Shown here: one piece after another, positions 1-64,000 of the stretch
Layout of the letters: the number at the start of each line of letters is the position of its first letter
Numbering within the stretch: position 1 is the stretch's first letter
From: Lachnospiraceae bacterium
Lineage (GTDB): Bacteria; Bacillota; Clostridia; Lachnospirales; Lachnospiraceae
Direction: 5' to 3'
DNA length: 64,000 nucleotides
NCBI GenBank assembly: GCA_014804345.1
Contig: JAAUZZ010000007.1
Coordinates: forward strand, 45,936-109,935
Translations under genes and position numbers: made by a program
The notes under the pieces: generated by a model
What the model saw: the letters and a program-made list of their open reading frames with translations, nothing else
The model's database searches: none
What the model was told of the DNA's origin: nothing

Positions 1-2
1 TG

Positions 3-1034
3 AGAATGCTGGAATGCGCTGACGGAATTATAGCGCTTGGTCTCGGCTCCGAATTTACGGAATATACGGACACTCTGAAAAAGAAAAGAGAGCGGTTTAA
101 AAGTTTTGAGAAAAACTCGGGAATGGTACTTAAACTCAATTCGGCAACGGGCAGCGTAGGCGGAATTTTGTTTGATTATATTAAAATGCTGACGCATATT
201 GATTTGATTCAATTTAACAAGATGCTTGGCATTATACAAAGACATGAGAAGGATATTTATGAGATTGCGGAGAGTATCGGATATCTTGACGCTGTGATTT
301 CGATTGATTATTTTAGGGCAGCGCTTCCGTATTCTTGTGTGCCGGTTCTGACAAAAGGAAAAAATGACACACTTGTCATAAAAGACGCTTTTCATCCGTG
401 TCTGGAAAATCCTGTCGCAAACAGCATCAGTCAGAATCGCGGAATGCTCGTCACTGGTTCAAATGCATCGGGCAAGTCGACGTTTTTAAAAACTGTGGCG
501 ATCAATGCAATTCTTGCACAGAGCATCAGCATTTGCTGCGCAAAGGCATACAGCGGAAATTATTACAGGATTTATTCGTCGATGTCGCTGCGCGACAGTC
601 TTGAAAGCGGTGAGAGTTATTATATGGTCGAGATTAAGGCGTTAAAACGGATTATTGACGCGGCAGATACAGAATGTCAAAATCCGCTTTTGTGCTTTGT
701 GGACGAGGTGCTCAGAGGCACCAACACAGTTGAGCGGATTGCGGCGTCGGTTCAGATTTTAAAGAAACTTTCAAAAAGAGGTATTTTTTGCTTTGCGGCA
801 ACGCATGATATTGAACTGACAAAGCTGCTTGTTGATGAATTTGATAACTGTCATTTTGAGGAGGAAGTAAAAGATGGCGATGTACTGTTTTCTTACAGAC
901 TTTTGCCGGGACGGTCACATACGCGGAATGCGATAAAGTTACTTGAGATTATCGGATTTTCGAAGGATATCATCAAACAAGCCGACAATATGGCAGGAGA
1001 TTTTCTGCGAACAGGGGAGTGGAGAAAAGTTTGA
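3..1034 (+). CDS. MutS-like DNA mismatch repair ATPase, 5' truncated
   Basis: This is the C-terminal part of a MutS-family protein; the frame is open to the left window edge, so the true start lies outside. It holds the ABC-type ATPase domain: Walker A GSNASGKST at about 455-480 and Walker B LLCFVDE followed by LRGTN at about 690-720. The T-H-D near 805 fits the conserved histidine of the family. The part before Walker A fits the MutS core and clamp. Stand-alone MutS-like ATPases lacking the mismatch-recognition domain are common in Clostridia, but the missing N-terminus prevents telling which subfamily this is. Family assignment is firm; the role in mismatch repair is inferred. Confidence 0.85.
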   Translation, partial: RMLECADGIIALGLGSEFTEYTDTLKKKRERFKSFEKNSGMVLKLNSATGSVGGILFDYIKMLTHIDLIQFNKMLGIIQRHEKDIYEIAESIGYLDAVISIDYFRAALPYSCVPVLTKGKNDTLVIKDAFHPCLENPVANSISQNRGMLVTGSNASGKSTFLKTVAINAILAQSISICCAKAYSGNYYRIYSSMSLRDSLESGESYYMVEIKALKRIIDAADTECQNPLLCFVDEVLRGTNTVERIAASVQILKKLSKRGIFCFAATHDIELTKLLVDEFDNCHFEEEVKDGDVLFSYRLLPGRSHTRNAIKLLEIIGFSKDIIKQADNMAGDFLRTGEWRKV

Positions 1035-1051
1035 GGTTGTGGGAGTGTAGG

Positions 1052-1888
1052 TTATTTTTCGTACTCTGCTAATTTAGCCTGAAGCATTGCAATCATGGAA
1101 TCTTTCTCGGCAAGAGAAGAATCTTTTTCTGCGATAATAGCATCTTTTTCCTTCATAAGACTTTTATAAGTCCGCAGAATGCGCTCGCCTTCTTCACGCA
1201 TCTGACACCAGTACCGCGCAACATCATCTTGGTTGAGATTATAAATTTCTTCAGAAGTTTCTTCGAAAATATCGTCTTTTTGTGCCAGCATTTTTAGATC
1301 CTCCCATGTTTTCGCTTTGAAAAGTTTAGCCCAGTAGTCAATTTTGTAGGCTTTGTCCTCTTCAGTTGCCAGTTCTATCTGATTTAAGTCTAACACATTT
1401 AGTGTAAAGTTGTCATTATAAATATAGTGTTTTTTGACATTCATCATTTTATTCATGGTATAAAATTCGGGGTAATCGGGAAATGGAGTAAAGTCAACGA
1501 TGCCGATGTGATATGCCGGTTTAATATGCGAATAGTCGTCGCCTTTTTCAAGATTGGTAAAGATGTCACAAAGATAGGAGAGAGCGCGGTCGTTCCAAAA
1601 GCTTTGCTGTAATACTTGCATTTCAAGATTTATGACTGCGGCATTGTCCAGCATTACTTTGATGTCAAGGACAAATGTTTTGGCGTTGAAGGAGTCACCC
1701 AGTTCAATCGGGTTGAGGAGCGCTACAGATTTTACATGCCGGGGATTGAGATGAAGAAGTGCACAGATCAGTTCTTTTAATACATTTTTGTTCTTTTGCA
1801 TCACGGCGCGAAACATATAATCGTTCATTAACGTATAATCGATTTTACCGGTTGCGTTTTGAAAAGTATTTTGTTGATTGTTGTTCAT
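1052..1888 (-). CDS. PD-(D/E)XK nuclease family transposase (Rpn-like)
   Basis: The protein has about 278 residues. The opening (DYTLMNDYMFRAVMQ, then the ELICALLHL stretch) and the core with FVLDIKVMLD followed by INLEMQV fit the PDDEXK_2 / Rpn group of putative transposase-nucleases, where the D and ExQ residues form the active site. The C-terminus carries three short repeats related to AEKDS and should form a coiled coil. The start at 1888 is chosen because AAAGGAAC sits at ribosome-binding distance upstream; an in-frame ATG further upstream lacks a site. These genes are scattered in many Clostridial genomes. Whether this copy is mobile cannot be told; no terminal repeats were seen. Confidence 0.8.
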   Translation of the reverse strand: MNNNQQNTFQNATGKIDYTLMNDYMFRAVMQKNKNVLKELICALLHLNPRHVKSVALLNPIELGDSFNAKTFVLDIKVMLDNAAVINLEMQVLQQSFWNDRALSYLCDIFTNLEKGDDYSHIKPAYHIGIVDFTPFPDYPEFYTMNKMMNVKKHYIYNDNFTLNVLDLNQIELATEEDKAYKIDYWAKLFKAKTWEDLKMLAQKDDIFEETSEEIYNLNQDDVARYWCQMREEGERILRTYKSLMKEKDAIIAEKDSSLAEKDSMIAMLQAKLAEYEK

Positions 1889-2002
1889 AGATATGTTCCT
1901 TTCTTTTGTGAAATGATTTGAATTAAGATATGTTTTCACTCATTCGTGAAACCTTATAGAATATCTGAATAGAAAATTTTGAAATGACCGTTGCGGTCAA
2001 AA

Positions 2003-2033
2003 TATGTTATAATTCGGAGTTGATTATAACATA
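2003..2033. repeat. 11 bp inverted repeat in an AT-rich intergenic region
   Basis: TATGTTATAAT at 2003-2013 is repeated inverted at 2023-2033 around a 9-nt spacer. It lies in the 647 bp gap (1889-2535) between the nuclease gene and the large surface-protein gene. It could be an operator or a weak stem. Nothing else recognisable was seen in this very AT-rich gap. Confidence 0.4.
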
Positions 2034-2535
2034 CTGTAATTGTGGAAACAAGTGTGATTTTTGACATTTCGGAAGCTTTATTCCCTTAATTTATACAATA
2101 TTATTTGCTATATGGCGGTATGAAAAACGTAAAATTAAATATTGGCACGAAAGAGTTTTTGTGGTGGAAAAAGTGACGATAAACGGTACTAAATGCAATA
2201 TTCTAACGAATGGTATGATACCGCGATACAATTCCATCTATGATAGTAAATATTCGTAGACAGCTTTATTACAGGGCTTTCTACGGATTTTTTAATAGTT
2301 AAAAATATAGCCATCTTTTTTTTATAAAGATTAGGCAAGATTATTAAAAATATAATTACAAAAAATGTTAATTGTTATTAATTGACGAAAACAATATGAC
2401 GATATAAGATATAAATAGTAGTCTAGCCTACGAAAAATGTTGATTATAGTGTAAAAGGATGTATGATGAAACCACCTGTTTCAAAATAAGTTATTAAGCA
2501 GTGTAATCATTGACTTGAAAGTGAGGAGATTAGGA

Positions 2536-5500
2536 ATGGAACGTCTGAAAAAGGAAGGAAAGCGATTATTGTCGTTGCTTGTAGTGATTGCGATTATTGT
2601 GGTTTCTGTTTCACAGGAGCGCTTAACGGTGCATGCAGCTGAAATCGGCGAATACAGTATGGAATTTGATGCGTCAGAGGAGGATGAAGCCGAGCAATTC
2701 ATACCGGAGTCAGTAGAAATAGAGGAAACTGAACAGCTTGTACTTGAAACAATACAGGCGAAGGAAATCGAAATAGAAGAAAGCAGCATGACAAAAGACC
2801 GGATGATGTCTGAACCGATAGCTGCCACGGAAGAAACTTCGTTCACAGAAACCGAAGAAACAACCTTAATGCAGGGTGTGGAATCAGAGACAGAAATGGA
2901 AGAAATGGAAGAAACGGAAGAAACGGAAGTGCTGCAAAATGAATCGGAAAGCACTTCACTGGACACACAATTAGTAGCAATCCATTTTTCGGGAGACAAT
3001 GTTACCATAAAAGATTTCGACGGAAACATCATTGAGCATGAACTGCTTGTGGCAAAGGGAACAAAAGCAGTGGTATTTTCAGTTGAACCGTCAGAGGGCT
3101 ATGTAGTAAAAAGCGTGAAAGCGGACGAAGAAAATTTCCAAGTTTCATTTAAGGAGGGAACATCTGCCAACCAGTATATCGCATCTCCAGATGATAGAGA
3201 GAATGGATATGTAGGCGATAAATGGATACATATTGAAACCGTGCCGGCGGAAAACCATACAATGCATATTTTTTATCCTTCTGCTCTTGTTTCGGATTGT
3301 ATGGAAGACGTTATTATTGCAAACGGTGATGTATGGAGAGAGGACTGCCCTGAGGATATGACTGTTTCCAACGCATCTGACATTGGTGTATACATAAAAA
3401 TCGGGAAAACGCAAGGATCTGCAATATGGATTCCGGAAATATCTGTCACTTTTTTCAATGAAGATAACATTGGCTATACAAAAACGCTGTCATATCAAAG
3501 AGACATAAATTCCATGAACACAAAAGAAAAGGAATTGTTACAGCAAGGATACTATATTTTTCATTTGGGACAACGGTATAACATTTTTAGCATATCAATT
3601 GATTTAAATGAATGCTATCAGGTACAGACTGTAACAACAGGATTTCCGGGAAACGTCCGCATTTTCAACTACATACCGGATGGTTATGACGCTCAAGGCA
3701 ATGAAAAATGGCGTAAAGAAGAGATAAAAGATACGTTTGTGACAGAACGTAATAAAGCGACTTTTTTACAGGCAGAGTGGGAAGATACATCGGATCATGC
3801 GTATAAATGGTGCAAACTAAATGTTCTTTCGGATTGGAAAACATCTATTAAAAACATAACTATGGAGGGCATTGAGGGAGAAGTACAGGAAATATTTATC
3901 TCCGAAGAAACAACAATAGAGTTTGTGTTAAATCCCCATACAATATCTTTTGGGTATTATATAGGCGATCTTACGGATATCAGCGTAGGTAGCGGCGCGA
4001 AATTGTCTGAAGATCAGCGAACCATTGAAGTATATGGTGGAGATAATGTATCGCTGAACTTTTCACTTATCGATGGATTACAACTGAACAAAGTAATCGA
4101 TCGTTCCGGGGCAAAATGGTCCGTGCAGGAGAAGGATGGTAAATATACAATTACGCTCAATGATATGGAGGCGCTTTATAACATAAAAGAAATCGGTATC
4201 AGCGTATTAGATTTACAGGATCGGTTTTCATTGTCTGACGCGAGGGCAGGGTGTCAGATAACAAGCTATAAATTCAAAAATATCAAAAGTGGTATCCCTG
4301 TCTATACCGGAGAAGCGATTGAAGTCGAAACTATGACATTAAGTGCGATCACTCCTAATCGTGAAAATGGTTCAGGGTCCAGAACAGTGACACTTTCTAT
4401 GGATAAAGATTTTACTGTTTCATACGTCAATAACATCAATGCCGGAGAGGCTCGAGTGCTTCTTACGGCGATGCCGGATTCCTATGATTTTCGGGGAAGC
4501 ATTGCGTATTCTTTTACGATTCATAAGGCAGAAGCTCTGCAAAGACAGGAAAAAACACTTCAGGTAGAAACAGGGAATCAGCAGTATACACATCAGATAA
4601 ACCTTTCGGAACTGTTTCAGATAAAACAACCGAATGGGCAGGAACTTATCCCTCTGGGTTATAGGATTGAGTATTGTGATAAAGGAGATGTACTGATTCC
4701 TGATAAGGATCCGCTTCTTAAGGGAAACATACTCACCTATACGATCCGTGATGGTGCGGATAAAAATTCTCCTATGGCGGATTTGTCGGTTGCCGCTTTT
4801 TTTGACAATTATCAGGATTGTGAGTTGATAATCCATATACAGGCAGTCCAAAAACAAAAGATGACGCTTGGCGGAACGGTAACCGTATCAGATAAAGAGT
4901 ATGACGGCAAAGGAGTTTCACTCAATGCGGACGGGCTGCGGATTTTATCTATTGAAGGGACAAATGATTCAATTTCGGAAAAACTGTTAAATCAAATTAA
5001 AGAAACACTGGACTATCGCTATACAGGAATAAATGGCACCGTATATACTTCAAATAACGCGCCAACGGACGTAGGAACATACAAAGTAGAAGCAAAAGTT
5101 TCTGAAGATAATCCGGACTTTAAATCAGAGTATATGGATGTCGGAACATTTCGGATAAGTCAAAGAAAGGTCAGCGTTATTGCGGATGATGTGAAGCTGT
5201 ATTTGCAAGATACAATACCGACACAATATAGTTATCACACAGACGGTCTAGCGAAAGGTGATGTTGTAAGTACAAAACCACTTGTAAGCTGCAATATACA
5301 AAGTGCAGATGTATTGACAGAGTATCCGGTAAATGTTGACGTAGCAGTCGTGAAAATAGCCAATGCTACAGGAAAAGACGTGACAGCCAACTATGTTATT
5401 GCAGGACAGGAAGGTAAATTAGCAGTGCGTGAGCCCGAACAGGGCAGCTATTCGGTCATATACACATGGGTAGATCCTCTGGATCCTCTGAATACGCAAA

Positions 5501-7743
5501 AAGATATCAGACGTTCCGGAAACGAGTCGGGAAAACTAATCAAAAAGCCGATAGACCCGACAGCGGACGGATACATATTTTTAGGTTGGTATACGGACGA
5601 AACGTCAGACAGAGAATGGGATTTCGACACAGATGTTATCCAAGGCAACCTGACCCTCTATGCCGGATGGTCAAAGCATGCGGTTGAGAGTGGCGGTATG
5701 GCGTTATGTGTGCAGGAAATTCTGCCGCAGACATACACCGGAAAGGCGATTAAACCTACAGTTGTTGTATATGCGGCCGACGGTAAGATACGCCTGAAAT
5801 ACAAAACAGATTACACAATAACTTATAAAAATAATATCAATGCGGATACAAAAGCATTTCCGGTTGAAGTACCGCAAGGTGGAATCGGCGAAACATTAGG
5901 TGACACAACACAGGGATTTAACAGTGCTTTACCTTATGTCATCATTCAAGGAAAAGGCAATTATACAGGAACCGTTTATGTCAATTTCCATATTCGTCCG
6001 GCAGATATTGCAACAGTACAGACGAATGCATCGGAATATGTCTTAAAATATACGGATCAGTTTGAGGAAAATCCCGGCAAATATGGAACGGTTGTAACGC
6101 AGTTTAAATACAAAAAGAAAGGGTTGGGATACAATAAAGATTATACACTTGCGGTTCAGAAAGTGGACGGCGAATCTGCCACCGTGCCGTTGAATGCGAA
6201 AGGACAGCTTCCTCTGACAGCGGGTGCGTATCAGGTTACGATTGCCGGAAAAAACAATTTTACCGGTGAGATAACGAAAAACGTGTATGTTGCAGATAAA
6301 ACACGGTTGTTTAAAAATGCAAAGGTTACCTGTAAAGCGGTAATATCCAATGCCACAAAGGAAAAACTGGAAGCTGGCATACAGCCTGAAAACCTTGTGG
6401 TGAATATGAATGGCATCGTTCTTACAGAAGCAGACTATACAGTTGAGTGTACCAATAATCATGCAATCGGCATCGCGACGGTGAATGTGAGACCAAAAGG
6501 AAGCGACTACATAGGCTCAAAGAGTATTACATTTAAAATCAATGGAACCGATTTCAAGGAAAGCACCATACAAATGTCCGGATGGCAGGATGAAATGCCA
6601 TATACAGGCAAAGCTCTGACTCAGAACAATGTTGTACTCAAAACAAATGATGGTAGAGTTCTGACATATGGAGAGGATTATTTCATCAGCTACAAAAATA
6701 ACATCAAAAAGGGCGCCGCACAGATGGTATTTACAGCAAATCCTGCTTCCGGGTACAGCGGAAGCTTCAGCAAAAAATTTAAGATAGCGCCTATGGATTT
6801 AGAGGCAGCCATTAATGAAGGTATGATTTCAGTAAATGGTGCAGAGAAGACAGCTTCGGGGTGGAAGTTGTTGGAAAGCGTGCCCTATCAAAAGAGAGGT
6901 GTTGAACCAAAAGACAAAGTTTCACTGCAATTAACGATATCCGATACTGTTCTAAGATTTGGAAAAGACATGGATTATACTGTAAAGTATACCAATAATA
7001 AGACCGTTTCAGATGGAACGGCATATATGACACTGAAAGGTATAGGTAACTATACAGGAAGCATAGACATCTATTTTGATATTACGAAGGCTTCGCTTTT
7101 CCGAAGTTATCAGGAGGGCAGGGTGACCATAACAACAGCGTCAATTAAGGTATCATATCCTTACGGACGGCATTACGAGGATTATGGTGATGGATATGGA
7201 GAATGGATAGAGGATAGCTTAAAAGATCCGGACCGTAAATTTGAACCTGCAATAACGATAAAAGATGGAAACGCTGCCTTGAAAAAGGATGTGGATTTTA
7301 CCGTCGAATATATTGGAAATACAAGAAGTGACCTGGAAGGTGGTGATGTTCTTGTAGCGGTAATTAAAGGCATAGGAGCATATGGCAATGATGATGATGA
7401 GATTGAACTGAATGTATCAGTTAATCGAAGTGTTCTTTCTGCCGCTAAAGTTGAAGTTACTTATGAGAATGCGTTTTCCTATACCGGAGAACAAATCATG
7501 CCGGAAGTCGAGGAAGTCAGATATAAGACTTTTAATGGATATGGAAGAGAGGATGACGAAGATTATGAGCCGCCTGAATGGGAAACACTCAAGCAAGACG
7601 AGGATTATAGGATTGAGTATACGAAAAATATTGCCAAAGGTACCGGTACCATTAAGATTGTCGGTATCGGCGGTTATACGGGCAGTGTATCCAAATCATT
7701 TAAAATCAATTCCAAGGCAATATATAACAAAATATCTGATTGA
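2536..7743 (+). CDS. Very large secreted repeat-rich surface protein
   Basis: The product has 1735 residues. An N-terminal signal peptide (basic MERLKKEGKR, then a hydrophobic LLVVIAIIVVSV core, ending near VHAAE) precedes an acidic Glu/Thr-rich linker up to about residue 145. Residues around 970-1050 match an InlB-type B repeat (TADGYIFLGWYTD, LTLYAGW). The rest is a series of modules sharing YTG-K-A near the front, DYTI-YKNN in the middle and G-NYTGT at the end, a pattern common in Lachnospiraceae cell-surface proteins. No LPXTG sorting signal or membrane anchor is visible at the C-terminus, so it may be secreted or held non-covalently. ATG 2536 follows GAGGAG at 2523-2528, which decides it over the upstream TTG at 2515. 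Binding partner unknown. Confidence 0.8.
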   Translation: MERLKKEGKRLLSLLVVIAIIVVSVSQERLTVHAAEIGEYSMEFDASEEDEAEQFIPESVEIEETEQLVLETIQAKEIEIEESSMTKDRMMSEPIAATEETSFTETEETTLMQGVESETEMEEMEETEETEVLQNESESTSLDTQLVAIHFSGDNVTIKDFDGNIIEHELLVAKGTKAVVFSVEPSEGYVVKSVKADEENFQVSFKEGTSANQYIASPDDRENGYVGDKWIHIETVPAENHTMHIFYPSALVSDCMEDVIIANGDVWREDCPEDMTVSNASDIGVYIKIGKTQGSAIWIPEISVTFFNEDNIGYTKTLSYQRDINSMNTKEKELLQQGYYIFHLGQRYNIFSISIDLNECYQVQTVTTGFPGNVRIFNYIPDGYDAQGNEKWRKEEIKDTFVTERNKATFLQAEWEDTSDHAYKWCKLNVLSDWKTSIKNITMEGIEGEVQEIFISEETTIEFVLNPHTISFGYYIGDLTDISVGSGAKLSEDQRTIEVYGGDNVSLNFSLIDGLQLNKVIDRSGAKWSVQEKDGKYTITLNDMEALYNIKEIGISVLDLQDRFSLSDARAGCQITSYKFKNIKSGIPVYTGEAIEVETMTLSAITPNRENGSGSRTVTLSMDKDFTVSYVNNINAGEARVLLTAMPDSYDFRGSIAYSFTIHKAEALQRQEKTLQVETGNQQYTHQINLSELFQIKQPNGQELIPLGYRIEYCDKGDVLIPDKDPLLKGNILTYTIRDGADKNSPMADLSVAAFFDNYQDCELIIHIQAVQKQKMTLGGTVTVSDKEYDGKGVSLNADGLRILSIEGTNDSISEKLLNQIKETLDYRYTGINGTVYTSNNAPTDVGTYKVEAKVSEDNPDFKSEYMDVGTFRISQRKVSVIADDVKLYLQDTIPTQYSYHTDGLAKGDVVSTKPLVSCNIQSADVLTEYPVNVDVAVVKIANATGKDVTANYVIAGQEGKLAVREPEQGSYSVIYTWVDPLDPLNTQKDIRRSGNESGKLIKKPIDPTADGYIFLGWYTDETSDREWDFDTDVIQGNLTLYAGWSKHAVESGGMALCVQEILPQTYTGKAIKPTVVVYAADGKIRLKYKTDYTITYKNNINADTKAFPVEVPQGGIGETLGDTTQGFNSALPYVIIQGKGNYTGTVYVNFHIRPADIATVQTNASEYVLKYTDQFEENPGKYGTVVTQFKYKKKGLGYNKDYTLAVQKVDGESATVPLNAKGQLPLTAGAYQVTIAGKNNFTGEITKNVYVADKTRLFKNAKVTCKAVISNATKEKLEAGIQPENLVVNMNGIVLTEADYTVECTNNHAIGIATVNVRPKGSDYIGSKSITFKINGTDFKESTIQMSGWQDEMPYTGKALTQNNVVLKTNDGRVLTYGEDYFISYKNNIKKGAAQMVFTANPASGYSGSFSKKFKIAPMDLEAAINEGMISVNGAEKTASGWKLLESVPYQKRGVEPKDKVSLQLTISDTVLRFGKDMDYTVKYTNNKTVSDGTAYMTLKGIGNYTGSIDIYFDITKASLFRSYQEGRVTITTASIKVSYPYGRHYEDYGDGYGEWIEDSLKDPDRKFEPAITIKDGNAALKKDVDFTVEYIGNTRSDLEGGDVLVAVIKGIGAYGNDDDEIELNVSVNRSVLSAAKVEVTYENAFSYTGEQIMPEVEEVRYKTFNGYGREDDEDYEPPEWETLKQDEDYRIEYTKNIAKGTGTIKIVGIGGYTGSVSKSFKINSKAIYNKISD

Positions 7744-7804
7744 CCCGTTGTTACCCTGTTTATGTTATCTATTTCGTGGATATAATTAGAACAGAATTAA
7801 CCGC

Positions 7805-7834
7805 TTGACGAAATGACAGATGCAGTGGTATGAT
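7805..7834 (+). promoter_or_regulatory. Sigma-A type promoter for the small membrane peptide
   Basis: TTGACG (7805-7810) and TATGAT (7829-7834) are separated by 18 bp, about 85 bp upstream of the ATG at 7918. Confidence 0.5.
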
Positions 7835-7917
7835 ATTACTATACGATTTAGAAAATACAAATGCGTTGGTCATTTTGCAGACAAAATGGCTGTCAGCAGA
7901 TTGAGAGGTAGAAGGTT

Positions 7918-8061
7918 ATGGCAAATTTAATAGAATTTTTAAGAATGACATTATCGTATCTTTTAACGTTTGCAGTAATTGTTGTGGTAGCGGGAGTTGG
8001 CGGATTTATCGGCGTTAAGTGCTGGAAACCGAAATCAAAGTCTGAGAAATTGGAAGATTAA
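7918..8061 (+). CDS. Small single-pass membrane peptide
   Basis: The 47-residue peptide starts MANLIEFLRM and has one strongly hydrophobic segment (about residues 12-33) followed by a basic, hydrophilic tail ending KSEKLED. GAGAGGTAGAAGG precedes the ATG at a normal distance, a promoter lies upstream and an intrinsic terminator follows, so this looks like a complete monocistronic gene. The layout resembles small hydrophobic toxin-like or regulatory membrane peptides of Firmicutes, but no family is recognised and no antisense RNA was identified. Confidence 0.6.
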   Translation: MANLIEFLRMTLSYLLTFAVIVVVAGVGGFIGVKCWKPKSKSEKLED

Positions 8062-8093
8062 TAACAATATTTTTATAATAAGAAGAAAGCTTA

Positions 8094-8126
8094 AAAAACG
8101 CAGGCTGCTGAGTCTGCGTTTTTTTA
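8094..8126 (+). terminator. Intrinsic terminator
   Basis: AAACGCAG and CTGCGTTT form a stem around a 10-nt loop and run into seven or more T residues. It ends the small-peptide transcript. Confidence 0.85.
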
Positions 8127-8204
8127 TGCGCAAACCCATGCAGAGGAAAAGTCAATAGCAAATTTACATAAATAATTTTGTTTATTACTGTCCAATATCA
8201 CGAA

Positions 8205-8233
8205 TTGACATATTATGTAAAGTATTCTATACT
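8205..8233 (+). promoter_or_regulatory. Consensus promoter of nrdD-nrdG
   Basis: TTGACA (8205-8210) and TATACT (8228-8233) are 17 bp apart. The predicted start point, near 8240, falls at the edge of the first NrdR box, which fits repression by blocking RNA polymerase. Confidence 0.8.
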
Positions 8234-8242
8234 AATAAAAGC

Positions 8243-8290
8243 GCACTATATATTGCGTTTGAAACAGGCGTTACACACAATATATTCAAA
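8243..8290 (+). promoter_or_regulatory. Tandem NrdR boxes upstream of nrdD
   Basis: Two 16-bp sites, at 8243-8258 and 8275-8290, match the NrdR box pattern acaCwATATwGtgt in most positions. They lie 32 bp apart start to start, three helical turns, which is the usual arrangement for the ATP-cone repressor NrdR. This predicts control of the anaerobic ribonucleotide reductase by dATP/ATP through NrdR. The nrdR gene itself is not in the window. Confidence 0.75.
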
Positions 8291-8436
8291 AAATGAAATA
8301 ATATTTATGGTAACTGTGGGAATATTCTGAAAATATAGTGTGGGCTACATAACGGATAAGTTGATTGTCTGTAAGAGTGTGTGTGCGTTGCGCGCGGTTT
8401 GTTTACAGATACATCAAAGATGGGGGAATGAATAAA

Positions 8437-10602
8437 ATGAGCAAAGAAATCGACTACAGCATGCTTTTTAAACCGAAGAACAAGGTTTATGTCATTAAAA
8501 AAGACGGGAGTAAGGAACTCTTTAACGTGCAGAAGGTAATAACGGCAGTCGGAAAATCTGCTTACCGCGCACTGACGAAGTTTACCGATGAAGACAAACG
8601 CCATATATGCGAATATGTGATCAATAAGGTGGACGAGATGGGGAGCAGCGAGGTGCCAATCCCTGTGATGCACAATATCGTGGAGAGCGCGCTTGAAGAG
8701 GTAAAGCCTGTAGTCGCAAAGAGTTATCGTGATTATAGAAATTATAAGCAGGACTTTGTGCGCATGATGGATGATGTCTATAAAAAGAGTCAGTCGATCA
8801 TGTATGTCGGTGACAAGGAAAATGCTAACACGGATTCGGCTCTTGTTTCCACAAAGCGGAGTCTGATTTTCAATCAGTTTAATAAAGAATTGTATCAGAA
8901 GTTTTTCATGACTACGGAAGAGATTCAGGCATGCAGGGACGGGTATATCTATGTTCATGACATGTCTGCGCGCCGTGACACGATGAACTGCTGTCTGTTT
9001 GACGTGCAGAGCGTGCTCTCAGGCGGATTTGAGATGGGAAATATCTGGTATAATGAGCCGAAGTCGCTGGACGTTGCTTTTGACGTGATCGGCGATATTG
9101 TGTTGAGCGCGGCAAGCCAGCAGTACGGCGGATTTACGGTACCGGAGGTTGATAAAATTCTTGCGCCTTATGCGGAAAAAACGTACCGGTCGGCAATTGA
9201 AAAATATACAGGTCTTGGCATTGACGCGAAAAAGGCGGAAGAGGTCGCATGGGTCGATGTGGAACGTGAGTTTGAGCAAGGTTTCCAAGGCTGGGAATAT
9301 AAGTTTAATACAGTGGCAAGCAGCCGCGGTGATTATCCGTTTATCACGGTGACTGCGGGCATCGGCAGAGAGCGTTTTGCAAAAATGGCAACGATTCAGA
9401 TGCTCAATGTCAGACGAAAAGGACAGGGAAAGAAAGAGTGCAAAAAACCTGTGCTGTTCCCGAAAATTGTCTTTTTATATGATGAAGAATTGCACGGTCC
9501 GGGCAAGGAGCTCGAGGACGTGTTTGAGGCGGGCGTACAGTGCTCCGCAAAGACGATGTATCCCGATTGGCTGAGCCTTACGGGAAAAGGATATATTGCA
9601 AGCATGTATAAGCAGTACAAAAAGGTAATATCGCCGATGGGCTGTCGGGCGTTTCTTTCTCCGTGGTATGAGCGGGGAGGTATGCATCCGGCAGATGAAA
9701 ATGATGTGCCGGTTTTTGTCGGACGGTTTAATGTCGGTGCCGTATCGCTGCATTTACCGATGATCCTTGCTAAAGCAAGACAGGAGAGCAGGGATTTTTA
9801 TGAGGTGCTTGACTATTATCTGAATTTGATCAGACAGCTTCATATCAGAACGTATGCGTATCTCGGAAATATGCGTGCGTCAACAAATCCGCTTGCATAC
9901 TGCGAGGGCGGTTTCCTGGGCGGTCATTTGAAGCTTTCCGATAAGATTAAACCGCTTTTAAAAGCTGCAACGGCGTCGTTTGGCATTACGGCGTTTAACG
10001 AACTTCAGATGCTCTACAACGGTAAATCGCTTGTGGAAGACGGGGATTTTGCGTTGGAAGTTTTGGAGTACATCAATAAAGAAGTAAACCGTTTCAAGGA
10101 GGAGGACGGCAACCTTTACGCGATTTACGGCACACCTGCGGAAAACCTCTGCGGTCTGCAAGTGACGCAGTTTCGGACAAAATACGGCATTGTTGAGGGT
10201 GTTTCCGACAGAGAATATGTCAGCAACAGTTTCCACTGTCATGTGACGGAGGATATCACGCCGATTGAAAAACAAAACTTGGAGTATCGTTTCTGGGAGC
10301 TTTCAAACGGTGGGAAGATTCAGTATGTGAAGTACCCGATTGATTATAATATTGCGGCAATAAAGACGCTTGTAAGGCGTGCGATGGAAATGGGCTTTTA
10401 TGAGGGCGTGAATTTGTCGCTTGCATACTGTGACGACTGCGGACATCAGGAGCTTGAGATGGATGTATGTCCGAAATGCGGCAGCAAAAATCTGACAAAG
10501 ATTGACCGCATGAATGGGTATCTATCTTATTCGCGCGTGCACGGCGATACGCGGTTGAATGATGCGAAGATGGCGGAAATTGCAGAAAGAAAGAGTATGT
10601 AA
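8437..10602 (+). CDS. nrdD: Anaerobic ribonucleoside-triphosphate reductase
   Basis: The 721-residue class III ribonucleotide reductase makes deoxynucleotides without oxygen using a glycyl radical. The N-terminus holds an ATP-cone allosteric domain (VIKKDGSKELFNVQKV). The catalytic body has typical motifs (MNCCLFD, SQQYGGFTVPEVD, STNPLAYCEGGFLGGH). The C-terminus has a zinc site CDDC...CPKC near residues 664-681 and then MNGYL, whose glycine near residue 694 is the expected radical site. ATG 8437 is preferred because GGGGG at 8422-8426 sits 10 nt upstream; an ATG at 8428 is too close. The activating enzyme nrdG follows 129 bp downstream. Confidence 0.95.
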   Translation: MSKEIDYSMLFKPKNKVYVIKKDGSKELFNVQKVITAVGKSAYRALTKFTDEDKRHICEYVINKVDEMGSSEVPIPVMHNIVESALEEVKPVVAKSYRDYRNYKQDFVRMMDDVYKKSQSIMYVGDKENANTDSALVSTKRSLIFNQFNKELYQKFFMTTEEIQACRDGYIYVHDMSARRDTMNCCLFDVQSVLSGGFEMGNIWYNEPKSLDVAFDVIGDIVLSAASQQYGGFTVPEVDKILAPYAEKTYRSAIEKYTGLGIDAKKAEEVAWVDVEREFEQGFQGWEYKFNTVASSRGDYPFITVTAGIGRERFAKMATIQMLNVRRKGQGKKECKKPVLFPKIVFLYDEELHGPGKELEDVFEAGVQCSAKTMYPDWLSLTGKGYIASMYKQYKKVISPMGCRAFLSPWYERGGMHPADENDVPVFVGRFNVGAVSLHLPMILAKARQESRDFYEVLDYYLNLIRQLHIRTYAYLGNMRASTNPLAYCEGGFLGGHLKLSDKIKPLLKAATASFGITAFNELQMLYNGKSLVEDGDFALEVLEYINKEVNRFKEEDGNLYAIYGTPAENLCGLQVTQFRTKYGIVEGVSDREYVSNSFHCHVTEDITPIEKQNLEYRFWELSNGGKIQYVKYPIDYNIAAIKTLVRRAMEMGFYEGVNLSLAYCDDCGHQELEMDVCPKCGSKNLTKIDRMNGYLSYSRVHGDTRLNDAKMAEIAERKSM

Positions 10603-10607
10603 AAATA

Positions 10608-10666
10608 GCGTCGCTCGGCAGCGACGCATTCAGAGAATGTACTGTATTAAAATACAGCACATTCTC
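10608..10666 (+). repeat. Two hairpins between nrdD and nrdG
   Basis: GCGTCGCT/AGCGACGC (10608-10627) is followed by a longer stem from GAGAATGTACTGTATT and its near-complement (10633-10666). Neither runs into a T tract, so they look like mRNA-processing or stability elements, or a leaky stop between reductase and activase, rather than full terminators. Confidence 0.55.
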
Positions 10667-10731
10667 CCTAATTTCCACTAGGTTAGGCGCAATATTTTAT
10701 ACAATAATTTAAAATATAAGAGGTTAGTATC

Positions 10732-11337
10732 ATGAGATATCACAATATTACGAAAGATGACATGTTAAACGGAGATGGTTTGCGGGTTGTTTTATGGGTG
10801 GCAGGCTGCGAGCATTGTTGTGAGGGGTGTCAAAATCCTGTGACATGGGACCCGAACGGTGGGCTTGCGTTTGATGAGAACGCGAAAAATGAGATTTTTG
10901 AGCAGCTTGACAAATCCTATATTTCCGGTATTACATTTTCGGGTGGCGATCCGCTTCACTGTGCAAACCGCAGCGGTGTTAAGCAGCTTGCGATGGAGAT
11001 TAAGGAAAAATATCCGGACAAGACGATTTGGCTTTATACAGGCGATGTGTGGGAAGATGCAATGAATTATTCGTTAATCCAATATATAGATGTGCTTGTT
11101 GACGGAGAATTTGAGCAGGATAAAAAAGATACGACGCTTATGTGGAAGGGAAGCAGAAATCAGCGTGTTATAGACGTACAGGCAACGCTTGCATCGGAGG
11201 ATAAATCGGTTCCTGTACTCCATTGTGGAAATTATGATGATATCCCTATGGGACGGGAAACGACTACAGGTGCGACGGGAGAGAAAAATATCATTCCGTT
11301 TAGCGCAAGTGGAAGCTGTTCTATAAAGAAAGCATAG
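10732..11337 (+). CDS. nrdG: Anaerobic ribonucleotide reductase activating protein (radical SAM)
   Basis: The 201-residue NrdG uses a [4Fe-4S] cluster and S-adenosylmethionine to create the glycyl radical on NrdD. The cluster motif C-x3-C-x2-C is visible in CEHCCEGC near residues 26-33, and FSGGDPL is the GGE-like SAM-binding stretch. AAGAGG precedes ATG 10732. The last 40 or so residues (from about VQATLASED) extend past the conserved core and are Ser/Gly/Thr-rich. It directly follows nrdD and probably shares its NrdR-controlled promoter. Confidence 0.93.
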   Translation: MRYHNITKDDMLNGDGLRVVLWVAGCEHCCEGCQNPVTWDPNGGLAFDENAKNEIFEQLDKSYISGITFSGGDPLHCANRSGVKQLAMEIKEKYPDKTIWLYTGDVWEDAMNYSLIQYIDVLVDGEFEQDKKDTTLMWKGSRNQRVIDVQATLASEDKSVPVLHCGNYDDIPMGRETTTGATGEKNIIPFSASGSCSIKKA

Positions 11338-11382
11338 CGTGTGCACTGTCACAATTTCTTGCAGATTAAAAAGGAGCGTAAA

Positions 11383-11835
11383 GTGAAGATTAAGATAAAG
11401 TATTTTACTGATAAGGTACAGAAGCTTGAAAAGATATCGAAGGGAAATTGGATTGACCTTCGGGCGGCTGAGGACGTGGTGATGAAGAAAGGCGATTTTA
11501 AACTGATACCGCTTGGAATCGCAGTGGAGCTGCCAAGAGGCTATGAGGCGCATGTCGTTCCGAGGAGTTCTACCTTTAAAAATTTCGGACTGATACAGGT
11601 CAATCATCAGGGTGTGATTGACGGTCCTGACAGAGAAACAGGCGAGGGCGGATATTGCGGAAACGATGATGCATGGTTCGTTCCGATGTATGCCATGCGG
11701 GACACGGAAATTCATTTAAATGACCGCATCTGCCAGTTCCGCATCATGGAGCAACAGCCGGATATCGAATTCGAGGAAGTCAGTGAACTGACCGGACCAA
11801 ACCGTGGAGGATTTGGTTCTACAGGGAAAAATTAG
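11383..11835 (+). CDS. dut: dUTP diphosphatase
   Basis: The 150-residue protein hydrolyses dUTP to dUMP, keeping uracil out of DNA and supplying dTMP synthesis. The trimeric dUTPase motifs are present in order: PRSST, then GVIDGPDRE, then DRICQFRI and the C-terminal Phe/Gly-rich [10 protein letters not shown] that closes over the active site. The start is GTG 11383 because AAGGAG at 11371-11376 lies directly upstream; the frame is open further up, but without a ribosome site. It follows nrdG by 45 bp, so it is likely part of a nucleotide-supply operon. Confidence 0.92.
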
Positions 11836-11912
11836 CGGAAACGTTAGCGCATTTACAGTTATTAAATTTGAAGTATGAATAGAACTCAAGATACAAAATG
11901 GAGATACAGAAA

Positions 11913-12416
11913 ATGGTGATTCGACATGCAACAGAAAAAGATATCTCTCCGATAATGGAAATTTATGAATATGCCCGACGTTTTATGGCAGAGCATGGCA
12001 ATCCCAATCAATGGGGACCGACCAATTGGCCGCCCAAAGAATTGATTCATTCTGATATTGCAACGGGGAATAGTTATATTTGTACTTATGGGGATAAAAT
12101 TGTTGGTACATTTTTCTTTACGCAAGGAAAGGATATCGAACCCACTTATAATAGGATAGAAAACGGCGCTTGGCTGGATGACAGTCCTTATGGTGTAATC
12201 CATCGATTGGCAGGAAACGGAACTGTAAATGGCATTGGAACTTTCTGCATCAATTGGGCATTTGAAAAATGTGGACACTTGCGTGTGGATACGCACGGTG
12301 ACAATCGGGTCATGCAAAATTTACTCGAAAAAAATGGTTTCATTCAATGTGGAACAATATATGTAGAAGAGGATTGCTATCCACGATTGGCATATGAAAA
12401 AATTAGGAAATCATAA
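11913..12416 (+). CDS. GNAT family N-acetyltransferase
   Basis: This GNAT acetyltransferase has about 167 residues: an N-terminal IRHATEKDISPIMEIYE strand-helix, a central GTFFF strand, and IHRLAGNGTVNGIGTFCINWAF in place of the acetyl-CoA loop. The ending (RVDTHGDNRVMQNLLEKNGF, then CGTIYVEED) is typical of clostridial acetyltransferases annotated without a substrate. ATG 11913 has GGAGA 8 nt upstream; ATG 11898 is possible but poorly served. The substrate is unknown. Confidence 0.8.
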   Translation: MVIRHATEKDISPIMEIYEYARRFMAEHGNPNQWGPTNWPPKELIHSDIATGNSYICTYGDKIVGTFFFTQGKDIEPTYNRIENGAWLDDSPYGVIHRLAGNGTVNGIGTFCINWAFEKCGHLRVDTHGDNRVMQNLLEKNGFIQCGTIYVEEDCYPRLAYEKIRKS

Positions 12417-12518
12417 AACAGCAATATTTAACTTAAAATAAGAGAATATCTCTCAAGTTGCAATAGAACTTTGAGGATATTCTCTATTTTTGAATACATC
12501 GCTGCCAAAAGGCGCTGT

Positions 12519-13919
12519 TTATTCTTGTGACTTTGGCAATCTGTATCGAAACAGCGCATGGCTGAGTTTCTTCCAGCTAAACGGAATAAGCGGGTAGAGG
12601 TAGCTCTGACCGGATACCATCTTGTTTGATACAATCGCGACGAAAAACAGTATTGTGCCTGCAAGAAATCCCCAGAACTGGAAAAGGGCAGTCAGTATCA
12701 GATTGAAGATTCTGAAAAACTTAATCGCATATCCGAGTTCATAGCTTGGATGTGTATAGTTTGAAATCGCAACAAATGCCATATACAGCATGACTTCGGA
12801 GTTAAACCAGCCGCTTTTTACGGAAAATTCTCCAAGAATCAAAGCCGCCATGACGCTCAAAGGAGTCGAAAGCATGTTTGGTGTGTTGACTGCGGCAAGG
12901 CGCAGACCGTCAATGGCAAGCTCCAAAATCAAAAACTGCCAAATCAGCGGCACATTGATATCTTCTTTCACAATAATAAATTCAAACCCGGGCGGAATCC
13001 ACTCTGGATTTTGCATTAACAGCAAAAAGACAGGCGTAACAAAGTAGGTCAGCAGCAAAATGATAAAGCGCGAAAGTCTTAAATAGGAGCCTGTAACAGG
13101 CGGAAAATAGAAATCGTCCGCTTCCTGCACCATGTCGAGGACACTGATCGGAAGGATCATCGCGGAGGGAGAGTTGTCAACTAAAATAATGATGCTTCCC
13201 TCAAGCACCTGTGCGGCGGCAGCGTCAGGGCGTTCCGTATATTTAAACTTCGGAAAAGGATTATACCATTTTGAGGTATAAAGGCACTCAGCAAGGCTTT
13301 CCTGATTTAAGGTGAGCGCATCGACCTTAATGTCTTTGATGCGGTCACGTATTTTTTTCAAAAATTCCTTGTCAACGCGGCTGTCCATATAGCAGATGGC
13401 GATGTCTGTTTTGGATGCCTTTCCGGCGCTGAGCATTTCAACTCTCAGGTCTGTGCTTCTGATACGGCGCCGTATCAATGCTGTGTTAAATACAATGGTT
13501 TCCACAAAACCGTCCTTAGATCCTCTCAAAACCTTATCCTTTTCGGGTTCTGATACACCGCGGGCGGGATAAGTGCGTGCGTCTATCATAATACAATCGT
13601 CAAATCCTTCAATAATGATTGCAAATACACCACAAAGCACATTTTTTGAAATTTCATTAAAATCTTTTGAAAGATCTACTTCCACATGCGGCAGAAGTTT
13701 GCTCAGACCTTTCGCATTTTGCGGCATATCCTCACTTTTTAGGCCCATGAGAAACTGCAAAAGCTTTTGCATCATCTCGTCTTTGCAAAAACCGTCTATA
13801 AAATAAAAGACTGCATTTTTTCCGCCGATTGTGATTTCGCGGTTTACGATATCAAAGCATTCACTAACATGCAGCATATTATTTAAGTAGTTCATATTTT
13901 CCTCAAAAGTCTGATACAT
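12519..13919 (-). CDS. SpoVAF/GerA family spore germination protein
   Basis: The 466-residue membrane protein resembles SpoVAF and the A subunits of GerA germinant receptors. A soluble N-terminal half (to about residue 260) contains the family stretch YTERPDAAAAQVLEGSIII. The C-terminal half has about five membrane segments with family signatures THPSYELGYA and YLYPLIPFSWKKL. The late motifs look closer to SpoVAF than to GerAA. No B or C receptor subunits are next to it, which supports a SpoVAF-like or orphan role in the spore inner membrane. GGAGG precedes the ATG at 13919. Upstream on the minus strand a GAATA/GTAATAAT pair loosely resembles a forespore-sigma promoter, which is weak evidence. 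Confidence 0.85.
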   Translation of the reverse strand: MYQTFEENMNYLNNMLHVSECFDIVNREITIGGKNAVFYFIDGFCKDEMMQKLLQFLMGLKSEDMPQNAKGLSKLLPHVEVDLSKDFNEISKNVLCGVFAIIIEGFDDCIMIDARTYPARGVSEPEKDKVLRGSKDGFVETIVFNTALIRRRIRSTDLRVEMLSAGKASKTDIAICYMDSRVDKEFLKKIRDRIKDIKVDALTLNQESLAECLYTSKWYNPFPKFKYTERPDAAAAQVLEGSIIILVDNSPSAMILPISVLDMVQEADDFYFPPVTGSYLRLSRFIILLLTYFVTPVFLLLMQNPEWIPPGFEFIIVKEDINVPLIWQFLILELAIDGLRLAAVNTPNMLSTPLSVMAALILGEFSVKSGWFNSEVMLYMAFVAISNYTHPSYELGYAIKFFRIFNLILTALFQFWGFLAGTILFFVAIVSNKMVSGQSYLYPLIPFSWKKLSHALFRYRLPKSQE

Positions 13920-13938
13920 AATATACCTCCAAGTCGAA

Positions 13939-13958
13939 CTCATACGGATATGAGTTCC
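13939..13958 (-). repeat. Short palindrome in the germination-gene leader
   Basis: AACTCATA and TATGAGTT flank a 4-nt loop just upstream of the ribosome binding site of the SpoVAF-like gene. It may form a hairpin in the 5' untranslated region. Confidence 0.5.
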
Positions 13959-14048
13959 TTTGATTCAATCAGGCGACGCGCAGAGCGTGTCGGCGTTTGA
14001 TGTAGATTATTACCGAATATGGGAAAAATATTCGCATTTTGATTTTCC

Positions 14049-14077
14049 TTGCATTTCTAAATTGTCGGGATTATAAT
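14049..14077 (+). promoter_or_regulatory. Near-consensus promoter for a candidate small RNA
   Basis: TTGCAT (14049-14054) and TATAAT (14072-14077) are 17 bp apart. The predicted start, about 14084, lies at the 5' base of the closing stem of the GC-rich island that follows. No open frame with a ribosome site follows within the transcript. Confidence 0.65.
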
Positions 14078-14083
14078 AACATC

Positions 14084-14179
14084 AAGCTGTCGGTTCCGGG
14101 AGGAGTATGGCTTTGCTGTATCGGAGGTGTCCGGTCTCACATGGTTAATCCCGGGAACACGCTCCGGCCGGCAGTTTTT
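14084..14179 (+). ncRNA. Candidate orphan small RNA (about 95 nt) with closing stem and terminator
   Basis: A GC-rich island stands in an AT-rich gap between the SpoVAF-like gene and the cotJ operon. Its ends pair (CTGTCGG at 14087-14093 with CCGGCAG at 14168-14174), a second stem can form inside (GTTCC 14093-14097 with GGAAC 14154-14158, or CCGGGA with TCCCGG), and five T residues follow at once. With the upstream promoter this has the full layout of a small RNA gene. It lacks the conserved SRP RNA core (GGAAGCAGC) and I do not recognise it as tmRNA, 6S RNA or a known riboswitch. Confidence 0.5.
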
Positions 14180-14349
14180 CATTTATTTCAATATTCATTT
14201 TTCTATTATAATTATTTCTCTATTTTTTCCTATTTTTATTATTTTATGTTTGTCGTTGACACACTCTGTTAACTTTGCAAAACGGGAACCTATCGCCGAT
14301 TTTGACATAATATGTTATTAAATATAAAAAATCGAGGAGTGTAGACATT

Positions 14350-14523
14350 ATGCAGGAATGGAAACCGCAGATGCCTTATTTAGAGCAGTTCCCTGTGGCA
14401 ATGGCGTATGTGCCGTGGCAGAGAAACAGTAACATGTACGAAAACCTTGATGATGCCTTTCAGATAGGTACCATCTTTCCGGAACTGAACAAGCCGTTTA
14501 CGGGAAGGAGGGTGAAAGGATGA
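14350..14523 (+). CDS. cotJA: Spore coat associated protein CotJA
   Basis: The 57-residue protein is typical of CotJA in size and sequence (MPYLEQFPVAMAYVPWQ, then LDDAFQIGTIFPELNKPF). It is the first gene of the cotJABC operon, whose products join the inner spore coat during sporulation in the mother cell. GAGGAG lies upstream of the ATG. Its TGA overlaps the ATG of cotJB (ATGA), a translational-coupling arrangement. Confidence 0.92.
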   Translation: MQEWKPQMPYLEQFPVAMAYVPWQRNSNMYENLDDAFQIGTIFPELNKPFTGRRVKG

Positions 14524-14813
14524 ATACAGGTTACAAGACGTGTAATGCCGATTCGTGCGCAGAACGAAAAAAACTTTTGCATGAAATCAGTAAAGTTGAT
14601 TTTGTGCGCAAGGAACTGAACCTTTATCTGGATACCCACCCATACGACCAGCAGGCGATGGAAGCATTTAAACACTACAATATGACAAAAAACAAAATGG
14701 TTCAGGAATACACGGAAAAGTATGGACCATTGGTACTGAGTATTGTTGATATGGATTGCAGAGAGTGGAAATGGGCCACACAGGATTGGCCGTGGGAAGG
14801 GGGCTATAACTAA
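14520..14813 (+). CDS. cotJB: Spore coat protein CotJB
   Basis: The 97-residue CotJB family protein contains the characteristic LLHEISKVDFVRKELNLYLDTHPYD, and further on WKWATQDWPWEGGYN at the end. It starts inside the cotJA stop and ends overlapping the ATG of cotJC by one base (14813), so all three genes are tightly coupled. It is believed to act with CotJC in coat assembly. Confidence 0.92.
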   Translation: MNTGYKTCNADSCAERKKLLHEISKVDFVRKELNLYLDTHPYDQQAMEAFKHYNMTKNKMVQEYTEKYGPLVLSIVDMDCREWKWATQDWPWEGGYN

Positions 14814-15235
14814 TGTGGAATTATGAAAAAAGATTACAGTTTCCTGTAAAAATTACGCAGACGAATCCGGAAATTGCACAGGTTATTATTTCCCAGTACG
14901 GCGGACCTGACGGAGAGCTTGGCGCATCTATGCGATATCTTTCGCAGCGATATACAATGCCGTATAATACTGTGGCGGGATTGCTGACGGATATTGCTAC
15001 AGAGGAACTTGCACATTTTGAGATGGTTGGTACGATCGTTCATCAGTTGACCAAAAATCTTACGCCTGAGGAAATCGCAAAATCGGGCTTTGATAAATAC
15101 TATGTTGATCATACGCTTGCACTTTGGCCGCAGGCAGCGGGGGGTATCCCTTTCAATGCGTGTGAGTTCCAGTCAAAGGGTGATCCGATTACGGATTTGA
15201 TGGAGGATATGGCGGCAGATGCCGCATGTATATAA
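14813..15235 (+). pseudogene. cotJC: cotJC 5' part, interrupted by the ICE
   Basis: Residues 1-138 match CotJC, a manganese-catalase-like spore coat protein (WNYEKRLQFPVKI, GGPDGELGASMRYLSQRY, TEELAHFEMV, NACEFQSKGDPITDLMEDMAAD). After codon 138 (GCA, 15224-15226) the frame enters foreign DNA, reads Cys-Ile and stops. The missing end is found at 51907-52098, beyond the recombinase of the inserted element. As it stands the gene makes a 140-residue truncated protein lacking part of the ferritin-like helical bundle. Excision of the element would restore a 201-residue protein. Confidence 0.93.
15224..15226. other. attL crossover triplet of the ICE
   Basis: The only sequence shared by the two junctions is GCA, here and at 51904-51906. 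Left of it is cotJC, right of it element DNA (TGTATATAAAGAC). A 2-3 bp shared core without longer direct repeats is what large serine recombinases leave. Confidence 0.8.
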
Positions 15236-15282
15236 AGACAGCGAAATAATTTTATTAAAAAGCAAATCAATATCTCACATTT

Positions 15283-15307
15283 AAGAACTGTTACCGGTTC
15301 TTTTTTT
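15283..15307 (+). terminator. Intrinsic terminator at the ICE left end
   Basis: AAGAAC pairs with GTTCTT around an 8-nt loop and runs into seven T residues. It would stop read-through from the cotJ operon into the element. Confidence 0.75.
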
Positions 15308-15399
15308 GTGTTTTATTTAGTTATCAATAGGCGGTAAAGCCTTTTGGATAAATGTAAGTAACTATTAACTATCATCAATTTTTTATGGAGGAAAAAATT

Positions 15400-16203
15400 A
15401 TGAGTAGAATTATTGCGATTGCAAACCAAAAAGGTGGGGTTGGAAAAACCACAACAAGTATTAATTTAGGCGTCGGGCTTTCAAGGGCAGGAAAAAAAGT
15501 CTGTTTGGTAGACTTAGATCCACAAGGAAACGCGACACAAGGTCTGGGATACAATCCGGATGAGCTAGATTGCACGATATCAACTATTATGGACAAGATT
15601 ATCATTAAGGACTTCAATATTACAAAGGAGTTCGGAATACTGCATCATGATGAGGGAATTGATCTTATTCCGTCATCGATTGATTTATCACTTATGGAAA
15701 TGAAACTATTGTCAATTTATATTGGCAGGGAAAAAATTCTAAATACATATTTGGGGATGATACGCCATTTATATGATTATATCATTATTGACTGTAAGCC
15801 GTCCCTTGATATTATTACGTTAAATGCGTTGACGGCAGCCGATAGTGTACTGATACCGGTACAGGCACAGTATTATAGTGCAAAAGGCTTGGAACAGCTT
15901 CTTGGAACGATCAGCCAAGTTGTAACGGAAGGGCTTAACAGTAAACTTATCGTTGACGGAATTTTATTTACTTTGGCAAATAACCGTACAAATAATTACA
16001 AACAAATATCAGATATTGTAAAAAATACTTATGGACAGAGTATTCATATATTCTCCAGTTACATACCGAGGGCAGTTACCGCAGAGGAGGCGCCGGCAGC
16101 CGGAATGAGCATATATCAATATGATCCGACTGGAACTGTATCAAAAGCATACAATGACTTCACTTGTGAATTTCTGCTTTGGGAAGAAGGTGTGCAGCGA
16201 TGA
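15400..16203 (+). CDS. ParA/Soj family partition ATPase
   Basis: The 267-residue ParA-type ATPase segregates or stabilises extrachromosomal DNA by binding it with ATP. The deviant Walker A motif KGGVGKTT is near residue 11, followed by LVDLDPQGNATQGLG and IIIDCKPSLDIIT (Walker B region; note CKPS instead of the common CPPS). ATG 15400 has GGAGG at 15387-15391; an in-frame ATG at 15385 overlaps that site. It is the first gene of the element and is coupled by ATGA overlap to the next gene. It probably stabilises the excised circular form. Confidence 0.93.
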   Translation: MSRIIAIANQKGGVGKTTTSINLGVGLSRAGKKVCLVDLDPQGNATQGLGYNPDELDCTISTIMDKIIIKDFNITKEFGILHHDEGIDLIPSSIDLSLMEMKLLSIYIGREKILNTYLGMIRHLYDYIIIDCKPSLDIITLNALTAADSVLIPVQAQYYSAKGLEQLLGTISQVVTEGLNSKLIVDGILFTLANNRTNNYKQISDIVKNTYGQSIHIFSSYIPRAVTAEEAPAAGMSIYQYDPTGTVSKAYNDFTCEFLLWEEGVQR

Positions 16204-17075
16204 GTACAAAAGCAAAAACAGTTCCCGGCTTCACACTAAGTACCTTTGTGGCTCCAAAAGAGGATTGGTATAAAAATCTCAATTTACAAGATTCGATTGA
16301 TATGGCTAAGGAAAAAATGGTTGCCGCGGCAGAAAACTTTGTAGCGGTTGGGTATTATTTAAAACATATCAGAGATGGGGAACTTTATAAAAATAAAGGT
16401 TATAAAAATATATGGGAGTGTGCCGAACATGAACTGAAACTATCTCAATCAACTGCATCGCGATATATCAGTATCTGCGAAAAATTCAGCCGCGATGGAA
16501 ACAGTCCATATTTGGATGAAAAGTTTAAAGAGTATGGAAAGAGTCAGCTACAGGAAATGTTGACAATCAGTGATCAAAAGCTTATTGAACAGGTTACGCC
16601 GGATATGCCGGTAAAACAGATCCAAAAGCTGAAGAAAGACAACCACATAGCTGAGAAAAATAATACTATTCAAACAGAACAGCCTGAAGATGAGGATGAT
16701 GCATACACTGCTTTACCCGGTCAAATGGAGATAGTGCTTGATGGAACATTCCGTGAGCTGGAACCTGATCCAGAGACATCTGAAAATGCAGATGATAGTA
16801 TGGAACAACCAACTAATCAGATATTTGATGCTGATGAGTTTGTTCAGGATCAAAAGAATGGGAAGTCAGACACAGATATTCAAGAAAAACCATTAGTAGA
16901 TGAAGTGGTTAAATTTGCGGGTGAATACGATATATCATTGATCGACAAATTGATTGCTAAATACGAGGACTATCGAGAATATAGTATTAAAGCAGATGTA
17001 ATTTGCGAATACAATTGTTTACTGGACGCATTGGCACTATTAAAGCAACGAATGGAGGGTAGCAAAGATGAATGA
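16200..17075 (+). CDS. ParB-position partner protein with a DNA-binding-like helical domain
   Basis: The 291-residue protein is coupled to parA by an ATGA overlap. Residues about 30-110 (MVAAAENFVAVGYYLKHIRD, then NIWECAEHELKLSQSTASRYISICEKF) resemble the DUF3102-like helical DNA-binding domains found beside ParA in Clostridial elements. The middle (residues 155-230) is acidic and probably disordered; the C-terminus is helical. A classic ParB nuclease fold is not evident. Its position suggests it is the centromere-binding partner of ParA, which is inference. Confidence 0.65.
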   Translation: MSTKAKTVPGFTLSTFVAPKEDWYKNLNLQDSIDMAKEKMVAAAENFVAVGYYLKHIRDGELYKNKGYKNIWECAEHELKLSQSTASRYISICEKFSRDGNSPYLDEKFKEYGKSQLQEMLTISDQKLIEQVTPDMPVKQIQKLKKDNHIAEKNNTIQTEQPEDEDDAYTALPGQMEIVLDGTFRELEPDPETSENADDSMEQPTNQIFDADEFVQDQKNGKSDTDIQEKPLVDEVVKFAGEYDISLIDKLIAKYEDYREYSIKADVICEYNCLLDALALLKQRMEGSKDE

Positions 17076-17211
17076 TAAACATATACAACGAAAGGCACCT
17101 AAATCATGGTGTATTTACAGAAATAATTGGTTAAAAATGCATGGTTATAATATGCGCAGAAAACATTGTAAACGTACAAGGGCATGCAGCAGTATATGCG
17201 TGAATCGGTAA
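17068..17211 (+). CDS. Small basic protein of unknown function
   Basis: The 47-residue, very basic and Cys-containing product starts MNDKHIQRKAPKSW. GGAGGG at 17054-17059 lies 8 nt before the ATG and the gene overlaps the end of the preceding one, both arguing that it is translated. No family is recognised. The basic charge suggests nucleic-acid binding. Confidence 0.5.
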   Translation: MNDKHIQRKAPKSWCIYRNNWLKMHGYNMRRKHCKRTRACSSICVNR

Positions 17212-17263
17212 AAGTATAGACGGATAAAAATAAGCTATATTACGAGCAATCGCTTGATATAGA

Positions 17264-17449
17264 CATTCCCTGATACCTCCAATTTTATCAGGGAAGAGGA
17301 GGGCAGCCTGAAAAGGGCTGCCTTTTTGGAGGAAAGGTTGAAACACCTAGCTGAAAACGGCAGCTGTAAGAAACTGATTCATCATGGAAATATATCACGA
17401 AAGCCATGATAAAAGCAGGCGGTTAGCATAAAACTAGCCGCCTTATTTT
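17264..17449 (+). promoter_or_regulatory. Leader with three consecutive hairpins before the ArdC-like gene
   Basis: In the 281 bp gap before 17493 three stems follow each other: TCCCTGAT/ATCAGGGA (about 17266-17294), a clear terminator GGCAGCC/GGCTGCC followed by TTTTT (17302-17327), and GGCGGTTAG/CTAGCCGCC followed by TTATTTTC (17418-17449). The partition operon therefore probably ends here, and two terminator-like stems in a row could also act as an attenuator for the next operon. Confidence 0.55.
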
Positions 17450-17492
17450 CTTGTAAGGGACAAAAGAATAACAATAATGGAAGGAGTTAAGA

Positions 17493-18539
17493 ATGCCCCA
17501 AAATGATAATGATAATGTAAATAATAAAGTAAAAGAGATAACTGATCGGCTAGAGCAAGGCATAGGAGAGCTGTTTGAAAGCCAACAGTATAAAGATTAT
17601 CTGACTACTATGTCAAAATTTCATAGTTATTCGTTTAATAATATTGTTTTAATATTCAGTCAGAAACCCAATGCGAGTCTGATAGCCGGATATAATGCAT
17701 GGAAAACGGAACATCAAAGGCAAGTTGTAAAAGGAGCAAAAGCAATTAAAATCCTTGCACCGGCGCCATATAAAGTAAAAGTACAAAGAAATAAGGTAGA
17801 TCCTAACACTCGCAAAACGATATTGGATGAAAACGGTGATCCTGTAAAGGAAACCGTTGAAGTTCAAAAGCCTTATTTTAAAGTAGTCAACGTTTTTGAT
17901 GTCAGTGACACAGAAGGCAAGGAAATCCCCTCTATTGGAATAGGGGAACTTTCCGGGAATGTGGAGAAGTACGATGAATTCTTTGAAGTATTAAAAAAGA
18001 TATGTCCTATACCAATAGAATTCGAACATATAAATACAGGCGCAAAGGGTTATTACAGTAATGCAGATAACAAAATCGTGATAAATAAAGGAATGGCACA
18101 AATGCAGAATATAAAAACAGCCATTCACGAAATGAGTCATCATTATCTGCATTCACGGGATACTCCCAATTTTTCAGAAGATAAGACACGGAACAGTAAA
18201 GAAGTAGAGGCAGAAAGTGTCGCATATACAGTTTGCCAGCATTATGGAATTGATACATCGGATTACAGTTTTGCTTATATAGCAACATGGTCAAAAGATA
18301 AAGAGATGCCTGAACTTAAAGCGTCTTTAGACATTATTAGAAAAACTTCATCTGATTTTATCAAAAAGATAGACGGGCATATGCAGGAGTTATATAAGGA
18401 GAAATCTGCTGTATATGAAAATAACCATACTGAAGAAAAAACTTCAGTAATCGGGAAATTACACTCGAACCAAGAAAAACTTATAGAAGGCGAACAAAAG
18501 CAGTCTAAGATATCAGAAAGGAAACAGGAGAGAGTATGA
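17493..18539 (+). CDS. ArdC-like / ImmA-IrrE zinc metallopeptidase domain protein
   Basis: The 348-residue protein joins an ArdC/LtrC-type N-terminal domain (FHSYSFNNIVLIFSQKPNAS, GYNAWK, VVKGAKAIKILAP) to a zinc metallopeptidase domain with HEMSHH near residue 211 and a downstream EVEAESVAY that supplies the third ligand. ArdC-type proteins protect incoming conjugative DNA from restriction; ImmA-type peptidases cleave repressors. It sits at the head of the transfer region, as in many Firmicute ICEs. The C-terminal tail (SVIGKLHSNQEKL) is echoed in the protein at 40326, suggesting a shared targeting or interaction tail. Confidence 0.8.
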   Translation: MPQNDNDNVNNKVKEITDRLEQGIGELFESQQYKDYLTTMSKFHSYSFNNIVLIFSQKPNASLIAGYNAWKTEHQRQVVKGAKAIKILAPAPYKVKVQRNKVDPNTRKTILDENGDPVKETVEVQKPYFKVVNVFDVSDTEGKEIPSIGIGELSGNVEKYDEFFEVLKKICPIPIEFEHINTGAKGYYSNADNKIVINKGMAQMQNIKTAIHEMSHHYLHSRDTPNFSEDKTRNSKEVEAESVAYTVCQHYGIDTSDYSFAYIATWSKDKEMPELKASLDIIRKTSSDFIKKIDGHMQELYKEKSAVYENNHTEEKTSVIGKLHSNQEKLIEGEQKQSKISERKQERV

Positions 18540-18772
18540 TCAGTAATGAATTTAACCTTGAGGAAATAAACCTTATACATTCATGCAGAGCCACGGAGCG
18601 GCAGATGCTTATTAAGGAACTGAATAGCTTTATGGATTCAAAAGATCCGGCTATGAGAGAAATAATACACAATACCATATCGAAACTCAATGATATAACG
18701 CCGTCCCAAATGGCAGAGATTATAAATTATCCAGCGGAAAATGCTAATTCATTAAAAGGATCCAACACATAG
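18536..18772 (+). CDS. Small TTRAP-like transposon-transfer assisting protein
   Basis: The 78-residue helical protein has FNLEEINLIHSC at the start, LIKELNSFMDSKDPAMREI in the middle and ISKLNDITPSQMAEI near the end. This pattern fits the short 'transposon-transfer assisting' (TTRAP) family that accompanies ArdC-like genes in ICEs. It overlaps the previous gene by 4 bp (ATGA), so they are co-translated. The molecular role is not known. Confidence 0.55.
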   Translation: MISNEFNLEEINLIHSCRATERQMLIKELNSFMDSKDPAMREIIHNTISKLNDITPSQMAEIINYPAENANSLKGSNT

Positions 18773-18826
18773 AAACCATGAAACTGTAAAATAGGCTTTT
18801 ACAATGCACTAAGGGGAGAGGCGCAT

Positions 18827-19837
18827 ATGAAAGAATACACGACAGGTAACAGCAAAGTTGACGCTATGGCGCAAATGCAGCTTACGGGTAACGTTACGCC
18901 ATCAGTATGGTACCGTACGATTACCAGAGAAAACGGAAAACCGCATCTTCTTGCAATAGCTATATTGTCAGATATAGCATACTGGTACCGACCGACTGAA
19001 ATAAGAGAGGAAGGTTCAGGACATATCATAGGATATAAGAAAAAATTTAAAGCAGATCTCTTGCAGCGCAGTTATGACCAGTTTGCGGAATTATTCGGCG
19101 AATCAAAACGAAGTGTGACAGATGCAGTGATACGACTGGAAGTTTTGGGAGTAATAAAAAGGGAATTCCGTACGATTGATGTCGCCGGGATAAAATATAA
19201 TAATGTACTGTTTATAGATTTTTTCCCGGAACGACTTTACGAACTTACATATCCTGATACAGCAGACCAACAAAATCTTGAGCATGAATTGTTGCAGCCC
19301 GACCCTGTCACAAAATTTCGGGAGAGGGGTCACGAAAACGAAAATACCCTGTCACAAAATTTCGGGAGAGGGGTCACAAAAAAAAGTGAGAGGGGTCACG
19401 AAAAAACGGGAGAGGGGTCACAAAATTTCGGGAGACGTAATACTAAGATTACTACAGAGATTACTACAGAGAATATCTCATCATCATCTTCGGATGACGA
19501 TGAGATGATAAAAGAGTATCTTGAAATTACAAAAGAACTGTATTCGGCTGAAATTATAAGCTCAGTTATAGAAGAGCTAAGAAAACGCGACAGCATGTAC
19601 TTGAAGAAAATATCACCACAAATTTTTGCGGAAATCTGCAAAAATATAACGGAGCACGCGACATCGAATATCATCAACGCATCAGCATACATACAAAAAT
19701 GTATCGATAATATGATCACAGGACAAAAATTGTCGGAGGCTAACAGAATGCACCAAATAAGAGCGGGAGATCAATCTACGGGTATGGTACATGATTACAA
19801 TTTTGAAGAATTGGAACAACAAATAATCAGTAACTGA
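18827..19837 (+). CDS. Replication initiator-like protein with iterons inside its gene
   Basis: The 336-residue protein starts with a winged-helix domain (WYRTITRENGKPHLLAIAILSDIAYWYR, then FAELFGESKRSVTDAVIRLEVLGVIKREFR), like plasmid and phage replication initiators. Residues about 158-205 are encoded by iteron-like repeats and are low complexity. The C-terminal part (about 215-325) is helical, like DnaD-type or RepA_N C-terminal domains. Origins of RepA_N plasmids lie inside the rep gene, and this layout mirrors that. It would let the excised ICE replicate. GGGGAG precedes the ATG. The function is inferred from fold-like motifs, position and iterons. Confidence 0.65.
   Translation: MKEYTTGNSKVDAMAQMQLTGNVTPSVWYRTITRENGKPHLLAIAILSDIAYWYRPTEIREEGSGHIIGYKKKFKADLLQRSYDQFAELFGESKRSVTDAVIRLEVLGVIKREFRTIDVAGIKYNNVLFIDFFPERLYELTYPDTADQQNLEHELLQPDPVTKFRERGHENENTLSQNFGRGVTKKSERGHEKTGEGSQNFGRRNTKITTEITTENISSSSSDDDEMIKEYLEITKELYSAEIISSVIEELRKRDSMYLKKISPQIFAEICKNITEHATSNIINASAYIQKCIDNMITGQKLSEANRMHQIRAGDQSTGMVHDYNFEELEQQIISN
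19300..19443 (+). repeat. Six iteron-like repeats at exact 22 bp period (candidate oriV)
   Basis: The 12-mer GAGAGGGGTCAC occurs perfectly at 19322, 19366, 19388 and 19410; degenerate copies ending in GTCAC fall in the same register at 19300 and 19344. All starts differ by multiples of 22 bp, two helical turns. A 31 bp direct repeat (19303-19333 and 19347-19377) includes two of them. Since 22 is not a multiple of three, successive copies are read in different frames, so the conservation is at DNA level. Confidence 0.8.
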
Positions 19838-19863
19838 TTTATGCGACGTCGCATAAATTTTTC
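19837..19863 (+). repeat. TATGCGACGTCGCATA palindrome, copy 1 (terminator-like)
   Basis: A perfect 22 bp palindrome (19837-19858) starts on the last base of the initiator stop codon and is followed by T residues. It can fold as a hairpin with an ACGT loop. It lies 30 bp before the next gene. Confidence 0.75.
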
Positions 19864-19888
19864 ATTTTAATTAAAAGGAGGACAAAAT

Positions 19889-20797
19889 ATGGCAGAAGCA
19901 GCAACAAATCCTATGCAACAGATGGAGGAATTAAAGAAAATCCTCATAAGCCTTAACCAAATTGGCGGAGTGCAAGTGATAAACGAGGTGCAGGACAGCT
20001 TTAAAGTGATGGACGCGCAGCATCAGGTATTATATCAGGAATTGCAGGACATAAAACAGCAGTTAAATACAATGCAAATCGCATTAAACAATCCAAAACA
20101 GCCACAGCTGATTGCAAATAGCAGTACAAAAGAAAAAACAAATAACTCGGTCATAAAGGATCTTATGACCGGATTTGAGAAAAGCGTGTCGGATATAGGC
20201 AAATTTATTTCAAACATGAAAAGAAACGTAAACGAAAAAGCAGCGGAAACAATCAAGGATTTCAAAGCGCATGGAGTTATTGCATTAAGCAATATTTCAG
20301 AGAAGCTTGGCGTAAAAGAGATGTTTAAATCAGCAGAGATGTGCTTCAATCTGGAAGCAAACAAAGCGCAGGAATTTATTAACAAACTTGACACAATACG
20401 CGGTGAGATAAATAAAGCTAAAACCCATATCGGAAACATAGGCAGAGCAGCGACCGGAAAGGAATTAAAATCGGAGTCAGAAAAGCAAGGCAAATTATTC
20501 AACCTATTAATAGCGCCGTATAGTAAGCTTATGCAATCATGTCAGAAAGTCAACGCAAAAATTCACGAGGCGGTTGTTAATATTGAGAAGCTTGAATTGA
20601 AGGCACTTGATGCCGGCGATCATCTTAGAAAAAAATCTGTACTGAAAAAGCTTGATAAATTTAAGGAAGAACAACAGCAGGAACCAAAGGGGCAGGAAGC
20701 AGACCTTTTAAAGACATCGCAATTAGAGGATAAGCAAAAAGGTCAGCTTCGGTTGGAGGATAAACAGCAAAAGCGTGATGACAGATCTGAAAGATAG
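19889..20797 (+). CDS. Coiled-coil protein at the head of the transfer operon
   Basis: The 302-residue protein is mostly helical. Residues 8-70 (QQMEELKKILISLNQIGG, then QELQDIKQQLNTMQIAL) look like a coiled coil, followed by a Lys/Ala-rich middle and a charged Gln/Lys tail (DKQKGQLRLEDKQQKR). No signal peptide or membrane segment is seen, so it is probably cytoplasmic. AAAGGAGG precedes the ATG. Similar proteins stand directly before PcfB in Clostridial ICEs, which suggests a role in relaxosome or coupling-protein docking, but I do not recognise a characterised family. Confidence 0.6.
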   Translation: MAEAATNPMQQMEELKKILISLNQIGGVQVINEVQDSFKVMDAQHQVLYQELQDIKQQLNTMQIALNNPKQPQLIANSSTKEKTNNSVIKDLMTGFEKSVSDIGKFISNMKRNVNEKAAETIKDFKAHGVIALSNISEKLGVKEMFKSAEMCFNLEANKAQEFINKLDTIRGEINKAKTHIGNIGRAATGKELKSESEKQGKLFNLLIAPYSKLMQSCQKVNAKIHEAVVNIEKLELKALDAGDHLRKKSVLKKLDKFKEEQQQEPKGQEADLLKTSQLEDKQKGQLRLEDKQQKRDDRSER

Positions 20798-20811
20798 GAG
20801 GGACAAGATAT

Positions 20812-21435
20812 ATGCCAAGTTTATCAGATGATTTTACATCCAGAGCCTTTGATAAATCACCGCAAATAGTTAAAGGAGCAGCAAAGGGCGCAGATGTAAG
20901 TATAAGGGCTACCGGAAAAGCGCTAAAAGGCATATGCCTGATTCTTGGAAAAGGCGTTGGATTTACGACAGAAAACGTAATGAATGCCGTGAATGAAAAA
21001 GCACTGAAAAAAACGGGTGATATAAAATATTCCCGGCGTAACATCGACATTAAGCAATTATCAGAAATGGGCACTGTAAAAAAGGTCGAAGACGCCATTA
21101 CAGGCGACGTGATGAGGCATTTTGACACAGCATGCAAACAACATGGTGTAAAGTATTCTGCGATGAAAGACACGAAAGACGAAAAAAATCCGCAATACTA
21201 TGTGTTTTATGAAGGTAAATCAGCGGAGCTGGTGCTGCATGTTATGGAACAGGCATATAAAGGTTATATGTCTGAGATGTCTGAACAGAAACAGAACGAA
21301 AAAGGCATTGGAAAAGAAAAAGCGCCTGAGAGCATACGCGCAAAACTTGCCTTTTTTCGCGATCGGGTTGCAGCTAGGGACAGAGAGAACGGCGCAGTAG
21401 AGAAGAATCTCAATCACTCTGAGCCTCAGAGATAG
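20812..21435 (+). CDS. PcfB-like (DUF3801) conjugation protein
   Basis: The 207-residue protein has its core at about residues 75-155 (EMGTVKKVEDAITGDVMRHFDTACKQHGVKYSAMKD followed by YYVFYEGKSAELVLHVMEQAYKGY). This matches the PcfB/DUF3801 family, relaxosome accessory proteins that help load the relaxase-DNA complex onto the VirD4-type coupling ATPase (PcfC in pCF10). The next gene is that coupling protein, 22 bp downstream. GGAGGGAC precedes the ATG. Confidence 0.8.
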   Translation: MPSLSDDFTSRAFDKSPQIVKGAAKGADVSIRATGKALKGICLILGKGVGFTTENVMNAVNEKALKKTGDIKYSRRNIDIKQLSEMGTVKKVEDAITGDVMRHFDTACKQHGVKYSAMKDTKDEKNPQYYVFYEGKSAELVLHVMEQAYKGYMSEMSEQKQNEKGIGKEKAPESIRAKLAFFRDRVAARDRENGAVEKNLNHSEPQR

Positions 21436-21457
21436 CAGCCCGGAAGGAGAAATTATC

Positions 21458-23248
21458 ATGGAAAATTATATGGAAAAACTGCGGGCTTTCAAAGAAAAGC
21501 CTCTGAAAGAAAAACTAAAAATAATAACGCCATATGCAATAGCATCTTTGTTCTGTAGCAGGATAGCGGAACTATGCAGACTATGCAGCGGAAACATATC
21601 AAAGATAATAATAAATTTAGAGTATCTTTATAAAACATTTCCAAAATTTGCGTTAAGTGATCTGCTTATTGGCATTACAGTCGGTTGTTTCCTTGTGTTT
21701 TATGTAAAACTTGAAAACAAACTGAAACGAAAAAACACAAGAACGGGAGAGGAATATGGAGCGTCGCGATGGGGCACTGCCGATGACATTAAGCCTTTTA
21801 TCGATCCGGATCCGTTTAATAACATTATTTTGTCAAAGACAGAATTTCTTTCGATGAATCCGAGAATGAAGAAATTTAATCTGAACCGAAATAAGCATGT
21901 GGTTATTTACGGTGGATCCGGAAGCGGTAAAACATACGGGATTGTAAAACCAAACCTTTACCAGCTTCACAGCAGCTATGTCCTTACCGATCCGAAAGGC
22001 ACACTTCTTCCGGAAACAGGTAATCTTTTTGCTAAAAAAGGTTACAGGATAAAGGTATTTGACACGGTTAATCTTGCAAACAGTATGCATTATAATCCGT
22101 TTGCATACATAAAGCAGCCCAAGGACATCCTCACTCTTGCAAATGTTCTGTTTACGAACCTAAAACCAGAGAATGCCGGAACGCCGCCCGATCCGTTTTT
22201 TGACCAGGCTGCGCTTCTCTGGTTACAGGCTTCTATAGGATATCTATGGTACGAAGCGCCGAAGGAGGAACAGAATATTCCCACACTGTTAGAAATCCTC
22301 GAAGCGGATGAAGTTAAAGAGGATGATGAAAATTACAAGAATGCAGTGGACATGCTTTTTGAGGAATTGGAACAGAAAAATAAAAGGCATTTTGCCGTAA
22401 AGCAACGCAAAAAATATAAAAAAGCCGCAGGCAAAACTGCGAAGTCAATCTTAATAACATTAGGCGCGTATCTTGCCCCGTTTGATATTCCTGAAGTAAG
22501 CGAAATCGTACAGGATGATGAACTTGAATTTGATACATTCGGTGATCCGGATCAGAAGAGCATCCTGTATATCATTATTTCAGACACGGATACGACATAT
22601 AACTTTCTGCCGGCGATGATATTTACCCAAATGTTTAATGTACTATGCTATAAGGCAGATAAAGAAATGGGAGGAAAGCTGAAGACACCAGTGCAGTTTG
22701 TGTTAGACGAGTTTGCAAATATAGGAAAAATACCGAAATTTGACGTGCTGATCGCAACAATCCGAAGCCGATTAATGTCCTGCATTATCATTCTCCAAAC
22801 GCAGAGCCAGTTGAAAACAAATTATAAAGATGCCGCTGAAACAATAACCGGCAACTGTGACACTGAGATTTTTCTTGGAGGCAAAGAGAAAAGCACTGTC
22901 AAGGACATAGAGGAATCGCTTGGTGATGAAACCATTGACTTATTTAATGAGTCAAGGACATTCAGCAATCAGGAAAGCAGCGGATTAAATTACAACAAGG
23001 TAGGACGGAAACTGAAGAATATATTTGAACTGAAAACAATGGACAGAGATAAGTGTATCGTACAGATATCGGGGCTTCCGCCATTCTTTAGTGACAAATA
23101 CAGACTGGAAATGCATCCGAATTATAAATATACGGCAGATGCCGATGAACGAAACTGGTTTGACTTTCAAAAATATCGAAAGCATGCAGAGAATGCTGTT
23201 TCGGACATTAAATTTCATAATACGGATACATATAAGGTTATCGCATAA
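21458..23248 (+). CDS. VirD4/TraG-type conjugative coupling protein
   Basis: The 596-residue P-loop ATPase connects the relaxosome to the mating channel at the inner membrane. A membrane-anchoring N-terminus (about residues 22-90, segments ITPYAIASLFCS and LLIGITVGCFLVFYV) precedes the TraG domain: Walker A YGGSGSGKTYG near residue 152, VLTDPKGTLLPETG, Walker B VLDEFANIG near 416, and IILQTQSQL. It is full length for the PcfC/TraG family of Firmicutes. PcfB lies just upstream. Confidence 0.93.
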   Translation: MENYMEKLRAFKEKPLKEKLKIITPYAIASLFCSRIAELCRLCSGNISKIIINLEYLYKTFPKFALSDLLIGITVGCFLVFYVKLENKLKRKNTRTGEEYGASRWGTADDIKPFIDPDPFNNIILSKTEFLSMNPRMKKFNLNRNKHVVIYGGSGSGKTYGIVKPNLYQLHSSYVLTDPKGTLLPETGNLFAKKGYRIKVFDTVNLANSMHYNPFAYIKQPKDILTLANVLFTNLKPENAGTPPDPFFDQAALLWLQASIGYLWYEAPKEEQNIPTLLEILEADEVKEDDENYKNAVDMLFEELEQKNKRHFAVKQRKKYKKAAGKTAKSILITLGAYLAPFDIPEVSEIVQDDELEFDTFGDPDQKSILYIIISDTDTTYNFLPAMIFTQMFNVLCYKADKEMGGKLKTPVQFVLDEFANIGKIPKFDVLIATIRSRLMSCIIILQTQSQLKTNYKDAAETITGNCDTEIFLGGKEKSTVKDIEESLGDETIDLFNESRTFSNQESSGLNYNKVGRKLKNIFELKTMDRDKCIVQISGLPPFFSDKYRLEMHPNYKYTADADERNWFDFQKYRKHAENAVSDIKFHNTDTYKVIA

Positions 23249-23249
23249 A

Positions 23250-23271
23250 TCTTATGCGACGTCGCATAAGA
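23250..23271 (+). repeat. TATGCGACGTCGCATA palindrome, copy 2
   Basis: A perfect 22 bp palindrome begins one base after the stop codon of the coupling protein. No T tract follows it directly. Confidence 0.8.
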
Positions 23272-23279
23272 GATCCCTG

Positions 23280-23322
23280 TACAAAAGAAAAAGAGTAGTT
23301 TCCTACTCAATTTTTCTTTCGT
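23280..23322. terminator. Bidirectional terminator between VirD4 and the DUF4145 gene
   Basis: An AAAGAAAAAGAGTAG arm and its complement CTACTCAATTTTTCTTT form a stem with A-rich and T-rich sides, serving the convergent transcripts of the coupling protein and the minus-strand gene. Confidence 0.6.
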
Positions 23323-23987
23323 TCAGTTTGTTTGGTTTGATTGGTGGTAATTATGCTTGAAAATAGTTTCTTACGTTCTTCACGATTGATATACCATTCT
23401 TTTATAAGTAATTCAATCAGTTTAATAAGTGAATCCGCTTCATCAGGATCTATATCAACAATTACATTTGTATCTTTTTCCATATGTGCGCCAATATTAC
23501 CAAGCTGACGGAGTGCATCAATAGAAGACCACAAATCAGCAGGTATTTGATTTTTAAGAGCAGAGATTTCATCATAAAGATTTTTTTCTTTGATTCCCCA
23601 AAAATCACGAATCATACCTTGTAAACAACGGCGAGAAAGAGTGGCAGATGCTTTTGGGCTCAAGGTAACAATGGCACAAGCTTCCTCATAGTCTTTCCGA
23701 ATTGCTTCTGGTATATATTGGGGAAATTGTTTGGCGGATGATATTGGGCGAATTGGAAAATCCACATCATCAATTTTATCGCCAGTTCCAGTTGCTTTTA
23801 TTGTATATTGATCACAGTTTGGACATTTATAAAAAGAAATTTTTATGCATGATGCGGATTCGATTTGTCTAACTCCATGAAGCCAAACGAATCCATCATC
23901 AGAATCAAAACTTGTTTTACGTTCTCGCATCGTATCAACAGAGATAGGCATAATCATTGAACAATAAGGACACTGAAATCCTGCCAT
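23307..23987 (-). CDS. DUF4145 domain protein (cargo, antisense to transfer genes)
   Basis: The 226-residue protein has an N-terminal zinc ribbon (CPYC near residue 5, KCPNCDQ near 75) and the DUF4145 helical domain (YEEACAIVTLSPKASATLSRRCLQGMIRDFWG, later LRQLGNIGAHMEKD). DUF4145 is found next to restriction and other defence genes and in free-standing form; its activity is not established. It is the only minus-strand gene in the transfer region and splits VirD4 from Maff2, so it looks like inserted cargo. GGTTGTGAT precedes the ATG. Confidence 0.8.
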   Translation of the reverse strand: MAGFQCPYCSMIMPISVDTMRERKTSFDSDDGFVWLHGVRQIESASCIKISFYKCPNCDQYTIKATGTGDKIDDVDFPIRPISSAKQFPQYIPEAIRKDYEEACAIVTLSPKASATLSRRCLQGMIRDFWGIKEKNLYDEISALKNQIPADLWSSIDALRQLGNIGAHMEKDTNVIVDIDPDEADSLIKLIELLIKEWYINREERKKLFSSIITTNQTKQTERKKN

Positions 23988-24205
23988 AATATCACAACCT
24001 TTCGATAATATTTGACATTATTATACTATAAAACTAAAAAAATTGGAAGAAAAGGATAGATATGTTTTGAAAACTATAATTGTAAAATGCCAAAAGAGAA
24101 ATTTACTTTAGTAATTTTGCTCATGGCTATACATATATGTAAAAGGGGGGATGCCCTATGAGCTGTTAAATAAATCTGAATATGGAACTTAATAAACGTA
24201 TTAAT

Positions 24206-24240
24206 GAACCTTTCTGAAATCATATCAGAGAGGTATTTTT
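24206..24240 (+). terminator. Terminator-like hairpin before the Maff2 gene
   Basis: ACCTTTCTGA and TCAGAGAGGT pair around a 7-nt loop and are followed by ATTTTT. The hairpin lies in the leader of the Maff2 gene, so it could attenuate the downstream secretion operon. The rest of the 272 bp gap (23988-24259) shows nothing else. Confidence 0.6.
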
Positions 24241-24259
24241 ATTTCAGGAGGAAAAAATC

Positions 24260-24529
24260 ATGATATTAAATAAGATTATGGCATTAAAGATGATCATACT
24301 TGCAGATGCAGCTGCATTTTTGGATACCGGGATCAAATGGGGATCGGCGCTCGTGTCAGTTGGCGGTGCAGTATTGCTGGTTAGCGGTCTTACAGATTAT
24401 TCCGAGGGAAAGACGCAGCATAATCCTAATGCAAAAATGGAAGGATTAACCAAAATTGTAGGAGGCATCGCTGTTATTTTGATTGGAGTAGGACTTGTTC
24501 CTCAAATCAGAAATATGTTCCCGGAATAA
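24260..24529 (+). CDS. Maff2-like small membrane protein (VirB2-position)
   Basis: The 89-residue protein has two hydrophobic segments (about residues 28-45, WGSALVSVGGAVLLVSGL, and 64-82, LTKIVGGIAVILIGVGLV) around a short charged loop. This size and topology, and its place before the VirB6-like gene, match the Maff2 family of ICE proteins, which sit where VirB2/TrbC pilins are found in other systems. A pilin role is inference. AGGAGG precedes the ATG. Confidence 0.75.
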   Translation: MILNKIMALKMIILADAAAFLDTGIKWGSALVSVGGAVLLVSGLTDYSEGKTQHNPNAKMEGLTKIVGGIAVILIGVGLVPQIRNMFPE

Positions 24530-24549
24530 ATATTATGAGGTAAACGGAT

Positions 24550-25446
24550 ATGGAGAGTGAATGGTCACATAATATTGGGCAGATATTGATGGGAAGCATA
24601 TATGAGGCGGTTCATGAACTGTGCAGCCATTTGTTCGGTTTTTTGTTTTTTTACTTAAACAGTCAGATCGAATGGGCGCAGTCAGAATTGAAACAGCCGA
24701 TCGACCAGTGGAACCCGAGCGTATTTGTGTTGATAAGGGATATTGTCGCAAAAGATGTATGCATACCGATAGCCGCAGCATTTATCACTTTTATATTCTG
24801 CTTTGAAATAGTGCAGCTTTTGCAGGACGAAAACAGGATGCGCAACATCAATAAGCAGACGCTGTTTGTTACGATCATGAAATTCTGCCTCTGCTGCGTC
24901 CTCTGCGCAAAAAGTTTTGATATCGTAATGGGAATTTACAGCATCGGAACCTCGGCGGTCACAATACTCGGAAATCAGGCAAACGGCACATTAAATTCAA
25001 ATTTGCTGTCTTTCGATGAAATACTTCCGGCAGCCTTTGATGAGTATAGGTTGGCATATGTCTTTCAGATAATAGGAGACCTCCTGCTTATCGTGTTTGC
25101 AATCATTATTGTCGTTGTATTGTCAGCAATCATATATGTCCGAATCACGGTATGGTTTCTAGAGTTTCTCATATACGCATCAATGGCGCCTATTCCGTTT
25201 TCGACATTTGACAATAAGGAGTGGGCGCAGGTAGGCATGAACTATACGAGAAAAATGCTCGCATTATCATTTGAAGGCTTCTTTATGCTGCTGATGCTCG
25301 CAATGTACGGCTTTATAACCGCCGGATTATCGGCAAGGCATGATTTTATCGAGACGCTCACCATGCTTCTTGGAACCGGCGTAGCGCTTATCATGCTCAT
25401 GGGCAAAGCGGGCAACATTTCAGCAAGCATATTTAACGCGCACTAA
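24550..25446 (+). CDS. VirB6/TrbL-like conjugal transfer membrane protein
   Basis: The 298-residue polytopic membrane protein has about six hydrophobic segments, including a stretch from about residue 185 (LLLIVFAIIIVVVLSAIIYVR) and a C-terminal GTGVALIMLMGKAGNISASIF. It fits the VirB6/TrbL-like component that forms the inner-membrane channel of Firmicute conjugation systems. It lies between Maff2 and VirB4, the usual order, and GAGGTAA precedes the ATG. Confidence 0.82.
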   Translation: MESEWSHNIGQILMGSIYEAVHELCSHLFGFLFFYLNSQIEWAQSELKQPIDQWNPSVFVLIRDIVAKDVCIPIAAAFITFIFCFEIVQLLQDENRMRNINKQTLFVTIMKFCLCCVLCAKSFDIVMGIYSIGTSAVTILGNQANGTLNSNLLSFDEILPAAFDEYRLAYVFQIIGDLLLIVFAIIIVVVLSAIIYVRITVWFLEFLIYASMAPIPFSTFDNKEWAQVGMNYTRKMLALSFEGFFMLLMLAMYGFITAGLSARHDFIETLTMLLGTGVALIMLMGKAGNISASIFNAH

Positions 25447-25458
25447 GGGGGACAAAAT

Positions 25459-28353
25459 ATGGCTTATGTTAATATAACAAAAGATTTTTCGGAAGTCAGA
25501 AAAGTAATACCGGGCATAGGGCTTACCAAAAGGCAGCTCATAGGCTTTGCAGCGGGAGCTGTAGTAGGTCTGCCCGTGTTCTTCTTTTTTAAATGGGTTT
25601 TGGGCTTCGATTTAATGATTGATGTATTTGGTTTTGCGCTGGCAGCCGCACCGGTAATCATCCTGATAACAGTGCAAAAAAACGGTATGTATATGGAAAA
25701 GCAGGTACGTTTCTGGTATGAAACAAATTTTATCAGGAATACAGACCGACCGTATGCGACCAACAATATTTACAGTCTTATGAAGAAAGAAGAGGAACTG
25801 GAGAAGGAGGTGGAACGGATCTTGTTTAAAGGGAAAACGAAAGGAGAAATTAAGGAGATTAAGGAGAAAGGGGAAACAAGCCAGATTGAAATCGGCAAAA
25901 AAAAGCTGACGATCCCAATGACCGGACGGATTGACAAAAACACCAAAAAAGAATTGGAGAAAGCAGTAAAAAAAGCAAAACTCAAAGGCGATATTCCCGA
26001 GTCAGCGCAGGATACGATACAGTATAAAGTTCCGTATCCTGACGGGATATTTGAGTCTGATGACGGATATTTCACGCAGACAATAGCCTTTGAAGACATT
26101 ACATACCAGCTTTTGGATAATGAGCCCAAAAACATACTTTTCGAATGGTGGTGCAAGCTGATCAATTATTTTGAACCGGAAGTGCATTTTCAGTTCAACT
26201 ATGGAAACATGGAGATCGATAAAGATGAATATTCCAAGGATTTTAAAATCCCGTTCAGGGAAGACGCATTTAACATTGTGCGTAAAGAATACTCGGACAT
26301 GCTTATCAACCAGTTTTCCAAAGGAACAAATAACCTGAAAAAAGAGCGTTATCTGACATACGGCATAAAGGCTGCGGATTATAAGACTGCAAAGCTCAAG
26401 CTCGGAAAGATAAACAAGCAGCTTGAGAAAAATTTCAGGAAACTTAATTGTAAGGCGCATATAATGGACGGATACGAACGTCTGCATCTGCTGTTTCGAC
26501 TGTTTCATCCGGCTGCAAAAGAAAAATTCATGTGGAACTTTGACATGCCTGTGGGCACGGGACTTTCAAGCAAAGATTTTATTGCGCCGAGCAGCTTTTG
26601 CTTTAAGAGCGGTCCCGAACTGAATGCGTCAAGGTATTTTAAGGTAGGCGAGCGCATTGGCGCTGTAAGCCATATCAAGATCTTTGCCTCAGACATGGAA
26701 GACAGGATCATTGCAGATATCTTAGGCATGGACAGTAACGTATGGATTTCAATCCATGCGGACGCTATGCTGAGAAAAAAAGCACTGGATTATGCAAAAG
26801 ACAACATAACGGACATAGACGGAATGATCATTAACGAACAGAAAACAGCGGTACATTCCGGATATGACATGGACATTCTGCCACCGGACTTAAAAATGTA
26901 TCAGGATGCAGCAAACAAGTTATATAAGGATATACAACGCAAAGATGAAAATATGTTCAATACAACGATTACGATAGTGCAGACGGCATCAACGCGTAAG
27001 GAGCTTGAGGATAACATCTTTGAGCTTAACGGCATCCTGAATAACTATCAATGCACGCTCATCCGTCTTGACAACCGCCAAGAGCAGGGATATATGAGCG
27101 CAATGCCGCTTGGAAACAACAGCATCGAAACGGTGAGAACTTTTACGACCACAGATATGGCGATATTCATTCCTTTTACAACAAAAGAATTGTATACGCA
27201 GAACGGGCAATATTACGGCATGAATTCGCTAAGCAACAGTGTCATTACTGTGAATCGTAAAGATCTTGTCAATCCCAATGGTCTTGTGTTCGGAATGCCG
27301 GGATTTGGTAAGACATTTATGATCAAGAGGGAAATATTAGATGTGTTTTTAAAAACAGAAGATGACAGGTTTATCATCGACCCTGAAGGAGAGTACAAAT
27401 GGCTGGTCAAGCTTCTCAAGGGGCAGATCATTGAAATCGCCCTGAATTCCCAGGTGTATATAAACCCTATGGAGATCAACCTTTTTGCGGAAAACGATAA
27501 TGACAAGGATTACAACCCGATCTCTGCAAAATGCAGCTTTATCGTATCGATGTGTGAGCTGATACTTGGCAACAGATCGGCATTGGGAAAAAAAGAGGTA
27601 GCAGTAATCGATGAGGCATGTAAGAGGATATATTACCGATTTGCTGAAAATCCGGTTCCCGAAAACATGCCAATTCTGGGGGATCTGCACAATGAACTGC
27701 AAAATGGTTTTGAAGGTGAAAAGAAAATGATAGGGCGTGATCTTGCCATAGCATTATCACGATATGTCACAGGGTCATTGTCCTATTTTAACCACCGTTC
27801 CAATGTCAACATCAATGAAAGGCTTGTATGTTTTGACTTAAAAAATATGGACAGCAATCAGAGAGATCTTACAATGCTGATAATACAGGAGAGCATATGG
27901 GACAGGGTGGCTCTGAACCGGGAAAAAGGAAAATATACATGGGTTGACATTGATGAATTCCATCTTCTTCTGAGAGAGCCTTTGACGGCAAGCTATTCCG
28001 TGGAAATATGGAAAAGATTTCGTAAATGGGGTGGCATACCGACCGGCATCACACAGAATATCAAAGACCTGTTCCGCTCACCGGAGATACAGAATATCCT
28101 AGACACCACAAATTTTATAGCGATGCTAAACCAGTCAGGAGATGATGCAAGACTTCTGGCGGAACATCTTGATCTGAGTGAGGAAGAGGAAGGGTACATC
28201 AAGTCCGGAGAACCCGGAAAAGGGCTTTTGTGGGTAGAAGGAATTAAAATCCCGTTTGAAGATAATTTCCCTAAGAATACTATATGCTATAAGGTTATGA
28301 CCACAAAACCGGGAGAATCGATCAAAGAAAAGAGAAAGAAAAATGCATCATAA
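25459..28353 (+). CDS. PrgI-VirB4 fusion, type IV secretion ATPase
   Basis: The 964-residue protein has residues 1-85 resembling PrgI (VNITKDFSEVRKVIPGIGLTKRQ followed by two membrane segments), the VirB3-like subunit that is a separate gene in many systems. A Lys/Glu-rich linker with short tandem repeats (about 130-180) follows, then the VirB4/TrsE ATPase: Walker A GMPGFGKTF near residue 612, FIIDPEGEYKWL, Walker B VDIDEFHLLL near 830 and GITQNI. VirB4 powers assembly and transfer through the mating channel. GGGGG precedes the ATG. Confidence 0.92.
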   Translation: MAYVNITKDFSEVRKVIPGIGLTKRQLIGFAAGAVVGLPVFFFFKWVLGFDLMIDVFGFALAAAPVIILITVQKNGMYMEKQVRFWYETNFIRNTDRPYATNNIYSLMKKEEELEKEVERILFKGKTKGEIKEIKEKGETSQIEIGKKKLTIPMTGRIDKNTKKELEKAVKKAKLKGDIPESAQDTIQYKVPYPDGIFESDDGYFTQTIAFEDITYQLLDNEPKNILFEWWCKLINYFEPEVHFQFNYGNMEIDKDEYSKDFKIPFREDAFNIVRKEYSDMLINQFSKGTNNLKKERYLTYGIKAADYKTAKLKLGKINKQLEKNFRKLNCKAHIMDGYERLHLLFRLFHPAAKEKFMWNFDMPVGTGLSSKDFIAPSSFCFKSGPELNASRYFKVGERIGAVSHIKIFASDMEDRIIADILGMDSNVWISIHADAMLRKKALDYAKDNITDIDGMIINEQKTAVHSGYDMDILPPDLKMYQDAANKLYKDIQRKDENMFNTTITIVQTASTRKELEDNIFELNGILNNYQCTLIRLDNRQEQGYMSAMPLGNNSIETVRTFTTTDMAIFIPFTTKELYTQNGQYYGMNSLSNSVITVNRKDLVNPNGLVFGMPGFGKTFMIKREILDVFLKTEDDRFIIDPEGEYKWLVKLLKGQIIEIALNSQVYINPMEINLFAENDNDKDYNPISAKCSFIVSMCELILGNRSALGKKEVAVIDEACKRIYYRFAENPVPENMPILGDLHNELQNGFEGEKKMIGRDLAIALSRYVTGSLSYFNHRSNVNINERLVCFDLKNMDSNQRDLTMLIIQESIWDRVALNREKGKYTWVDIDEFHLLLREPLTASYSVEIWKRFRKWGGIPTGITQNIKDLFRSPEIQNILDTTNFIAMLNQSGDDARLLAEHLDLSEEEEGYIKSGEPGKGLLWVEGIKIPFEDNFPKNTICYKVMTTKPGESIKEKRKKNAS

Positions 28354-28382
28354 AATCTTATGCGATGTCGCATAAGATTTTT
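28353..28382 (+). repeat. TATGCGAYGTCGCATA palindrome, copy 3 (terminator-like)
   Basis: An inverted repeat with a single central mismatch (GATGTC instead of GACGTC) starts on the last base of the VirB4 stop codon and runs into TTTTTT. It lies directly before the AGGAGGTG of the next gene, so it could act as an attenuator. Confidence 0.75.
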
Positions 28383-28398
28383 TCAGGAGGTGAGAAAC

Positions 28399-30780
28399 TT
28401 GAGCCAACAATTGTCACCTAAAAACAGAGGACAAGCATTGGATAATGGGAATAACAAAAACGTCAGTAATAGCAGTAATAGCGCATATCATCAGCTTAAT
28501 ACACAGCATAACACAGCTCAACAGTTTAGGAGCCCGGTTTCTGAACAACAGCGCAGCGAATATAGCAGTGATTCTCAGCGACAAATACTTACTAATTTTC
28601 AGCAATCATTCAATGAACAGAGAGGACTGTATACAGAACAGGCATTCAATAATTATGAGCAGCAACAGGATAGCGTCAATGTTATACCTCAATCTCAGGA
28701 AAAACCTCAATATTATGACTATGAAAAAATTATTGATGTATCTTTTGATGAGGAAAGTTTTAAACGGTATGTGGATGATGATTTTGAACGGTATGCGGAA
28801 AGATTAAGCACAGGACGCGTTGTTTCTGACTCGACTTCCAATAATCCTGCAAATAACATGGCTTTCTCAGATAAAAGACAAAAAATCATAACAGAAGCTG
28901 AAATGCCGCTTTCAGGACAGAGCAAAGACAGCGCGGAAAAAGGGAAGGAAAAATATAAACGTCTATCTGTTAATGCCAATAAATCCGAACGTTTGAAGAA
29001 TGATGACAGAACTGAAAAAGGCAATGTCGATCCAAGACTGAAGGAAGATAAGACGGAAAAGCGTATATCCACTGATAATAAATCCGGGCGTTTAAAAAAT
29101 AATGAGAGCGGCGGGCGTTTGCATGAGCATGATGAATCTGACAGGAGTGATGAGAAAAAAGACAAAAAACGTGACCTTGAATTCAAAGAACCACCGAAAC
29201 GAACAATATTTGAAGAAGGAAAAGATTTTTATACTGACGGTGACAGAAGAGTCCAGTTTGTGCGCGCCAAAGGTGAAGCAGAATTAAAAACTCTTCAGAA
29301 ACAGACAAATAAAAAATATAACAAGCAGGTTGCAGAACAGGATCGAAAAGAATTAAAAAACAGGATCAAGGGAAGACTGATTTTTTCAAACATAAAATCA
29401 TTGTACGATGATGAAAAAATCGAAAAAGATGAAACCGCGGCAGATGTTTCCAAAGCGTTAAAAAAAGGAGGAAGAGCGACTGCATTCATTCTGAGAAACA
29501 ATCAGCGGGATCTCCGAAACATGTATAGTGAGTATGGAAAGCTCAAGCACTCAATCAAGAGACAGCAGTATCATATCACGAAGATGGAACGGCTTGATAA
29601 CAAAGAAATACGTCAGAAACAGCGTAAGTATGTAAATGAAGCTACCACAAAAGAAGAAAAACGGCGCCGAAAAAAAGAAATGCAGAAGGTGCACATTGAA
29701 CGCGAAGGAAATTTTGTAAGACGCACACAAAACCAATTTAAAATGGCTAAGCGGTCAGTGAAGTACAAAAGCAGCAAAGTTAAGAGGGCGATGACAACAG
29801 TGGCTGCTGTGGGAAGCATATTAGGCGTATGTATGCTGTCAGGCGTTATAATTCTGCTCGTAATATTATGCGCAGGACAGGGAATGGCGGATTATTACGC
29901 TGAAGCGGTTGTGCAAACCGGATATGACACTATGACAGACGCTACAGAGTATTATAAAAACCTCGAAACGGATCTGGAGGAATATTTATCCAACAGATCA
30001 TCTCTTGAATCTGAACTAAGATCCGAGCATGGAAGCGATATATATGAATTTAAGTATAATATCTGCGCCTTTGGTTTCAGCGCAAATACGATCGTTGCGT
30101 ATCTTGGAGCTAAATATAACGAATTTGAACTCAATGATATCGTCAAAGAAGATCTAAAAGATGTATTTCAACAAATGTATGTTTTAAACATATATACAAG
30201 GATGGAAAACCGAAGGATAGATGATGTCGATGAGGAAAAGAAAATATGCTATGTGACGTTAAGGAGGACAGAACTGGAGGAAGTTGTTGAAAGCAGACTG
30301 ACGGAAGATCAGCTCAAATTATATGAATCATATAAATTGACAACCGGAGGACAACAGGTATACGGTCCTGTAATGCGTGAAAACTGGACAAATCTTATCA
30401 GCAGCAATTACGGTGACAGAATTCACCCGATCACAAAGGTAAGAACAACCCATAAAGGCGTAGACATCGCAGTTCCAACAGGCACAAAGCTGTATTCCGC
30501 CGTGAAAGGAACCGTTACGGTAGCTCATTATTCCGATACAGCGGGGAATATGGTGACTATTAAAAATGATACAGGATGGACAGTGACATTTATGCATATG
30601 AACAGCATTGCGGTATCTGTCAATCAAAAAGTTGAGCGCGGAGATTTTGTTGGATATAGCGGAAACACAGGAAATTCCACGGGACCACACCTGCATTTAC
30701 AGGTAAATGACGCTAATGGAAATACTGTGAATCCGATTTTTATAATTCCTCAAACCTGCGCTGTTGTCAATGATGAATAG
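28399..30780 (+). CDS. Conjugation-associated M23 peptidase (cell-wall hydrolase)
   Basis: The product has 793 residues. The first 150 are Gln/Asn/Ser-rich; residues 150-480 are highly charged with repeated KSERLKNDDR/KSGRLKNNES-like units and coiled coil; a membrane segment follows (SILGVCMLSGVIILLVILC, about 473-495); the extracellular end is an M23/LytM endopeptidase with HKGVD near 685 and HLHL near 764. Such proteins open peptidoglycan for the mating channel. The start is TTG 28399 because AGGAGGTG at 28385-28392 lies 6 nt upstream; an in-frame ATG at 28360 is inside the palindrome. Confidence 0.88.
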   Translation: MSQQLSPKNRGQALDNGNNKNVSNSSNSAYHQLNTQHNTAQQFRSPVSEQQRSEYSSDSQRQILTNFQQSFNEQRGLYTEQAFNNYEQQQDSVNVIPQSQEKPQYYDYEKIIDVSFDEESFKRYVDDDFERYAERLSTGRVVSDSTSNNPANNMAFSDKRQKIITEAEMPLSGQSKDSAEKGKEKYKRLSVNANKSERLKNDDRTEKGNVDPRLKEDKTEKRISTDNKSGRLKNNESGGRLHEHDESDRSDEKKDKKRDLEFKEPPKRTIFEEGKDFYTDGDRRVQFVRAKGEAELKTLQKQTNKKYNKQVAEQDRKELKNRIKGRLIFSNIKSLYDDEKIEKDETAADVSKALKKGGRATAFILRNNQRDLRNMYSEYGKLKHSIKRQQYHITKMERLDNKEIRQKQRKYVNEATTKEEKRRRKKEMQKVHIEREGNFVRRTQNQFKMAKRSVKYKSSKVKRAMTTVAAVGSILGVCMLSGVIILLVILCAGQGMADYYAEAVVQTGYDTMTDATEYYKNLETDLEEYLSNRSSLESELRSEHGSDIYEFKYNICAFGFSANTIVAYLGAKYNEFELNDIVKEDLKDVFQQMYVLNIYTRMENRRIDDVDEEKKICYVTLRRTELEEVVESRLTEDQLKLYESYKLTTGGQQVYGPVMRENWTNLISSNYGDRIHPITKVRTTHKGVDIAVPTGTKLYSAVKGTVTVAHYSDTAGNMVTIKNDTGWTVTFMHMNSIAVSVNQKVERGDFVGYSGNTGNSTGPHLHLQVNDANGNTVNPIFIIPQTCAVVNDE

Positions 30781-30791
30781 GAGGCATTTAC

Positions 30792-31085
30792 TTGAAAAAT
30801 CTGGAAAAACTTGAAGAACATTATCACAAAGAGCTGGCGCTTGCGGAAAAGCATAAGAAAAACGCAGAGGATATAAAAAAGGAAATTGAGCTTTTAAAAG
30901 GATCGCAGATCAATCAAAAAATCAAATCCTTGAATATTAACGGAGATGAATACAAAAAGCTGATGGATCTTCTTGATAACAAAAAAGAACTGATGGAGGC
31001 AATAGAGATTGTATCCGGTAATAAAGGGAAAGGGAAAGGGGATGATAACCTTGATACCGAAACAGAAAAAACGACTGAGCATTAA
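30792..31085 (+). CDS. DUF4315-like small coiled-coil protein
   Basis: The 97-residue protein has a coiled-coil N-terminal half (LEKLEEHYHKELALAEKHKK, then DIKKEIELLKG) and a second block IKSLNINGDEYKKLMDLLDNKKE, which fits DUF4315, found between the peptidase and CD1107 genes in Clostridial ICEs. It uses a TTG start with AGGAGG 7 nt upstream, like the preceding gene. It overlaps the start of the next gene by more than 30 bp. Function unknown; likely a cytoplasmic assembly factor. Confidence 0.7.
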   Translation: MKNLEKLEEHYHKELALAEKHKKNAEDIKKEIELLKGSQINQKIKSLNINGDEYKKLMDLLDNKKELMEAIEIVSGNKGKGKGDDNLDTETEKTTEH

Positions 31086-32535
31086 AAATGTAATAGTCGT
31101 TATTGTTGTTATTGCTGTTATTGCATCTTTAATATTGCTGTATTTAATGCTGGAAAATAGCGCTAGAAATGCATCGGCATATGAGAAAACGCTTCTTGCG
31201 TCTATCTCAGACAGTATAAGTATACCGACAGAGGAGCCGGCGGTATTTGAAGAAAAAAACACGGAAGCAGATACAGAAATTTATACAGAAGATACAGAAG
31301 GTGAGGACGAAGTTTATGCGACGTCGCATGAACAGGAACCTGTCACACAAGACATTGTCAGAATATCAGATATGTATGCAGTTAAAGGAGATCTGACGCT
31401 GAAAAGCTATTATCCTGATGCGACTCAATATACATGGGAACTGTATAACACGGAGGCTAAATGTTGGGACGTTCTTGATGCCAGAACCGCCTGCGATGAA
31501 CTGTACAGACAGGTATCTGTTGTATCTTTGAATTTAAGTGAGGATATAATGATACGTTGCAGCATAGAAAGAGATGGCGCTGATGAAAAAATATTGGATA
31601 TCGCTTCCGTAAAATGTATCAAATCTATTGTAAACGTAACTGCTACGGACGAAAAATTTAAAACAGGATCGGGGCATTGGCTTTCCAGCCGCGATATTCC
31701 GGTAAAGGTCACTTATCATGACAATAGCAGCGAAATCTTAAAAGGATTATACGGACTGGTATTTGTAGACAAGCTTGAGAGCAGTGAAATTACATATTCG
31801 GATACAGGAAATGTCATTGAAACAGTAACGACAATCAATACGGAATGCGAATACAGCTATATAGATACCGGTGAAAAGGAGTTTGTAATCAGATACAGAG
31901 ATCAGGATAAGTCGTATGACACTAAATTGACGGTCGTGAGCGCTGATATAGATCCACCCGTTATTTCAGCAGTTTCACTTAGCGATTTTACGATAAAAAC
32001 CGTTGATGAGCCTGTAACAGTGGAAGTGACGATATCTGCGGAAGATAATGAAACACCTTATCCCGCGCTTGAATATGCATTTCTTCCGCAAGGAGTGGAT
32101 CCGGAAGATACCGACTGGATAGCGAAACCCAAATTTGAAAAAGATATCGATCAAAATGGAATATGGGTAGCATACTGCCGGGACAGGAAAAAAAATATTG
32201 CAATGTTTGAGGAAAAAATAATAGTGGTAGACCAGAAAGGACCGGAGCTTGCATTGACGCTTAAAAATACAAACTGGTGCGCGGCAAATAAAATAATTGC
32301 CAACGCCAAAGATGAGCTGCCTGTGACTTATTTGTTTACTTGTCGCGAAACAGGTGAGAACAGCGGCTGGACTGATAAAAACGAGTATGATGTAACCCAA
32401 AATGGAACATGGGAGGTGCAAGCGAGAGATGAGGTGGGAAATATAACAGTTATGGATATTGCAGTAAGCAACATTGATGCGCAGATGCCAATAATAAAGG
32501 GAATCACTGAAGGAGAACAAATATATGAAAACTAG
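31042..32535 (+). CDS. Membrane-anchored extracellular protein with Ig-like domains
   Basis: The product has about 497 residues: a short basic N-terminus (PKQKKRLSIK), one membrane segment (VIVVIVVIAVIASLILLYLML), an acidic linker, then about 400 extracellular residues with beta-sandwich-like blocks ending in phrases such as NGIWVAYCRDRKKN and NGTWEVQARDEVGN, typical of bacterial Ig-like folds. The start could be ATG 31042 or TTG 31051; GGGG at 31038-31041 better fits the TTG. The palindrome family is embedded at 31312-31333, coding YATSH. It lies between secretion-system genes and CD1107, so it probably is a surface part of the mating apparatus. No named family recognised. Confidence 0.7.
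   Translation: MITLIPKQKKRLSIKNVIVVIVVIAVIASLILLYLMLENSARNASAYEKTLLASISDSISIPTEEPAVFEEKNTEADTEIYTEDTEGEDEVYATSHEQEPVTQDIVRISDMYAVKGDLTLKSYYPDATQYTWELYNTEAKCWDVLDARTACDELYRQVSVVSLNLSEDIMIRCSIERDGADEKILDIASVKCIKSIVNVTATDEKFKTGSGHWLSSRDIPVKVTYHDNSSEILKGLYGLVFVDKLESSEITYSDTGNVIETVTTINTECEYSYIDTGEKEFVIRYRDQDKSYDTKLTVVSADIDPPVISAVSLSDFTIKTVDEPVTVEVTISAEDNETPYPALEYAFLPQGVDPEDTDWIAKPKFEKDIDQNGIWVAYCRDRKKNIAMFEEKIIVVDQKGPELALTLKNTNWCAANKIIANAKDELPVTYLFTCRETGENSGWTDKNEYDVTQNGTWEVQARDEVGNITVMDIAVSNIDAQMPIIKGITEGEQIYEN
31312..31333 (+). repeat. TATGCGACGTCGCATA palindrome, copy 4, inside a coding region
   Basis: A 22 bp palindrome with one mismatched pair (perfect over the central 14 bp, 31316-31329) is read in frame as Tyr-Ala-Thr-Ser-His in the linker of the Ig-like protein. 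Confidence 0.75.
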
Positions 32536-33652
32536 GAAATTGAACATTATGCTCTCTACATTTATGCTTATGATTTGTCTGATCCTTATGCTGGATTCAG
32601 AAGCATTTGCAGGAAGCGGTGAAGAGTATATTACTATAACAGTAGACGCAGAAGACGATAATGAAGGATTGATGTATTCAATAGACTCAACGGATGAAGC
32701 GGCATTTACCAGTTCGAATACATTCACAATTCCTGCGGGGACGTCCCACACAATATATGTAAAAGATGCAGCGGGAAACGTTACTTCACAGGATTATTCA
32801 CCGAGTTATCTATCGCCACTTGAACTTGACGAGAATGTACAGGATATAAATATTGACGTTGAAATAGGAAATAAGGATTACAGCAGCATTCTTGATCCAG
32901 CATCTTCTCCGGCAGAACCGGGGGAAGGAACAATGCATGATAGGACAGTCACTGACGGAAGCGATGACGGAGAAAAGGTTTTTTACACAGTCACTACGGC
33001 AGAAGGAGATACTTTCTATATGGTGATTGACAAAAAACAAAACACTGAAAATGTATATCTTCTAAACACGGTTACACGGTCTGATCTTGCAGCGCTTGCA
33101 ACAGACGATGATGGAACAGAGCAAAAAGACGGAAAGGAAGAAGATAATCTTCTTACCGCGCTTCAAAATGAAAAGGAAGCTGATAGCGTCCCTGATAAGA
33201 TAAATTCATCATCAAAAGAAAAAAGCGGCATGTCTTCCAATATTATAATAGTTGTGTTTGTTCTCATTATAGCCGGTGGGTATTACTACATAAAAATTTA
33301 CAAAAATAAGAAAGAGCAGCAAATGGATGTAATGGACGCTATGGATATGAATGATTTTGCCGCTGAAGAGGCTGAGGACGAAGGAGACGAGGTGGATTTC
33401 GATATTGCCGATGATGAGAAACAAGCTTACCTAGACAATCTAATTAATGATGGCGATGATGAGGAAAGTGATTTATATGATCAGGATCCGGAAAATTATA
33501 CAGCGGAAAGTTATACAGATCTTAATGAGGAGGAAAGTGTGGGTATTGACAACGATGAAAGTCATGTGGATCCTGATAACGATGATAATCCGACAATAGA
33601 TGAAGAATTTACAGAGTATGATCCGGATCTCGATGCAGAAGAAGATGAATAG
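32525..33652 (+). CDS. CD1107 family (DUF4366) mobile element protein
   Basis: The 375-residue secreted and anchored protein has a signal peptide (MLSTFMLMICLILML, about residues 9-23, ending near AFAGSG), a short Ig-like part, then the CD1107/DUF4366 core (TVTDGSDDGEKVFYTVTTAE, FYMVIDKKQNTENVYLLN). A second membrane segment lies near 240-258 (NIIIVVFVLIIAGGYYYIK) and a strongly acidic tail follows. The domain is characteristic of ICE transfer operons. It overlaps the previous gene by 11 bp and AGGAG precedes the ATG. Its exact task is unknown. Confidence 0.85.
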   Translation: MKTRKLNIMLSTFMLMICLILMLDSEAFAGSGEEYITITVDAEDDNEGLMYSIDSTDEAAFTSSNTFTIPAGTSHTIYVKDAAGNVTSQDYSPSYLSPLELDENVQDINIDVEIGNKDYSSILDPASSPAEPGEGTMHDRTVTDGSDDGEKVFYTVTTAEGDTFYMVIDKKQNTENVYLLNTVTRSDLAALATDDDGTEQKDGKEEDNLLTALQNEKEADSVPDKINSSSKEKSGMSSNIIIVVFVLIIAGGYYYIKIYKNKKEQQMDVMDAMDMNDFAAEEAEDEGDEVDFDIADDEKQAYLDNLINDGDDEESDLYDQDPENYTAESYTDLNEEESVGIDNDESHVDPDNDDNPTIDEEFTEYDPDLDAEEDE

Positions 33653-33664
33653 GAGGAATGATAC

Positions 33665-34771
33665 ATGAGTTTTATAAAAAAATATAAAATCATATTACTG
33701 GCATGTGGCATATTAGCCGCTATATTAGTGTTATTTATGGTATCAAACGTAGTTGGAAAAGAGGATCCTGCCGACTTTGAATATGACAGTATGATAGAAG
33801 CCAAACTTGCTGAAAATGTAAAAGCTTATCTGGATGAATATCTCATTCTTGAGAATCACGATAAGAACATAATCGCGAATGAAGCAGTTGAAAATTACCG
33901 CATCATAATGTCATCAGGAGCAGAAAACATAACGGACGATCATACTGCCGCAATAAACCGGAATATTATGCAGGCACTTGACAGCTACACAACAGATACT
34001 CAAATCACATATGAAGATATGCAGGCGCTCGCAAGCGGAATAAGCAAAATCATTCTTGATACTATACTGATGCAAATAGAAGAAAGCGGCATGTCAAAGC
34101 TTGATGCATATAAGGAAGAGTACATTATTCTTACAGACAGCCTACAGTCACAGATTGATGAATTAAAGAAAAAAAGCACTTCGGTTAATATAACAGCGCA
34201 TATTAAAAATAATGATGCTGAGATTGAGAATGCAAAGAATGAAATATACAGTAACGTCAGGAAAGAGCTGTCATCGATGCAGAATACTATCAGCACAATA
34301 TCTGACGGAGAAGATGGCAAAGACGGTAAGGACGGAAAAGACGGTATAGACGGAAAAAACGGGACTAATGGCATAAATGGCAAAGACGGTAAGGACGGAC
34401 GCGACGGTATAGACGGAGCAAACGGAAAAAACGGGACTGATGGCGTAAATGGCAAAGACGGAAAAGACGGCAATGACGGAAAAGACGGTGAAGACGGTAA
34501 AGATGGGCGCGACGGTATAGACGGAAAAGACGGCGAAAATGGCAGGGATGGAATGGATGGAAAAACTACGTTTATAGCATATGCGAATGACCAATATGGA
34601 ACCGGATTTTCTTTGACTCCGACAGAAACCACAAAATATATAGGAACATGTATTACAGAAGAAACCATTCAACCGTCAAAAGCATCTGAATACACCTGGC
34701 AGCAATACAGGACGTATATCATAACGTCTGCGACGGATGAAAATAAAGTAACCACACTATATATTCAATAA
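33665..34771 (+). CDS. Collagen-like surface fibre protein with phage-tail-like C-terminal domain
   Basis: The 368-residue protein has a membrane anchor at about 8-30 (IILLACGILAAILVLFMV), then helical, coiled-coil-prone sequence to about 210. About 28 uninterrupted Gly-X-Y triplets (about residues 216-300), mostly Gly-X-Asp or Gly-X-Asn such as GKDGKDGRDGID, follow, and then a compact C-terminal domain (TFIAYANDQYGTGFS, KYIGTCITEE, SEYTWQQYRTYI). That end resembles modules following collagen repeats in phage tail proteins (YAND-GTG, YIG, YTW). It probably forms a trimeric rod displayed by the donor cell. AGGAGG precedes the ATG. Confidence 0.85.
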   Translation: MSFIKKYKIILLACGILAAILVLFMVSNVVGKEDPADFEYDSMIEAKLAENVKAYLDEYLILENHDKNIIANEAVENYRIIMSSGAENITDDHTAAINRNIMQALDSYTTDTQITYEDMQALASGISKIILDTILMQIEESGMSKLDAYKEEYIILTDSLQSQIDELKKKSTSVNITAHIKNNDAEIENAKNEIYSNVRKELSSMQNTISTISDGEDGKDGKDGKDGIDGKNGTNGINGKDGKDGRDGIDGANGKNGTDGVNGKDGKDGNDGKDGEDGKDGRDGIDGKDGENGRDGMDGKTTFIAYANDQYGTGFSLTPTETTKYIGTCITEETIQPSKASEYTWQQYRTYIITSATDENKVTTLYIQ

Positions 34772-34784
34772 ATGGGGGGAAGGC

Positions 34785-36443
34785 ATGAATAAGAAATTAA
34801 CATTTAAAAGTACAAAAAGTATAATGCTGTACACAGCGGCAATTTTAATTGTAGCGGCTATTATAGTCTTTATGGGACTCTTTATGTGGCGAAATAAAAA
34901 TCAATTTGTCACTGAAAAAGTGGTTCAAACATATCTGGAAGATTATTATGGGGAGATAACACACGAAATGAAAGTGTTGTCGAAAAATATGTCAGATGAA
35001 CTTGACAGCAGCCTTGCCGTAATGAATACGAGAGAGCTTACGCAAGAAGAATTACAGCAGCTTCTCGATGCAGTAAACAGCGAACTTTCGCAGGCATCGT
35101 ATAATATTTCATCTGAAGAGATTAACAAGATGTCAAATCAGATCGTGAAAAAAGTTCTTGAAGTTAAAACAGAAGATGCTGAACTTTTAAAGGAATATGC
35201 AATGCAGCTTGATGAACTTTCAGAAAGGGTCGGGATCCTCGAAAAAAAGATACTGCTTTTTAAGAACTATACTGAAAATGACATAAAAAACATAGCAAAA
35301 TCCCTCGATATTACAGAAACACAGGTTATTGCGTTAATTAAAAAATATTCTACAGTAAGTTTAGACAGTCTTGCGAATGAACTTGGTATTTCCGTGGACG
35401 AGCTTAAAAAGCTGATTGTAGAAAGCAGGGATTATACGGATTCATTTTACATTAAACTTTCAAAACAGCTTGACGTTTCCGCCGCAGATCTAAAAAAACT
35501 GACCAAACGGGTAGAAAATAATACTGATGCGATAGATGATCTGGCAAAGAAACTGGGGATCACGTCTGAACAGTTATATGCAGCAATTTTTGAGTCAGGT
35601 GAAATGACAGAAAATGAAATAAAGCAGCTTGCAGCATTGCTGAATAAGAATGTTGCGGAACTCAGCAGTATGATAGACAACAACAAAGAATTGACCGGCT
35701 CCGGAATTGAGGAGCTTGCCAAGGAATTAAGTTTGTCAAAAGAAGAAATTTACAAGTATTTCAGTACATTAGATGCATCGGTCAGTGAGATTAGGCAGCT
35801 TGTCGAAATGAGCGATGATGAATTACGCGCATTGGCAGAAAAAATGAATATAGAAGATGATGAACTACGTTCCCTTATAGGTTCGCTTGAAAATGAATTG
35901 ACGGATAATTATACGGAACTAAAAAATACGGGAGTAACACGGGACACTCTTGCAGAAGCGCAGGAGAGCATACGCCAAAGTCTTGCGGCTGAGGCAGATG
36001 AGAGAGAGGCATCAGTTAAATCAGCTATTGATTTATTGACTGATGCGATAGAGCTTTCCGAGGGTGAGGACGCAAAAAGATTACAAGAAGCAAAAGATGA
36101 ATTGCAAATGGCATTAAATAATGACATTGGAAATATCGAAAACGCGCTTAATAACGCCAATGCACAGGTAAATTCATCTTTAAATAATCTTGATGTAAAA
36201 ATAGACAATCTTAACAGCGCGATCACAAAAGTAAATAATTCAATCGATGAGATGATAACCAAAATAACAAATAACAGCAATAACATTGTCAGCCTTGGAG
36301 AACAAATGAAAGAAGGGCTGGATGCTGAAACAGAGAAAAGAGAGGCTGCAATAAACGGACTTGGAAGAGCCAAAGCAGAGATACATTATTTTAGTGATAA
36401 CGGTGTGCCGACGCTAACAATAGACAATGTTATCAGGGATTAG
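34785..36443 (+). CDS. Membrane-anchored coiled-coil protein with 28-29 residue repeats
   Basis: The 552-residue protein has a membrane segment at about 13-35 (IMLYTAAILIVAAIIVFMGLF) and then a long helical ectodomain. From about residue 165 to 370 it consists of some seven units spaced 26-29 residues apart, each starting L-A-x-x-L-x-I/V and continuing D/E-x-L-x-x-L-I, for example LANELGISVDELKKLI at 196 and LAKKLGITSEQLYAAI at 253. Further coiled coil follows (NNDIGNIENALNNANAQVN) and a short end RAEIHYF-like block. It lies between the two fibre genes and is probably a stalk or scaffold of the same surface structure. Family not recognised. Confidence 0.75.
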   Translation: MNKKLTFKSTKSIMLYTAAILIVAAIIVFMGLFMWRNKNQFVTEKVVQTYLEDYYGEITHEMKVLSKNMSDELDSSLAVMNTRELTQEELQQLLDAVNSELSQASYNISSEEINKMSNQIVKKVLEVKTEDAELLKEYAMQLDELSERVGILEKKILLFKNYTENDIKNIAKSLDITETQVIALIKKYSTVSLDSLANELGISVDELKKLIVESRDYTDSFYIKLSKQLDVSAADLKKLTKRVENNTDAIDDLAKKLGITSEQLYAAIFESGEMTENEIKQLAALLNKNVAELSSMIDNNKELTGSGIEELAKELSLSKEEIYKYFSTLDASVSEIRQLVEMSDDELRALAEKMNIEDDELRSLIGSLENELTDNYTELKNTGVTRDTLAEAQESIRQSLAAEADEREASVKSAIDLLTDAIELSEGEDAKRLQEAKDELQMALNNDIGNIENALNNANAQVNSSLNNLDVKIDNLNSAITKVNNSIDEMITKITNNSNNIVSLGEQMKEGLDAETEKREAAINGLGRAKAEIHYFSDNGVPTLTIDNVIRD

Positions 36444-36456
36444 GAGCGTGATAAAA

Positions 36457-36663
36457 ATGAAAATGAAAAGAACAACACGAATTAATGTGCTCATGGTGGT
36501 AATGACTCTGATATTTATTATGGTGTTTTCTATTACGGGGAGAGCATCAGATAGGTTTAAATCTCAGGGAAAAATTGTATTTAACAATAAAACCGTGTCA
36601 ACGAAAGATGATGTAATTTTTGATGCAGGTGATTTTGAAACGCTTGCTGAAGTATGCAAATAG
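36457..36663 (+). CDS. Short secreted protein, partial paralogue of the next gene
   Basis: The product has about 68 residues: a signal peptide (INVLMVVMTLIFIMVFSITGRAS) followed by only about 37 mature residues. These (KSQGKIVFNNKTVSTKDDVIFDAGDF) closely match the mature N-terminus of the following protein (KSQGKIVFSNNTEDTADDVVFDASDF). It looks like a tandem duplication that kept only the N-terminal module, or a small subunit. ATG 36457 is served by AGGAG at 36441-36445; ATG 36463 is an alternative. It is 6 bp before the next gene. Confidence 0.7.
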   Translation: MKMKRTTRINVLMVVMTLIFIMVFSITGRASDRFKSQGKIVFNNKTVSTKDDVIFDAGDFETLAEVCK

Positions 36664-36669
36664 GAGGTA

Positions 36670-38160
36670 ATGGTAATGATAAAAATCAAGAAAAGCAATA
36701 TAATAACAGCGATAATATGCGCAATTTTCATTTCGGCGGCATCATTCTATACCGGAGTTACAGCAGCTACCGAAAATTCCATATCGTATAAATCCCAAGG
36801 GAAAATTGTATTCAGCAATAATACGGAAGACACGGCGGATGACGTGGTTTTTGACGCAAGCGATTTTACAACGATCAATGACATGGTGGTATCCGGAAAG
36901 AAACTTGTCGGTACGGAACTTAACAAATATCCCTCCGTCAATATGGATCTAACTACAATACCCGATTTTAGCGAACTTGCGATGGCGGTAGACACACTTA
37001 CGGATGACGCTACGGCAGACAGTAACATGATCCTAAAAGATGCTACGGCATATGTCAAAGGGGCTAAAATAAAAGGCGCTATTCCAAGCAAAGGCGAGGC
37101 ATTATATACTCCGGGACGCGCTGATCAGACGATCGCATCCGGACAATATCTAAACGGCACACAGACTATAAAAGGCGATACTAATCTCACATCTGCGAAC
37201 ATTGTGGAAGGAATGACAATATTTGGCGTAACCGGCACGGCAAAGATTGAGTCACACATAGTTGAAACTAATAGATCCGTTTCCCTTTCCGATATTTCCG
37301 GAACAATAACCCCGAGCAGTGGAAACAATGCGATGGAGCAGGTTACATATTCTATATCAGGAGTAGACGCGGATAAAATTGTATCAGGTCAGAGTATTTT
37401 GGGGGTTGCCGGCACAGTCATAGAAGAAAGCCATACAGCGCTGGCTGCAAGTGATATAGTTGAAGCTTCAGGCACAGCATTAAAGGTTTTGGAGTCAGGT
37501 AAAACATACAAAATTCCATCTGGTAAATATACAAATGGAGAGGTATATCTTAGCGCTGAAAGTATAAATGAGAATATTGTTAAAAGCTACTTGGAAGATC
37601 CAGTGCATATTAGTAATTCTAATTCTGCTACCATATCTGTAGGTATACCGTCGGATGATTGTATAGTTGTATTTGCACATCCAGAACGACCAAACAATAC
37701 ATTATCAGAATTAGACGTCCCAACAGGAGCAAATATTATATTTTCTAATGTAACTCCTGAGATTCCAAGTTCTGCTATAAGATATTACATAGTTAAAGTT
37801 ACAGGCAATAAAAATAAAGTTCTTGGTTTTAAATTTACAAATATTGGAACTAATCAACTTTACGTTCGTTATGTAGTGTGTGATATTAATATTTCGTCTG
37901 CATCAGTTGTATCAGCAGACTCCACAGTAAATCTTACTAGAGATAAATACTATATAATTGTGCGCAACGTGGATAACAGAAGTTGGTATCATGATTTTTT
38001 TTCCGGCGCTGTAGTACAATATTATGATATGCCGTATGCAAGTACTTATTTTATGTATTATAATATGGCAAACATATCTGTCATCAAGGCACTGGAAAAC
38101 TCTACAATTGAAACAAAATCTACCGGAAACTATGACCAACACATAGTATTATTAAATTAA
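36670..38160 (+). CDS. Secreted phage tail-fibre-like protein
   Basis: The 496-residue protein has a signal peptide (about 1-33) and the N-terminal module shared with the preceding gene. Residues about 115-195 resemble phage tail proteins: ATAYVKGAKIKGAI, DQTIASGQYLNGTQTIKG, ANIVEGMTIFGVTGT, with a second weaker copy of the last motif (DKIVSGQSILGVAGT) near 235-250. The last 200 residues form a beta-rich domain in visibly more AT-rich DNA, as if exchanged separately. In phages such modules sit at the tail tip. Here, next to a collagen-like rod in a conjugation operon, a role in binding recipient cells is inferred. Confidence 0.8.
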   Translation: MVMIKIKKSNIITAIICAIFISAASFYTGVTAATENSISYKSQGKIVFSNNTEDTADDVVFDASDFTTINDMVVSGKKLVGTELNKYPSVNMDLTTIPDFSELAMAVDTLTDDATADSNMILKDATAYVKGAKIKGAIPSKGEALYTPGRADQTIASGQYLNGTQTIKGDTNLTSANIVEGMTIFGVTGTAKIESHIVETNRSVSLSDISGTITPSSGNNAMEQVTYSISGVDADKIVSGQSILGVAGTVIEESHTALAASDIVEASGTALKVLESGKTYKIPSGKYTNGEVYLSAESINENIVKSYLEDPVHISNSNSATISVGIPSDDCIVVFAHPERPNNTLSELDVPTGANIIFSNVTPEIPSSAIRYYIVKVTGNKNKVLGFKFTNIGTNQLYVRYVVCDINISSASVVSADSTVNLTRDKYYIIVRNVDNRSWYHDFFSGAVVQYYDMPYASTYFMYYNMANISVIKALENSTIETKSTGNYDQHIVLLN

Positions 38161-38226
38161 TAATTAAATAAATTATAGTATAACAAGGATCATGAGCAGC
38201 CAAATTTTGAAAGGAAAAGATATTAA

Positions 38227-40326
38227 ATGAGTAAAGTATTAGTTATCGCGGAAAAACCTTCCGCGGGGCGTGACATAGCCCGAATATTAGGAGTTAAGGA
38301 GGACAAGGGCTCTTACATGGAAAATGGCAGCTATATCGTATCGTGGGCTGTTGGACATCTTGTGGAGCTTAAAGATCCTGAAGATGTTGACGAGAAGTAC
38401 AAAAAATGGAATACAGATAATATTCCGCTTCCCGCCGAAAATGGTCTTAAAATAAAGAAAGGAGCAGAGGCACAGTTTAATGTCATTAAAAAACTGATCG
38501 CACGGAATGATATAGATTATCTGATCAATGCCGGCGATGCAGGGCGTGAAGGACTGCTTATCCAGTCGTGGATTTACAGAATGGCAGGAAACAGGCATCC
38601 GGTAAAAATACTCTGGTCATCGTCATTGACAGATGAGGCAATAAAAAATGCAATGAACAGGCTTCATGATGACGCTGAAGAAGAATTTGTATCTCTGCTT
38701 GAAGAAGCGGAAACAAGAGCTATTGCGGATCAGGCGTATGGGTATAATTACACAAGATTGCTGACCTGTCTGTATTCAGACGGTCAGGTGCTTTCTTATG
38801 GTCGATGCCAGACGCCGCTTCTTAATCTTATCGTTAAACGTGATATGGAAAACGAAAATTTCAAGTCGCAGCCATACTGGAGCATATCTGTCAAATATGA
38901 AGAAGGTTTTGAAGCGAGCGAGATAGGCGATGATGGAAAAGTAATAAAGTATATGGAAAAAGCAACAGCCGAACAATCAGCAGAATACTGTACACAAATT
39001 GGCAAGGCTTCTGTAAAAAGCTGCGTTCGTGAAAAAAAATCCAATAAGGCGCCGGCTCTTTATAACTTAGCTGAGTTACAGAGTGTAATAGGTAAAAAAT
39101 ATGGATACACTCCGGATAAAACGCTGCAACTTGCACAGAACCTTTATGAAAAACACAAAATATTGTCATATCCCAGAACAGACAGCCGATATCTGTCAAC
39201 GGACTTATACAACGAAGTGCGTGAGCATACAGAATGCTGTGCATTTGGAAAGTTTAAAGAATATATAGACAGAATAGATTACTCCAACTTTTCTATGGAT
39301 AAGACATATTTTAATAACAATAAAGTATCCGATCACCATGCGCTGATCCCGACCATCAATAAAAAAATGCCGGATGCATATGCAGAACTCACGGAAGAAG
39401 AGCGTAACGTTTTCGATGAGGTAGTTGTCAGTTTTATATCAATTTTCTATCCGCCTTATGAATATGAGGCGGCAGAGATCATTTCAACGATCGGCAACAG
39501 ACAATTCAAATCTTCGGGAAAAACATTAATTGCATTAGGATACAAAGAAGCAGTACAGAAACTGTTAAAAGGAAGTACAGATGAAAATAAACAGGAAGGG
39601 CAGAACATACCTGATTTGAGAGAAGGCATGGAGATTAAGCTTGAGGAACTTGCTATTAACGAAGACAAGACAAAACCTCCCGCCAGATATAATCCAGGCA
39701 ATATCATAAAGCTCATGGGTAAATATAAAATAGGGACGTCCGCAACAGCCGCCGGAATTGTTCAAAATCTTATTAACAGAGGCTTTATAAAACTTGAAAA
39801 GAATAAATACATATCAACGGAGCTTGGACGCAAGCTCCTTTCTCTTATTCCGAATGTGCTCAAGGCGCCTGAAATGACAGTCTGCTTTGAAGAAAAGTTA
39901 CAGAAAGTAAATTCAGGAGAGATGACAAAGCAGCAGTTTATTAATGACATTATAGACGAAGTGAAAACCAATAAACAAAATTTCCTTCAGAACATTCCAA
40001 AAGAGAAGCTTGGATCCGCCGCATCTATCGGCGTGTGCCCTGCATGCGGCAGAAAGATCCGCGAAAATCAACGGAGCTGGTACTGTATCGGATATAATCA
40101 AGATCCGCCGTGCAATTTTTCAATATGGAAAGAAATATCCGGGAAAAAGATATCTTCCTCTGCGGCAAAGAAACTTATCACAAATAAAAAATCAGATCTG
40201 ATTAAAGGATTTACTGGTAAAACTGGAAAATTATTTGATGCATATCTGGTACTGCAAAAAGATGATGAAACAGGTAAATATAAAATAACTTTTGAATTTC
40301 CCACGAGAAAAGGAGGTACAAAATAA
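38227..40326 (+). CDS. topB: DNA topoisomerase III
   Basis: The 699-residue type IA topoisomerase, of the form carried by many conjugative elements, relaxes and decatenates DNA during transfer and replication. The TOPRIM domain is at the start (VLVIAEKPSAGRDIA, DAGREG), YGRCQTP marks the clamp region and the active-site tyrosine lies in LSYPRTDSRYL near residue 314. A C-terminal zinc-binding module (CPACGRKIRENQRSWYC) is present. AAAGGA precedes the ATG and the stop overlaps the next ATG. Confidence 0.93.
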   Translation: MSKVLVIAEKPSAGRDIARILGVKEDKGSYMENGSYIVSWAVGHLVELKDPEDVDEKYKKWNTDNIPLPAENGLKIKKGAEAQFNVIKKLIARNDIDYLINAGDAGREGLLIQSWIYRMAGNRHPVKILWSSSLTDEAIKNAMNRLHDDAEEEFVSLLEEAETRAIADQAYGYNYTRLLTCLYSDGQVLSYGRCQTPLLNLIVKRDMENENFKSQPYWSISVKYEEGFEASEIGDDGKVIKYMEKATAEQSAEYCTQIGKASVKSCVREKKSNKAPALYNLAELQSVIGKKYGYTPDKTLQLAQNLYEKHKILSYPRTDSRYLSTDLYNEVREHTECCAFGKFKEYIDRIDYSNFSMDKTYFNNNKVSDHHALIPTINKKMPDAYAELTEEERNVFDEVVVSFISIFYPPYEYEAAEIISTIGNRQFKSSGKTLIALGYKEAVQKLLKGSTDENKQEGQNIPDLREGMEIKLEELAINEDKTKPPARYNPGNIIKLMGKYKIGTSATAAGIVQNLINRGFIKLEKNKYISTELGRKLLSLIPNVLKAPEMTVCFEEKLQKVNSGEMTKQQFINDIIDEVKTNKQNFLQNIPKEKLGSAASIGVCPACGRKIRENQRSWYCIGYNQDPPCNFSIWKEISGKKISSSAAKKLITNKKSDLIKGFTGKTGKLFDAYLVLQKDDETGKYKITFEFPTRKGGTK

Positions 40327-42338
40327 TGGCAGTTGATAAATTGGATAACAGGAACAGGCTTCTTCAGCAGATGGGGCTTATATACAATCAGATCATGGAT
40401 CTTAATGAGCAGATGACAGACGCGCTGCAAAAAGCCGTAGACATTGACATAAGCGTTACAGGAGGAGTATCTGACATTACAAAGGAATTTATGGAAGGAT
40501 TCCACTATAAGATCGATGAACGTGACAGGGTGGTAAGTGAGCAGAACAAATGGGAATATGACCAGCTTCCACCGGTTAAAGAAACAACACAACAGGAGCA
40601 GGATACAGCTATTCCAAAAAGAAACATAGCACAGGAAGAACTGAACAAGTTACTGGGTGAGCACAGAGAAAGGCACGATGCGGGAAATTATGAGCCGCTT
40701 GATTTATCAAACTGTGTCTTTGATAAGATTGAATTTACCGGAAATCTAAGCGATATCAATCTTATGAACAGTGAATTTAACGAGTGTATTTTTCGCAATG
40801 CAGACGTGGAGAACTCGTATCTGTCAAATGCCGAATTCATGAATACGGCGTTTTCTGACTGTACATTTGATAATTCAAACTTTTATGGCGCAGAAATGGG
40901 ATATTGTGCGATGGAATATACCATTTATACTGACTGTGATTTCAGCAAAGCTGCAATGGTAGCATGTGATATTAGTTCTTCAGGAATGAATGATTGCCAT
41001 ATGAAAGATGCCGTAGTGTCCGACACAAAATTTGAGGATACTATAATAAATCATTGCCACGGAATAGAAAGTATTGATTTTTCCGGAGTGAACAAAGATT
41101 TGAGAAATTCTGCTGAAAAGATTTTTAACAATCCGGAGCACACCTTTGATTTTGAGATTATATCAGATGATGAGATGGCAATTTCAGCACGTTTCGGAGA
41201 AGAATCCGTAACAGAAATATATAAAGTCGATTATAATGCTGATACACATAAGATTGACAATGTCATTGACACACACAATCTATCGCCTATGTCTACGGAA
41301 TGGGCGCTTATTAACAGAGCGGTTGATCTGATCAGAATGGACATCCTTAAAGGTTTTCATAAGCGGCAGATTGATAACAAGGAAATATCAAGGTTTTCGC
41401 CGTGTGTAATGGTTGAAACTTCAGATGCTCTGGGGATAAAGTGGAATACATTATACGATCTAAAGGAATTTTCCGACAGATTGGAATCGTATGGCAGAGT
41501 TTCAAACATCAGCGGATATGATAACGTGAATTTCACTGTAATGTTTGATCCGGGAGATGGCAGCATCAGAAAATGTCATGACGGATATAATATACGCAGT
41601 GATAAGGAAAGCCTTATCGAAAGACTGGAAAGCAGTAAACTCTTTAATAATGCAGAGATTAACTATCTCAAAAATTATATTTCCGGAGAAATGAGTCCTG
41701 TTATCGACACAGCAAAAACGCAGGATCAGGCTGCCGCACCTGCAGAACCGGAAGCACCTCAAAAAGAAGAAAGTTCCCGGAAAGAAAATAAGCAAACGGC
41801 TACTCCGGCTAAATATGTAGCTTTGGTGTATGTGAAAGGATCCGATGCGAGAACACGCGTAACGGGCACATCTCCGGAAAAAATAATCGAGCTGTGCCGG
41901 GAATGGAATGCCGATCGCGCATCCGATAACCAGCTTGAAACTGCATACATAAAGAAATATAATCCCGGAACAAAAGCATATGAAAATTTCGGCAAATATG
42001 ATGTCAGCACAGGCGTTGATCTGCAACCGATTTATCTTGATCTGCCTCCACTTGGAAAAGAAAAATTTGTCCAGGTTACAGCGGAGCTCAAGGCAAATGG
42101 AGCCAAATATAATTCTGAAATGAAAAAGTGGTATGTAACGCAAGCCAATGATTTATCATTGTTCAAAGACTACCTTTCAAAGCAATCAGAGCCTCAAATT
42201 GGCACAAAAGGAGAGGATGGCAAGAAAAAGTCCGTGATTGGTAATTTGAACCAAAATAAGAGCCATTTGAATGAAAAAGGGAATAAGGGAACTCAAGCGC
42301 ATGAGCAGCAACGAAAACATGAAGAGCCGGCACGATAG
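40326..42338 (+). CDS. Pentapeptide-repeat protein with C-terminal DUF5710-like domain
   Basis: The 670-residue cytoplasmic protein has a helical N-terminus and then pentapeptide repeats over about residues 120-255 (CVFDKIEFTGNLSDINLMNS, FNECIFRNADVENSYLSNAEF), forming a right-handed beta helix. Further on a segment around YIKKYNPGTKAYENFGKYD and a DUF5710-like block (YLDLPPLGKEKFVQVTAE, KKWYVTQANDLSLF) occur. The end SVIGNLNQNKSHL echoes the tail of the ArdC-like protein at 17493. Pentapeptide proteins can mimic DNA and protect gyrase, and its neighbour is topoisomerase III, but the role here is unknown. It overlaps topB by one base. Confidence 0.75.
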   Translation: MAVDKLDNRNRLLQQMGLIYNQIMDLNEQMTDALQKAVDIDISVTGGVSDITKEFMEGFHYKIDERDRVVSEQNKWEYDQLPPVKETTQQEQDTAIPKRNIAQEELNKLLGEHRERHDAGNYEPLDLSNCVFDKIEFTGNLSDINLMNSEFNECIFRNADVENSYLSNAEFMNTAFSDCTFDNSNFYGAEMGYCAMEYTIYTDCDFSKAAMVACDISSSGMNDCHMKDAVVSDTKFEDTIINHCHGIESIDFSGVNKDLRNSAEKIFNNPEHTFDFEIISDDEMAISARFGEESVTEIYKVDYNADTHKIDNVIDTHNLSPMSTEWALINRAVDLIRMDILKGFHKRQIDNKEISRFSPCVMVETSDALGIKWNTLYDLKEFSDRLESYGRVSNISGYDNVNFTVMFDPGDGSIRKCHDGYNIRSDKESLIERLESSKLFNNAEINYLKNYISGEMSPVIDTAKTQDQAAAPAEPEAPQKEESSRKENKQTATPAKYVALVYVKGSDARTRVTGTSPEKIIELCREWNADRASDNQLETAYIKKYNPGTKAYENFGKYDVSTGVDLQPIYLDLPPLGKEKFVQVTAELKANGAKYNSEMKKWYVTQANDLSLFKDYLSKQSEPQIGTKGEDGKKKSVIGNLNQNKSHLNEKGNKGTQAHEQQRKHEEPAR

Positions 42339-42350
42339 TCATGCACGAAC

Positions 42351-42395
42351 AGGGACTTTGGGAGAGCAGATTGTTCTCCCAAAGCCCTTATTTTT
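42351..42395 (+). terminator. Strong hairpin with T tract before mobC
   Basis: AGGGACTTTGGGAGA and TCTCCCAAAGCCCT pair with one bulge and are followed by TTATTTTT. It can end the topB operon, and its position just before mobC also makes it an oriT-type inverted repeat candidate. Confidence 0.75.
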
Positions 42396-42429
42396 ACTGT
42401 CATTTATGATAAAACAGGAGGTTCATGAT

Positions 42430-42783
42430 ATGGGAATAAAAACAAAAAAGTACCGTGTACGTGACAGAGATATTCACATAATGGTTACAGAATATGAGGA
42501 TAGACTTATCAGACAGAGAATGAAAGCAGCAGGAAAAGGCACTCTTAGGGAATACCTTGTTGACATGGGAATTAATGGCTACGTCATAAATGTAGATTAT
42601 TCGGAAATGAAAAATCTTGTTTACGAGATAAATAAAATAGGCATCAATATCAATCAGATAGCATACAAAGCAAACAGTACAAATCACATAAGTCAAATCG
42701 ACATCGATGAGCTTAAAGATAAAGTAGATTCAATCTGGCAGCTTTTAAGATCTAAATTTTTTCAACTTCCAAGAGAAAAGTAA
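42430..42783 (+). CDS. mobC: MobC-like relaxosome accessory protein
   Basis: The 117-residue protein has an N-terminal ribbon-helix-helix-like part (TKKYRVRDRDIHIMVTEYE, then LIRQRMKAAGKGTLREYLVDMG) and the MobC stretch EMKNLVYEINKIGININQIAYKAN. MobC proteins bind oriT and help the relaxase open the strand. ATG 42430 follows CAGGAGG at a good distance; an open frame further upstream overlaps the terminator. The relaxase gene follows 12 bp downstream. Confidence 0.9.
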   Translation: MGIKTKKYRVRDRDIHIMVTEYEDRLIRQRMKAAGKGTLREYLVDMGINGYVINVDYSEMKNLVYEINKIGININQIAYKANSTNHISQIDIDELKDKVDSIWQLLRSKFFQLPREK

Positions 42784-42795
42784 AGAGGTAACTTT

Positions 42796-44280
42796 ATGGC
42801 AACAAGTAAATTAAAACCAATCAAAAAAACGCTTAGCAAGGCAATTTCGTATATTATAGATCCAAATAAAACTGCCGCCGGAAGTCTTGTATCTTCTTTT
42901 GGCTGTGGCATAGGAACGGCTGATATTGAAATGCAAATGACCGCGCAAAAAGGAAATGGAATTGGTGACCGAGTAGCATATCACTTGATGCAGTCATTTT
43001 CTCCGGATGATGATATAACGCCTGAAAAAGCACATCAGATAGGAATGGAATTTGCTCAAAAAGTCCTAAAAGGAAAATTTGAATTTGTTATCGCAACCCA
43101 TATTGATAAAGACCACATACATAATCATATTATTTTCAATGCCGTAAATTTTTACGATCACAAAAAGTATCATACCGGAGTATGGGAAAAAGAGAAGAAA
43201 CGGATCCGAAGGATAAATGATGATCTGTGTAAAAAAAATAATTTATCTGTAATTGAAAACACATCAGGAAGGAAAGGATATGAATGTCACGAACGCAAGA
43301 AAAGCAGCTCATCTAAAAGATCGTGGAAAGATATAATTAGAAATGATATTGATGAGGTAATCAAAATTGCAAAATCTTTTGATGAATTCCTGCAAATTAT
43401 GGAGTCGGAAAAAAACTATAAAATTGCAAGACGGGGCAGCTTCTTACGAGTGCATCCGCCGGGATATGATGATGACACATATTACAGACTTAGCAAAAAA
43501 TTAGGTGAAGCATATACTGAGGAAGCGATCAGGGACAGGATTGAACATCCGGGAAATGCATATAAATACCAAACAATAATTTCCAAAGGAACCAGCAAGC
43601 GATATGTATTCAAACCTAATCCAAATAAAATAAATCATATAATTGATATTTCCAAAAATAAAAAAGCGAAAGAGTCATCACATTATGAACAGGCATTGGT
43701 AAGGAGCAATATTGATACACTTAATAGAACAATGAATTTCCTTATAAAACATAATCTATCGACACCAAATCAATTTGCAGATTACTATAATTCAAAAATG
43801 GAAGAATATGAACTGCTACGAAAAAGTGTCAAATCAAGCGATAACAGACAGTTAGCCTGTTCGGAAAAAATCAAATTTTTGCAGAATTATAAAAAGTATC
43901 ATAATCTTCATTCTGCTGCAATGCGTGCAGGAACTAAATCCAATTTTTACAAAGAACACGTAAATGAGATTATATTATTTGAGTCATCAAAGATGTATTT
44001 TGAACGCATTGATGAAAATCCGGATGAAATGAACCTTGCCGATTTATTTGCAAAATATAAAGAGATTAAGCAAGATAAACTGGACGATGAGAAACTGTAT
44101 GAAGCAATACAAGCAGAAATAAAAGAACTTGATGTGATCCGGAAAAATGTGGAAGATACACTTAAAATAGAACTTATTCATAAAGAAGACGAGGCAGAAC
44201 AGATAAGACGACAGAGTGAAGAGAATGCAAGAAATACTGAACAGGATAAAAATGATAAAAGCGGAGATATTGGCTATTGA
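42796..44280 (+). CDS. MOBP-type relaxase/mobilisation nuclease
   Basis: The 494-residue relaxase nicks oriT and pilots the transferred strand. The N-terminal domain shows the three family motifs: the early Tyr region (SYIIDPNKT), RVAYHLMQSFSP, and the metal-binding histidine triad in THIDKDHIHNHIIFN near residues 101-115. The C-terminal 200 residues are helical and charged and may contact MobC or the coupling protein. It follows mobC and is preceded by AAGAGG. The end is followed by a hairpin-rich non-coding block. Confidence 0.92.
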   Translation: MATSKLKPIKKTLSKAISYIIDPNKTAAGSLVSSFGCGIGTADIEMQMTAQKGNGIGDRVAYHLMQSFSPDDDITPEKAHQIGMEFAQKVLKGKFEFVIATHIDKDHIHNHIIFNAVNFYDHKKYHTGVWEKEKKRIRRINDDLCKKNNLSVIENTSGRKGYECHERKKSSSSKRSWKDIIRNDIDEVIKIAKSFDEFLQIMESEKNYKIARRGSFLRVHPPGYDDDTYYRLSKKLGEAYTEEAIRDRIEHPGNAYKYQTIISKGTSKRYVFKPNPNKINHIIDISKNKKAKESSHYEQALVRSNIDTLNRTMNFLIKHNLSTPNQFADYYNSKMEEYELLRKSVKSSDNRQLACSEKIKFLQNYKKYHNLHSAAMRAGTKSNFYKEHVNEIILFESSKMYFERIDENPDEMNLADLFAKYKEIKQDKLDDEKLYEAIQAEIKELDVIRKNVEDTLKIELIHKEDEAEQIRRQSEENARNTEQDKNDKSGDIGY

Positions 44281-44288
44281 TGATTTTT

Positions 44289-44339
44289 TAAAGACTGCAT
44301 AAACTGTTATTAAAGACAGCGTGCAGTCTTTGTTTTTTT
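44289..44339 (+). terminator. Terminator of the relaxase operon
   Basis: AAAGACTGCA and TGCAGTCTTT pair around a 22-nt loop and run into TTTTTTT. Confidence 0.8.
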
Positions 44340-44640
44340 GCAGAAAAACAGATTTTTTTCATTTTCAAGGAAAATGATTTTACAGGGGTTTGGGGATTTC
44401 CCCAACAAGCAAAATATTTTGAAATCTGCCGTTAGGCAGGTTTTAAAATATGGGCAAGTGTGTACACACTTGCGTTGCTTGCTATTCCGTGAAAATGGGG
44501 ATTTTCGCGGGACAGGTGGCTGCTTTAGCAGCCTTTCCGACTGCGATGCAGTCGTGCGTTTTGGCTGCATAGGCAGCCTGATCAAAACGCAAAATGCCGT
44601 ATCCGGCATAAAAGCGCGAAACAATAAATAATATGTGTTA
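44340..44640. other. Hairpin-rich non-coding block (candidate oriT or single-strand origin)
   Basis: This gene-free stretch contains successive inverted repeats: GGGG/CCCC in GGGGATTTCCCC (near 44392), TGCC/GGCA (near 44428), the palindrome CAAGTGTGTACACACTTG (44455-44472), GGCTGC/GCAGCC (near 44518), GACTGCGATGCAGTC (near 44540), and CGTTTTG paired with CAAAACG across GGCTGCATAGGCAGCC (near 44558-44590), then TGCCG/CGGCA. It lies immediately after the relaxase gene. Such arrays occur in origins of transfer and single-strand initiation sites. No known nic sequence was identified. Confidence 0.5.
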
Positions 44641-44646
44641 TCATAA

Positions 44647-44675
44647 TTGCGATAAAATGTAGATTATGGTATATT
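44647..44675 (+). promoter_or_regulatory. Promoter of the small toxin gene
   Basis: TTGCGA (44647-44652) and TATATT (44670-44675) are 17 bp apart, about 70 bp before the toxin ATG. Confidence 0.6.
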
Positions 44676-44745
44676 ATGGACAGGAAACAATCGTGTTACA
44701 AGGTGGTAACCTCCCGGATCTTACAAAAGAGGGGAGGTGGTGTAT

Positions 44746-44841
44746 ATGAGTACGTACGAAGTTTTGACATTGTTGATCCTTTTTGGTACATTTCTCGTTG
44801 CACTGCTTGCCTACATAGATAGGAATAACAAGCGAAAATAA
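44746..44841 (+). CDS. Holin-like type I toxin peptide
   Basis: The 31-residue peptide (starts MSTYEVLTLLILFG, one membrane helix, basic end DRNNKRK) matches the 'putative holin-like toxin' peptides of Firmicutes, which damage membranes when their antisense RNA is lost. A strong GGGGAGGTGGTG ribosome site precedes the ATG, which is common for this class. A convergent antisense RNA unit overlaps the 3' end. It probably acts as an addiction module stabilising the ICE. Confidence 0.75.
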   Translation: MSTYEVLTLLILFGTFLVALLAYIDRNNKRK

Positions 44842-44965
44842 AAAAGCCTACCTTGTCACTTGCCCGATGAAGGTAGGCTCATAGCATTACCGGAGGTCAA
44901 CCACTTTGTGGGCGATTGCTTCCTTTTTATATTTCTAATGTAGCATATCAAAGAAAGTTTTTCAA
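44840..44965 (-). ncRNA. Antisense RNA antitoxin of the type I module
   Basis: On the minus strand TTGAAA (plus 44960-44965) and TACATT (plus 44937-44942) are 17 bp apart and predict a start near 44930. About 55 bp on, AGCCTACCTT and AAGGTAGGCT (44846-44880) form a stem followed by T residues on that strand. The RNA would be about 90 nt long and overlap the toxin mRNA 3' end, the TxpA/RatA-type layout. Confidence 0.6.
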
Positions 44966-45103
44966 CAGTTTGGGAAAAAATGATTAAGATATCAAGTTAA
45001 ATAATGCAGGAAAAGGATAAATAATAGATACTAAATCGTATAAAGTATGATATAATAAGTAAAAAGGAACACAATAAAATAGTGAAAGGGGGAAAGCGTC
45101 CTT

Positions 45104-45487
45104 ATGGAGAAAGTAAAATACAGTTGTCAGGAGTTCGAATTATTTAAGGGAAATGTATGCCACATGGTAAAAGAATATGGACAGCTCCAATTCTTGGAAG
45201 ATACGTTGGTATCCAATCAGGTCGAAAAGCTTTGGAATGAAGGACAACAATTATATGCATTATATTTACTGGCAATGGTTGACTATCTTTCGGGACTAAA
45301 TAATATACCGCTGTATACTAAATATAATTATTTGAGAAATCATAAAATACAGAAAAAAGTATATCCGCTTTCCTTAATTCTTGCCGCAAAAATGGATGAT
45401 GCAGATATTGATGAGCTTGCAAAAGATGCAATACCTGAATTTTTGAGATTTAACATAGTGGAGGGAAATGTGTTTGATGTCGTATGA
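45104..45487 (+). CDS. Small helical protein paired with a nucleotidyltransferase
   Basis: The 127-residue, mostly helical protein (EKLWNEGQQLYALYLLAMVDYLSG, ILAAKMDDADIDELAKDAI) overlaps the next gene, which encodes a nucleotidyltransferase-like protein. The overlap suggests a two-component unit, with this gene in the usual antitoxin or partner position. I do not recognise its family. GGGGGAAAG precedes the ATG. A poor promoter (TATAAT near 45052) lies upstream. Confidence 0.6.
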   Translation: MEKVKYSCQEFELFKGNVCHMVKEYGQLQFLEDTLVSNQVEKLWNEGQQLYALYLLAMVDYLSGLNNIPLYTKYNYLRNHKIQKKVYPLSLILAAKMDDADIDELAKDAIPEFLRFNIVEGNVFDVV

Positions 45488-46334
45488 ATTTCAAAGTTTT
45501 TCCAAGGAGAACATAGACCATTATTTTTTGATGCTAAGTAAAGAATTAAAGAAAGAGTTTGGACGGAATGCAGAAATCGAATTAGTAGTAGTTGGAGGAG
45601 CTGCAGTTCTACTGAATTATGGTTTTAGAAATTCAACTATGGATATAGATGCAATCGTTGCATCACATTCATCTATCAAAGATGCAGTAAATAGAGTTAG
45701 TGATATATGTGGGTTGCCTAATGGCTGGATTAATTCTGATTTTCAAAAGACAAAATCATATTCGCCCAAACTAATAGCGCATAGTAAATTTTATAAAAAA
45801 TATAATCAGACACTTGTAGTCAGAACGGTGGCAGCAGAATATCTTATTGCGATGAAATTATCATCCCTACGTCCATATAAATATGATAGGTCAGATATAG
45901 TTGGTATTATCCAAACACAAGATTCAAACAATTTCATAACAAAAGAAAGAGTAGATAATGCAGTCAGAGAATTGTATGGTGGGTGGGAGAATTTACCTAA
46001 AGAAGCACAATCAATAATTGACAAAATATATGATGATATCAATAACAAGGAATTGTACTCGATTATTCGAAATGAAGAAATTGGTAATAAAGAATTACTT
46101 ATAGATTTTGAAAATAAATATGGTAATGTATTAGATGAGGAAAATCTTGAAGATATACTTAAAAAAATTTCTGAACATAAGCAAGCTGAAAATAAGGGAG
46201 TTGAAAGAAAAAGCATAAAGCTTCGGTTAGAAGAAGCGCAACAAAAGGCAGATGAATATAATGCGCATAGAGATCAAGACAGTCAAGTGCATATAACGGA
46301 ATCACATAAGGAAAAGCATGAATCAACAAGATGA
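45477..46334 (+). CDS. Nucleotidyltransferase-like protein (DUF6036/AbiEii-like)
   Basis: The product has about 285 residues. VVVGGAAVLLNYGFRNSTMDIDAIV (near residues 37-63) is the GG...DxD signature of the nucleotidyltransferase fold used by AbiEii/MenT-like toxins and DUF6036 proteins, and AAEYLIAMKLSSLRPYKYDRSDIVGI fits the conserved downstream part. The C-terminus is a charged helical extension (LRLEEAQQKADEYNAHRDQ). ATG 45477 fits GGAGGG at 45460-45465; TTG 45474 and ATG 45468 are alternatives. With the preceding gene it may form a toxin-antitoxin or phage-defence unit; this is inference. Confidence 0.7.
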   Translation: MSYEFQSFSKENIDHYFLMLSKELKKEFGRNAEIELVVVGGAAVLLNYGFRNSTMDIDAIVASHSSIKDAVNRVSDICGLPNGWINSDFQKTKSYSPKLIAHSKFYKKYNQTLVVRTVAAEYLIAMKLSSLRPYKYDRSDIVGIIQTQDSNNFITKERVDNAVRELYGGWENLPKEAQSIIDKIYDDINNKELYSIIRNEEIGNKELLIDFENKYGNVLDEENLEDILKKISEHKQAENKGVERKSIKLRLEEAQQKADEYNAHRDQDSQVHITESHKEKHESTR

Positions 46335-46350
46335 TAGGAGTAACAGTTTT

Positions 46351-47208
46351 ATGAAAATTCAAAAGAATACAATATTTGTAATATGTCTGCTCTGGGGAGC
46401 TGTTCTGTTTGCCGGTTGCGGCAAAGACGATAATGCTGTCAAGTCAAGCACAATGCCAGTGATTAAAGCTGAAGAAAATATTGGAGAGAATGAAAAAAGC
46501 AATGGATTGACAGAATTTGATGCGTTTGAGGGGATATATCCGTCGTTTTCAGGAACGTCCCCTGATGGAACTGCCAGCATTGTATACAAAAACAAAACAA
46601 ATCCTATGAGATATTTTTATAGTATTGAACCACATTCTAATCTAAGAAATGGCGATGTTGTAATAATATCGATTGATGACGATGATCCTGAAAAGACAGC
46701 AAATGAAAATGGATATACACTTATAGAAACCGAAAAAGAATTTGTGGTTGAGGGACTTGATTATTATGTGGAAACAATTGATGAAATAACTGATGAAATG
46801 CAAAATAAAATGAATGAGTGGGCTACAGCTAGCATTAAAGCAGACATGAGTAAACAAGTAATTGAAGTATCTTTAAAAGATTGTGAAATAATAGGTTATT
46901 ATCTTTTATCTAAAGTAACAGATAGTTATGATTTAAATAATCACTGCTATAGTGTATATAAAATTACGATAACAATTATTGATCAAGAAGTATCATATTA
47001 TTATTGCGCAAGATTTGATAATATAATAATTAAAGGGGATGGTAGTTGTAAGGTTACAGGTGGCTCTGGTATAACTTTAGATGGATTTTACGAAAATGAT
47101 TATAGGATTCAGGGTTGTCAAACTTTAGATGAAGTATATGAAGAATGTATTGATGACTGGTGTTGGGATACAGAAAACTATAAATTAGAAACAAATATGA
47201 CAAAATAA
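46351..47208 (+). CDS. Lipoprotein of unknown function
   Basis: The 285-residue product has a lipoprotein signal peptide (KNTIFVICLLWGAVLFAGC) with a lipobox at about residues 19-22, then a Gly/Asp-rich linker and beta-rich mature domain (SIEPHSNLRNGDVVIISIDDDDP). The NGDVV and YTLIETEKEFVVEGL phrases resemble DUF4352/DUF5105-like lipoproteins, but the match is not firm. AGGAG lies 10 nt before the ATG. It is probably cell-surface cargo, for example for surface exclusion, which would need testing. Confidence 0.7.
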   Translation: MKIQKNTIFVICLLWGAVLFAGCGKDDNAVKSSTMPVIKAEENIGENEKSNGLTEFDAFEGIYPSFSGTSPDGTASIVYKNKTNPMRYFYSIEPHSNLRNGDVVIISIDDDDPEKTANENGYTLIETEKEFVVEGLDYYVETIDEITDEMQNKMNEWATASIKADMSKQVIEVSLKDCEIIGYYLLSKVTDSYDLNNHCYSVYKITITIIDQEVSYYYCARFDNIIIKGDGSCKVTGGSGITLDGFYENDYRIQGCQTLDEVYEECIDDWCWDTENYKLETNMTK

Positions 47209-47277
47209 GAATTAGGCTTTACACTATGGATTATTTCTATAATGTAAAGCCTATTTATTCTTACAGTTTTAATATTA

Positions 47278-47643
47278 TTAATTATTTGATGAATGTTTTT
47301 TCAATATATTGTACTTCACGATTTTTACTATGTAATAAATATTTACGATAGGAAATGCAATTAAACCTATTAAAGCGGCAATAATTAATTTAAATATTAA
47401 AAATAAAAATTTAAGAATCCAAAAATATGTTACTAAATCACTATTACCAAATAAATAAAAGCTATCGTGTTCCTTAATAAAAGTCAGTCCATATATAGTT
47501 ATAGGTAATATATAAGTAGCAACATGAATATTATAATCAGCAAGAGCCACAGTATCAATAAGATAGCCGATAACAAGTAATCCTAATACTTTTAACCATA
47601 AAAATATATATTCTTTTATATAATTTCTTTCTTCATATTCCAT
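47278..47643 (-). CDS. Small polytopic membrane protein
   Basis: The 121-residue protein has about four hydrophobic segments (FLWLKVLGLLVIGYLID, YILPITIYGLTF, FWILKFLFLIFKLIIAALIGLIAF). AAAGGAG precedes ATG 47643; the frame is open further up but overlaps the regulator gene. It lies downstream of the XRE regulator on the same strand. Family not recognised; a role in immunity or exclusion is possible but unsupported. Confidence 0.6.
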   Translation of the reverse strand: MEYEERNYIKEYIFLWLKVLGLLVIGYLIDTVALADYNIHVATYILPITIYGLTFIKEHDSFYLFGNSDLVTYFWILKFLFLIFKLIIAALIGLIAFPIVNIYYIVKIVKYNILKKHSSNN

Positions 47644-47680
47644 TTTATCATTCTCCTTTGTGTTTTTGTTTAAAATTATT

Positions 47681-48064
47681 TTATCCGGTCTTTGAATCTG
47701 ATGATGTTTGATTGTTTGAGGGGGAAAGCTCCGAGATCTCAGATTCAGCCTGACGCATAATATTGCGCTTACCCCGTTCATCCGCATGTCGATAATATTC
47801 TAAAAGTTTTTGTTCTTGACAATCTGATTTTGATTCAAAACTAATATCTGTTCCAGTTAAAAGCCAATTAATTGAACAACCCAAAAATTCACAAATAGGA
47901 ATTATACACTCGGCAGGCAGTTCTCTGTTTTTCGTAAACCATTGAGAGATGGTACTAGGAGCTTTTTGCAAATGTATTGCTAAATCCTTTTGAGTAAATG
48001 ATTTATTGGCTGCTAATAAATTCTTAATGCGCATAATAATATGTTCGTTAGTATTAGAAGACAT
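47681..48064 (-). CDS. XRE family transcriptional regulator
   Basis: The 127-residue protein has an N-terminal Cro/CI helix-turn-helix (IKNLLAANKSFTQKDLAIHLQKAPSTISQWFTKNRELP, then IIPICEFLGCSINWLLTG). The C-terminus is a short acidic tail. GGAGG precedes ATG 48064. It is transcribed away from the methyltransferase operon, and the 238 bp between them holds promoter and operator-like sequences, so it probably controls both directions. Confidence 0.88.
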   Translation of the reverse strand: MSSNTNEHIIMRIKNLLAANKSFTQKDLAIHLQKAPSTISQWFTKNRELPAECIIPICEFLGCSINWLLTGTDISFESKSDCQEQKLLEYYRHADERGKRNIMRQAESEISELSPSNNQTSSDSKTG

Positions 48065-48302
48065 ATTACCTCCGGAATTCACAAACGAAAATATTGCTGT
48101 TGACAAATTCACGATTGAGAATTATAATTTAAAATGTAAAATAATAAGTTGTAAATGATTAAAACAGTAACAAAATAAAAGATATTTCTGCAAAAATATC
48201 TCTAAGTAACATGATAGCGTTAAACAAAGTAAAGTCCGCTATTTTTATTTTAACTAGATAACTTTAAAAAGTAAAGTTATATTTAAAAGGAATATTACAG
48301 AC
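48065..48302. promoter_or_regulatory. Divergent control region between XRE regulator and methyltransferase
   Basis: On the plus strand TTGACA (48100-48105) and TATAAT (48123-48128) are a perfect consensus promoter with 17 bp spacing. ATTCACGATTGAGAAT overlaps it as an imperfect dyad, and a related ATTCACA lies at 48078. Nearer the methyltransferase gene AACTTTA/TAAAGTT (48260-48278) forms a second inverted repeat. These are candidate operators for the XRE regulator. Confidence 0.6.
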
Positions 48303-49001
48303 ATGAAAATTTTAATCGCTTGTGAGGAAAGCCAAAGGGTTTGTAAGGAATTTAGACGGTTGGGACATGAAAGCTATTCATGCGATATTGAGCCTTGCAG
48401 TGGTGGGCATAAGGAATGGCACATACAAGCTGACGTACTCCCTCTTCTGAACGGAGATTGCAGTTTTATGACCGTGGATGGTATAAATCATAGGATTGAT
48501 GGAAAATGGGATATGATTATAGCTTTTCCGCCGTGTACATATCTGACAGTAACAGGTAATCGATGGTTTAATATTGAGCGATACGGAGATAAAGCAATTC
48601 AGAGATACAAAGACCGAGATCTGGCGATTAAATTTTTTATGCGGTTTGTGAATGCAGATTGTGAAAAAATTGCTATTGAGAACCCAGTAGGGGTTATGAG
48701 TACAGAATACCGAAAGCCAGATTGTATCATACAGCCCTACGAGTTTGGTCATACAGAAAGGAAAACTACGTGCTTGTGGTTGAAAGGATTACCGAAACTG
48801 AAGCCGACTGAAATTGTAGAGCCAAAGATTATAAAATGTGCATCCGGGACAATAGAAAGCAACTGGCACATGAAAACATTGCATCTGGAATCCAAAGAAC
48901 GGTCAAAACTCCGGAGCAAAACATTTCTTGGTATTGCAAAAGCAATGGCGGAACAATGGGGAAAGAAAATACAAAAGAGAGGTAAAAGGAATTACGCATG
49001 A
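48303..49001 (+). CDS. Phage-type DNA cytosine methyltransferase
   Basis: The 232-residue protein starts with the SAM-binding strand ILIACEESQRVCKEFRRLGHESYSCDIEP, has the catalytic PPC motif in AFPPCTYLTVTG and an IENPVGVMS motif (equivalent to ENV). It is short compared with canonical Dcm enzymes and lacks a clear target-recognition domain, like the small methyltransferases of phages and ICEs. It could protect the element from restriction in new hosts. It overlaps the next gene by 4 bp (ATGA). Confidence 0.8.
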   Translation: MKILIACEESQRVCKEFRRLGHESYSCDIEPCSGGHKEWHIQADVLPLLNGDCSFMTVDGINHRIDGKWDMIIAFPPCTYLTVTGNRWFNIERYGDKAIQRYKDRDLAIKFFMRFVNADCEKIAIENPVGVMSTEYRKPDCIIQPYEFGHTERKTTCLWLKGLPKLKPTEIVEPKIIKCASGTIESNWHMKTLHLESKERSKLRSKTFLGIAKAMAEQWGKKIQKRGKRNYA

Positions 49002-49234
49002 AAAGAATACTATCCAACTGGAGTAAATCAATTAAACATGCAATGATTGACCGCGATATGGATTTCAATGATATTGCCCTAAGATTTAATTGGACGCCAC
49101 AATATGTCAGCGCATTGATCAATGGCAGGATCTATTTCATTGAACCTGTCAGACGTTTGAGTATTTTTTTTAATGTTGCAATTCCACCGGAAAATTCTAC
49201 GTTAGCAGTGGAAAGGAAGGAAAACAATGCTTAG
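48998..49234 (+). CDS. Small helix-turn-helix protein
   Basis: The 78-residue protein is dominated by a helix-turn-helix (SIKHAMIDRDMDFNDIALRFNWTPQYVSALINGRI, then VRRLSIFFNVAIPPE) of the Cro/CI kind. It overlaps both the methyltransferase gene before it and the zinc-ribbon gene after it, so the three form one operon. Probably an ICE regulator. Confidence 0.7.
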   Translation: MKRILSNWSKSIKHAMIDRDMDFNDIALRFNWTPQYVSALINGRIYFIEPVRRLSIFFNVAIPPENSTLAVERKENNA

Positions 49235-49610
49235 TACCAGTGTGATCATGAAATGGAATATAATTGATTCTATTATATTTTCTATTGAAAACTTAATATC
49301 AAAAATTGCCAGGGAAATAAAAGATGTCAGGGAAGACATGCCGGATCCGGAAGAAATGATTGCAGCAGCGACAAAAGAACTACAGGATGAGAATGAAGAA
49401 CTGAAGCAGTACCGTATACCGGGAAGCCTGATCGAGCAGGATGGTATTTATATGTGTCCTGTCTGTAGGAAAGAAATATCAGATATAGATGGTTTGAATA
49501 ATAAGATAAAATATTGTAATAACTGCGGTAAGCGCATTATCTTATCAAAGATATCACCTTACGGAATTGCATATGTTAATAATTTGGTCGAAGCAAATAA
49601 TAACGGCTGA
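49227..49610 (+). CDS. Small zinc-ribbon protein
   Basis: The 127-residue protein has an N-terminal helical part (IIFSIENLISKIAREIKDV), a coiled-coil middle and a four-cysteine zinc ribbon, CPVC near residue 78 and CNNC near 97. GGAAGGAAAAC precedes ATG 49227. No family is recognised. Confidence 0.6.
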   Translation: MLSTSVIMKWNIIDSIIFSIENLISKIAREIKDVREDMPDPEEMIAAATKELQDENEELKQYRIPGSLIEQDGIYMCPVCRKEISDIDGLNNKIKYCNNCGKRIILSKISPYGIAYVNNLVEANNNG

Positions 49611-50113
49611 CTATCAGAAGACCAATTATTATATAATCTGAACATTGACAAATTATCTATATATATAGGTACATATAAAGTCCGGAAACGTCCTTCATAT
49701 TGAGAAATTATGCATTTATACCTATACAATCGTATACAGCAGAAAGTATTTATCTGCTGATGCAGCTTCTGGATTCGTTGCTGTTTAAATGCATCAGGGG
49801 TAAGTGGTAACACTCCGTAGTCGATGATATATGAAAGAATAGAATAATGATACTCCCGCGTTGAACGCTTCACAGCATTGCGCGGCGCACCCACAAGCAT
49901 GGGACGGGGTGAGATTCCCGTGGAGCTGACCAACAGCCGCCGGCATATTAGTCTTTTTAAAGTGGCGTAACACCACATCATTGGATCAAAAATCACTTTT
50001 GTGACAGACATTTCTCCCCAATTTAAATGTCCGTCACTTTAAGAAGACTAATATTTGAATGATACAAGCAGTTAATTCATACAATAAATAAAGCAGAAAT
50101 GAGGAATTTAACT
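49611..50113. other. Structured non-coding block upstream of the recombinase
   Basis: No convincing gene lies in these 503 bp. At about 49870-49945 CGGCG/CGCCG can close a junction holding three small stems (CCCA/TGGG, ACGGG/CCCGT, AGCTG/CAGC). Right after it a 19-nt arm at 49945-49963 is repeated inverted at 50036-50054 (18 of 19 match), enclosing GTGG/CCAC and a 13-bp inverted repeat (50001-50013 and 50024-50036, one mismatch). A promoter-like TTGAAT/TACAAT pair with 19 bp spacing (50055-50085) follows. It may be a structured RNA or the recombinase control site. Confidence 0.5.
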
Positions 50114-50272
50114 ATGGTAGAAACGATTTCTGAAAATAACTGCATAAGTGTGTTTGCTCACAGTAATGAAGAAGAAATTGCAAAAGCATTTACAAATCTT
50201 TGGACACAGGTTATTAACCAAAAGGAAAATCAACAGCTTTACATTTTACAAACCAATGATTCGGATTTATAA
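50114..50272 (+). CDS. Small protein upstream of the recombinase (candidate directionality factor)
   Basis: The 52-residue protein starts MVETISENNCISVFAHSNEE and has a helical middle (EEIAKAFTNLWTQVINQKEN). ATGAGGAATTTAACT precedes the ATG, with GAGG at ribosome-binding distance. It stands 40 bp before the serine recombinase gene on the same strand. Serine integrases need a small recombination directionality factor for excision and none is otherwise visible; that role is a guess from position only. Confidence 0.5.
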   Translation: MVETISENNCISVFAHSNEEEIAKAFTNLWTQVINQKENQQLYILQTNDSDL

Positions 50273-50312
50273 TAAATTTGAGATATTGGTTTGCTTTATT
50301 TAAGAGGGTAAT

Positions 50313-51884
50313 ATGAATGAGATTGTAGCAATTTACAGCAGATTATCCGAAGAGGATAAAGACAAACTGAACGAAGAGGATGAGAGCCGGAGCATCCAAA
50401 ATCAGAAAAGCCTGTTGATCTCTTATGCGACATCGCATAATTGGGAAATTTATCAGATTTATTCTGATGATGACTACAAAGGCAGTGACCGATCCAGACC
50501 GGCATTTAATCAGCTTTTAAAGGATGCTGAAAATCACAAATTTAATATTGTATTATGCAAATCGCAAAGCAGATTTACCCGTGAGCTGGAGCTTGTTGAA
50601 AAAATCATACACGGAGATTTTGCAGAGTGGGGGATCCGTTTTGTCGGACTTGCAGATAACGCTGATACGGCAAATAAAGGAAACAAAAAATCCCGGCAGA
50701 TTAACGGACTTGTAAATGAATGGTATTTGGAGGACTTATCTGATAATATCAAAACAGTTCTTACGGATCATCGCAAAAAAGGCATGCATATCGGCGCCTT
50801 TGCGTTATATGGCTACCAAAAAGATCCGGATCAAAAAGGACATCTGATCGTTGATCCTGAAGCAGCCGCGGTGGTAAAAGAAGTATTTGAACTTTATGCT
50901 GCCGGAACAGGGCGCACAAATATTGCAAGAATACTAAATGAAAAAGGCATTCCAAATCCGATGGAATACAAGAAGAGAAAAGGCTTAAAATATGGGGGAG
51001 CGAATGTCCATGCGCATAGTTCACTATGGAAGTATTATTCTGTGTCTTCGATGTTGGAAAATGAGATGTACATCGGAAACATGGTGCAGGGCAAGTATGA
51101 AAATCCTACATATAAAAGCAAGCACAGCCGTCCTGTACCGAGAGAGAAATGGATTCGTGTAGAGGGCACACATGAGCCGATCATTGACAAGGAGCTGTGG
51201 GAACGCGTACAAAAGCGCAGGGAAGAAAAAGCAAAACCCATGTGCACCGGAAAAATCGGAATTTTTGCAGCAAAGACCAAATGCATGTATTGTGGTTATA
51301 CGCTGCGTTCCGCAACTGCAAAAGGCTTTAAGTATCTGAAATGTCCGACAAAATACATAAGCAGCAATGCATGTAAAGGTGCATTTATTGCACAGCGGTT
51401 TTTGGAACAGGCGGTTCTGGGAGAATTAAACAGCATTATATCAAGCTACTTTGATGAAGCTTCAGCAGAACCTAAGATTTTGGCTGCCAAAAAGCGTGAA
51501 GCGGAAAAGCGAAAGTTAAAACAGGAAATTTCAGCATGTAATTCCCAGATTGAACATTTGAAAAAAGCTGTACAAAATTTATATGTTGACAAGGCAAATG
51601 ATATTATATCCAATGAAGAATACGCCGAATTTAAAGCCGGCTTTGTGGATCAGATAAAGCAGCTCACTAATCAGCGTGAAGAAAAGCAGCGCATCATAGA
51701 ACTGTGGGAAGAGGAGATCCATAATATCCAGTCCAGAGAAAATATATTGCAGAAATACCGCAATGTTGAAAAACTGGACAGGAACATCATGGAAACGCTG
51801 ATCGATTATATTGAGATAGGGCGTTGCGAACACAAGGTTCATAGAAATGATCTGCCGCCGATCATAATCCACTGGAGATTTTAA
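50313..51884 (+). CDS. Large serine recombinase (ICE integrase)
   Basis: The 523-residue recombinase has the resolvase catalytic domain with nucleophile Ser9 in AIYSRLSEED and the arginine-rich SRFTREL region near residues 87-93, the recombinase domain (YGYQKDPDQKGHLIVDPEAAAVVKEVFELYAAG), a zinc ribbon (CMYCGYTLRSATAKGFKYLKC, later Cys) and a C-terminal coiled coil (ISACNSQIEHLKKAVQNLYVDK). It integrates and excises the element at the cotJC site; its stop codon lies 20 bp from attR. AGAGGG precedes the ATG. A copy of the palindrome family is inside the gene at 50422-50440. Confidence 0.95.
   Translation: MNEIVAIYSRLSEEDKDKLNEEDESRSIQNQKSLLISYATSHNWEIYQIYSDDDYKGSDRSRPAFNQLLKDAENHKFNIVLCKSQSRFTRELELVEKIIHGDFAEWGIRFVGLADNADTANKGNKKSRQINGLVNEWYLEDLSDNIKTVLTDHRKKGMHIGAFALYGYQKDPDQKGHLIVDPEAAAVVKEVFELYAAGTGRTNIARILNEKGIPNPMEYKKRKGLKYGGANVHAHSSLWKYYSVSSMLENEMYIGNMVQGKYENPTYKSKHSRPVPREKWIRVEGTHEPIIDKELWERVQKRREEKAKPMCTGKIGIFAAKTKCMYCGYTLRSATAKGFKYLKCPTKYISSNACKGAFIAQRFLEQAVLGELNSIISSYFDEASAEPKILAAKKREAEKRKLKQEISACNSQIEHLKKAVQNLYVDKANDIISNEEYAEFKAGFVDQIKQLTNQREEKQRIIELWEEEIHNIQSRENILQKYRNVEKLDRNIMETLIDYIEIGRCEHKVHRNDLPPIIIHWRF
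50422..50441 (+). repeat. TATGCGACATCGCATA palindrome, copy 5, inside the recombinase gene
   Basis: A near-palindrome with one central mismatch (GACATC) is read in frame as Tyr-Ala-Thr-Ser-His, codons 38-42 of the recombinase. Confidence 0.7.
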
Positions 51885-51903
51885 TTGTGTATAACAAAGT
51901 GTA

Positions 51904-51906
51904 GCA
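51904..51906. other. attR crossover triplet of the ICE
   Basis: GCA at the right junction is shared with 15224-15226. Element DNA (AACAAAGTGTA) lies to its left and the continuation of cotJC (GAGCAGAAGGCG) to its right, in the right reading frame. Confidence 0.8.
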
Positions 51907-52098
51907 GAGCAGAAGGCGCGCACGACTTACGACAATATTCTTCGTCTGGTGAAAGATCCTGAGGTTTGCGAACCGATCAGATTCTTGCGTGCGAGAGAGA
52001 TTGTGCATTTCCAGCGGTTCGGTGAAGCGCTGCGCATCGTACAGGAAAATCTCGATTCGCGCAACTTCTATGCATTTAACCCTGAATTTGATAAATAA
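51904..52098 (+). pseudogene. cotJC: cotJC 3' part, displaced by the ICE
   Basis: Reading from GCA at 51904 gives the CotJC C-terminus: AEQKARTTYDNILRLVKDPE, then VCEPIRFLRAREIVHFQRFG, EALRIVQENLDSRNFYAF and NPEFDK, then a stop. It continues exactly where the 5' part breaks at codon 138 and adds 63 residues, for a total of 201, a normal length for CotJC. It has no start of its own and is probably not translated while the element is integrated. Confidence 0.93.
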
Positions 52099-52117
52099 TT
52101 CGATATATTCTGAAAAA

Positions 52118-52160
52118 TGCTCCTGTATGACTGTAATAAGGCATATGGGAGTGTTTTTAT
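52118..52160 (+). terminator. Terminator of the cotJ operon
   Basis: CTCCTGTATG (52120-52129) pairs with CATATGGGAG (52142-52151), including G-U pairs, and TGTTTTTATTGTTTT follows. It is now cut off from the cotJ promoter by the insertion. Confidence 0.65.
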
Positions 52161-52205
52161 TGTTTTGGTTTTACAGAAACAAAGTGAGGAAGGCAACACA
52201 TAAAT

Positions 52206-52249
52206 AGCAACTAAAAATAGTTGCATATTTTTAGGCGGAATGGTATATT
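52206..52249 (+). promoter_or_regulatory. Promoter with inverted repeat before the HicB gene
   Basis: GCAACTA and TAGTTGC form a perfect inverted repeat around a 4-nt A-rich loop (52207-52224) and overlap the -35 box TTGCAT (52221-52226). TATATT follows at 52244-52249 with 17 bp spacing. HicB antitoxins repress their own promoters, so this is a candidate HicB operator. The promoter position supports ATG 52270 as start. Confidence 0.6.
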
Positions 52250-52269
52250 ATTATAAGGGAGAAGAATGT

Positions 52270-52731
52270 ATGAGTAAAAAAGACAAATTGATAAATAGAT
52301 TATTAAAGAAACCAAAGGATTTTACTTTTGATGAAATGGAATCTTTGTTATCATATTTTGGATCAGGTTATAGAGAAATTGAGAAGGGATGGTTTGTTAT
52401 GAGTAATTTGTTATCATATAAAAACTATAATGGAACAGTGGAATATTCGAAAGAAGATCGTTCTCTTTTTGGAAAGGTCATTGGAATAAAATCGTTATTA
52501 TCATATGAAGGGGATTCTGTTAAAGAATTGGAACAAGATTTTCAAAATGTGATTGATGAATACTTGGCAGATTGTAAAGAACGGAATGTGGAGCCTGAAC
52601 ATCCTTATAAGGGAACATTTAATGTTAGGATTAGTCCTGATTTGCATCGAAATATTGCAGTATATGCGATTGAGCATGGAAAAAGTTTAAATGCAGCAGT
52701 TGAAGAAGCGATTGGAAATTTGGTTGGATAA
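52270..52731 (+). CDS. HicA remnant fused in frame to a HicB antitoxin
   Basis: The frame has 153 residues. The first 35 or so (MSKKDKLINRLLKKPKDFTF, DEMESLLSYFG) match the N-terminus of HicA mRNA interferase toxins; the rest of HicA, with its conserved GS and His region, is gone. The remainder (SNLLSYKNYNGTVEYS, FGKVIGIKSLLSYEGDSVKE, then KGTFNVRISPDLHRNIAVYA) is a full HicB antitoxin with a C-terminal ribbon-helix-helix. HicB may still be made from the internal ATG 52399, which has GAGAAGGGA upstream. An internal deletion probably inactivated the toxin and left an orphan antitoxin. Confidence 0.75.
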   Translation: MSKKDKLINRLLKKPKDFTFDEMESLLSYFGSGYREIEKGWFVMSNLLSYKNYNGTVEYSKEDRSLFGKVIGIKSLLSYEGDSVKELEQDFQNVIDEYLADCKERNVEPEHPYKGTFNVRISPDLHRNIAVYAIEHGKSLNAAVEEAIGNLVG

Positions 52732-52750
52732 GAGAGGACACAGTGGCATT

Positions 52751-53641
52751 ATGCTAAAACAGATTCAATATTTTCAAGCAGTTGTCCGTTGCGGAAGCTT
52801 CACAGAAGCGGCGGAAGCATGTTACATATCCCAGTCAGCGATTTCACAGCAAATTCAGGCGTTAGAACAGACGCTTGGCGTCCAACTGTTAAATCGGAAA
52901 AATCGAAAGTTTTCCGTCACGCCCGCCGGTGAATACTTTTATAAAAAAAGCCTGATCTTAACTGCGGATTTTGAGAAAATGTGCCGGGAAACCGTGCGGA
53001 TAGCGCATGAGGAAGCGCCCGCGCTTTGCATCGGCTATTTAAAATGTTATAGCGGTAAAGAATTCCAACAGGCAGTGGCGGAATTTACGGAAAAATATCC
53101 CGATGTCGCGATTCATATCATCAACGGCAATCATGAAGACCTGTATGAGCAGCTGCGTCTTGGAACGGTTGATTTGGTCTTAAATGACCAGCGGAGAGCT
53201 TTTTCCGATGAATATGTCAATACCGTTCTGGCTGTTAGTGAGTGCTATATTGAAATCGCGGGACGCAGTCCCATTGCCGGAATGGAGCGTGTAAATGTGC
53301 AAGAGCTAAAAGATATCCCTTGCATTTTAGTTGCCTCACCAAGCCAGCGTGAAAATGAGCAGCTCTATTATCGTGATATTGTGGGGATACAGGGAGAATT
53401 CCTGTTTGCGGAGAACTTGGAGGAGGCTAGGCTCTTGGTTATCGGCGGAAAAGGATTTATGCCTGTGGAGGGCAGCCGTGATGCAATGCCGGGTACGCCG
53501 TTGCATCATGTGCCGCTTTTGCGCAACGGAAAACCGATCAAACGGACTTATTGCGCTTTTTGGAAAGCGGATAATTCGGGTTACTATGTGGAAACGTTTG
53601 CAGATATCTTGAAAACAAAATTTTCCGCGGGCGAATTATAA
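52751..53641 (+). CDS. LysR family transcriptional regulator
   Basis: The 296-residue protein starts with the LysR winged helix-turn-helix (MLKQIQYFQAVVRCGSFTEA, AEACYISQSAISQQIQALEQ, TLGVQLLNR) and continues with a two-lobed periplasmic-binding-like sensor domain. ATG 52751 starts exactly at the canonical LysR N-terminus; the frame is open further upstream into the HicB gene. The next plus-strand genes are an ECF S-component and a reductase, which it may control, although LysR genes more often face their targets divergently. Confidence 0.9.
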   Translation: MLKQIQYFQAVVRCGSFTEAAEACYISQSAISQQIQALEQTLGVQLLNRKNRKFSVTPAGEYFYKKSLILTADFEKMCRETVRIAHEEAPALCIGYLKCYSGKEFQQAVAEFTEKYPDVAIHIINGNHEDLYEQLRLGTVDLVLNDQRRAFSDEYVNTVLAVSECYIEIAGRSPIAGMERVNVQELKDIPCILVASPSQRENEQLYYRDIVGIQGEFLFAENLEEARLLVIGGKGFMPVEGSRDAMPGTPLHHVPLLRNGKPIKRTYCAFWKADNSGYYVETFADILKTKFSAGEL

Positions 53642-53738
53642 TAAGTTTTTCTTATAATAAATCCCTTAAAAGGAAATTTGCTTTTTGAAACAAAATATGC
53701 CAAAATGAAAATAATTAAGTTATGGAGGAGAGAATAAG

Positions 53739-54317
53739 ATGAATGAAAAGAAGAAAAAGCCTGTTTTGAATTTAACATTATCCGCAATGTTTATGGCAAT
53801 TGGATTGGTGCTTCCGTTTTTTACCGGTCAAATCCCTCAGATTGGAAATATGCTTTTACCGATGCACATTCCCGTTCTTTTATGCGGTCTGATCTGCGGT
53901 TGGCAGTATGGACTTGCTGTCGGATTTGTTCTTCCGCCTTTGCGTTATGTTCTTTTTGGAATGCCTGTGCTGTTTCCTACGGGAATCGCAATGGCGTTTG
54001 AGCTTGCCACATACGGATTGGTTATCGGACTGGCATATTCGCGTTCTCGGTGGCAGTGCGTGATTTCCTTATACCGCTGCATGATCCTTGCAATGCTGGC
54101 GGGACGCGTCGTATGGGGAATTGCGCAGGTATTGTTGCTCGGACTTAGCGGAAGCAGTTTCTCATGGCAGATGTTTATGGCGGGAGCATTCTTAAATGCA
54201 ATCCCCGGGATCGTGTTACAGTTGATTCTCATTCCTACAATTATGGTTGCCCTGAACCGCACGGGACTTGTGAGATTTACACGGAGAACAAAGGCTGTGC
54301 AAAAGGTAAGAAATTAA
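53739..54317 (+). CDS. ECF transporter S component
   Basis: The 192-residue integral membrane protein has five to six hydrophobic segments (LTLSAMFMAIGLVLPFF, MHIPVLLCGLICGWQYG, FLNAIPGIVLQLILIPTIMV). The N-terminal LSAMFMAIG motif and the PMHIPVLLCG stretch are typical of substrate-binding S components of energy-coupling-factor vitamin transporters. The vitamin cannot be told; the shared ATPase/T module is not here. GGAGGAGAG precedes the ATG. Confidence 0.82.
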   Translation: MNEKKKKPVLNLTLSAMFMAIGLVLPFFTGQIPQIGNMLLPMHIPVLLCGLICGWQYGLAVGFVLPPLRYVLFGMPVLFPTGIAMAFELATYGLVIGLAYSRSRWQCVISLYRCMILAMLAGRVVWGIAQVLLLGLSGSSFSWQMFMAGAFLNAIPGIVLQLILIPTIMVALNRTGLVRFTRRTKAVQKVRN

Positions 54318-54350
54318 AAAGAAATTGAAGAGAAGAAAGGGGTGGAAGCG

Positions 54351-55478
54351 ATGGAACATTATTTTGGACAAGAAACGCCGAAGCTGGGATTTGGTCTTAT
54401 GAGGCTGCCCAAAGAAGCGTCCGGAAAAATTGATATCGAGCAGACAAAGAAAATGGTAGATTTGTTTATGGATGCCGGACAAAACTATTTTGACACAGCA
54501 TATGTTTATGACGGCGGCGAATCGGAACGGGCGGCAAAAGCAGCGTTGGTTGACCGATATCCCCGTGAAAGCTATACCTTAGCGACAAAGCTTTGCGCAT
54601 GGATGGGCGCAAACAATGAAGAAACGGCGAAGCAGCAGTTTTATACCAGTCTTGAGCGCACAGGCGCGGGATATTTCGATTACTATCTGCTTCATGCTTT
54701 GAAAGCAGATAATTATAAGACCTATGACAAATATCATATTTGGGATTTTGTAAAAGAGCAGAAGGCAAAAGGGCTGATTAAGCATTGGGGATTTTCTTTC
54801 CATGCAACGCCCGAACTCCTTGATGAAATTTTGACAAACCATCCGGATGCGGAGTTTGTACAGCTACAGTTGAACTATGCGGACTGGGAGAATCCCGATG
54901 TGACCGCACGGGCAAACTATGAGGTTGCGCGCAGACACGGAAAGTCGATTGTCGTCATGGAACCTGTCAAAGGCGGTGCGCTTGCAAATCCGCCCCAAGC
55001 GGTTCGTGAAATTTTTGACAAAACAAATCCGAATGCGTCTTATGCATCGTGGGCAATCCGCTATGTGGCGTCGCTCAACGGAATTATCACGGTTCTTTCG
55101 GGAATGTCCAATCTTGCGCAGATGGAAGATAATCTTTCTTACATGAAGGATTTCAAACCGTTGGATGAAAAGGAACAGGACGCAATCCGAAAAGCACAGG
55201 AGGCTATTAACGGCGTGAAGTCCATTCCCTGTACGGCATGTCATTACTGCACGGACGGGTGTCCGAAGAAGATTCCGATTCCCGAAATTTTTGCGGCGCG
55301 AAATAAACAGTTGGTATGGGGACAGCTTGCGGAAGGAAAAGCCGCGTATGAACAGGCTGTGATGAATGTCGGGGCAGCCGGCGACTGTATCGCCTGTGGT
55401 CAGTGCGAGAGAGCCTGTCCGCAGCAGATTAAAGTAATTGAACGGCTGAAAGACTGCAATGGAGCATTTATAAAATAA
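54351..55478 (+). CDS. Aldo/keto reductase with C-terminal 4Fe-4S clusters
   Basis: The 375-residue protein has an N-terminal aldo/keto reductase barrel (LGFGLMRLP, FDTAYVYDGGESE, the LLHAL and HWGFSFH blocks, PVKGG) followed by a ferredoxin-like tail with two C-x2-C-x2-C-x3-C-P motifs: CTACHYCTDGCP near 294 and CIACGQCERACP near 349. Such fused enzymes are common in anaerobes. The substrate is unknown. ATG 54351 is preferred over GTG 54342, as the AAAGGGG site at 54335-54341 overlaps the GTG. Confidence 0.9.
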   Translation: MEHYFGQETPKLGFGLMRLPKEASGKIDIEQTKKMVDLFMDAGQNYFDTAYVYDGGESERAAKAALVDRYPRESYTLATKLCAWMGANNEETAKQQFYTSLERTGAGYFDYYLLHALKADNYKTYDKYHIWDFVKEQKAKGLIKHWGFSFHATPELLDEILTNHPDAEFVQLQLNYADWENPDVTARANYEVARRHGKSIVVMEPVKGGALANPPQAVREIFDKTNPNASYASWAIRYVASLNGIITVLSGMSNLAQMEDNLSYMKDFKPLDEKEQDAIRKAQEAINGVKSIPCTACHYCTDGCPKKIPIPEIFAARNKQLVWGQLAEGKAAYEQAVMNVGAAGDCIACGQCERACPQQIKVIERLKDCNGAFIK

Positions 55479-55572
55479 CTTTTCCAAAATATGCATATTT
55501 TATCAATATAAGGCAATCCTCTTAATAAAGCAAACAGAAAGATACGAACTGTTTGCGGATAGGAGGATTGTT

Positions 55573-56031
55573 ATGATATTGAAACAGAAGGAAAAGGACG
55601 CGATTACGGAGCTGCAGTCACAGGAAAAAATCTGTGTGGAAAAGTATCACAGATATAAGGAACAGGCAAAGGATCCAGAATTGAAAACGCTTTTCGGAAA
55701 GCTCGAGCAGGAGGAACAGAAGCATTACGACTCATTGGAGCAGGTTCTGAACGGAAGTGTGCCCGCTTGCGACTGTAATGATTCGGACGGGGCAAACTAT
55801 AAGCCGCAGGCGACATATGACGCTATGTCGCAGAACAATGATAAGCAGTCGGACAGTTTTCTGGCAACAGACTGTATCGGAACGGAAAAGTTTGTTTCTT
55901 CCGAGTACAATACGAATGTATTTAAGTTCGCGGACGCGGCGCTGCGTAAGCTTTTGGCAGACATTCAGATCGAAGAGCAGAATCACGCAGAGATGCTGTA
56001 TAAGTATAAAACAGCAAACGGCATGGCTTAA
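55573..56031 (+). CDS. CotF-like spore coat protein
   Basis: The 152-residue helical protein has two ferritin-like blocks (ELQSQEKICVEKYHRYKEQA, then LFGKLEQEEQKHYDSLEQ; later DIQIEEQNHAEMLYKY) with Glu and Glu-x2-His spacing typical of CotF/ferritin-like coat proteins of Clostridia. A Cys-Asp-Cys linker lies between. AGGAGG precedes the ATG and a terminator follows, so it is a single-gene unit. Confidence 0.8.
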   Translation: MILKQKEKDAITELQSQEKICVEKYHRYKEQAKDPELKTLFGKLEQEEQKHYDSLEQVLNGSVPACDCNDSDGANYKPQATYDAMSQNNDKQSDSFLATDCIGTEKFVSSEYNTNVFKFADAALRKLLADIQIEEQNHAEMLYKYKTANGMA

Positions 56032-56055
56032 CAGAGTATATTTAAAATCATTATA

Positions 56056-56094
56056 AAAACGAGGTTTTTGGTTACAGAAATCTCGTTTTTTTTT
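56056..56094 (+). terminator. Intrinsic terminator after the CotF-like gene
   Basis: AAACGAGGTTT and AAATCTCGTTT form a stem followed by nine T residues. Confidence 0.85.
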
Positions 56095-56099
56095 GCACA

Positions 56100-56142
56100 C
56101 GCCGATGCAAAGGAAATTTGCCACTAAAGTGGCGCATCGGCG
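56100..56142. repeat. Long GC-rich hairpin with no obvious gene
   Basis: CGCCGATGC (56100-56108) pairs with GCATCGGCG (56134-56142); CCAC and GTGG pair inside. The hairpin lies just after a terminator. A loosely similar string (CATGCAGAGGAAAA) follows the terminator near 8138, so it may be a dispersed intergenic element, which is weak evidence. Confidence 0.4.
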
Positions 56143-56205
56143 GCGCAGCGAGTAGGGGAGGAAACTTTCCTTACCCGATTGTCTAAAAAATATTAAGAAA
56201 TTTCG

Positions 56206-56238
56206 GATAATGACGATATAATTAATATAACGATTATC
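56206..56238. promoter_or_regulatory. Imperfect dyad, candidate BlaI operator
   Basis: GATAATGACGATAT and ATATAACGATTATC form a 33 bp imperfect dyad 45 bp before the BlaI gene. BlaI-type repressors bind such dyads and repress their own operon. Confidence 0.45.
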
Positions 56239-56282
56239 AAAAAAGTAAAATCGATATTATTTTATAACAATGGAGGATTACA

Positions 56283-56705
56283 ATGAAGAAACAAGATTGT
56301 CTGACACTAAGAGAAGAAGAATTGCTCAATATTTTGTGGGAAATAAACGAGCCGCTGACCACAGGAGAAATGGCAGAACGACCGGAAATGGACGGTTGGA
56401 ACACTGCCACATTGTTCAAAACTGTTCGGTCACTTTCGGACAAGGAATATCTGAAAATTATGGGGCTTGAAAAATCCGCAAAAACTTATTCGAGAAAGCT
56501 TGCGCCCGCGCTGACAAAAGAAGAGTATTATGCGGGGATTATGATGAAACGCGGATTAAACATTGGTTCTATCGCGAATATTACCGCGGCTTTTCTGGGC
56601 GCGGCAGGCAAAAGCGGCAAAGAACGGGATGCCGAGGTTATAGCCGAGTTAGAGGAAATTATCGATACGCTCAGAAAAAAAGGAGAAGAGGAGAATGGAA
56701 ATTAG
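56283..56705 (+). CDS. BlaI/MecI/CopY family repressor
   Basis: The 140-residue protein has the BlaI winged helix (REEELLNILWEINEPLTTGEM, WNTATLFKTVRSLSDKEYL) and helical dimerisation end. GGAGG precedes the ATG. It overlaps the next gene, an M56 peptidase, by 11 bp. This two-gene pair is a widespread regulatory unit in Lachnospiraceae, not limited to beta-lactam resistance. Confidence 0.88.
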   Translation: MKKQDCLTLREEELLNILWEINEPLTTGEMAERPEMDGWNTATLFKTVRSLSDKEYLKIMGLEKSAKTYSRKLAPALTKEEYYAGIMMKRGLNIGSIANITAAFLGAAGKSGKERDAEVIAELEEIIDTLRKKGEEENGN

Positions 56706-57810
56706 TGTTTTTTCTGTTCTGATGACGATTTTGTGGAGCAGCATTCTGATTGCATTATTCTATTTTTTGCGTACCAAAACGGGGCTGCTTCATATATGCA
56801 GCATATCGACGGTAATATTGCTGTATTTGTTCTGCGCGATAAGGATCGCGTTACCGATTGAATTGCCTTGGACGCATGTGGTGTCGGGAGGACCGGTTTA
56901 CAGAGCAATACGCAACATACTTTACTATAAAGTCGGTTCTGTTCGAATTTTTGAGTTGCTTCTTGTGATATGGCTTATCGGAATTGTGTATCACTTGTCA
57001 AAGTATCTGATAGAGTATCATAACGTAATGCGATATATCAGCAGTATCCCAAAGGCAGAAAGCGAGGAAGGCAAGAAAATACTGAAGGAACTGGACAAAG
57101 GTAATCGTATAGAGGTACTAAAGACATCAGCGGTAAAATCCCCTTGTTGCATTGGTATTTTCAGAAAAAGAATATTATTGCCAAACAGGGAATACAGTAA
57201 GGACGAATTGCGGTATATTCTGCTGCATGAGTATGCACATCTATACAACAATGATATTTTGCTAAAGGAACTGATTATGGCGCTTTGTTGGATTTACTGG
57301 TGGAATCCGATTGTGTATCTGCTGCAAAAGGAACTGAATCAAAGTATTGAAATCAGGTGCGATTTGAGTGTTACAAGATATCTGAACGAAAATGAGCGGG
57401 CGGATTATCTGGACGTTATGTTGGACGCCTTTGTGGAAAAGAGAACAATAAATGAGTATGTCGGGGCTGTAGGACTTGTGGAGAACCATTCGCAGAGTTT
57501 GGTGGAACGATTTCGGATTGTGGCGGATATGGGCGTTGTGCAGAAAAATCGAACTAATGTGTTTGCCGCATTCATGATGCTGCTGATATTAACAGTGTCC
57601 TATTCCTTTATACTGCAATCAAGCTATGAAACACCAATATCTGAAATTGAAACGGATGAGAATACTTATCAAATGACGCCAGAAAACACTTTTATTATAA
57701 AGAGGGGGAATACATACATTCTTCATACTGGTAATACGGAAACTGTAATCAGTGAAGAATCAGTAAATATAATGTTAGAAAACGGATTTGTTATGAAAGG
57801 AGGTGAATAG
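56695..57810 (+). CDS. M56 (BlaR1/MecR1-like) membrane metallopeptidase
   Basis: The 371-residue protein has N-terminal membrane segments (LMTILWSSILIALFYFL, ISTVILLYLFCAIRIAL), a cytoplasmic zinc peptidase loop with HEYAH near residues 178-182 and a downstream EIRCD, and a further membrane segment near 300. The extracellular end is only about 60 residues and lacks the penicillin-binding sensor domain of BlaR1, so the signal is probably not a beta-lactam. It is expected to inactivate the BlaI-type repressor encoded just upstream. Confidence 0.88.
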   Translation: MEISVFSVLMTILWSSILIALFYFLRTKTGLLHICSISTVILLYLFCAIRIALPIELPWTHVVSGGPVYRAIRNILYYKVGSVRIFELLLVIWLIGIVYHLSKYLIEYHNVMRYISSIPKAESEEGKKILKELDKGNRIEVLKTSAVKSPCCIGIFRKRILLPNREYSKDELRYILLHEYAHLYNNDILLKELIMALCWIYWWNPIVYLLQKELNQSIEIRCDLSVTRYLNENERADYLDVMLDAFVEKRTINEYVGAVGLVENHSQSLVERFRIVADMGVVQKNRTNVFAAFMMLLILTVSYSFILQSSYETPISEIETDENTYQMTPENTFIIKRGNTYILHTGNTETVISEESVNIMLENGFVMKGGE

Positions 57811-57811
57811 A

Positions 57812-57964
57812 ATGAGAAAGGTTTTTGGTTTACTGGTAATGATTTTTACAATATCAGTAACCCCAATGCTGACTGTGCAGGCTTGTGAAACTAATATTGA
57901 AGTGCAAATGAACAAAGAAAATGCAGTTGAGCCAAGGGCAGATGTTATTGTAAATACATTTTAA
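57812..57964 (+). CDS. Small secreted peptide with an EPRAD motif
   Basis: The 50-residue precursor has a signal peptide (MRKVFGLLVMIFTISVTPML, ending TVQAC) and a short mature part with AVEPRADVIVNTF. AAAGGAGGTG precedes the ATG and it lies 1 bp after the M56 peptidase stop. Peptides with EPRAD after a signal peptide are, as I recall, frequent beside BlaI-M56 pairs in Lachnospiraceae and usually extend further; this copy may be cut short. It could be a signal or substrate for the peptidase, which is inference. Confidence 0.65.
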   Translation: MRKVFGLLVMIFTISVTPMLTVQACETNIEVQMNKENAVEPRADVIVNTF

Positions 57965-57996
57965 TAAAGTTTAAATTTTAAAAGGAGGAAACAAAT

Positions 57997-58953
57997 ATGT
58001 CCAACACGATCAATATTCATATGAATCAAACACCATTTACAGAGGTGCAGACAAAATCTGTAATCAATCACAACCAAAATCCGCAATTAAAAGTGGTAGG
58101 ATTTGAAAAAGAACGGATTGAACCCAACACTAAGGTTGACATTTCCAAGGAGAGCCAATTAAAACAGGAAAACAGTTCGCAGAATACGAAGAAAGCGGGC
58201 GTAACCGGTCCAAGGGAAGATTGGGAAAACGGTTCCGCCGAATTAAGACGAGATGCCAGAGGGGAAAGCAAAACCAGAGCTTCTAAATTTAATCCATTAG
58301 AATCGATGAGAATCGATGAACCCGAAACATATGCAAAATCTATGGAACTAACCAGAAGAGCGGGAGAAATGCAACAGAAATGGCTTGCCTTTGGGGCAGA
58401 AGCCCCTACAGAAGAAGAACTGGAGGAATATCAGAGATTACGGGATGAATCTTTTCGTATTGAGAATGATTGGTTTCAGAGAAGATGCATGGCTACCGGT
58501 ACGTTTCAAGATCCCGCAGAGAAAAGGTACGCGACTTTGAACACGTTAGAGTCTATGTATTCATCGGAGGGACATGAAACAAGCTTTAATTTTTACGGAA
58601 CAGAAGAAGCAGACAGCCGAAACAGTCTTTGGCGATTCTATTCTAAATTCAATGTCCTTTTATCCGCAAATATGGTAAAAGACTTGGATAACTTGAATAA
58701 ATTTAATAAATTGGTGGATAAGGATAAAGAAGATTTATCAAAATTGTTGGAGAAAATCACAGAGTCCATTGCGAACATGAAAGATGTGGAAAAAGCATAT
58801 GAGGGTAATTTAGAGTGGCTTGCCTTCGGCGTAAAATTATGGGATAACGGCGATGTTACATATCATGCCAATTACAAAGACTGCGAGAACAAGGACGGAA
58901 TTATGGCAAACAGTGCAGAAGAGCTGTTGCAAATGCTGATGGAGAAGAAATAA
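57997..58953 (+). CDS. Hypothetical protein
   Basis: The 318-residue soluble protein has a Gln/Asn/Lys-rich N-terminus (about 1-70), a charged helical middle (SMELTRRAGEMQQKWLAFGA, EELEEYQRLRDESFRIEND) and a more conserved-looking end (DVEKAYEGNLEWLAFGVKLW, then DGIMANSAEELLQML). No signal peptide, no membrane segment. AAAGGAGG precedes the ATG. It may share the operon of the BlaI pair, 32 bp downstream of the peptide gene. Family not recognised. Confidence 0.65.
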   Translation: MSNTINIHMNQTPFTEVQTKSVINHNQNPQLKVVGFEKERIEPNTKVDISKESQLKQENSSQNTKKAGVTGPREDWENGSAELRRDARGESKTRASKFNPLESMRIDEPETYAKSMELTRRAGEMQQKWLAFGAEAPTEEELEEYQRLRDESFRIENDWFQRRCMATGTFQDPAEKRYATLNTLESMYSSEGHETSFNFYGTEEADSRNSLWRFYSKFNVLLSANMVKDLDNLNKFNKLVDKDKEDLSKLLEKITESIANMKDVEKAYEGNLEWLAFGVKLWDNGDVTYHANYKDCENKDGIMANSAEELLQMLMEKK

Positions 58954-58962
58954 GAGAAGCAA

Positions 58963-59000
58963 TGAAACGGGACTTTTATTTATAAAGGTCTCGTTTTTTC
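58963..59000 (+). terminator. Intrinsic terminator
   Basis: AAACGGGAC pairs with GTCTCGTTT (one wobble) and TTTTTT follows. It ends the BlaI-M56 transcript. Confidence 0.75.
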
Positions 59001-59069
59001 GTGGAATTATATGGGAGAAGTATGATATAATAGACGCATCATTTATCTTTCAGCGGAGAGGGTGACAAA

Positions 59070-60182
59070 ATGACAGAGAAAAAAGTGTATGAAATAATGC
59101 ACATAGATAGAAAAGTTGCAAGGATTAGCACATCGGGAGATTGCAAAATATATGATCAGTCATTTATGCCGTATAACTTATATTTGGAAGAAGCAGATGA
59201 TATTGATACGCTTGTTAATAATATCACAAACTTTTATTACTGGTGTGCAACAAGAGTGCTTACTTTAGACCGAACATATGCAAAAGAGATTTTAAACAGT
59301 ATCGGAATGTTACAAGCCGTGACGGATAAAGAAAGAGCGGGAATTGCATTATCTTATCGATGTGCGTCACTGACAGATGTTTTTTGGGTGAAATTAGAGA
59401 ATGAAAATATTTCCTTTGATGCAATCAATTTGTATGAAAATCATTTGGAAAATACATTTATGGACATTTCTTTAAGAGGAAAACAATATACGGTACAAAA
59501 CGAGAATTTAGCGCGGGATTTGTCAACGAACGGCTGTTTCCCGAAAGCTTGGCAACGCGTTGCGGATGGTTTCCGGTTACTGAAAGACGGCGGACAGGAT
59601 GCGGTTGAAAGAGAGCTGCTTGCCAGTCAGATATGCAGATGTTTTGACGTTTCACAGGTATTGTATGAAAGAGATTATTTTGATGGGGAACCGATCAGTG
59701 TCAGCCAAAATATGACATCAAAAGAATATTCGATTGCTTCAATTTCAGCATTTGAAATTTATGCGGCAAACCATGATAGGAATATCAAAGAAGATATTCT
59801 TTCTTTAGACCGACACAATTATTATATGATGAATATTGTGGATTATCTGGTTGGAAATACGGACAGGCATTGGGGAAACTGGGGTGTGCTCGTTTGCAAT
59901 TCCGATAATAAACCGGTAAGACTGCACGATTTGATGGATTTTAACCGTGCATTTCATTCCTATGACGATATAGAAGGAGCGAATTGTCAGACTATGTTTG
60001 GAGAACATATGAGCCAAAAAGCAGCAGCGATAATGGCTGTGGAGAAAATCGGATTGAATCAAATCAAGGAAGTGCGTGAGGAAGCTTTTCAGGAATTACC
60101 GCAGTTCTATGAAATGTTTTATAAAAGGCTGGAGGTATTAAAAAATTGTGGAGGTAACACACATTGCAATACGAAATCTTAA
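59070..60182 (+). CDS. HipA-like kinase domain protein
   Basis: The 370-residue protein has a C-terminal half with HipA-type catalytic phrases: VDYLVGNTDRHWGNWGVL (catalytic loop near 267-284) and RLHDLMDFNRAFHS (metal-binding Asp). Its N-terminal half (LRGKQYTVQNENLARDLST, CFPKAWQRVADGF, GGQDAVERELLASQICRCF) fits the nucleotide-binding lobe. HipA toxins phosphorylate tRNA synthetases; stand-alone HipA-like kinases without HipB, such as this one, occur in Firmicutes with unknown targets. GAGAGGGTGAC precedes the ATG. Confidence 0.75.
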   Translation: MTEKKVYEIMHIDRKVARISTSGDCKIYDQSFMPYNLYLEEADDIDTLVNNITNFYYWCATRVLTLDRTYAKEILNSIGMLQAVTDKERAGIALSYRCASLTDVFWVKLENENISFDAINLYENHLENTFMDISLRGKQYTVQNENLARDLSTNGCFPKAWQRVADGFRLLKDGGQDAVERELLASQICRCFDVSQVLYERDYFDGEPISVSQNMTSKEYSIASISAFEIYAANHDRNIKEDILSLDRHNYYMMNIVDYLVGNTDRHWGNWGVLVCNSDNKPVRLHDLMDFNRAFHSYDDIEGANCQTMFGEHMSQKAAAIMAVEKIGLNQIKEVREEAFQELPQFYEMFYKRLEVLKNCGGNTHCNTKS

Positions 60183-60619
60183 AGATACAGGAACATCCTG
60201 CGCTGAAACAGGAAGCAGCACAATGGTTCCATGAAAAATGGGGAATTCCGTTGGAGGCGTATCTTGACAGTATGGAGGAATGTTTGCAAAACACAAGTGC
60301 AGTTCCACAGTGGTATCTTGTGAAAAATAAGGACGAAATCATCGGTGGTCTTGGTGTGATTGAGAATGATTTTCATGACAGAAAAGACTTGACGCCAAAT
60401 GTGTGTGCCGTCTTTGTGGAACAGGCGTACCGTTGTCAGGGAATTGCAGGAGCAATGCTTGATTATGTCTGCAAGGATATGAACAGCAAGGGAATTGATA
60501 CGCTTTATTTAGTGACGGATCATACATCATTTTACGAGAGATACGGGTGGGAATTTTTGTGTATGGTACAAGGGGATGGAGAACCGGATATGACAAGAAT
60601 GTATGTTCATAAAATGTAA
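60164..60619 (+). CDS. GNAT family N-acetyltransferase
   Basis: The 151-residue acetyltransferase has an acetyl-CoA-binding region CAVFVEQAYRCQGIAGAMLD and the ending SFYERYGWEFLCMVQGDGEPDMTRMY. It starts with TTG at 60164, with GGAGGT at 60150-60155 inside the end of the HipA-like gene, so the two are co-translated. The close coupling hints at a shared process, for example antibiotic or toxin modification, but no substrate can be named. Confidence 0.82.
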   Translation: MQYEILKIQEHPALKQEAAQWFHEKWGIPLEAYLDSMEECLQNTSAVPQWYLVKNKDEIIGGLGVIENDFHDRKDLTPNVCAVFVEQAYRCQGIAGAMLDYVCKDMNSKGIDTLYLVTDHTSFYERYGWEFLCMVQGDGEPDMTRMYVHKM

Positions 60620-61143
60620 GAGGAGAACTGCCGATTCGTGTACGAATAATGAAGAAAATTGACATAAAATGCGAAATGATATTTTTCAGTCAAAAAGTGA
60701 ACTATGGTAAACCGGTTATGTAGTGGAAGTTACCATAAATAGGCGTTATGCAAGAAAAAATGCAAGTGTTATTTTTGTGGAAAGTTGAATCTTGGAAAAG
60801 AGCGGAAATTTTTGTTGGTTCTTTATGTGATGATGAGGTTCTTTTTTACAAATTTTGCATCAAAAATGACTGACATAGTCAAAAATAGTGGCATTGATTT
60901 TACAGAAAAATATCCCACACTTAATACAAGATGATAACATATCGAGAAGTACAAGTCTAGCATTATTTTAAAAATCTGATATAGCCGTCAAAAATATATA
61001 GAAGATTAAAAGCATGGAGGATATGATATGAAGTCATCGGGAAGCGATTGGTATCGGAAAATTTGGAGTCTTGATATCCGTCACTTAGAGTATCACAGAA
61101 AGAGAAGCCGCTGAGGATATAGCATATAGGAGGATACGTGAAT
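60620..61143. other. Gene-poor AT-rich stretch with a gene fragment
   Basis: Apart from the short fragment at 61028-61114, this 524 bp stretch shows only AT-rich DNA without a convincing promoter pair, hairpin or frame. Confidence 0.5.
61028..61114 (+). pseudogene. Short remnant, possibly of a methyltransferase gene
   Basis: A 28-codon frame with a good GGAGG site reads SSGSDWYRKIWSLDIRHLEY and then stops. The WY-KIWSLDI string resembles the N-terminus of class I SAM-dependent methyltransferases seen in Lachnospiraceae. The rest of such a gene is missing. A functional micropeptide cannot be excluded. Confidence 0.35.
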
Positions 61144-61386
61144 ATGGCGAGAATGAATTGCAAGTGTGGGAACATTTTAAGTACAACACAAGTGCCTAAT
61201 GACATAGAGTTATGGGTATATACAGACAAAGAATGGGAAGATATTATGGATTGTGAGATGTTAATTCCGTGGGAAATTCCATTGCCAACATATGATGTGT
61301 GGATGTGCCCTAAGTGTAAAAGACTGTATGTTTTTGAGGAAGGGAATAATGTACCCATAATGAGCTATGTTCTAGAAAATGATTGA
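61144..61386 (+). CDS. Small zinc-ribbon-like protein
   Basis: The 80-residue protein has two cysteine pairs (CKCG near residue 6 and CPKC near 55) that could bind one zinc ion, and a Trp/Glu-rich middle (ELWVYTDKEWEDIMDCEML). ATG 61144 is 10 nt after AGGAGG; GTG 61138 is possible. The family is not recognised; similar small proteins occur in Lachnospiraceae. Confidence 0.55.
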   Translation: MARMNCKCGNILSTTQVPNDIELWVYTDKEWEDIMDCEMLIPWEIPLPTYDVWMCPKCKRLYVFEEGNNVPIMSYVLEND

Positions 61387-61471
61387 ACTGAAAGCGAGGA
61401 ATGCTTCTTGAGCGACAGTTCAAGAAGATCGGTATAAGCAGAAAGAAAACAGGAAGTTTCAAAGGTATATA

Positions 61472-61525
61472 TGGCTACTTATTATTTTATACGTCATGGT
61501 CAAATTGAAGAATTTATTTATTAAT
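61472..61525 (+). pseudogene. Remnant of a histidine phosphatase gene
   Basis: A short frame MATYYFIRHGQIEEFIY is followed by a stop. YFIRHGQ is the N-terminal signature of phosphoglycerate mutase-like phosphatases (catalytic RHG). Nothing of the remaining about 180 residues follows, so it is a truncated gene start. Confidence 0.5.
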
Positions 61526-61560
61526 ATAACTTCCAGTTTGTATGGGAACCGGAGAGAGGC

Positions 61561-61788
61561 ATGATGGTCGTAATGAAAAGATTTTTTCTGATATTGTTGA
61601 ATTTAGGGCTTTTTCTAAGCATCGTTATTTTTTTAATAAGCATATATTTGTTTTTTCATGGTTCATTTGAGATGTTCCCGACGGAGGAACAGGAAGAAAA
61701 AGCGAAAATTTTTGCAACGTTTTTGGGCGTTTTGAGTTTTGTAGTGGGAGTGCTTCTTGCAAAATGGAGAAATAGACACGAGGGGTAA
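61561..61788 (+). CDS. Small two-helix membrane protein
   Basis: The 75-residue protein has two membrane segments (FFLILLNLGLFLSIVIFLISIYLFF and FATFLGVLSFVVGVLLA) linked by a short acidic loop. GGAGAG precedes the ATG at 61561; ATG 61573 is an alternative. Family not recognised. Its end nearly touches the converging dus gene. Confidence 0.55.
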   Translation: MMVVMKRFFLILLNLGLFLSIVIFLISIYLFFHGSFEMFPTEEQEEKAKIFATFLGVLSFVVGVLLAKWRNRHEG

Positions 61789-61791
61789 AAT

Positions 61792-62760
61792 TCAACACCG
61801 CATCTCACATTCCCGAAACAGGTTGTTGACTGCAATCTTGTATTCACTGTAATTCGAGGCTTTCCGAATTTTTTTGAGGTATTTGTCTGACGCCTCAAAG
61901 CTTTCAATCAAGTATGTCCACAAGTCTTTCATCTTGAAAAGCGTTGGCGTTTCACCCGGCATTTGCGCGGCATAGCCTTCAAATATTTCATCATGGAATG
62001 CCTTGAAAGTTTCTTTGGTAACGTGAGCAGATTGCATATCGTCTGAGCGCAAATTATCACTTTCGTGTTCTGTTAGTTGCACAATCAACGCCGGATTTTT
62101 CAAAATACCGCGTCCTATCATGATACAGTAAGTTTGCGGGAAAGCATCAAGAAGCGCTTCATAACTTTGCAGCGAGGTAATGTCCCCATTGTAACAAAGA
62201 GGAATATCCGGCAAAGCAGCGACAGCAGCCGCATATGCATCTTTATGCGGCGTGAATTTGTAAAGTTCTTTTTGTAACCGTGGATGAATGATCAGCTCCT
62301 CCATCGGATATTTTTTGTACAATTCAAGAATATTTTCCCACTCGTCAACTGATTCAACACCAATTCTGGTCTTAATGGAAATTTTCAGCGGCGACTGTTC
62401 ATAAATCTCATATAAAAACCGTTCCAACTCATCAAGAACACTCAAAAAACCGGAGCCACGCTTTCTTGCCGTGACCGTGCCGGAAGGGCATCCAAGATTG
62501 AGATTTACGGTAGTGTAGCCGTATTCTGCAATTTTGCGTGTAATCTGCAGAAATTCGTCCGAGCGGTTTGTCAGAATTTGCGGAACAACCGTGATGTGCG
62601 CATTATGTTCGGGAAGGATCTCGTTCATTTCCCGACGGTTCATTTTCTTACTTGCAATAAACGGTGTGAAATATTTGTCAATGCCGCCAAAATAGTGATT
62701 GTAGGCGTTTCTGTAGATATAAGTCGTGATTCCCTCCATTGGGGCAAGGTAAAATTTCAT
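61792..62760 (-). CDS. dus: tRNA-dihydrouridine synthase
   Basis: The 322-residue flavoenzyme reduces uridine to dihydrouridine in tRNA D-loops. It starts MKFYLAPMEGITTYIYRNAY (FMN-binding APMEG), has NLNLGCPSGTVTARKRGSGF with the catalytic cysteine near residue 91, ISIKTRIG, and GDITSLQSYE and MIGRGILKNP in the phosphate-binding part. GGAGAACTTCT precedes the ATG. This is a housekeeping enzyme; family assignment is firm, the exact tRNA position is not. Confidence 0.9.
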   Translation of the reverse strand: MKFYLAPMEGITTYIYRNAYNHYFGGIDKYFTPFIASKKMNRREMNEILPEHNAHITVVPQILTNRSDEFLQITRKIAEYGYTTVNLNLGCPSGTVTARKRGSGFLSVLDELERFLYEIYEQSPLKISIKTRIGVESVDEWENILELYKKYPMEELIIHPRLQKELYKFTPHKDAYAAAVAALPDIPLCYNGDITSLQSYEALLDAFPQTYCIMIGRGILKNPALIVQLTEHESDNLRSDDMQSAHVTKETFKAFHDEIFEGYAAQMPGETPTLFKMKDLWTYLIESFEASDKYLKKIRKASNYSEYKIAVNNLFRECEMRC

Positions 62761-62961
62761 AGAAGTTCTCCTGTTTCCTAAAAATCAGTCAACAAAGTCA
62801 ATGATTGTTTTATTATAGACTTTTATGATATGCGCGTCAAATACAACATGGATTCCCATTTTGACCTACTCTTTCTCAACGCTTTGTGATATGATAGTAC
62901 TATAACCGCAAGGGGAGAATCGTGATATTGTGAACGCATACACGATAAGTGAGGTATCGTA

Positions 62962-63879
62962 ATGGAATATTTGGAGAATACAAAAAAAGAAATTGACATT
63001 GGCGATATTTTTGTAATCCCGTTGTTTTTGCCGTGGAGAAATCTGGAGGATTTGATTGATTACAGAAAATATCGGTTTCGCAAAGATGACATATACGCGT
63101 ATGGACGATTGATTGACATTGATATGGGAAACTGCAAATTGATAGAAGTTTTTCAGTATGTAGGGAAAATTCCCGAAACGCCTGAAATCATTATCAATTC
63201 GGGGCGGATGTTTGCACCAATATTTATGGTGCACGCATTCAAAACAAGACGTTGGCGTTTCTTATTCAGCAATCCGCATTATGACAAGTGGGTTGACTCT
63301 GATTATGAAAACATTACTTTCCGATACCCTGTCCCACCTCCCCGCATATGGAAAGGCGGTCAGGATGTCAAAATCACACAACAACAATTCAATGAACTGG
63401 TAGAGGCGGGAATTGGAGATACCGTTATATATAGTGGGGTAGGTATAGAGGACGATATTCGCTCCTTGCTGGCGAAACAGGGAATGGAATTAAATTATGA
63501 AAAAATCGTGGAGGAGCGCCAAAGTGAATATCCACAACCGCGCGATAATGATAAAAAATTAAAGCAGACGATTGCACCGTTTCGCTGGATGTCGGAAAGC
63601 GGAAGCTATTCGTTAATCCTTGATGCAGGCATACTCAATCAGGAATGCTTTGAAAAAAATAATCTGTTAGGGAACGGATACGATTGGGAAAAGATTGCGT
63701 TGGCATTTATGGAACAATACATAACAGATACAAAGGCAAAATTTACATTTGATTGTGAGGCAGACACATTTTCGATGCAATCCTCCTCAAAGAAAGCATT
63801 GAAAGAATTTGCACTTGCATTTCACAAATTTACAACTGATACCAAGACTTTTAATGAATTATTAAGAGAAATAAAGTAA
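62962..63879 (+). CDS. Probable Imm26-Imm51 double immunity protein
   Basis: The product has 305 residues. The N-terminal half (EIDIGDIFVIPLFLP, DIYAYGRLIDID, APIFMVHAFKTRRW) fits the Imm26 pattern of immunity proteins for polymorphic toxins. The C-terminal half (APFRWMSESGSYSLILDAGI, LLGNGYDWEKIALAFMEQYI, SSKKALKEFALAFHKF) fits Imm51. Fused immunity domains neutralise different toxins of neighbours. No matching toxin gene lies in the window, so it looks like an orphan immunity gene. AAGTGAGG precedes the ATG. Assignments are from remembered family patterns. Confidence 0.6.
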   Translation: MEYLENTKKEIDIGDIFVIPLFLPWRNLEDLIDYRKYRFRKDDIYAYGRLIDIDMGNCKLIEVFQYVGKIPETPEIIINSGRMFAPIFMVHAFKTRRWRFLFSNPHYDKWVDSDYENITFRYPVPPPRIWKGGQDVKITQQQFNELVEAGIGDTVIYSGVGIEDDIRSLLAKQGMELNYEKIVEERQSEYPQPRDNDKKLKQTIAPFRWMSESGSYSLILDAGILNQECFEKNNLLGNGYDWEKIALAFMEQYITDTKAKFTFDCEADTFSMQSSSKKALKEFALAFHKFTTDTKTFNELLREIK

Positions 63880-63935
63880 GTCAGTTGTCGAAAAATGCGG
63901 CGGAAATCGTGATATCAAAGGAAAAGAAATAGCAG

Positions 63936-64000
63936 ATGGAACAGAAAAATAAAAAAGAACAAACTTTCAAAATAGAGAACAGAAAAGTTACGGTTTATCC
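63936..64000 (+). CDS. Possible gene start, cut by window edge
   Basis: An open frame starts MEQKNKKEQTFKIENRKVTV and runs off the window. AAAGGAAAAG lies upstream at some distance. Too short to identify; the start is tentative. Confidence 0.35.
   Translation, partial: MEQKNKKEQTFKIENRKVTVY

Follow-up and report, generated by a model that had tools for sequence, protein, structure and literature searches.

Gram-positive conjugation systems often carry LPXTG adhesins and some have no recognised adhesin, with few contact mechanisms listed so far; how elements without LPXTG adhesins contact and select their recipients is largely an open question (PMC12857230). The locus analysed here raises this question in a particular form, namely what a set of collagen-like, coiled-coil and phage-tail-like surface proteins does inside a conjugation operon. 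The window, meaning the whole 64,000-nucleotide stretch of Lachnospiraceae DNA that was analysed, comes from a source genome of 2.1 Mb that is 76% complete. The preferred reading, held at about even odds, is that the interval encodes an ICE-borne surface contact fibre with interchangeable tips that would act in mating.

Setting of the fibre genes in the ICE

The first part of the ICE encodes, in order, ParA, ArdC, VirD4, VirB6, a VirB4 ATPase with a fused PrgI (VirB3-like) N-terminus (25459..28353, + strand; Pfam PrgI 5e-13, TraG P-loop 2e-10), a CD1108-family/M23 peptidoglycan hydrolase of the mating apparatus (28360..30780, +; Pfam Peptidase_M23 2.5e-27), a DUF4315-like protein, a single-pass membrane protein that is Ig-like by reading only (31009..32535, +; transmembrane segment at residues 20-52), and a CD1107-family conjugation protein (32525..33652, +; Pfam CD1107-like 4e-20). 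These are followed by the four fibre genes (Col, CC, short, and TipS), topoisomerase III (38227..40326, +; Pfam Topoisom_bac 2e-100), which closes the fibre interval, a pentapeptide/LPD25 protein, MobC, the MobA/VirD2-type relaxase of the ICE (42796..44280, +; Pfam Relaxase 7e-37), and a large serine recombinase that is the probable integrase (50313..51884, +; Pfam Recombinase 5e-29, Resolvase 3e-19). CD1107 and CD1108-type proteins, VirB4, VirB6, VirD4, a MobA-type relaxase, and a recombinase were found in one element, which places it with the Tn1549/CTn-like (CD1107 group) ICEs, the match of the M23/CD1108-like protein to NCBIfam CD1108 (4e-10) being under the curated cut-off of that model. 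The backbone is that of Tn1549/CTn-type ICEs (CD1107, CD1108-like, VirB4, topoisomerase III, MobC, and relaxase), but among the other CD1107 ICEs sampled the collagen gene was found in genome G080 only.

The fibre genes are packed tightly on the + strand between CD1107 (end 33652) and topoisomerase III (start 38227), with 12 bases before Col, 13 before CC, 6 before TipS, and 66 before topoisomerase III; the CC and short genes overlap by 17 bases. Ribosome-binding sites (GGAGG or similar) were found upstream of Col, CC, and TipS. Separate transcription of the fibre genes is possible but not indicated, because promoter-like and terminator-like sites in the region were no more frequent than in shuffled sequence. 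Col and CC each have a single N-terminal transmembrane segment, and short and TipS have signal-peptide-like N-termini. No LPXTG motif was found in the four proteins, nor any LPXTG adhesin within the window. An earlier note on this DNA had described a conjugation operon carrying fibre genes, with four surface proteins between CD1107 and topoisomerase III that all have membrane anchors or signal peptides. Coordinates, strand, flanking conjugation genes, and N-termini bear out this description, and its proposal that the proteins replace the usual adhesins fits the absence of an LPXTG adhesin from the window.

Architecture of the rods and tips

Col (33665..34771, +; 368 aa) is composed of an N-terminal transmembrane anchor, a helical head (residues ~41-170), a collagen rod (215-301), a phage-tail-like tip (~300-350), and a terminal strand. 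It matched Pfam Collagen at E 1e-15, and residues 215-301 form 29 uninterrupted G-x-y triplets, which together with the N-terminal transmembrane segment mark it as a collagen-like surface protein. Its similarity to NCBIfam Scl was weak (59 bits against a cut-off of 325 bits) and confined to the collagen stretch. Scl1 and Scl2 likewise present a surface collagen rod with a distinct end domain, but they are LPXTG-anchored at the C-terminus, whereas Col is anchored at the N-terminus, bears its tip at the C-terminus, and scores far below the Scl cut-offs. A search of plasmids with the Col N-terminus gave no match.

The tip domain lies in the C-terminal stretch of Col (residues 298-368; 34556..34768, +), where the AlphaFold model is confident (pLDDT 84-89 for the tip, against a moderate ~75 for the head). 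With the collagen removed, tblastn linked the tip to a tail protein from Dulem virus 40 (2e-6) and, in Streptococcus phage APCM01, to the receptor-binding protein (1e-3). Proteins of some 1,060-1,300 residues, recovered with a Col profile, contain this domain too, often as tandem copies; in two of the genomes concerned, the protein is encoded immediately downstream of tape measure and Dit and has a match to PHROG 588 'tail fiber protein and host specificity'. Against a library of viral models, Col matched the folds of phage tail and host-specificity proteins, including the TP-J34 'host specificity protein', at a probability of 1.00 and in several cases at 1.3-3 A over ~50 residues. As most of Col has no counterpart in them, these fold matches have modest E-values (4e-4 to 1e-2). 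The fold search against PDB gave nothing below E 0.001, and its best matches track the helical head. The Col tip is a folded domain common to siphophage tail tip and host-specificity proteins, which prophages carry in the protein that follows tape measure and Dit, but here it caps a membrane-anchored collagen rod whose neighbours are conjugation genes, with no tail genes. Phage tail domains of this kind may be spacers or sugar-binding modules rather than specificity determinants.

Collagen and coiled-coil repeats might score against phage fibres through composition only; many PHROG matches to Col do sit on the collagen stretch, and the matches in a viral-contig scan were mostly limited to it. 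Such a fortuitous resemblance is highly improbable and was largely refuted by the tip-only searches, as the tip still matches phage proteins after removal of the collagen, with the fold probability given above, and TipS has no collagen yet matches proteins of prophage tail modules.

CC (34785..36443, +; 552 aa) has an N-terminal transmembrane anchor and a long repeat-containing coiled coil that finishes in a short strand-like motif. A motif of ~15 residues is present in four copies (shuffled sequences: mean 0.16, maximum 3). Matches of CC to helix-turn-helix families (DprA, homeodomain, phage regulators) and to a tape-measure N-terminus were put down to its repeated helical motif and discounted as artefacts. 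Short strand-like motifs close both Col and CC (TTLYIQ and TLTIDNVIRD; in relatives NTLKLFGCQ, TLYITQ, and NTLYLMPSGR). The profiles of the two proteins align at a probability of 83% from the membrane segment into the beginning of the helical head, which is no more than suggestive of their being paralogues. As Col and CC would reach outward from the carrier, they bear on a further alternative, in which phage-tail-like tips occupy or mask the carrier's own receptors and so block phage adsorption or incoming elements. The domains common to phage host-specificity proteins would suit such exclusion, but it is very unlikely, as masking the cell's own receptors needs no outward-reaching rods and no exclusion family was matched.

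The short gene (36427..36663, +) encodes a signal peptide and an SxGxI domain only, and its product is 71% identical in the related locus L101. TipS (36670..38160, +) begins with a signal peptide and an SxGxI domain, followed by a phage-tail-like centre (residues ~100-250) and a variable C-terminal domain (~300-496). The SxGxI domain common to the short protein and the TipS N-terminus spans ~45 residues with the pattern K-S-x-G-x-I-x-F ... V-x-F-D-A-x-D-(F/L), in which S, G, and D are invariant in 20 clade copies; it looks like a dock. The possibility that the short ORF is a degenerate TipS duplicate was rejected, as it is a separate gene in six relatives (L092, L094, L095, L097, L099, and L101) and is fused to the Tip in L098.

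The central region of TipS matched PHROG 38337 (E 1.9e-8) and proteins of ~200-330 residues in six other family genomes. One of these has a holin-like hemolysin and a tail-collar fibre protein as neighbours, and three adjoin phage proteins of unknown function; a plasmid-borne match stands after a tape measure and a phage tail protein. The SxGxI domain, by contrast, was limited to 3 of 250 family genomes (the window's, G080, and G060). The conserved N-terminal part is thus specific to this system, whereas phages share the TipS centre and the Col end. The C-terminal domain had no database match, and a viral-contig scan with TipS returned nothing. A structure model of TipS built from nine sequences was poor (pLDDT 39), so the C-terminal domain cannot be called a receptor-binding fold. 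The Tip proteins of L095 and L099 had no match in phages, which gives no sign that their variable ends are phage-like; the end of the L095 Tip had a match in 1 of 200 family genomes. No pilin family in Pfam or NCBIfam matched TipS.

The earlier reading of a collagen-like rod with a tail-like tip and of a repeat-containing coiled-coil protein agrees with these results, and the short secreted module it listed proves to be a conserved gene in its own right. Domains common to phage tails, as claimed there, were recovered in the Col tip by sequence and fold and in the TipS centre through prophage tail modules. The tail-fibre motifs ascribed to TipS hold for this centre, not for the system-specific N-terminal domain or the unmatched C-terminal domain. 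The structure check of the C-terminal domains suggested there gave a confident model and phage tail folds for the Col tip, and a poor model for TipS. The earlier interpretation is supported in part: its inference that the ICE took over phage modules implies a direction of transfer, whereas the matches establish that the domains are shared.

Related ICEs, tip exchange, and tip copies

Relatives were collected with a VirB4 scan of the genome collection, which gave 12 loci at 57-90% identity; L096, L102, and L103 were left out as partial or ending before the fibre interval, leaving nine informative loci and the window. Col follows CD1107 in 10/10 informative members of this one Lachnospiraceae ICE clade (VirB4 68-90% identical to that of the window), its conservation is comparable to that of the neighbouring T4SS genes, and every informative member has at least one SxGxI protein. 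CC is present in five of the ten (the window, L092, L101, L094, and L095). The order short then Tip is seen in the window, L092, L097, L099, L101, L094, and L095; in L098 both domains are in one protein, and L093 has two longer SxGxI proteins. The Col tip domain is single in the window's ICE and, by reading, occurs four times in L093. Relatives of the Ig-like membrane protein are kept at the same position (32-68% identical). CD1107 was found in 81 of 299 family genomes, among which G080 and the window's genome alone gave strong matches to the Col N-terminus. Many other CD1107 ICEs that were examined have topoisomerase III directly after CD1107 or after unrelated genes. The survey of relatives that the earlier note had called for finds the gene set conserved across the clade and the tips strongly and locally variable in two ICE pairs.

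The first pair, L092 and L101, is nearly identical in VirB4 (97% at the protein level), Col (99%), CD1107 (99%), and LPD25 (98%). At the DNA level they agree at 94-100% over the first half of CC, and mostly at 65-90% over its second half, the short gene, and TipS up to and including the central region; agreement drops to ~43-55% over the TipS C-terminal domain and is back at 97% where topoisomerase III begins. The variable tip of the window (37568..38160, +) is replaced by unrelated sequence in L101 (DNA identity 41-47%, against 61-78% with L092). In the second pair, L094 and L095, identity is 97% for VirB4, 92% for Col, and 89% for CC; the Tip proteins agree at ~90% in their first 120 residues but at 31-37% across most of the final 150. 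The pattern in both pairs looks like recombination-driven replacement of the tip on a constant body, since uniform drift would not leave the change so localised. Shufflon-type inversion is not indicated, as no inverted repeats were found in 36300-38400. A second mosaic spot in the operon is the M23/CD1108 gene, only 66% identical between L092 and L101 with neighbours at 96-99%.

These data also bear on the possibility that the proteins are structural parts of the mating channel, with Col and CC as wall-spanning spacers holding the secretion apparatus and the phage-like domains as generic trimerisation or carbohydrate-binding folds without a role in recognition. The presence of Col throughout the clade, its T4SS-like conservation, and the anchoring of the rods at the donor membrane would suit a structural part. 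We regard it as improbable, as it leaves unexplained the multiple tip copies, the absence of CC from half of the clade members, and the exchange of the TipS end for unrelated sequence between ICEs with 97% identical VirB4.

A contact fibre with interchangeable tips would also accommodate the copies in G080 (L043/L100/L109), where one tract-free SxGxI module is accompanied by four further copies. The tract-free copy and two more are in the interval, a fourth is after topoisomerase III, and a fifth is upstream of the ParA gene. Within their signal-peptide codons, the last four contain G-tracts of 10, 7, 6, and 6; as assembled, the start codon of each tract copy (L043 13246-14677 and 16879-17427; L109 5101-5697) is out of frame with the body, with the same offset in all. 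The simplest reading suggested by these tracts is slipped-strand on/off switching, that is, phase variation; programmed slippage or dead copies are possible. The tip genes of the other relatives and of the window showed no comparable G-tract.

Other features were observed in the related ICEs. Zeta-toxin-like proteins are encoded between Col and the tip copies of G080 (L043 9256-12780), the first matching Pfam Zeta_toxin at 5e-16. After the Tip gene, the ICE of L099 encodes a secreted transglutaminase-like protein with three S-layer homology domains (L107 4944-6989). In two ICEs (L106 6137-15233 and L108 2612-12618), topoisomerase III is split at ~residue 106, apparently by one and the same mobilizable element, which has a relaxase-like gene besides a serine recombinase, as read from the ORFs. 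The palindrome TGCGACGTCGCA is nearly restricted to this ICE clade, with window copies at 19842, 23255, and 31317. All three copies of its 14-base form in the window's genome are inside the ICE, and all 11 copies of its 16-base form in G080 are within one ICE-holding 44 kb stretch (C13:210030-254411); five of six copies in the L101 genome and eight of eight in the L095 genome are on the ICE contig, and the L093 locus also has copies. It could be a partition site, the ICE encoding ParA, or the operator of an ICE regulator.

Proposed function and occurrence outside ICEs

In the proposed mechanism, Col and CC would be membrane-anchored rods crossing the cell wall, with Col ending in its phage-tail-type domain. 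The short protein and TipS are predicted to be exported and probably dock through the SxGxI domain, either onto the rods or onto one another. Receptor binding would fall to the C-terminal domain of TipS as the exchangeable end, which recombination would swap from ICE to ICE; one relative would have multiplied its tips into copies with G-tract on/off switches. The fibre, presumably made together with the mating apparatus, would most likely attach the donor to recipients and shape recipient choice. This reading is argued for by the position inside the T4SS operon, the presence of Col in 10/10 clade members and of an SxGxI protein in every informative one, the narrow distribution of the SxGxI domain (3 of 250 family genomes), the domains common to phage tails in the Col tip and TipS centre, the tip-localised divergence in two ICE pairs, and the G-tract copies of G080.

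Known systems offer partial parallels. In IncI plasmids R64/TP114, the variable C-terminal end of a surface fibre, PilV with its shufflon, decides the recipient (PMC8213034, PMC9045228). TipS shares with PilV a variable C-terminus on a constant body, in a fibre encoded by a conjugative element, but PilV belongs to a type IV pilus of Gram-negatives and is varied by DNA inversion, whereas here the rods are collagen and coiled coil, and neither a pilin in the Pfam and NCBIfam searches nor inverted repeats in 36300-38400 were recognised. TraN of F-like plasmids is a mating-pair stabilisation protein whose recipient specificity is set by a variable tip carried on a constant body (PMC9246713), but it is a Gram-negative outer-membrane protein with many conserved cysteines and a different architecture. 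PrgB, the aggregation substance of pCF10, and related LPXTG adhesins are Gram-positive surface adhesins for mating (PMC12857230); PrgB is also encoded by a Gram-positive conjugative element, but it is wall-anchored through a C-terminal LPXTG sorting signal and has a polymer adhesin domain, whereas no LPXTG protein was found here.

An exchanged end on an otherwise constant rod and dock, with genes placed among those of the mating apparatus and with domains in common with phage host-specificity proteins, fits the same logic as PilV and TraN. The earlier note knew of no described system of this kind in this ICE group, and our search of open-licence papers likewise turned up no account there of collagen-like or phage-tail-like fibres, so that the fibre system appears undescribed so far. 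The fullest form of the proposal, to which we give somewhat less than even credence, is an undescribed Gram-positive conjugation fibre of anchored collagen and coiled-coil rods, in which interchangeable, partly phase-variable secreted tips sharing phage-tail domains decide which gut bacteria receive the ICE. A fixed rod with swapped tips across a gut ICE clade would be a direct test case for recipient range, and, if the proposal is true, the host-range parts of phages and conjugative elements would be linked as one shared pool.

Fibre genes were also found outside ICEs. On the G060 chromosome (L121 10578-13327), a CC-like protein, a short SxGxI-like protein, and a 439-residue Tip are encoded between the methionine aminopeptidase (map) and methionyl-tRNA synthetase (metG) genes, and the 19.5 kb examined contains no genes for conjugation. 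Because this triplet has no ICE nearby, the fibre is portable and can exist without conjugation, and a role beyond conjugation must be allowed. The triplet favours the alternative that the fibre is adhesion cargo of benefit to the host cell, which sticks the carrier to gut mucus, food particles, or neighbours and rides on the ICE in the conjugation operon. The phase-variable-looking copies of G080 would suit host-facing surface proteins, and collagen-like surface adhesins of the Scl kind, to which Col has its weak collagen-stretch similarity, are known colonisation factors. Cargo genes usually vary in presence and place, whereas Col is fixed in the clade among T4SS genes with no obvious promoter of its own, and the tip domains resemble phage parts that bind bacteria; adhesion cargo is accordingly a possible but rather unlikely account. 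The G060 triplet counts against the mating fibre, as does a plasmid-borne protein with the TipS motif, whose gene context is ambiguous. The latter is a 907-residue hypothetical protein of Butyrivibrio plasmid pCY360 (NC_014389.1 145485-148208; L148 4093-6816), 58% identical to the TipS motif over 71 residues, and the motif occurs at four places in the record.
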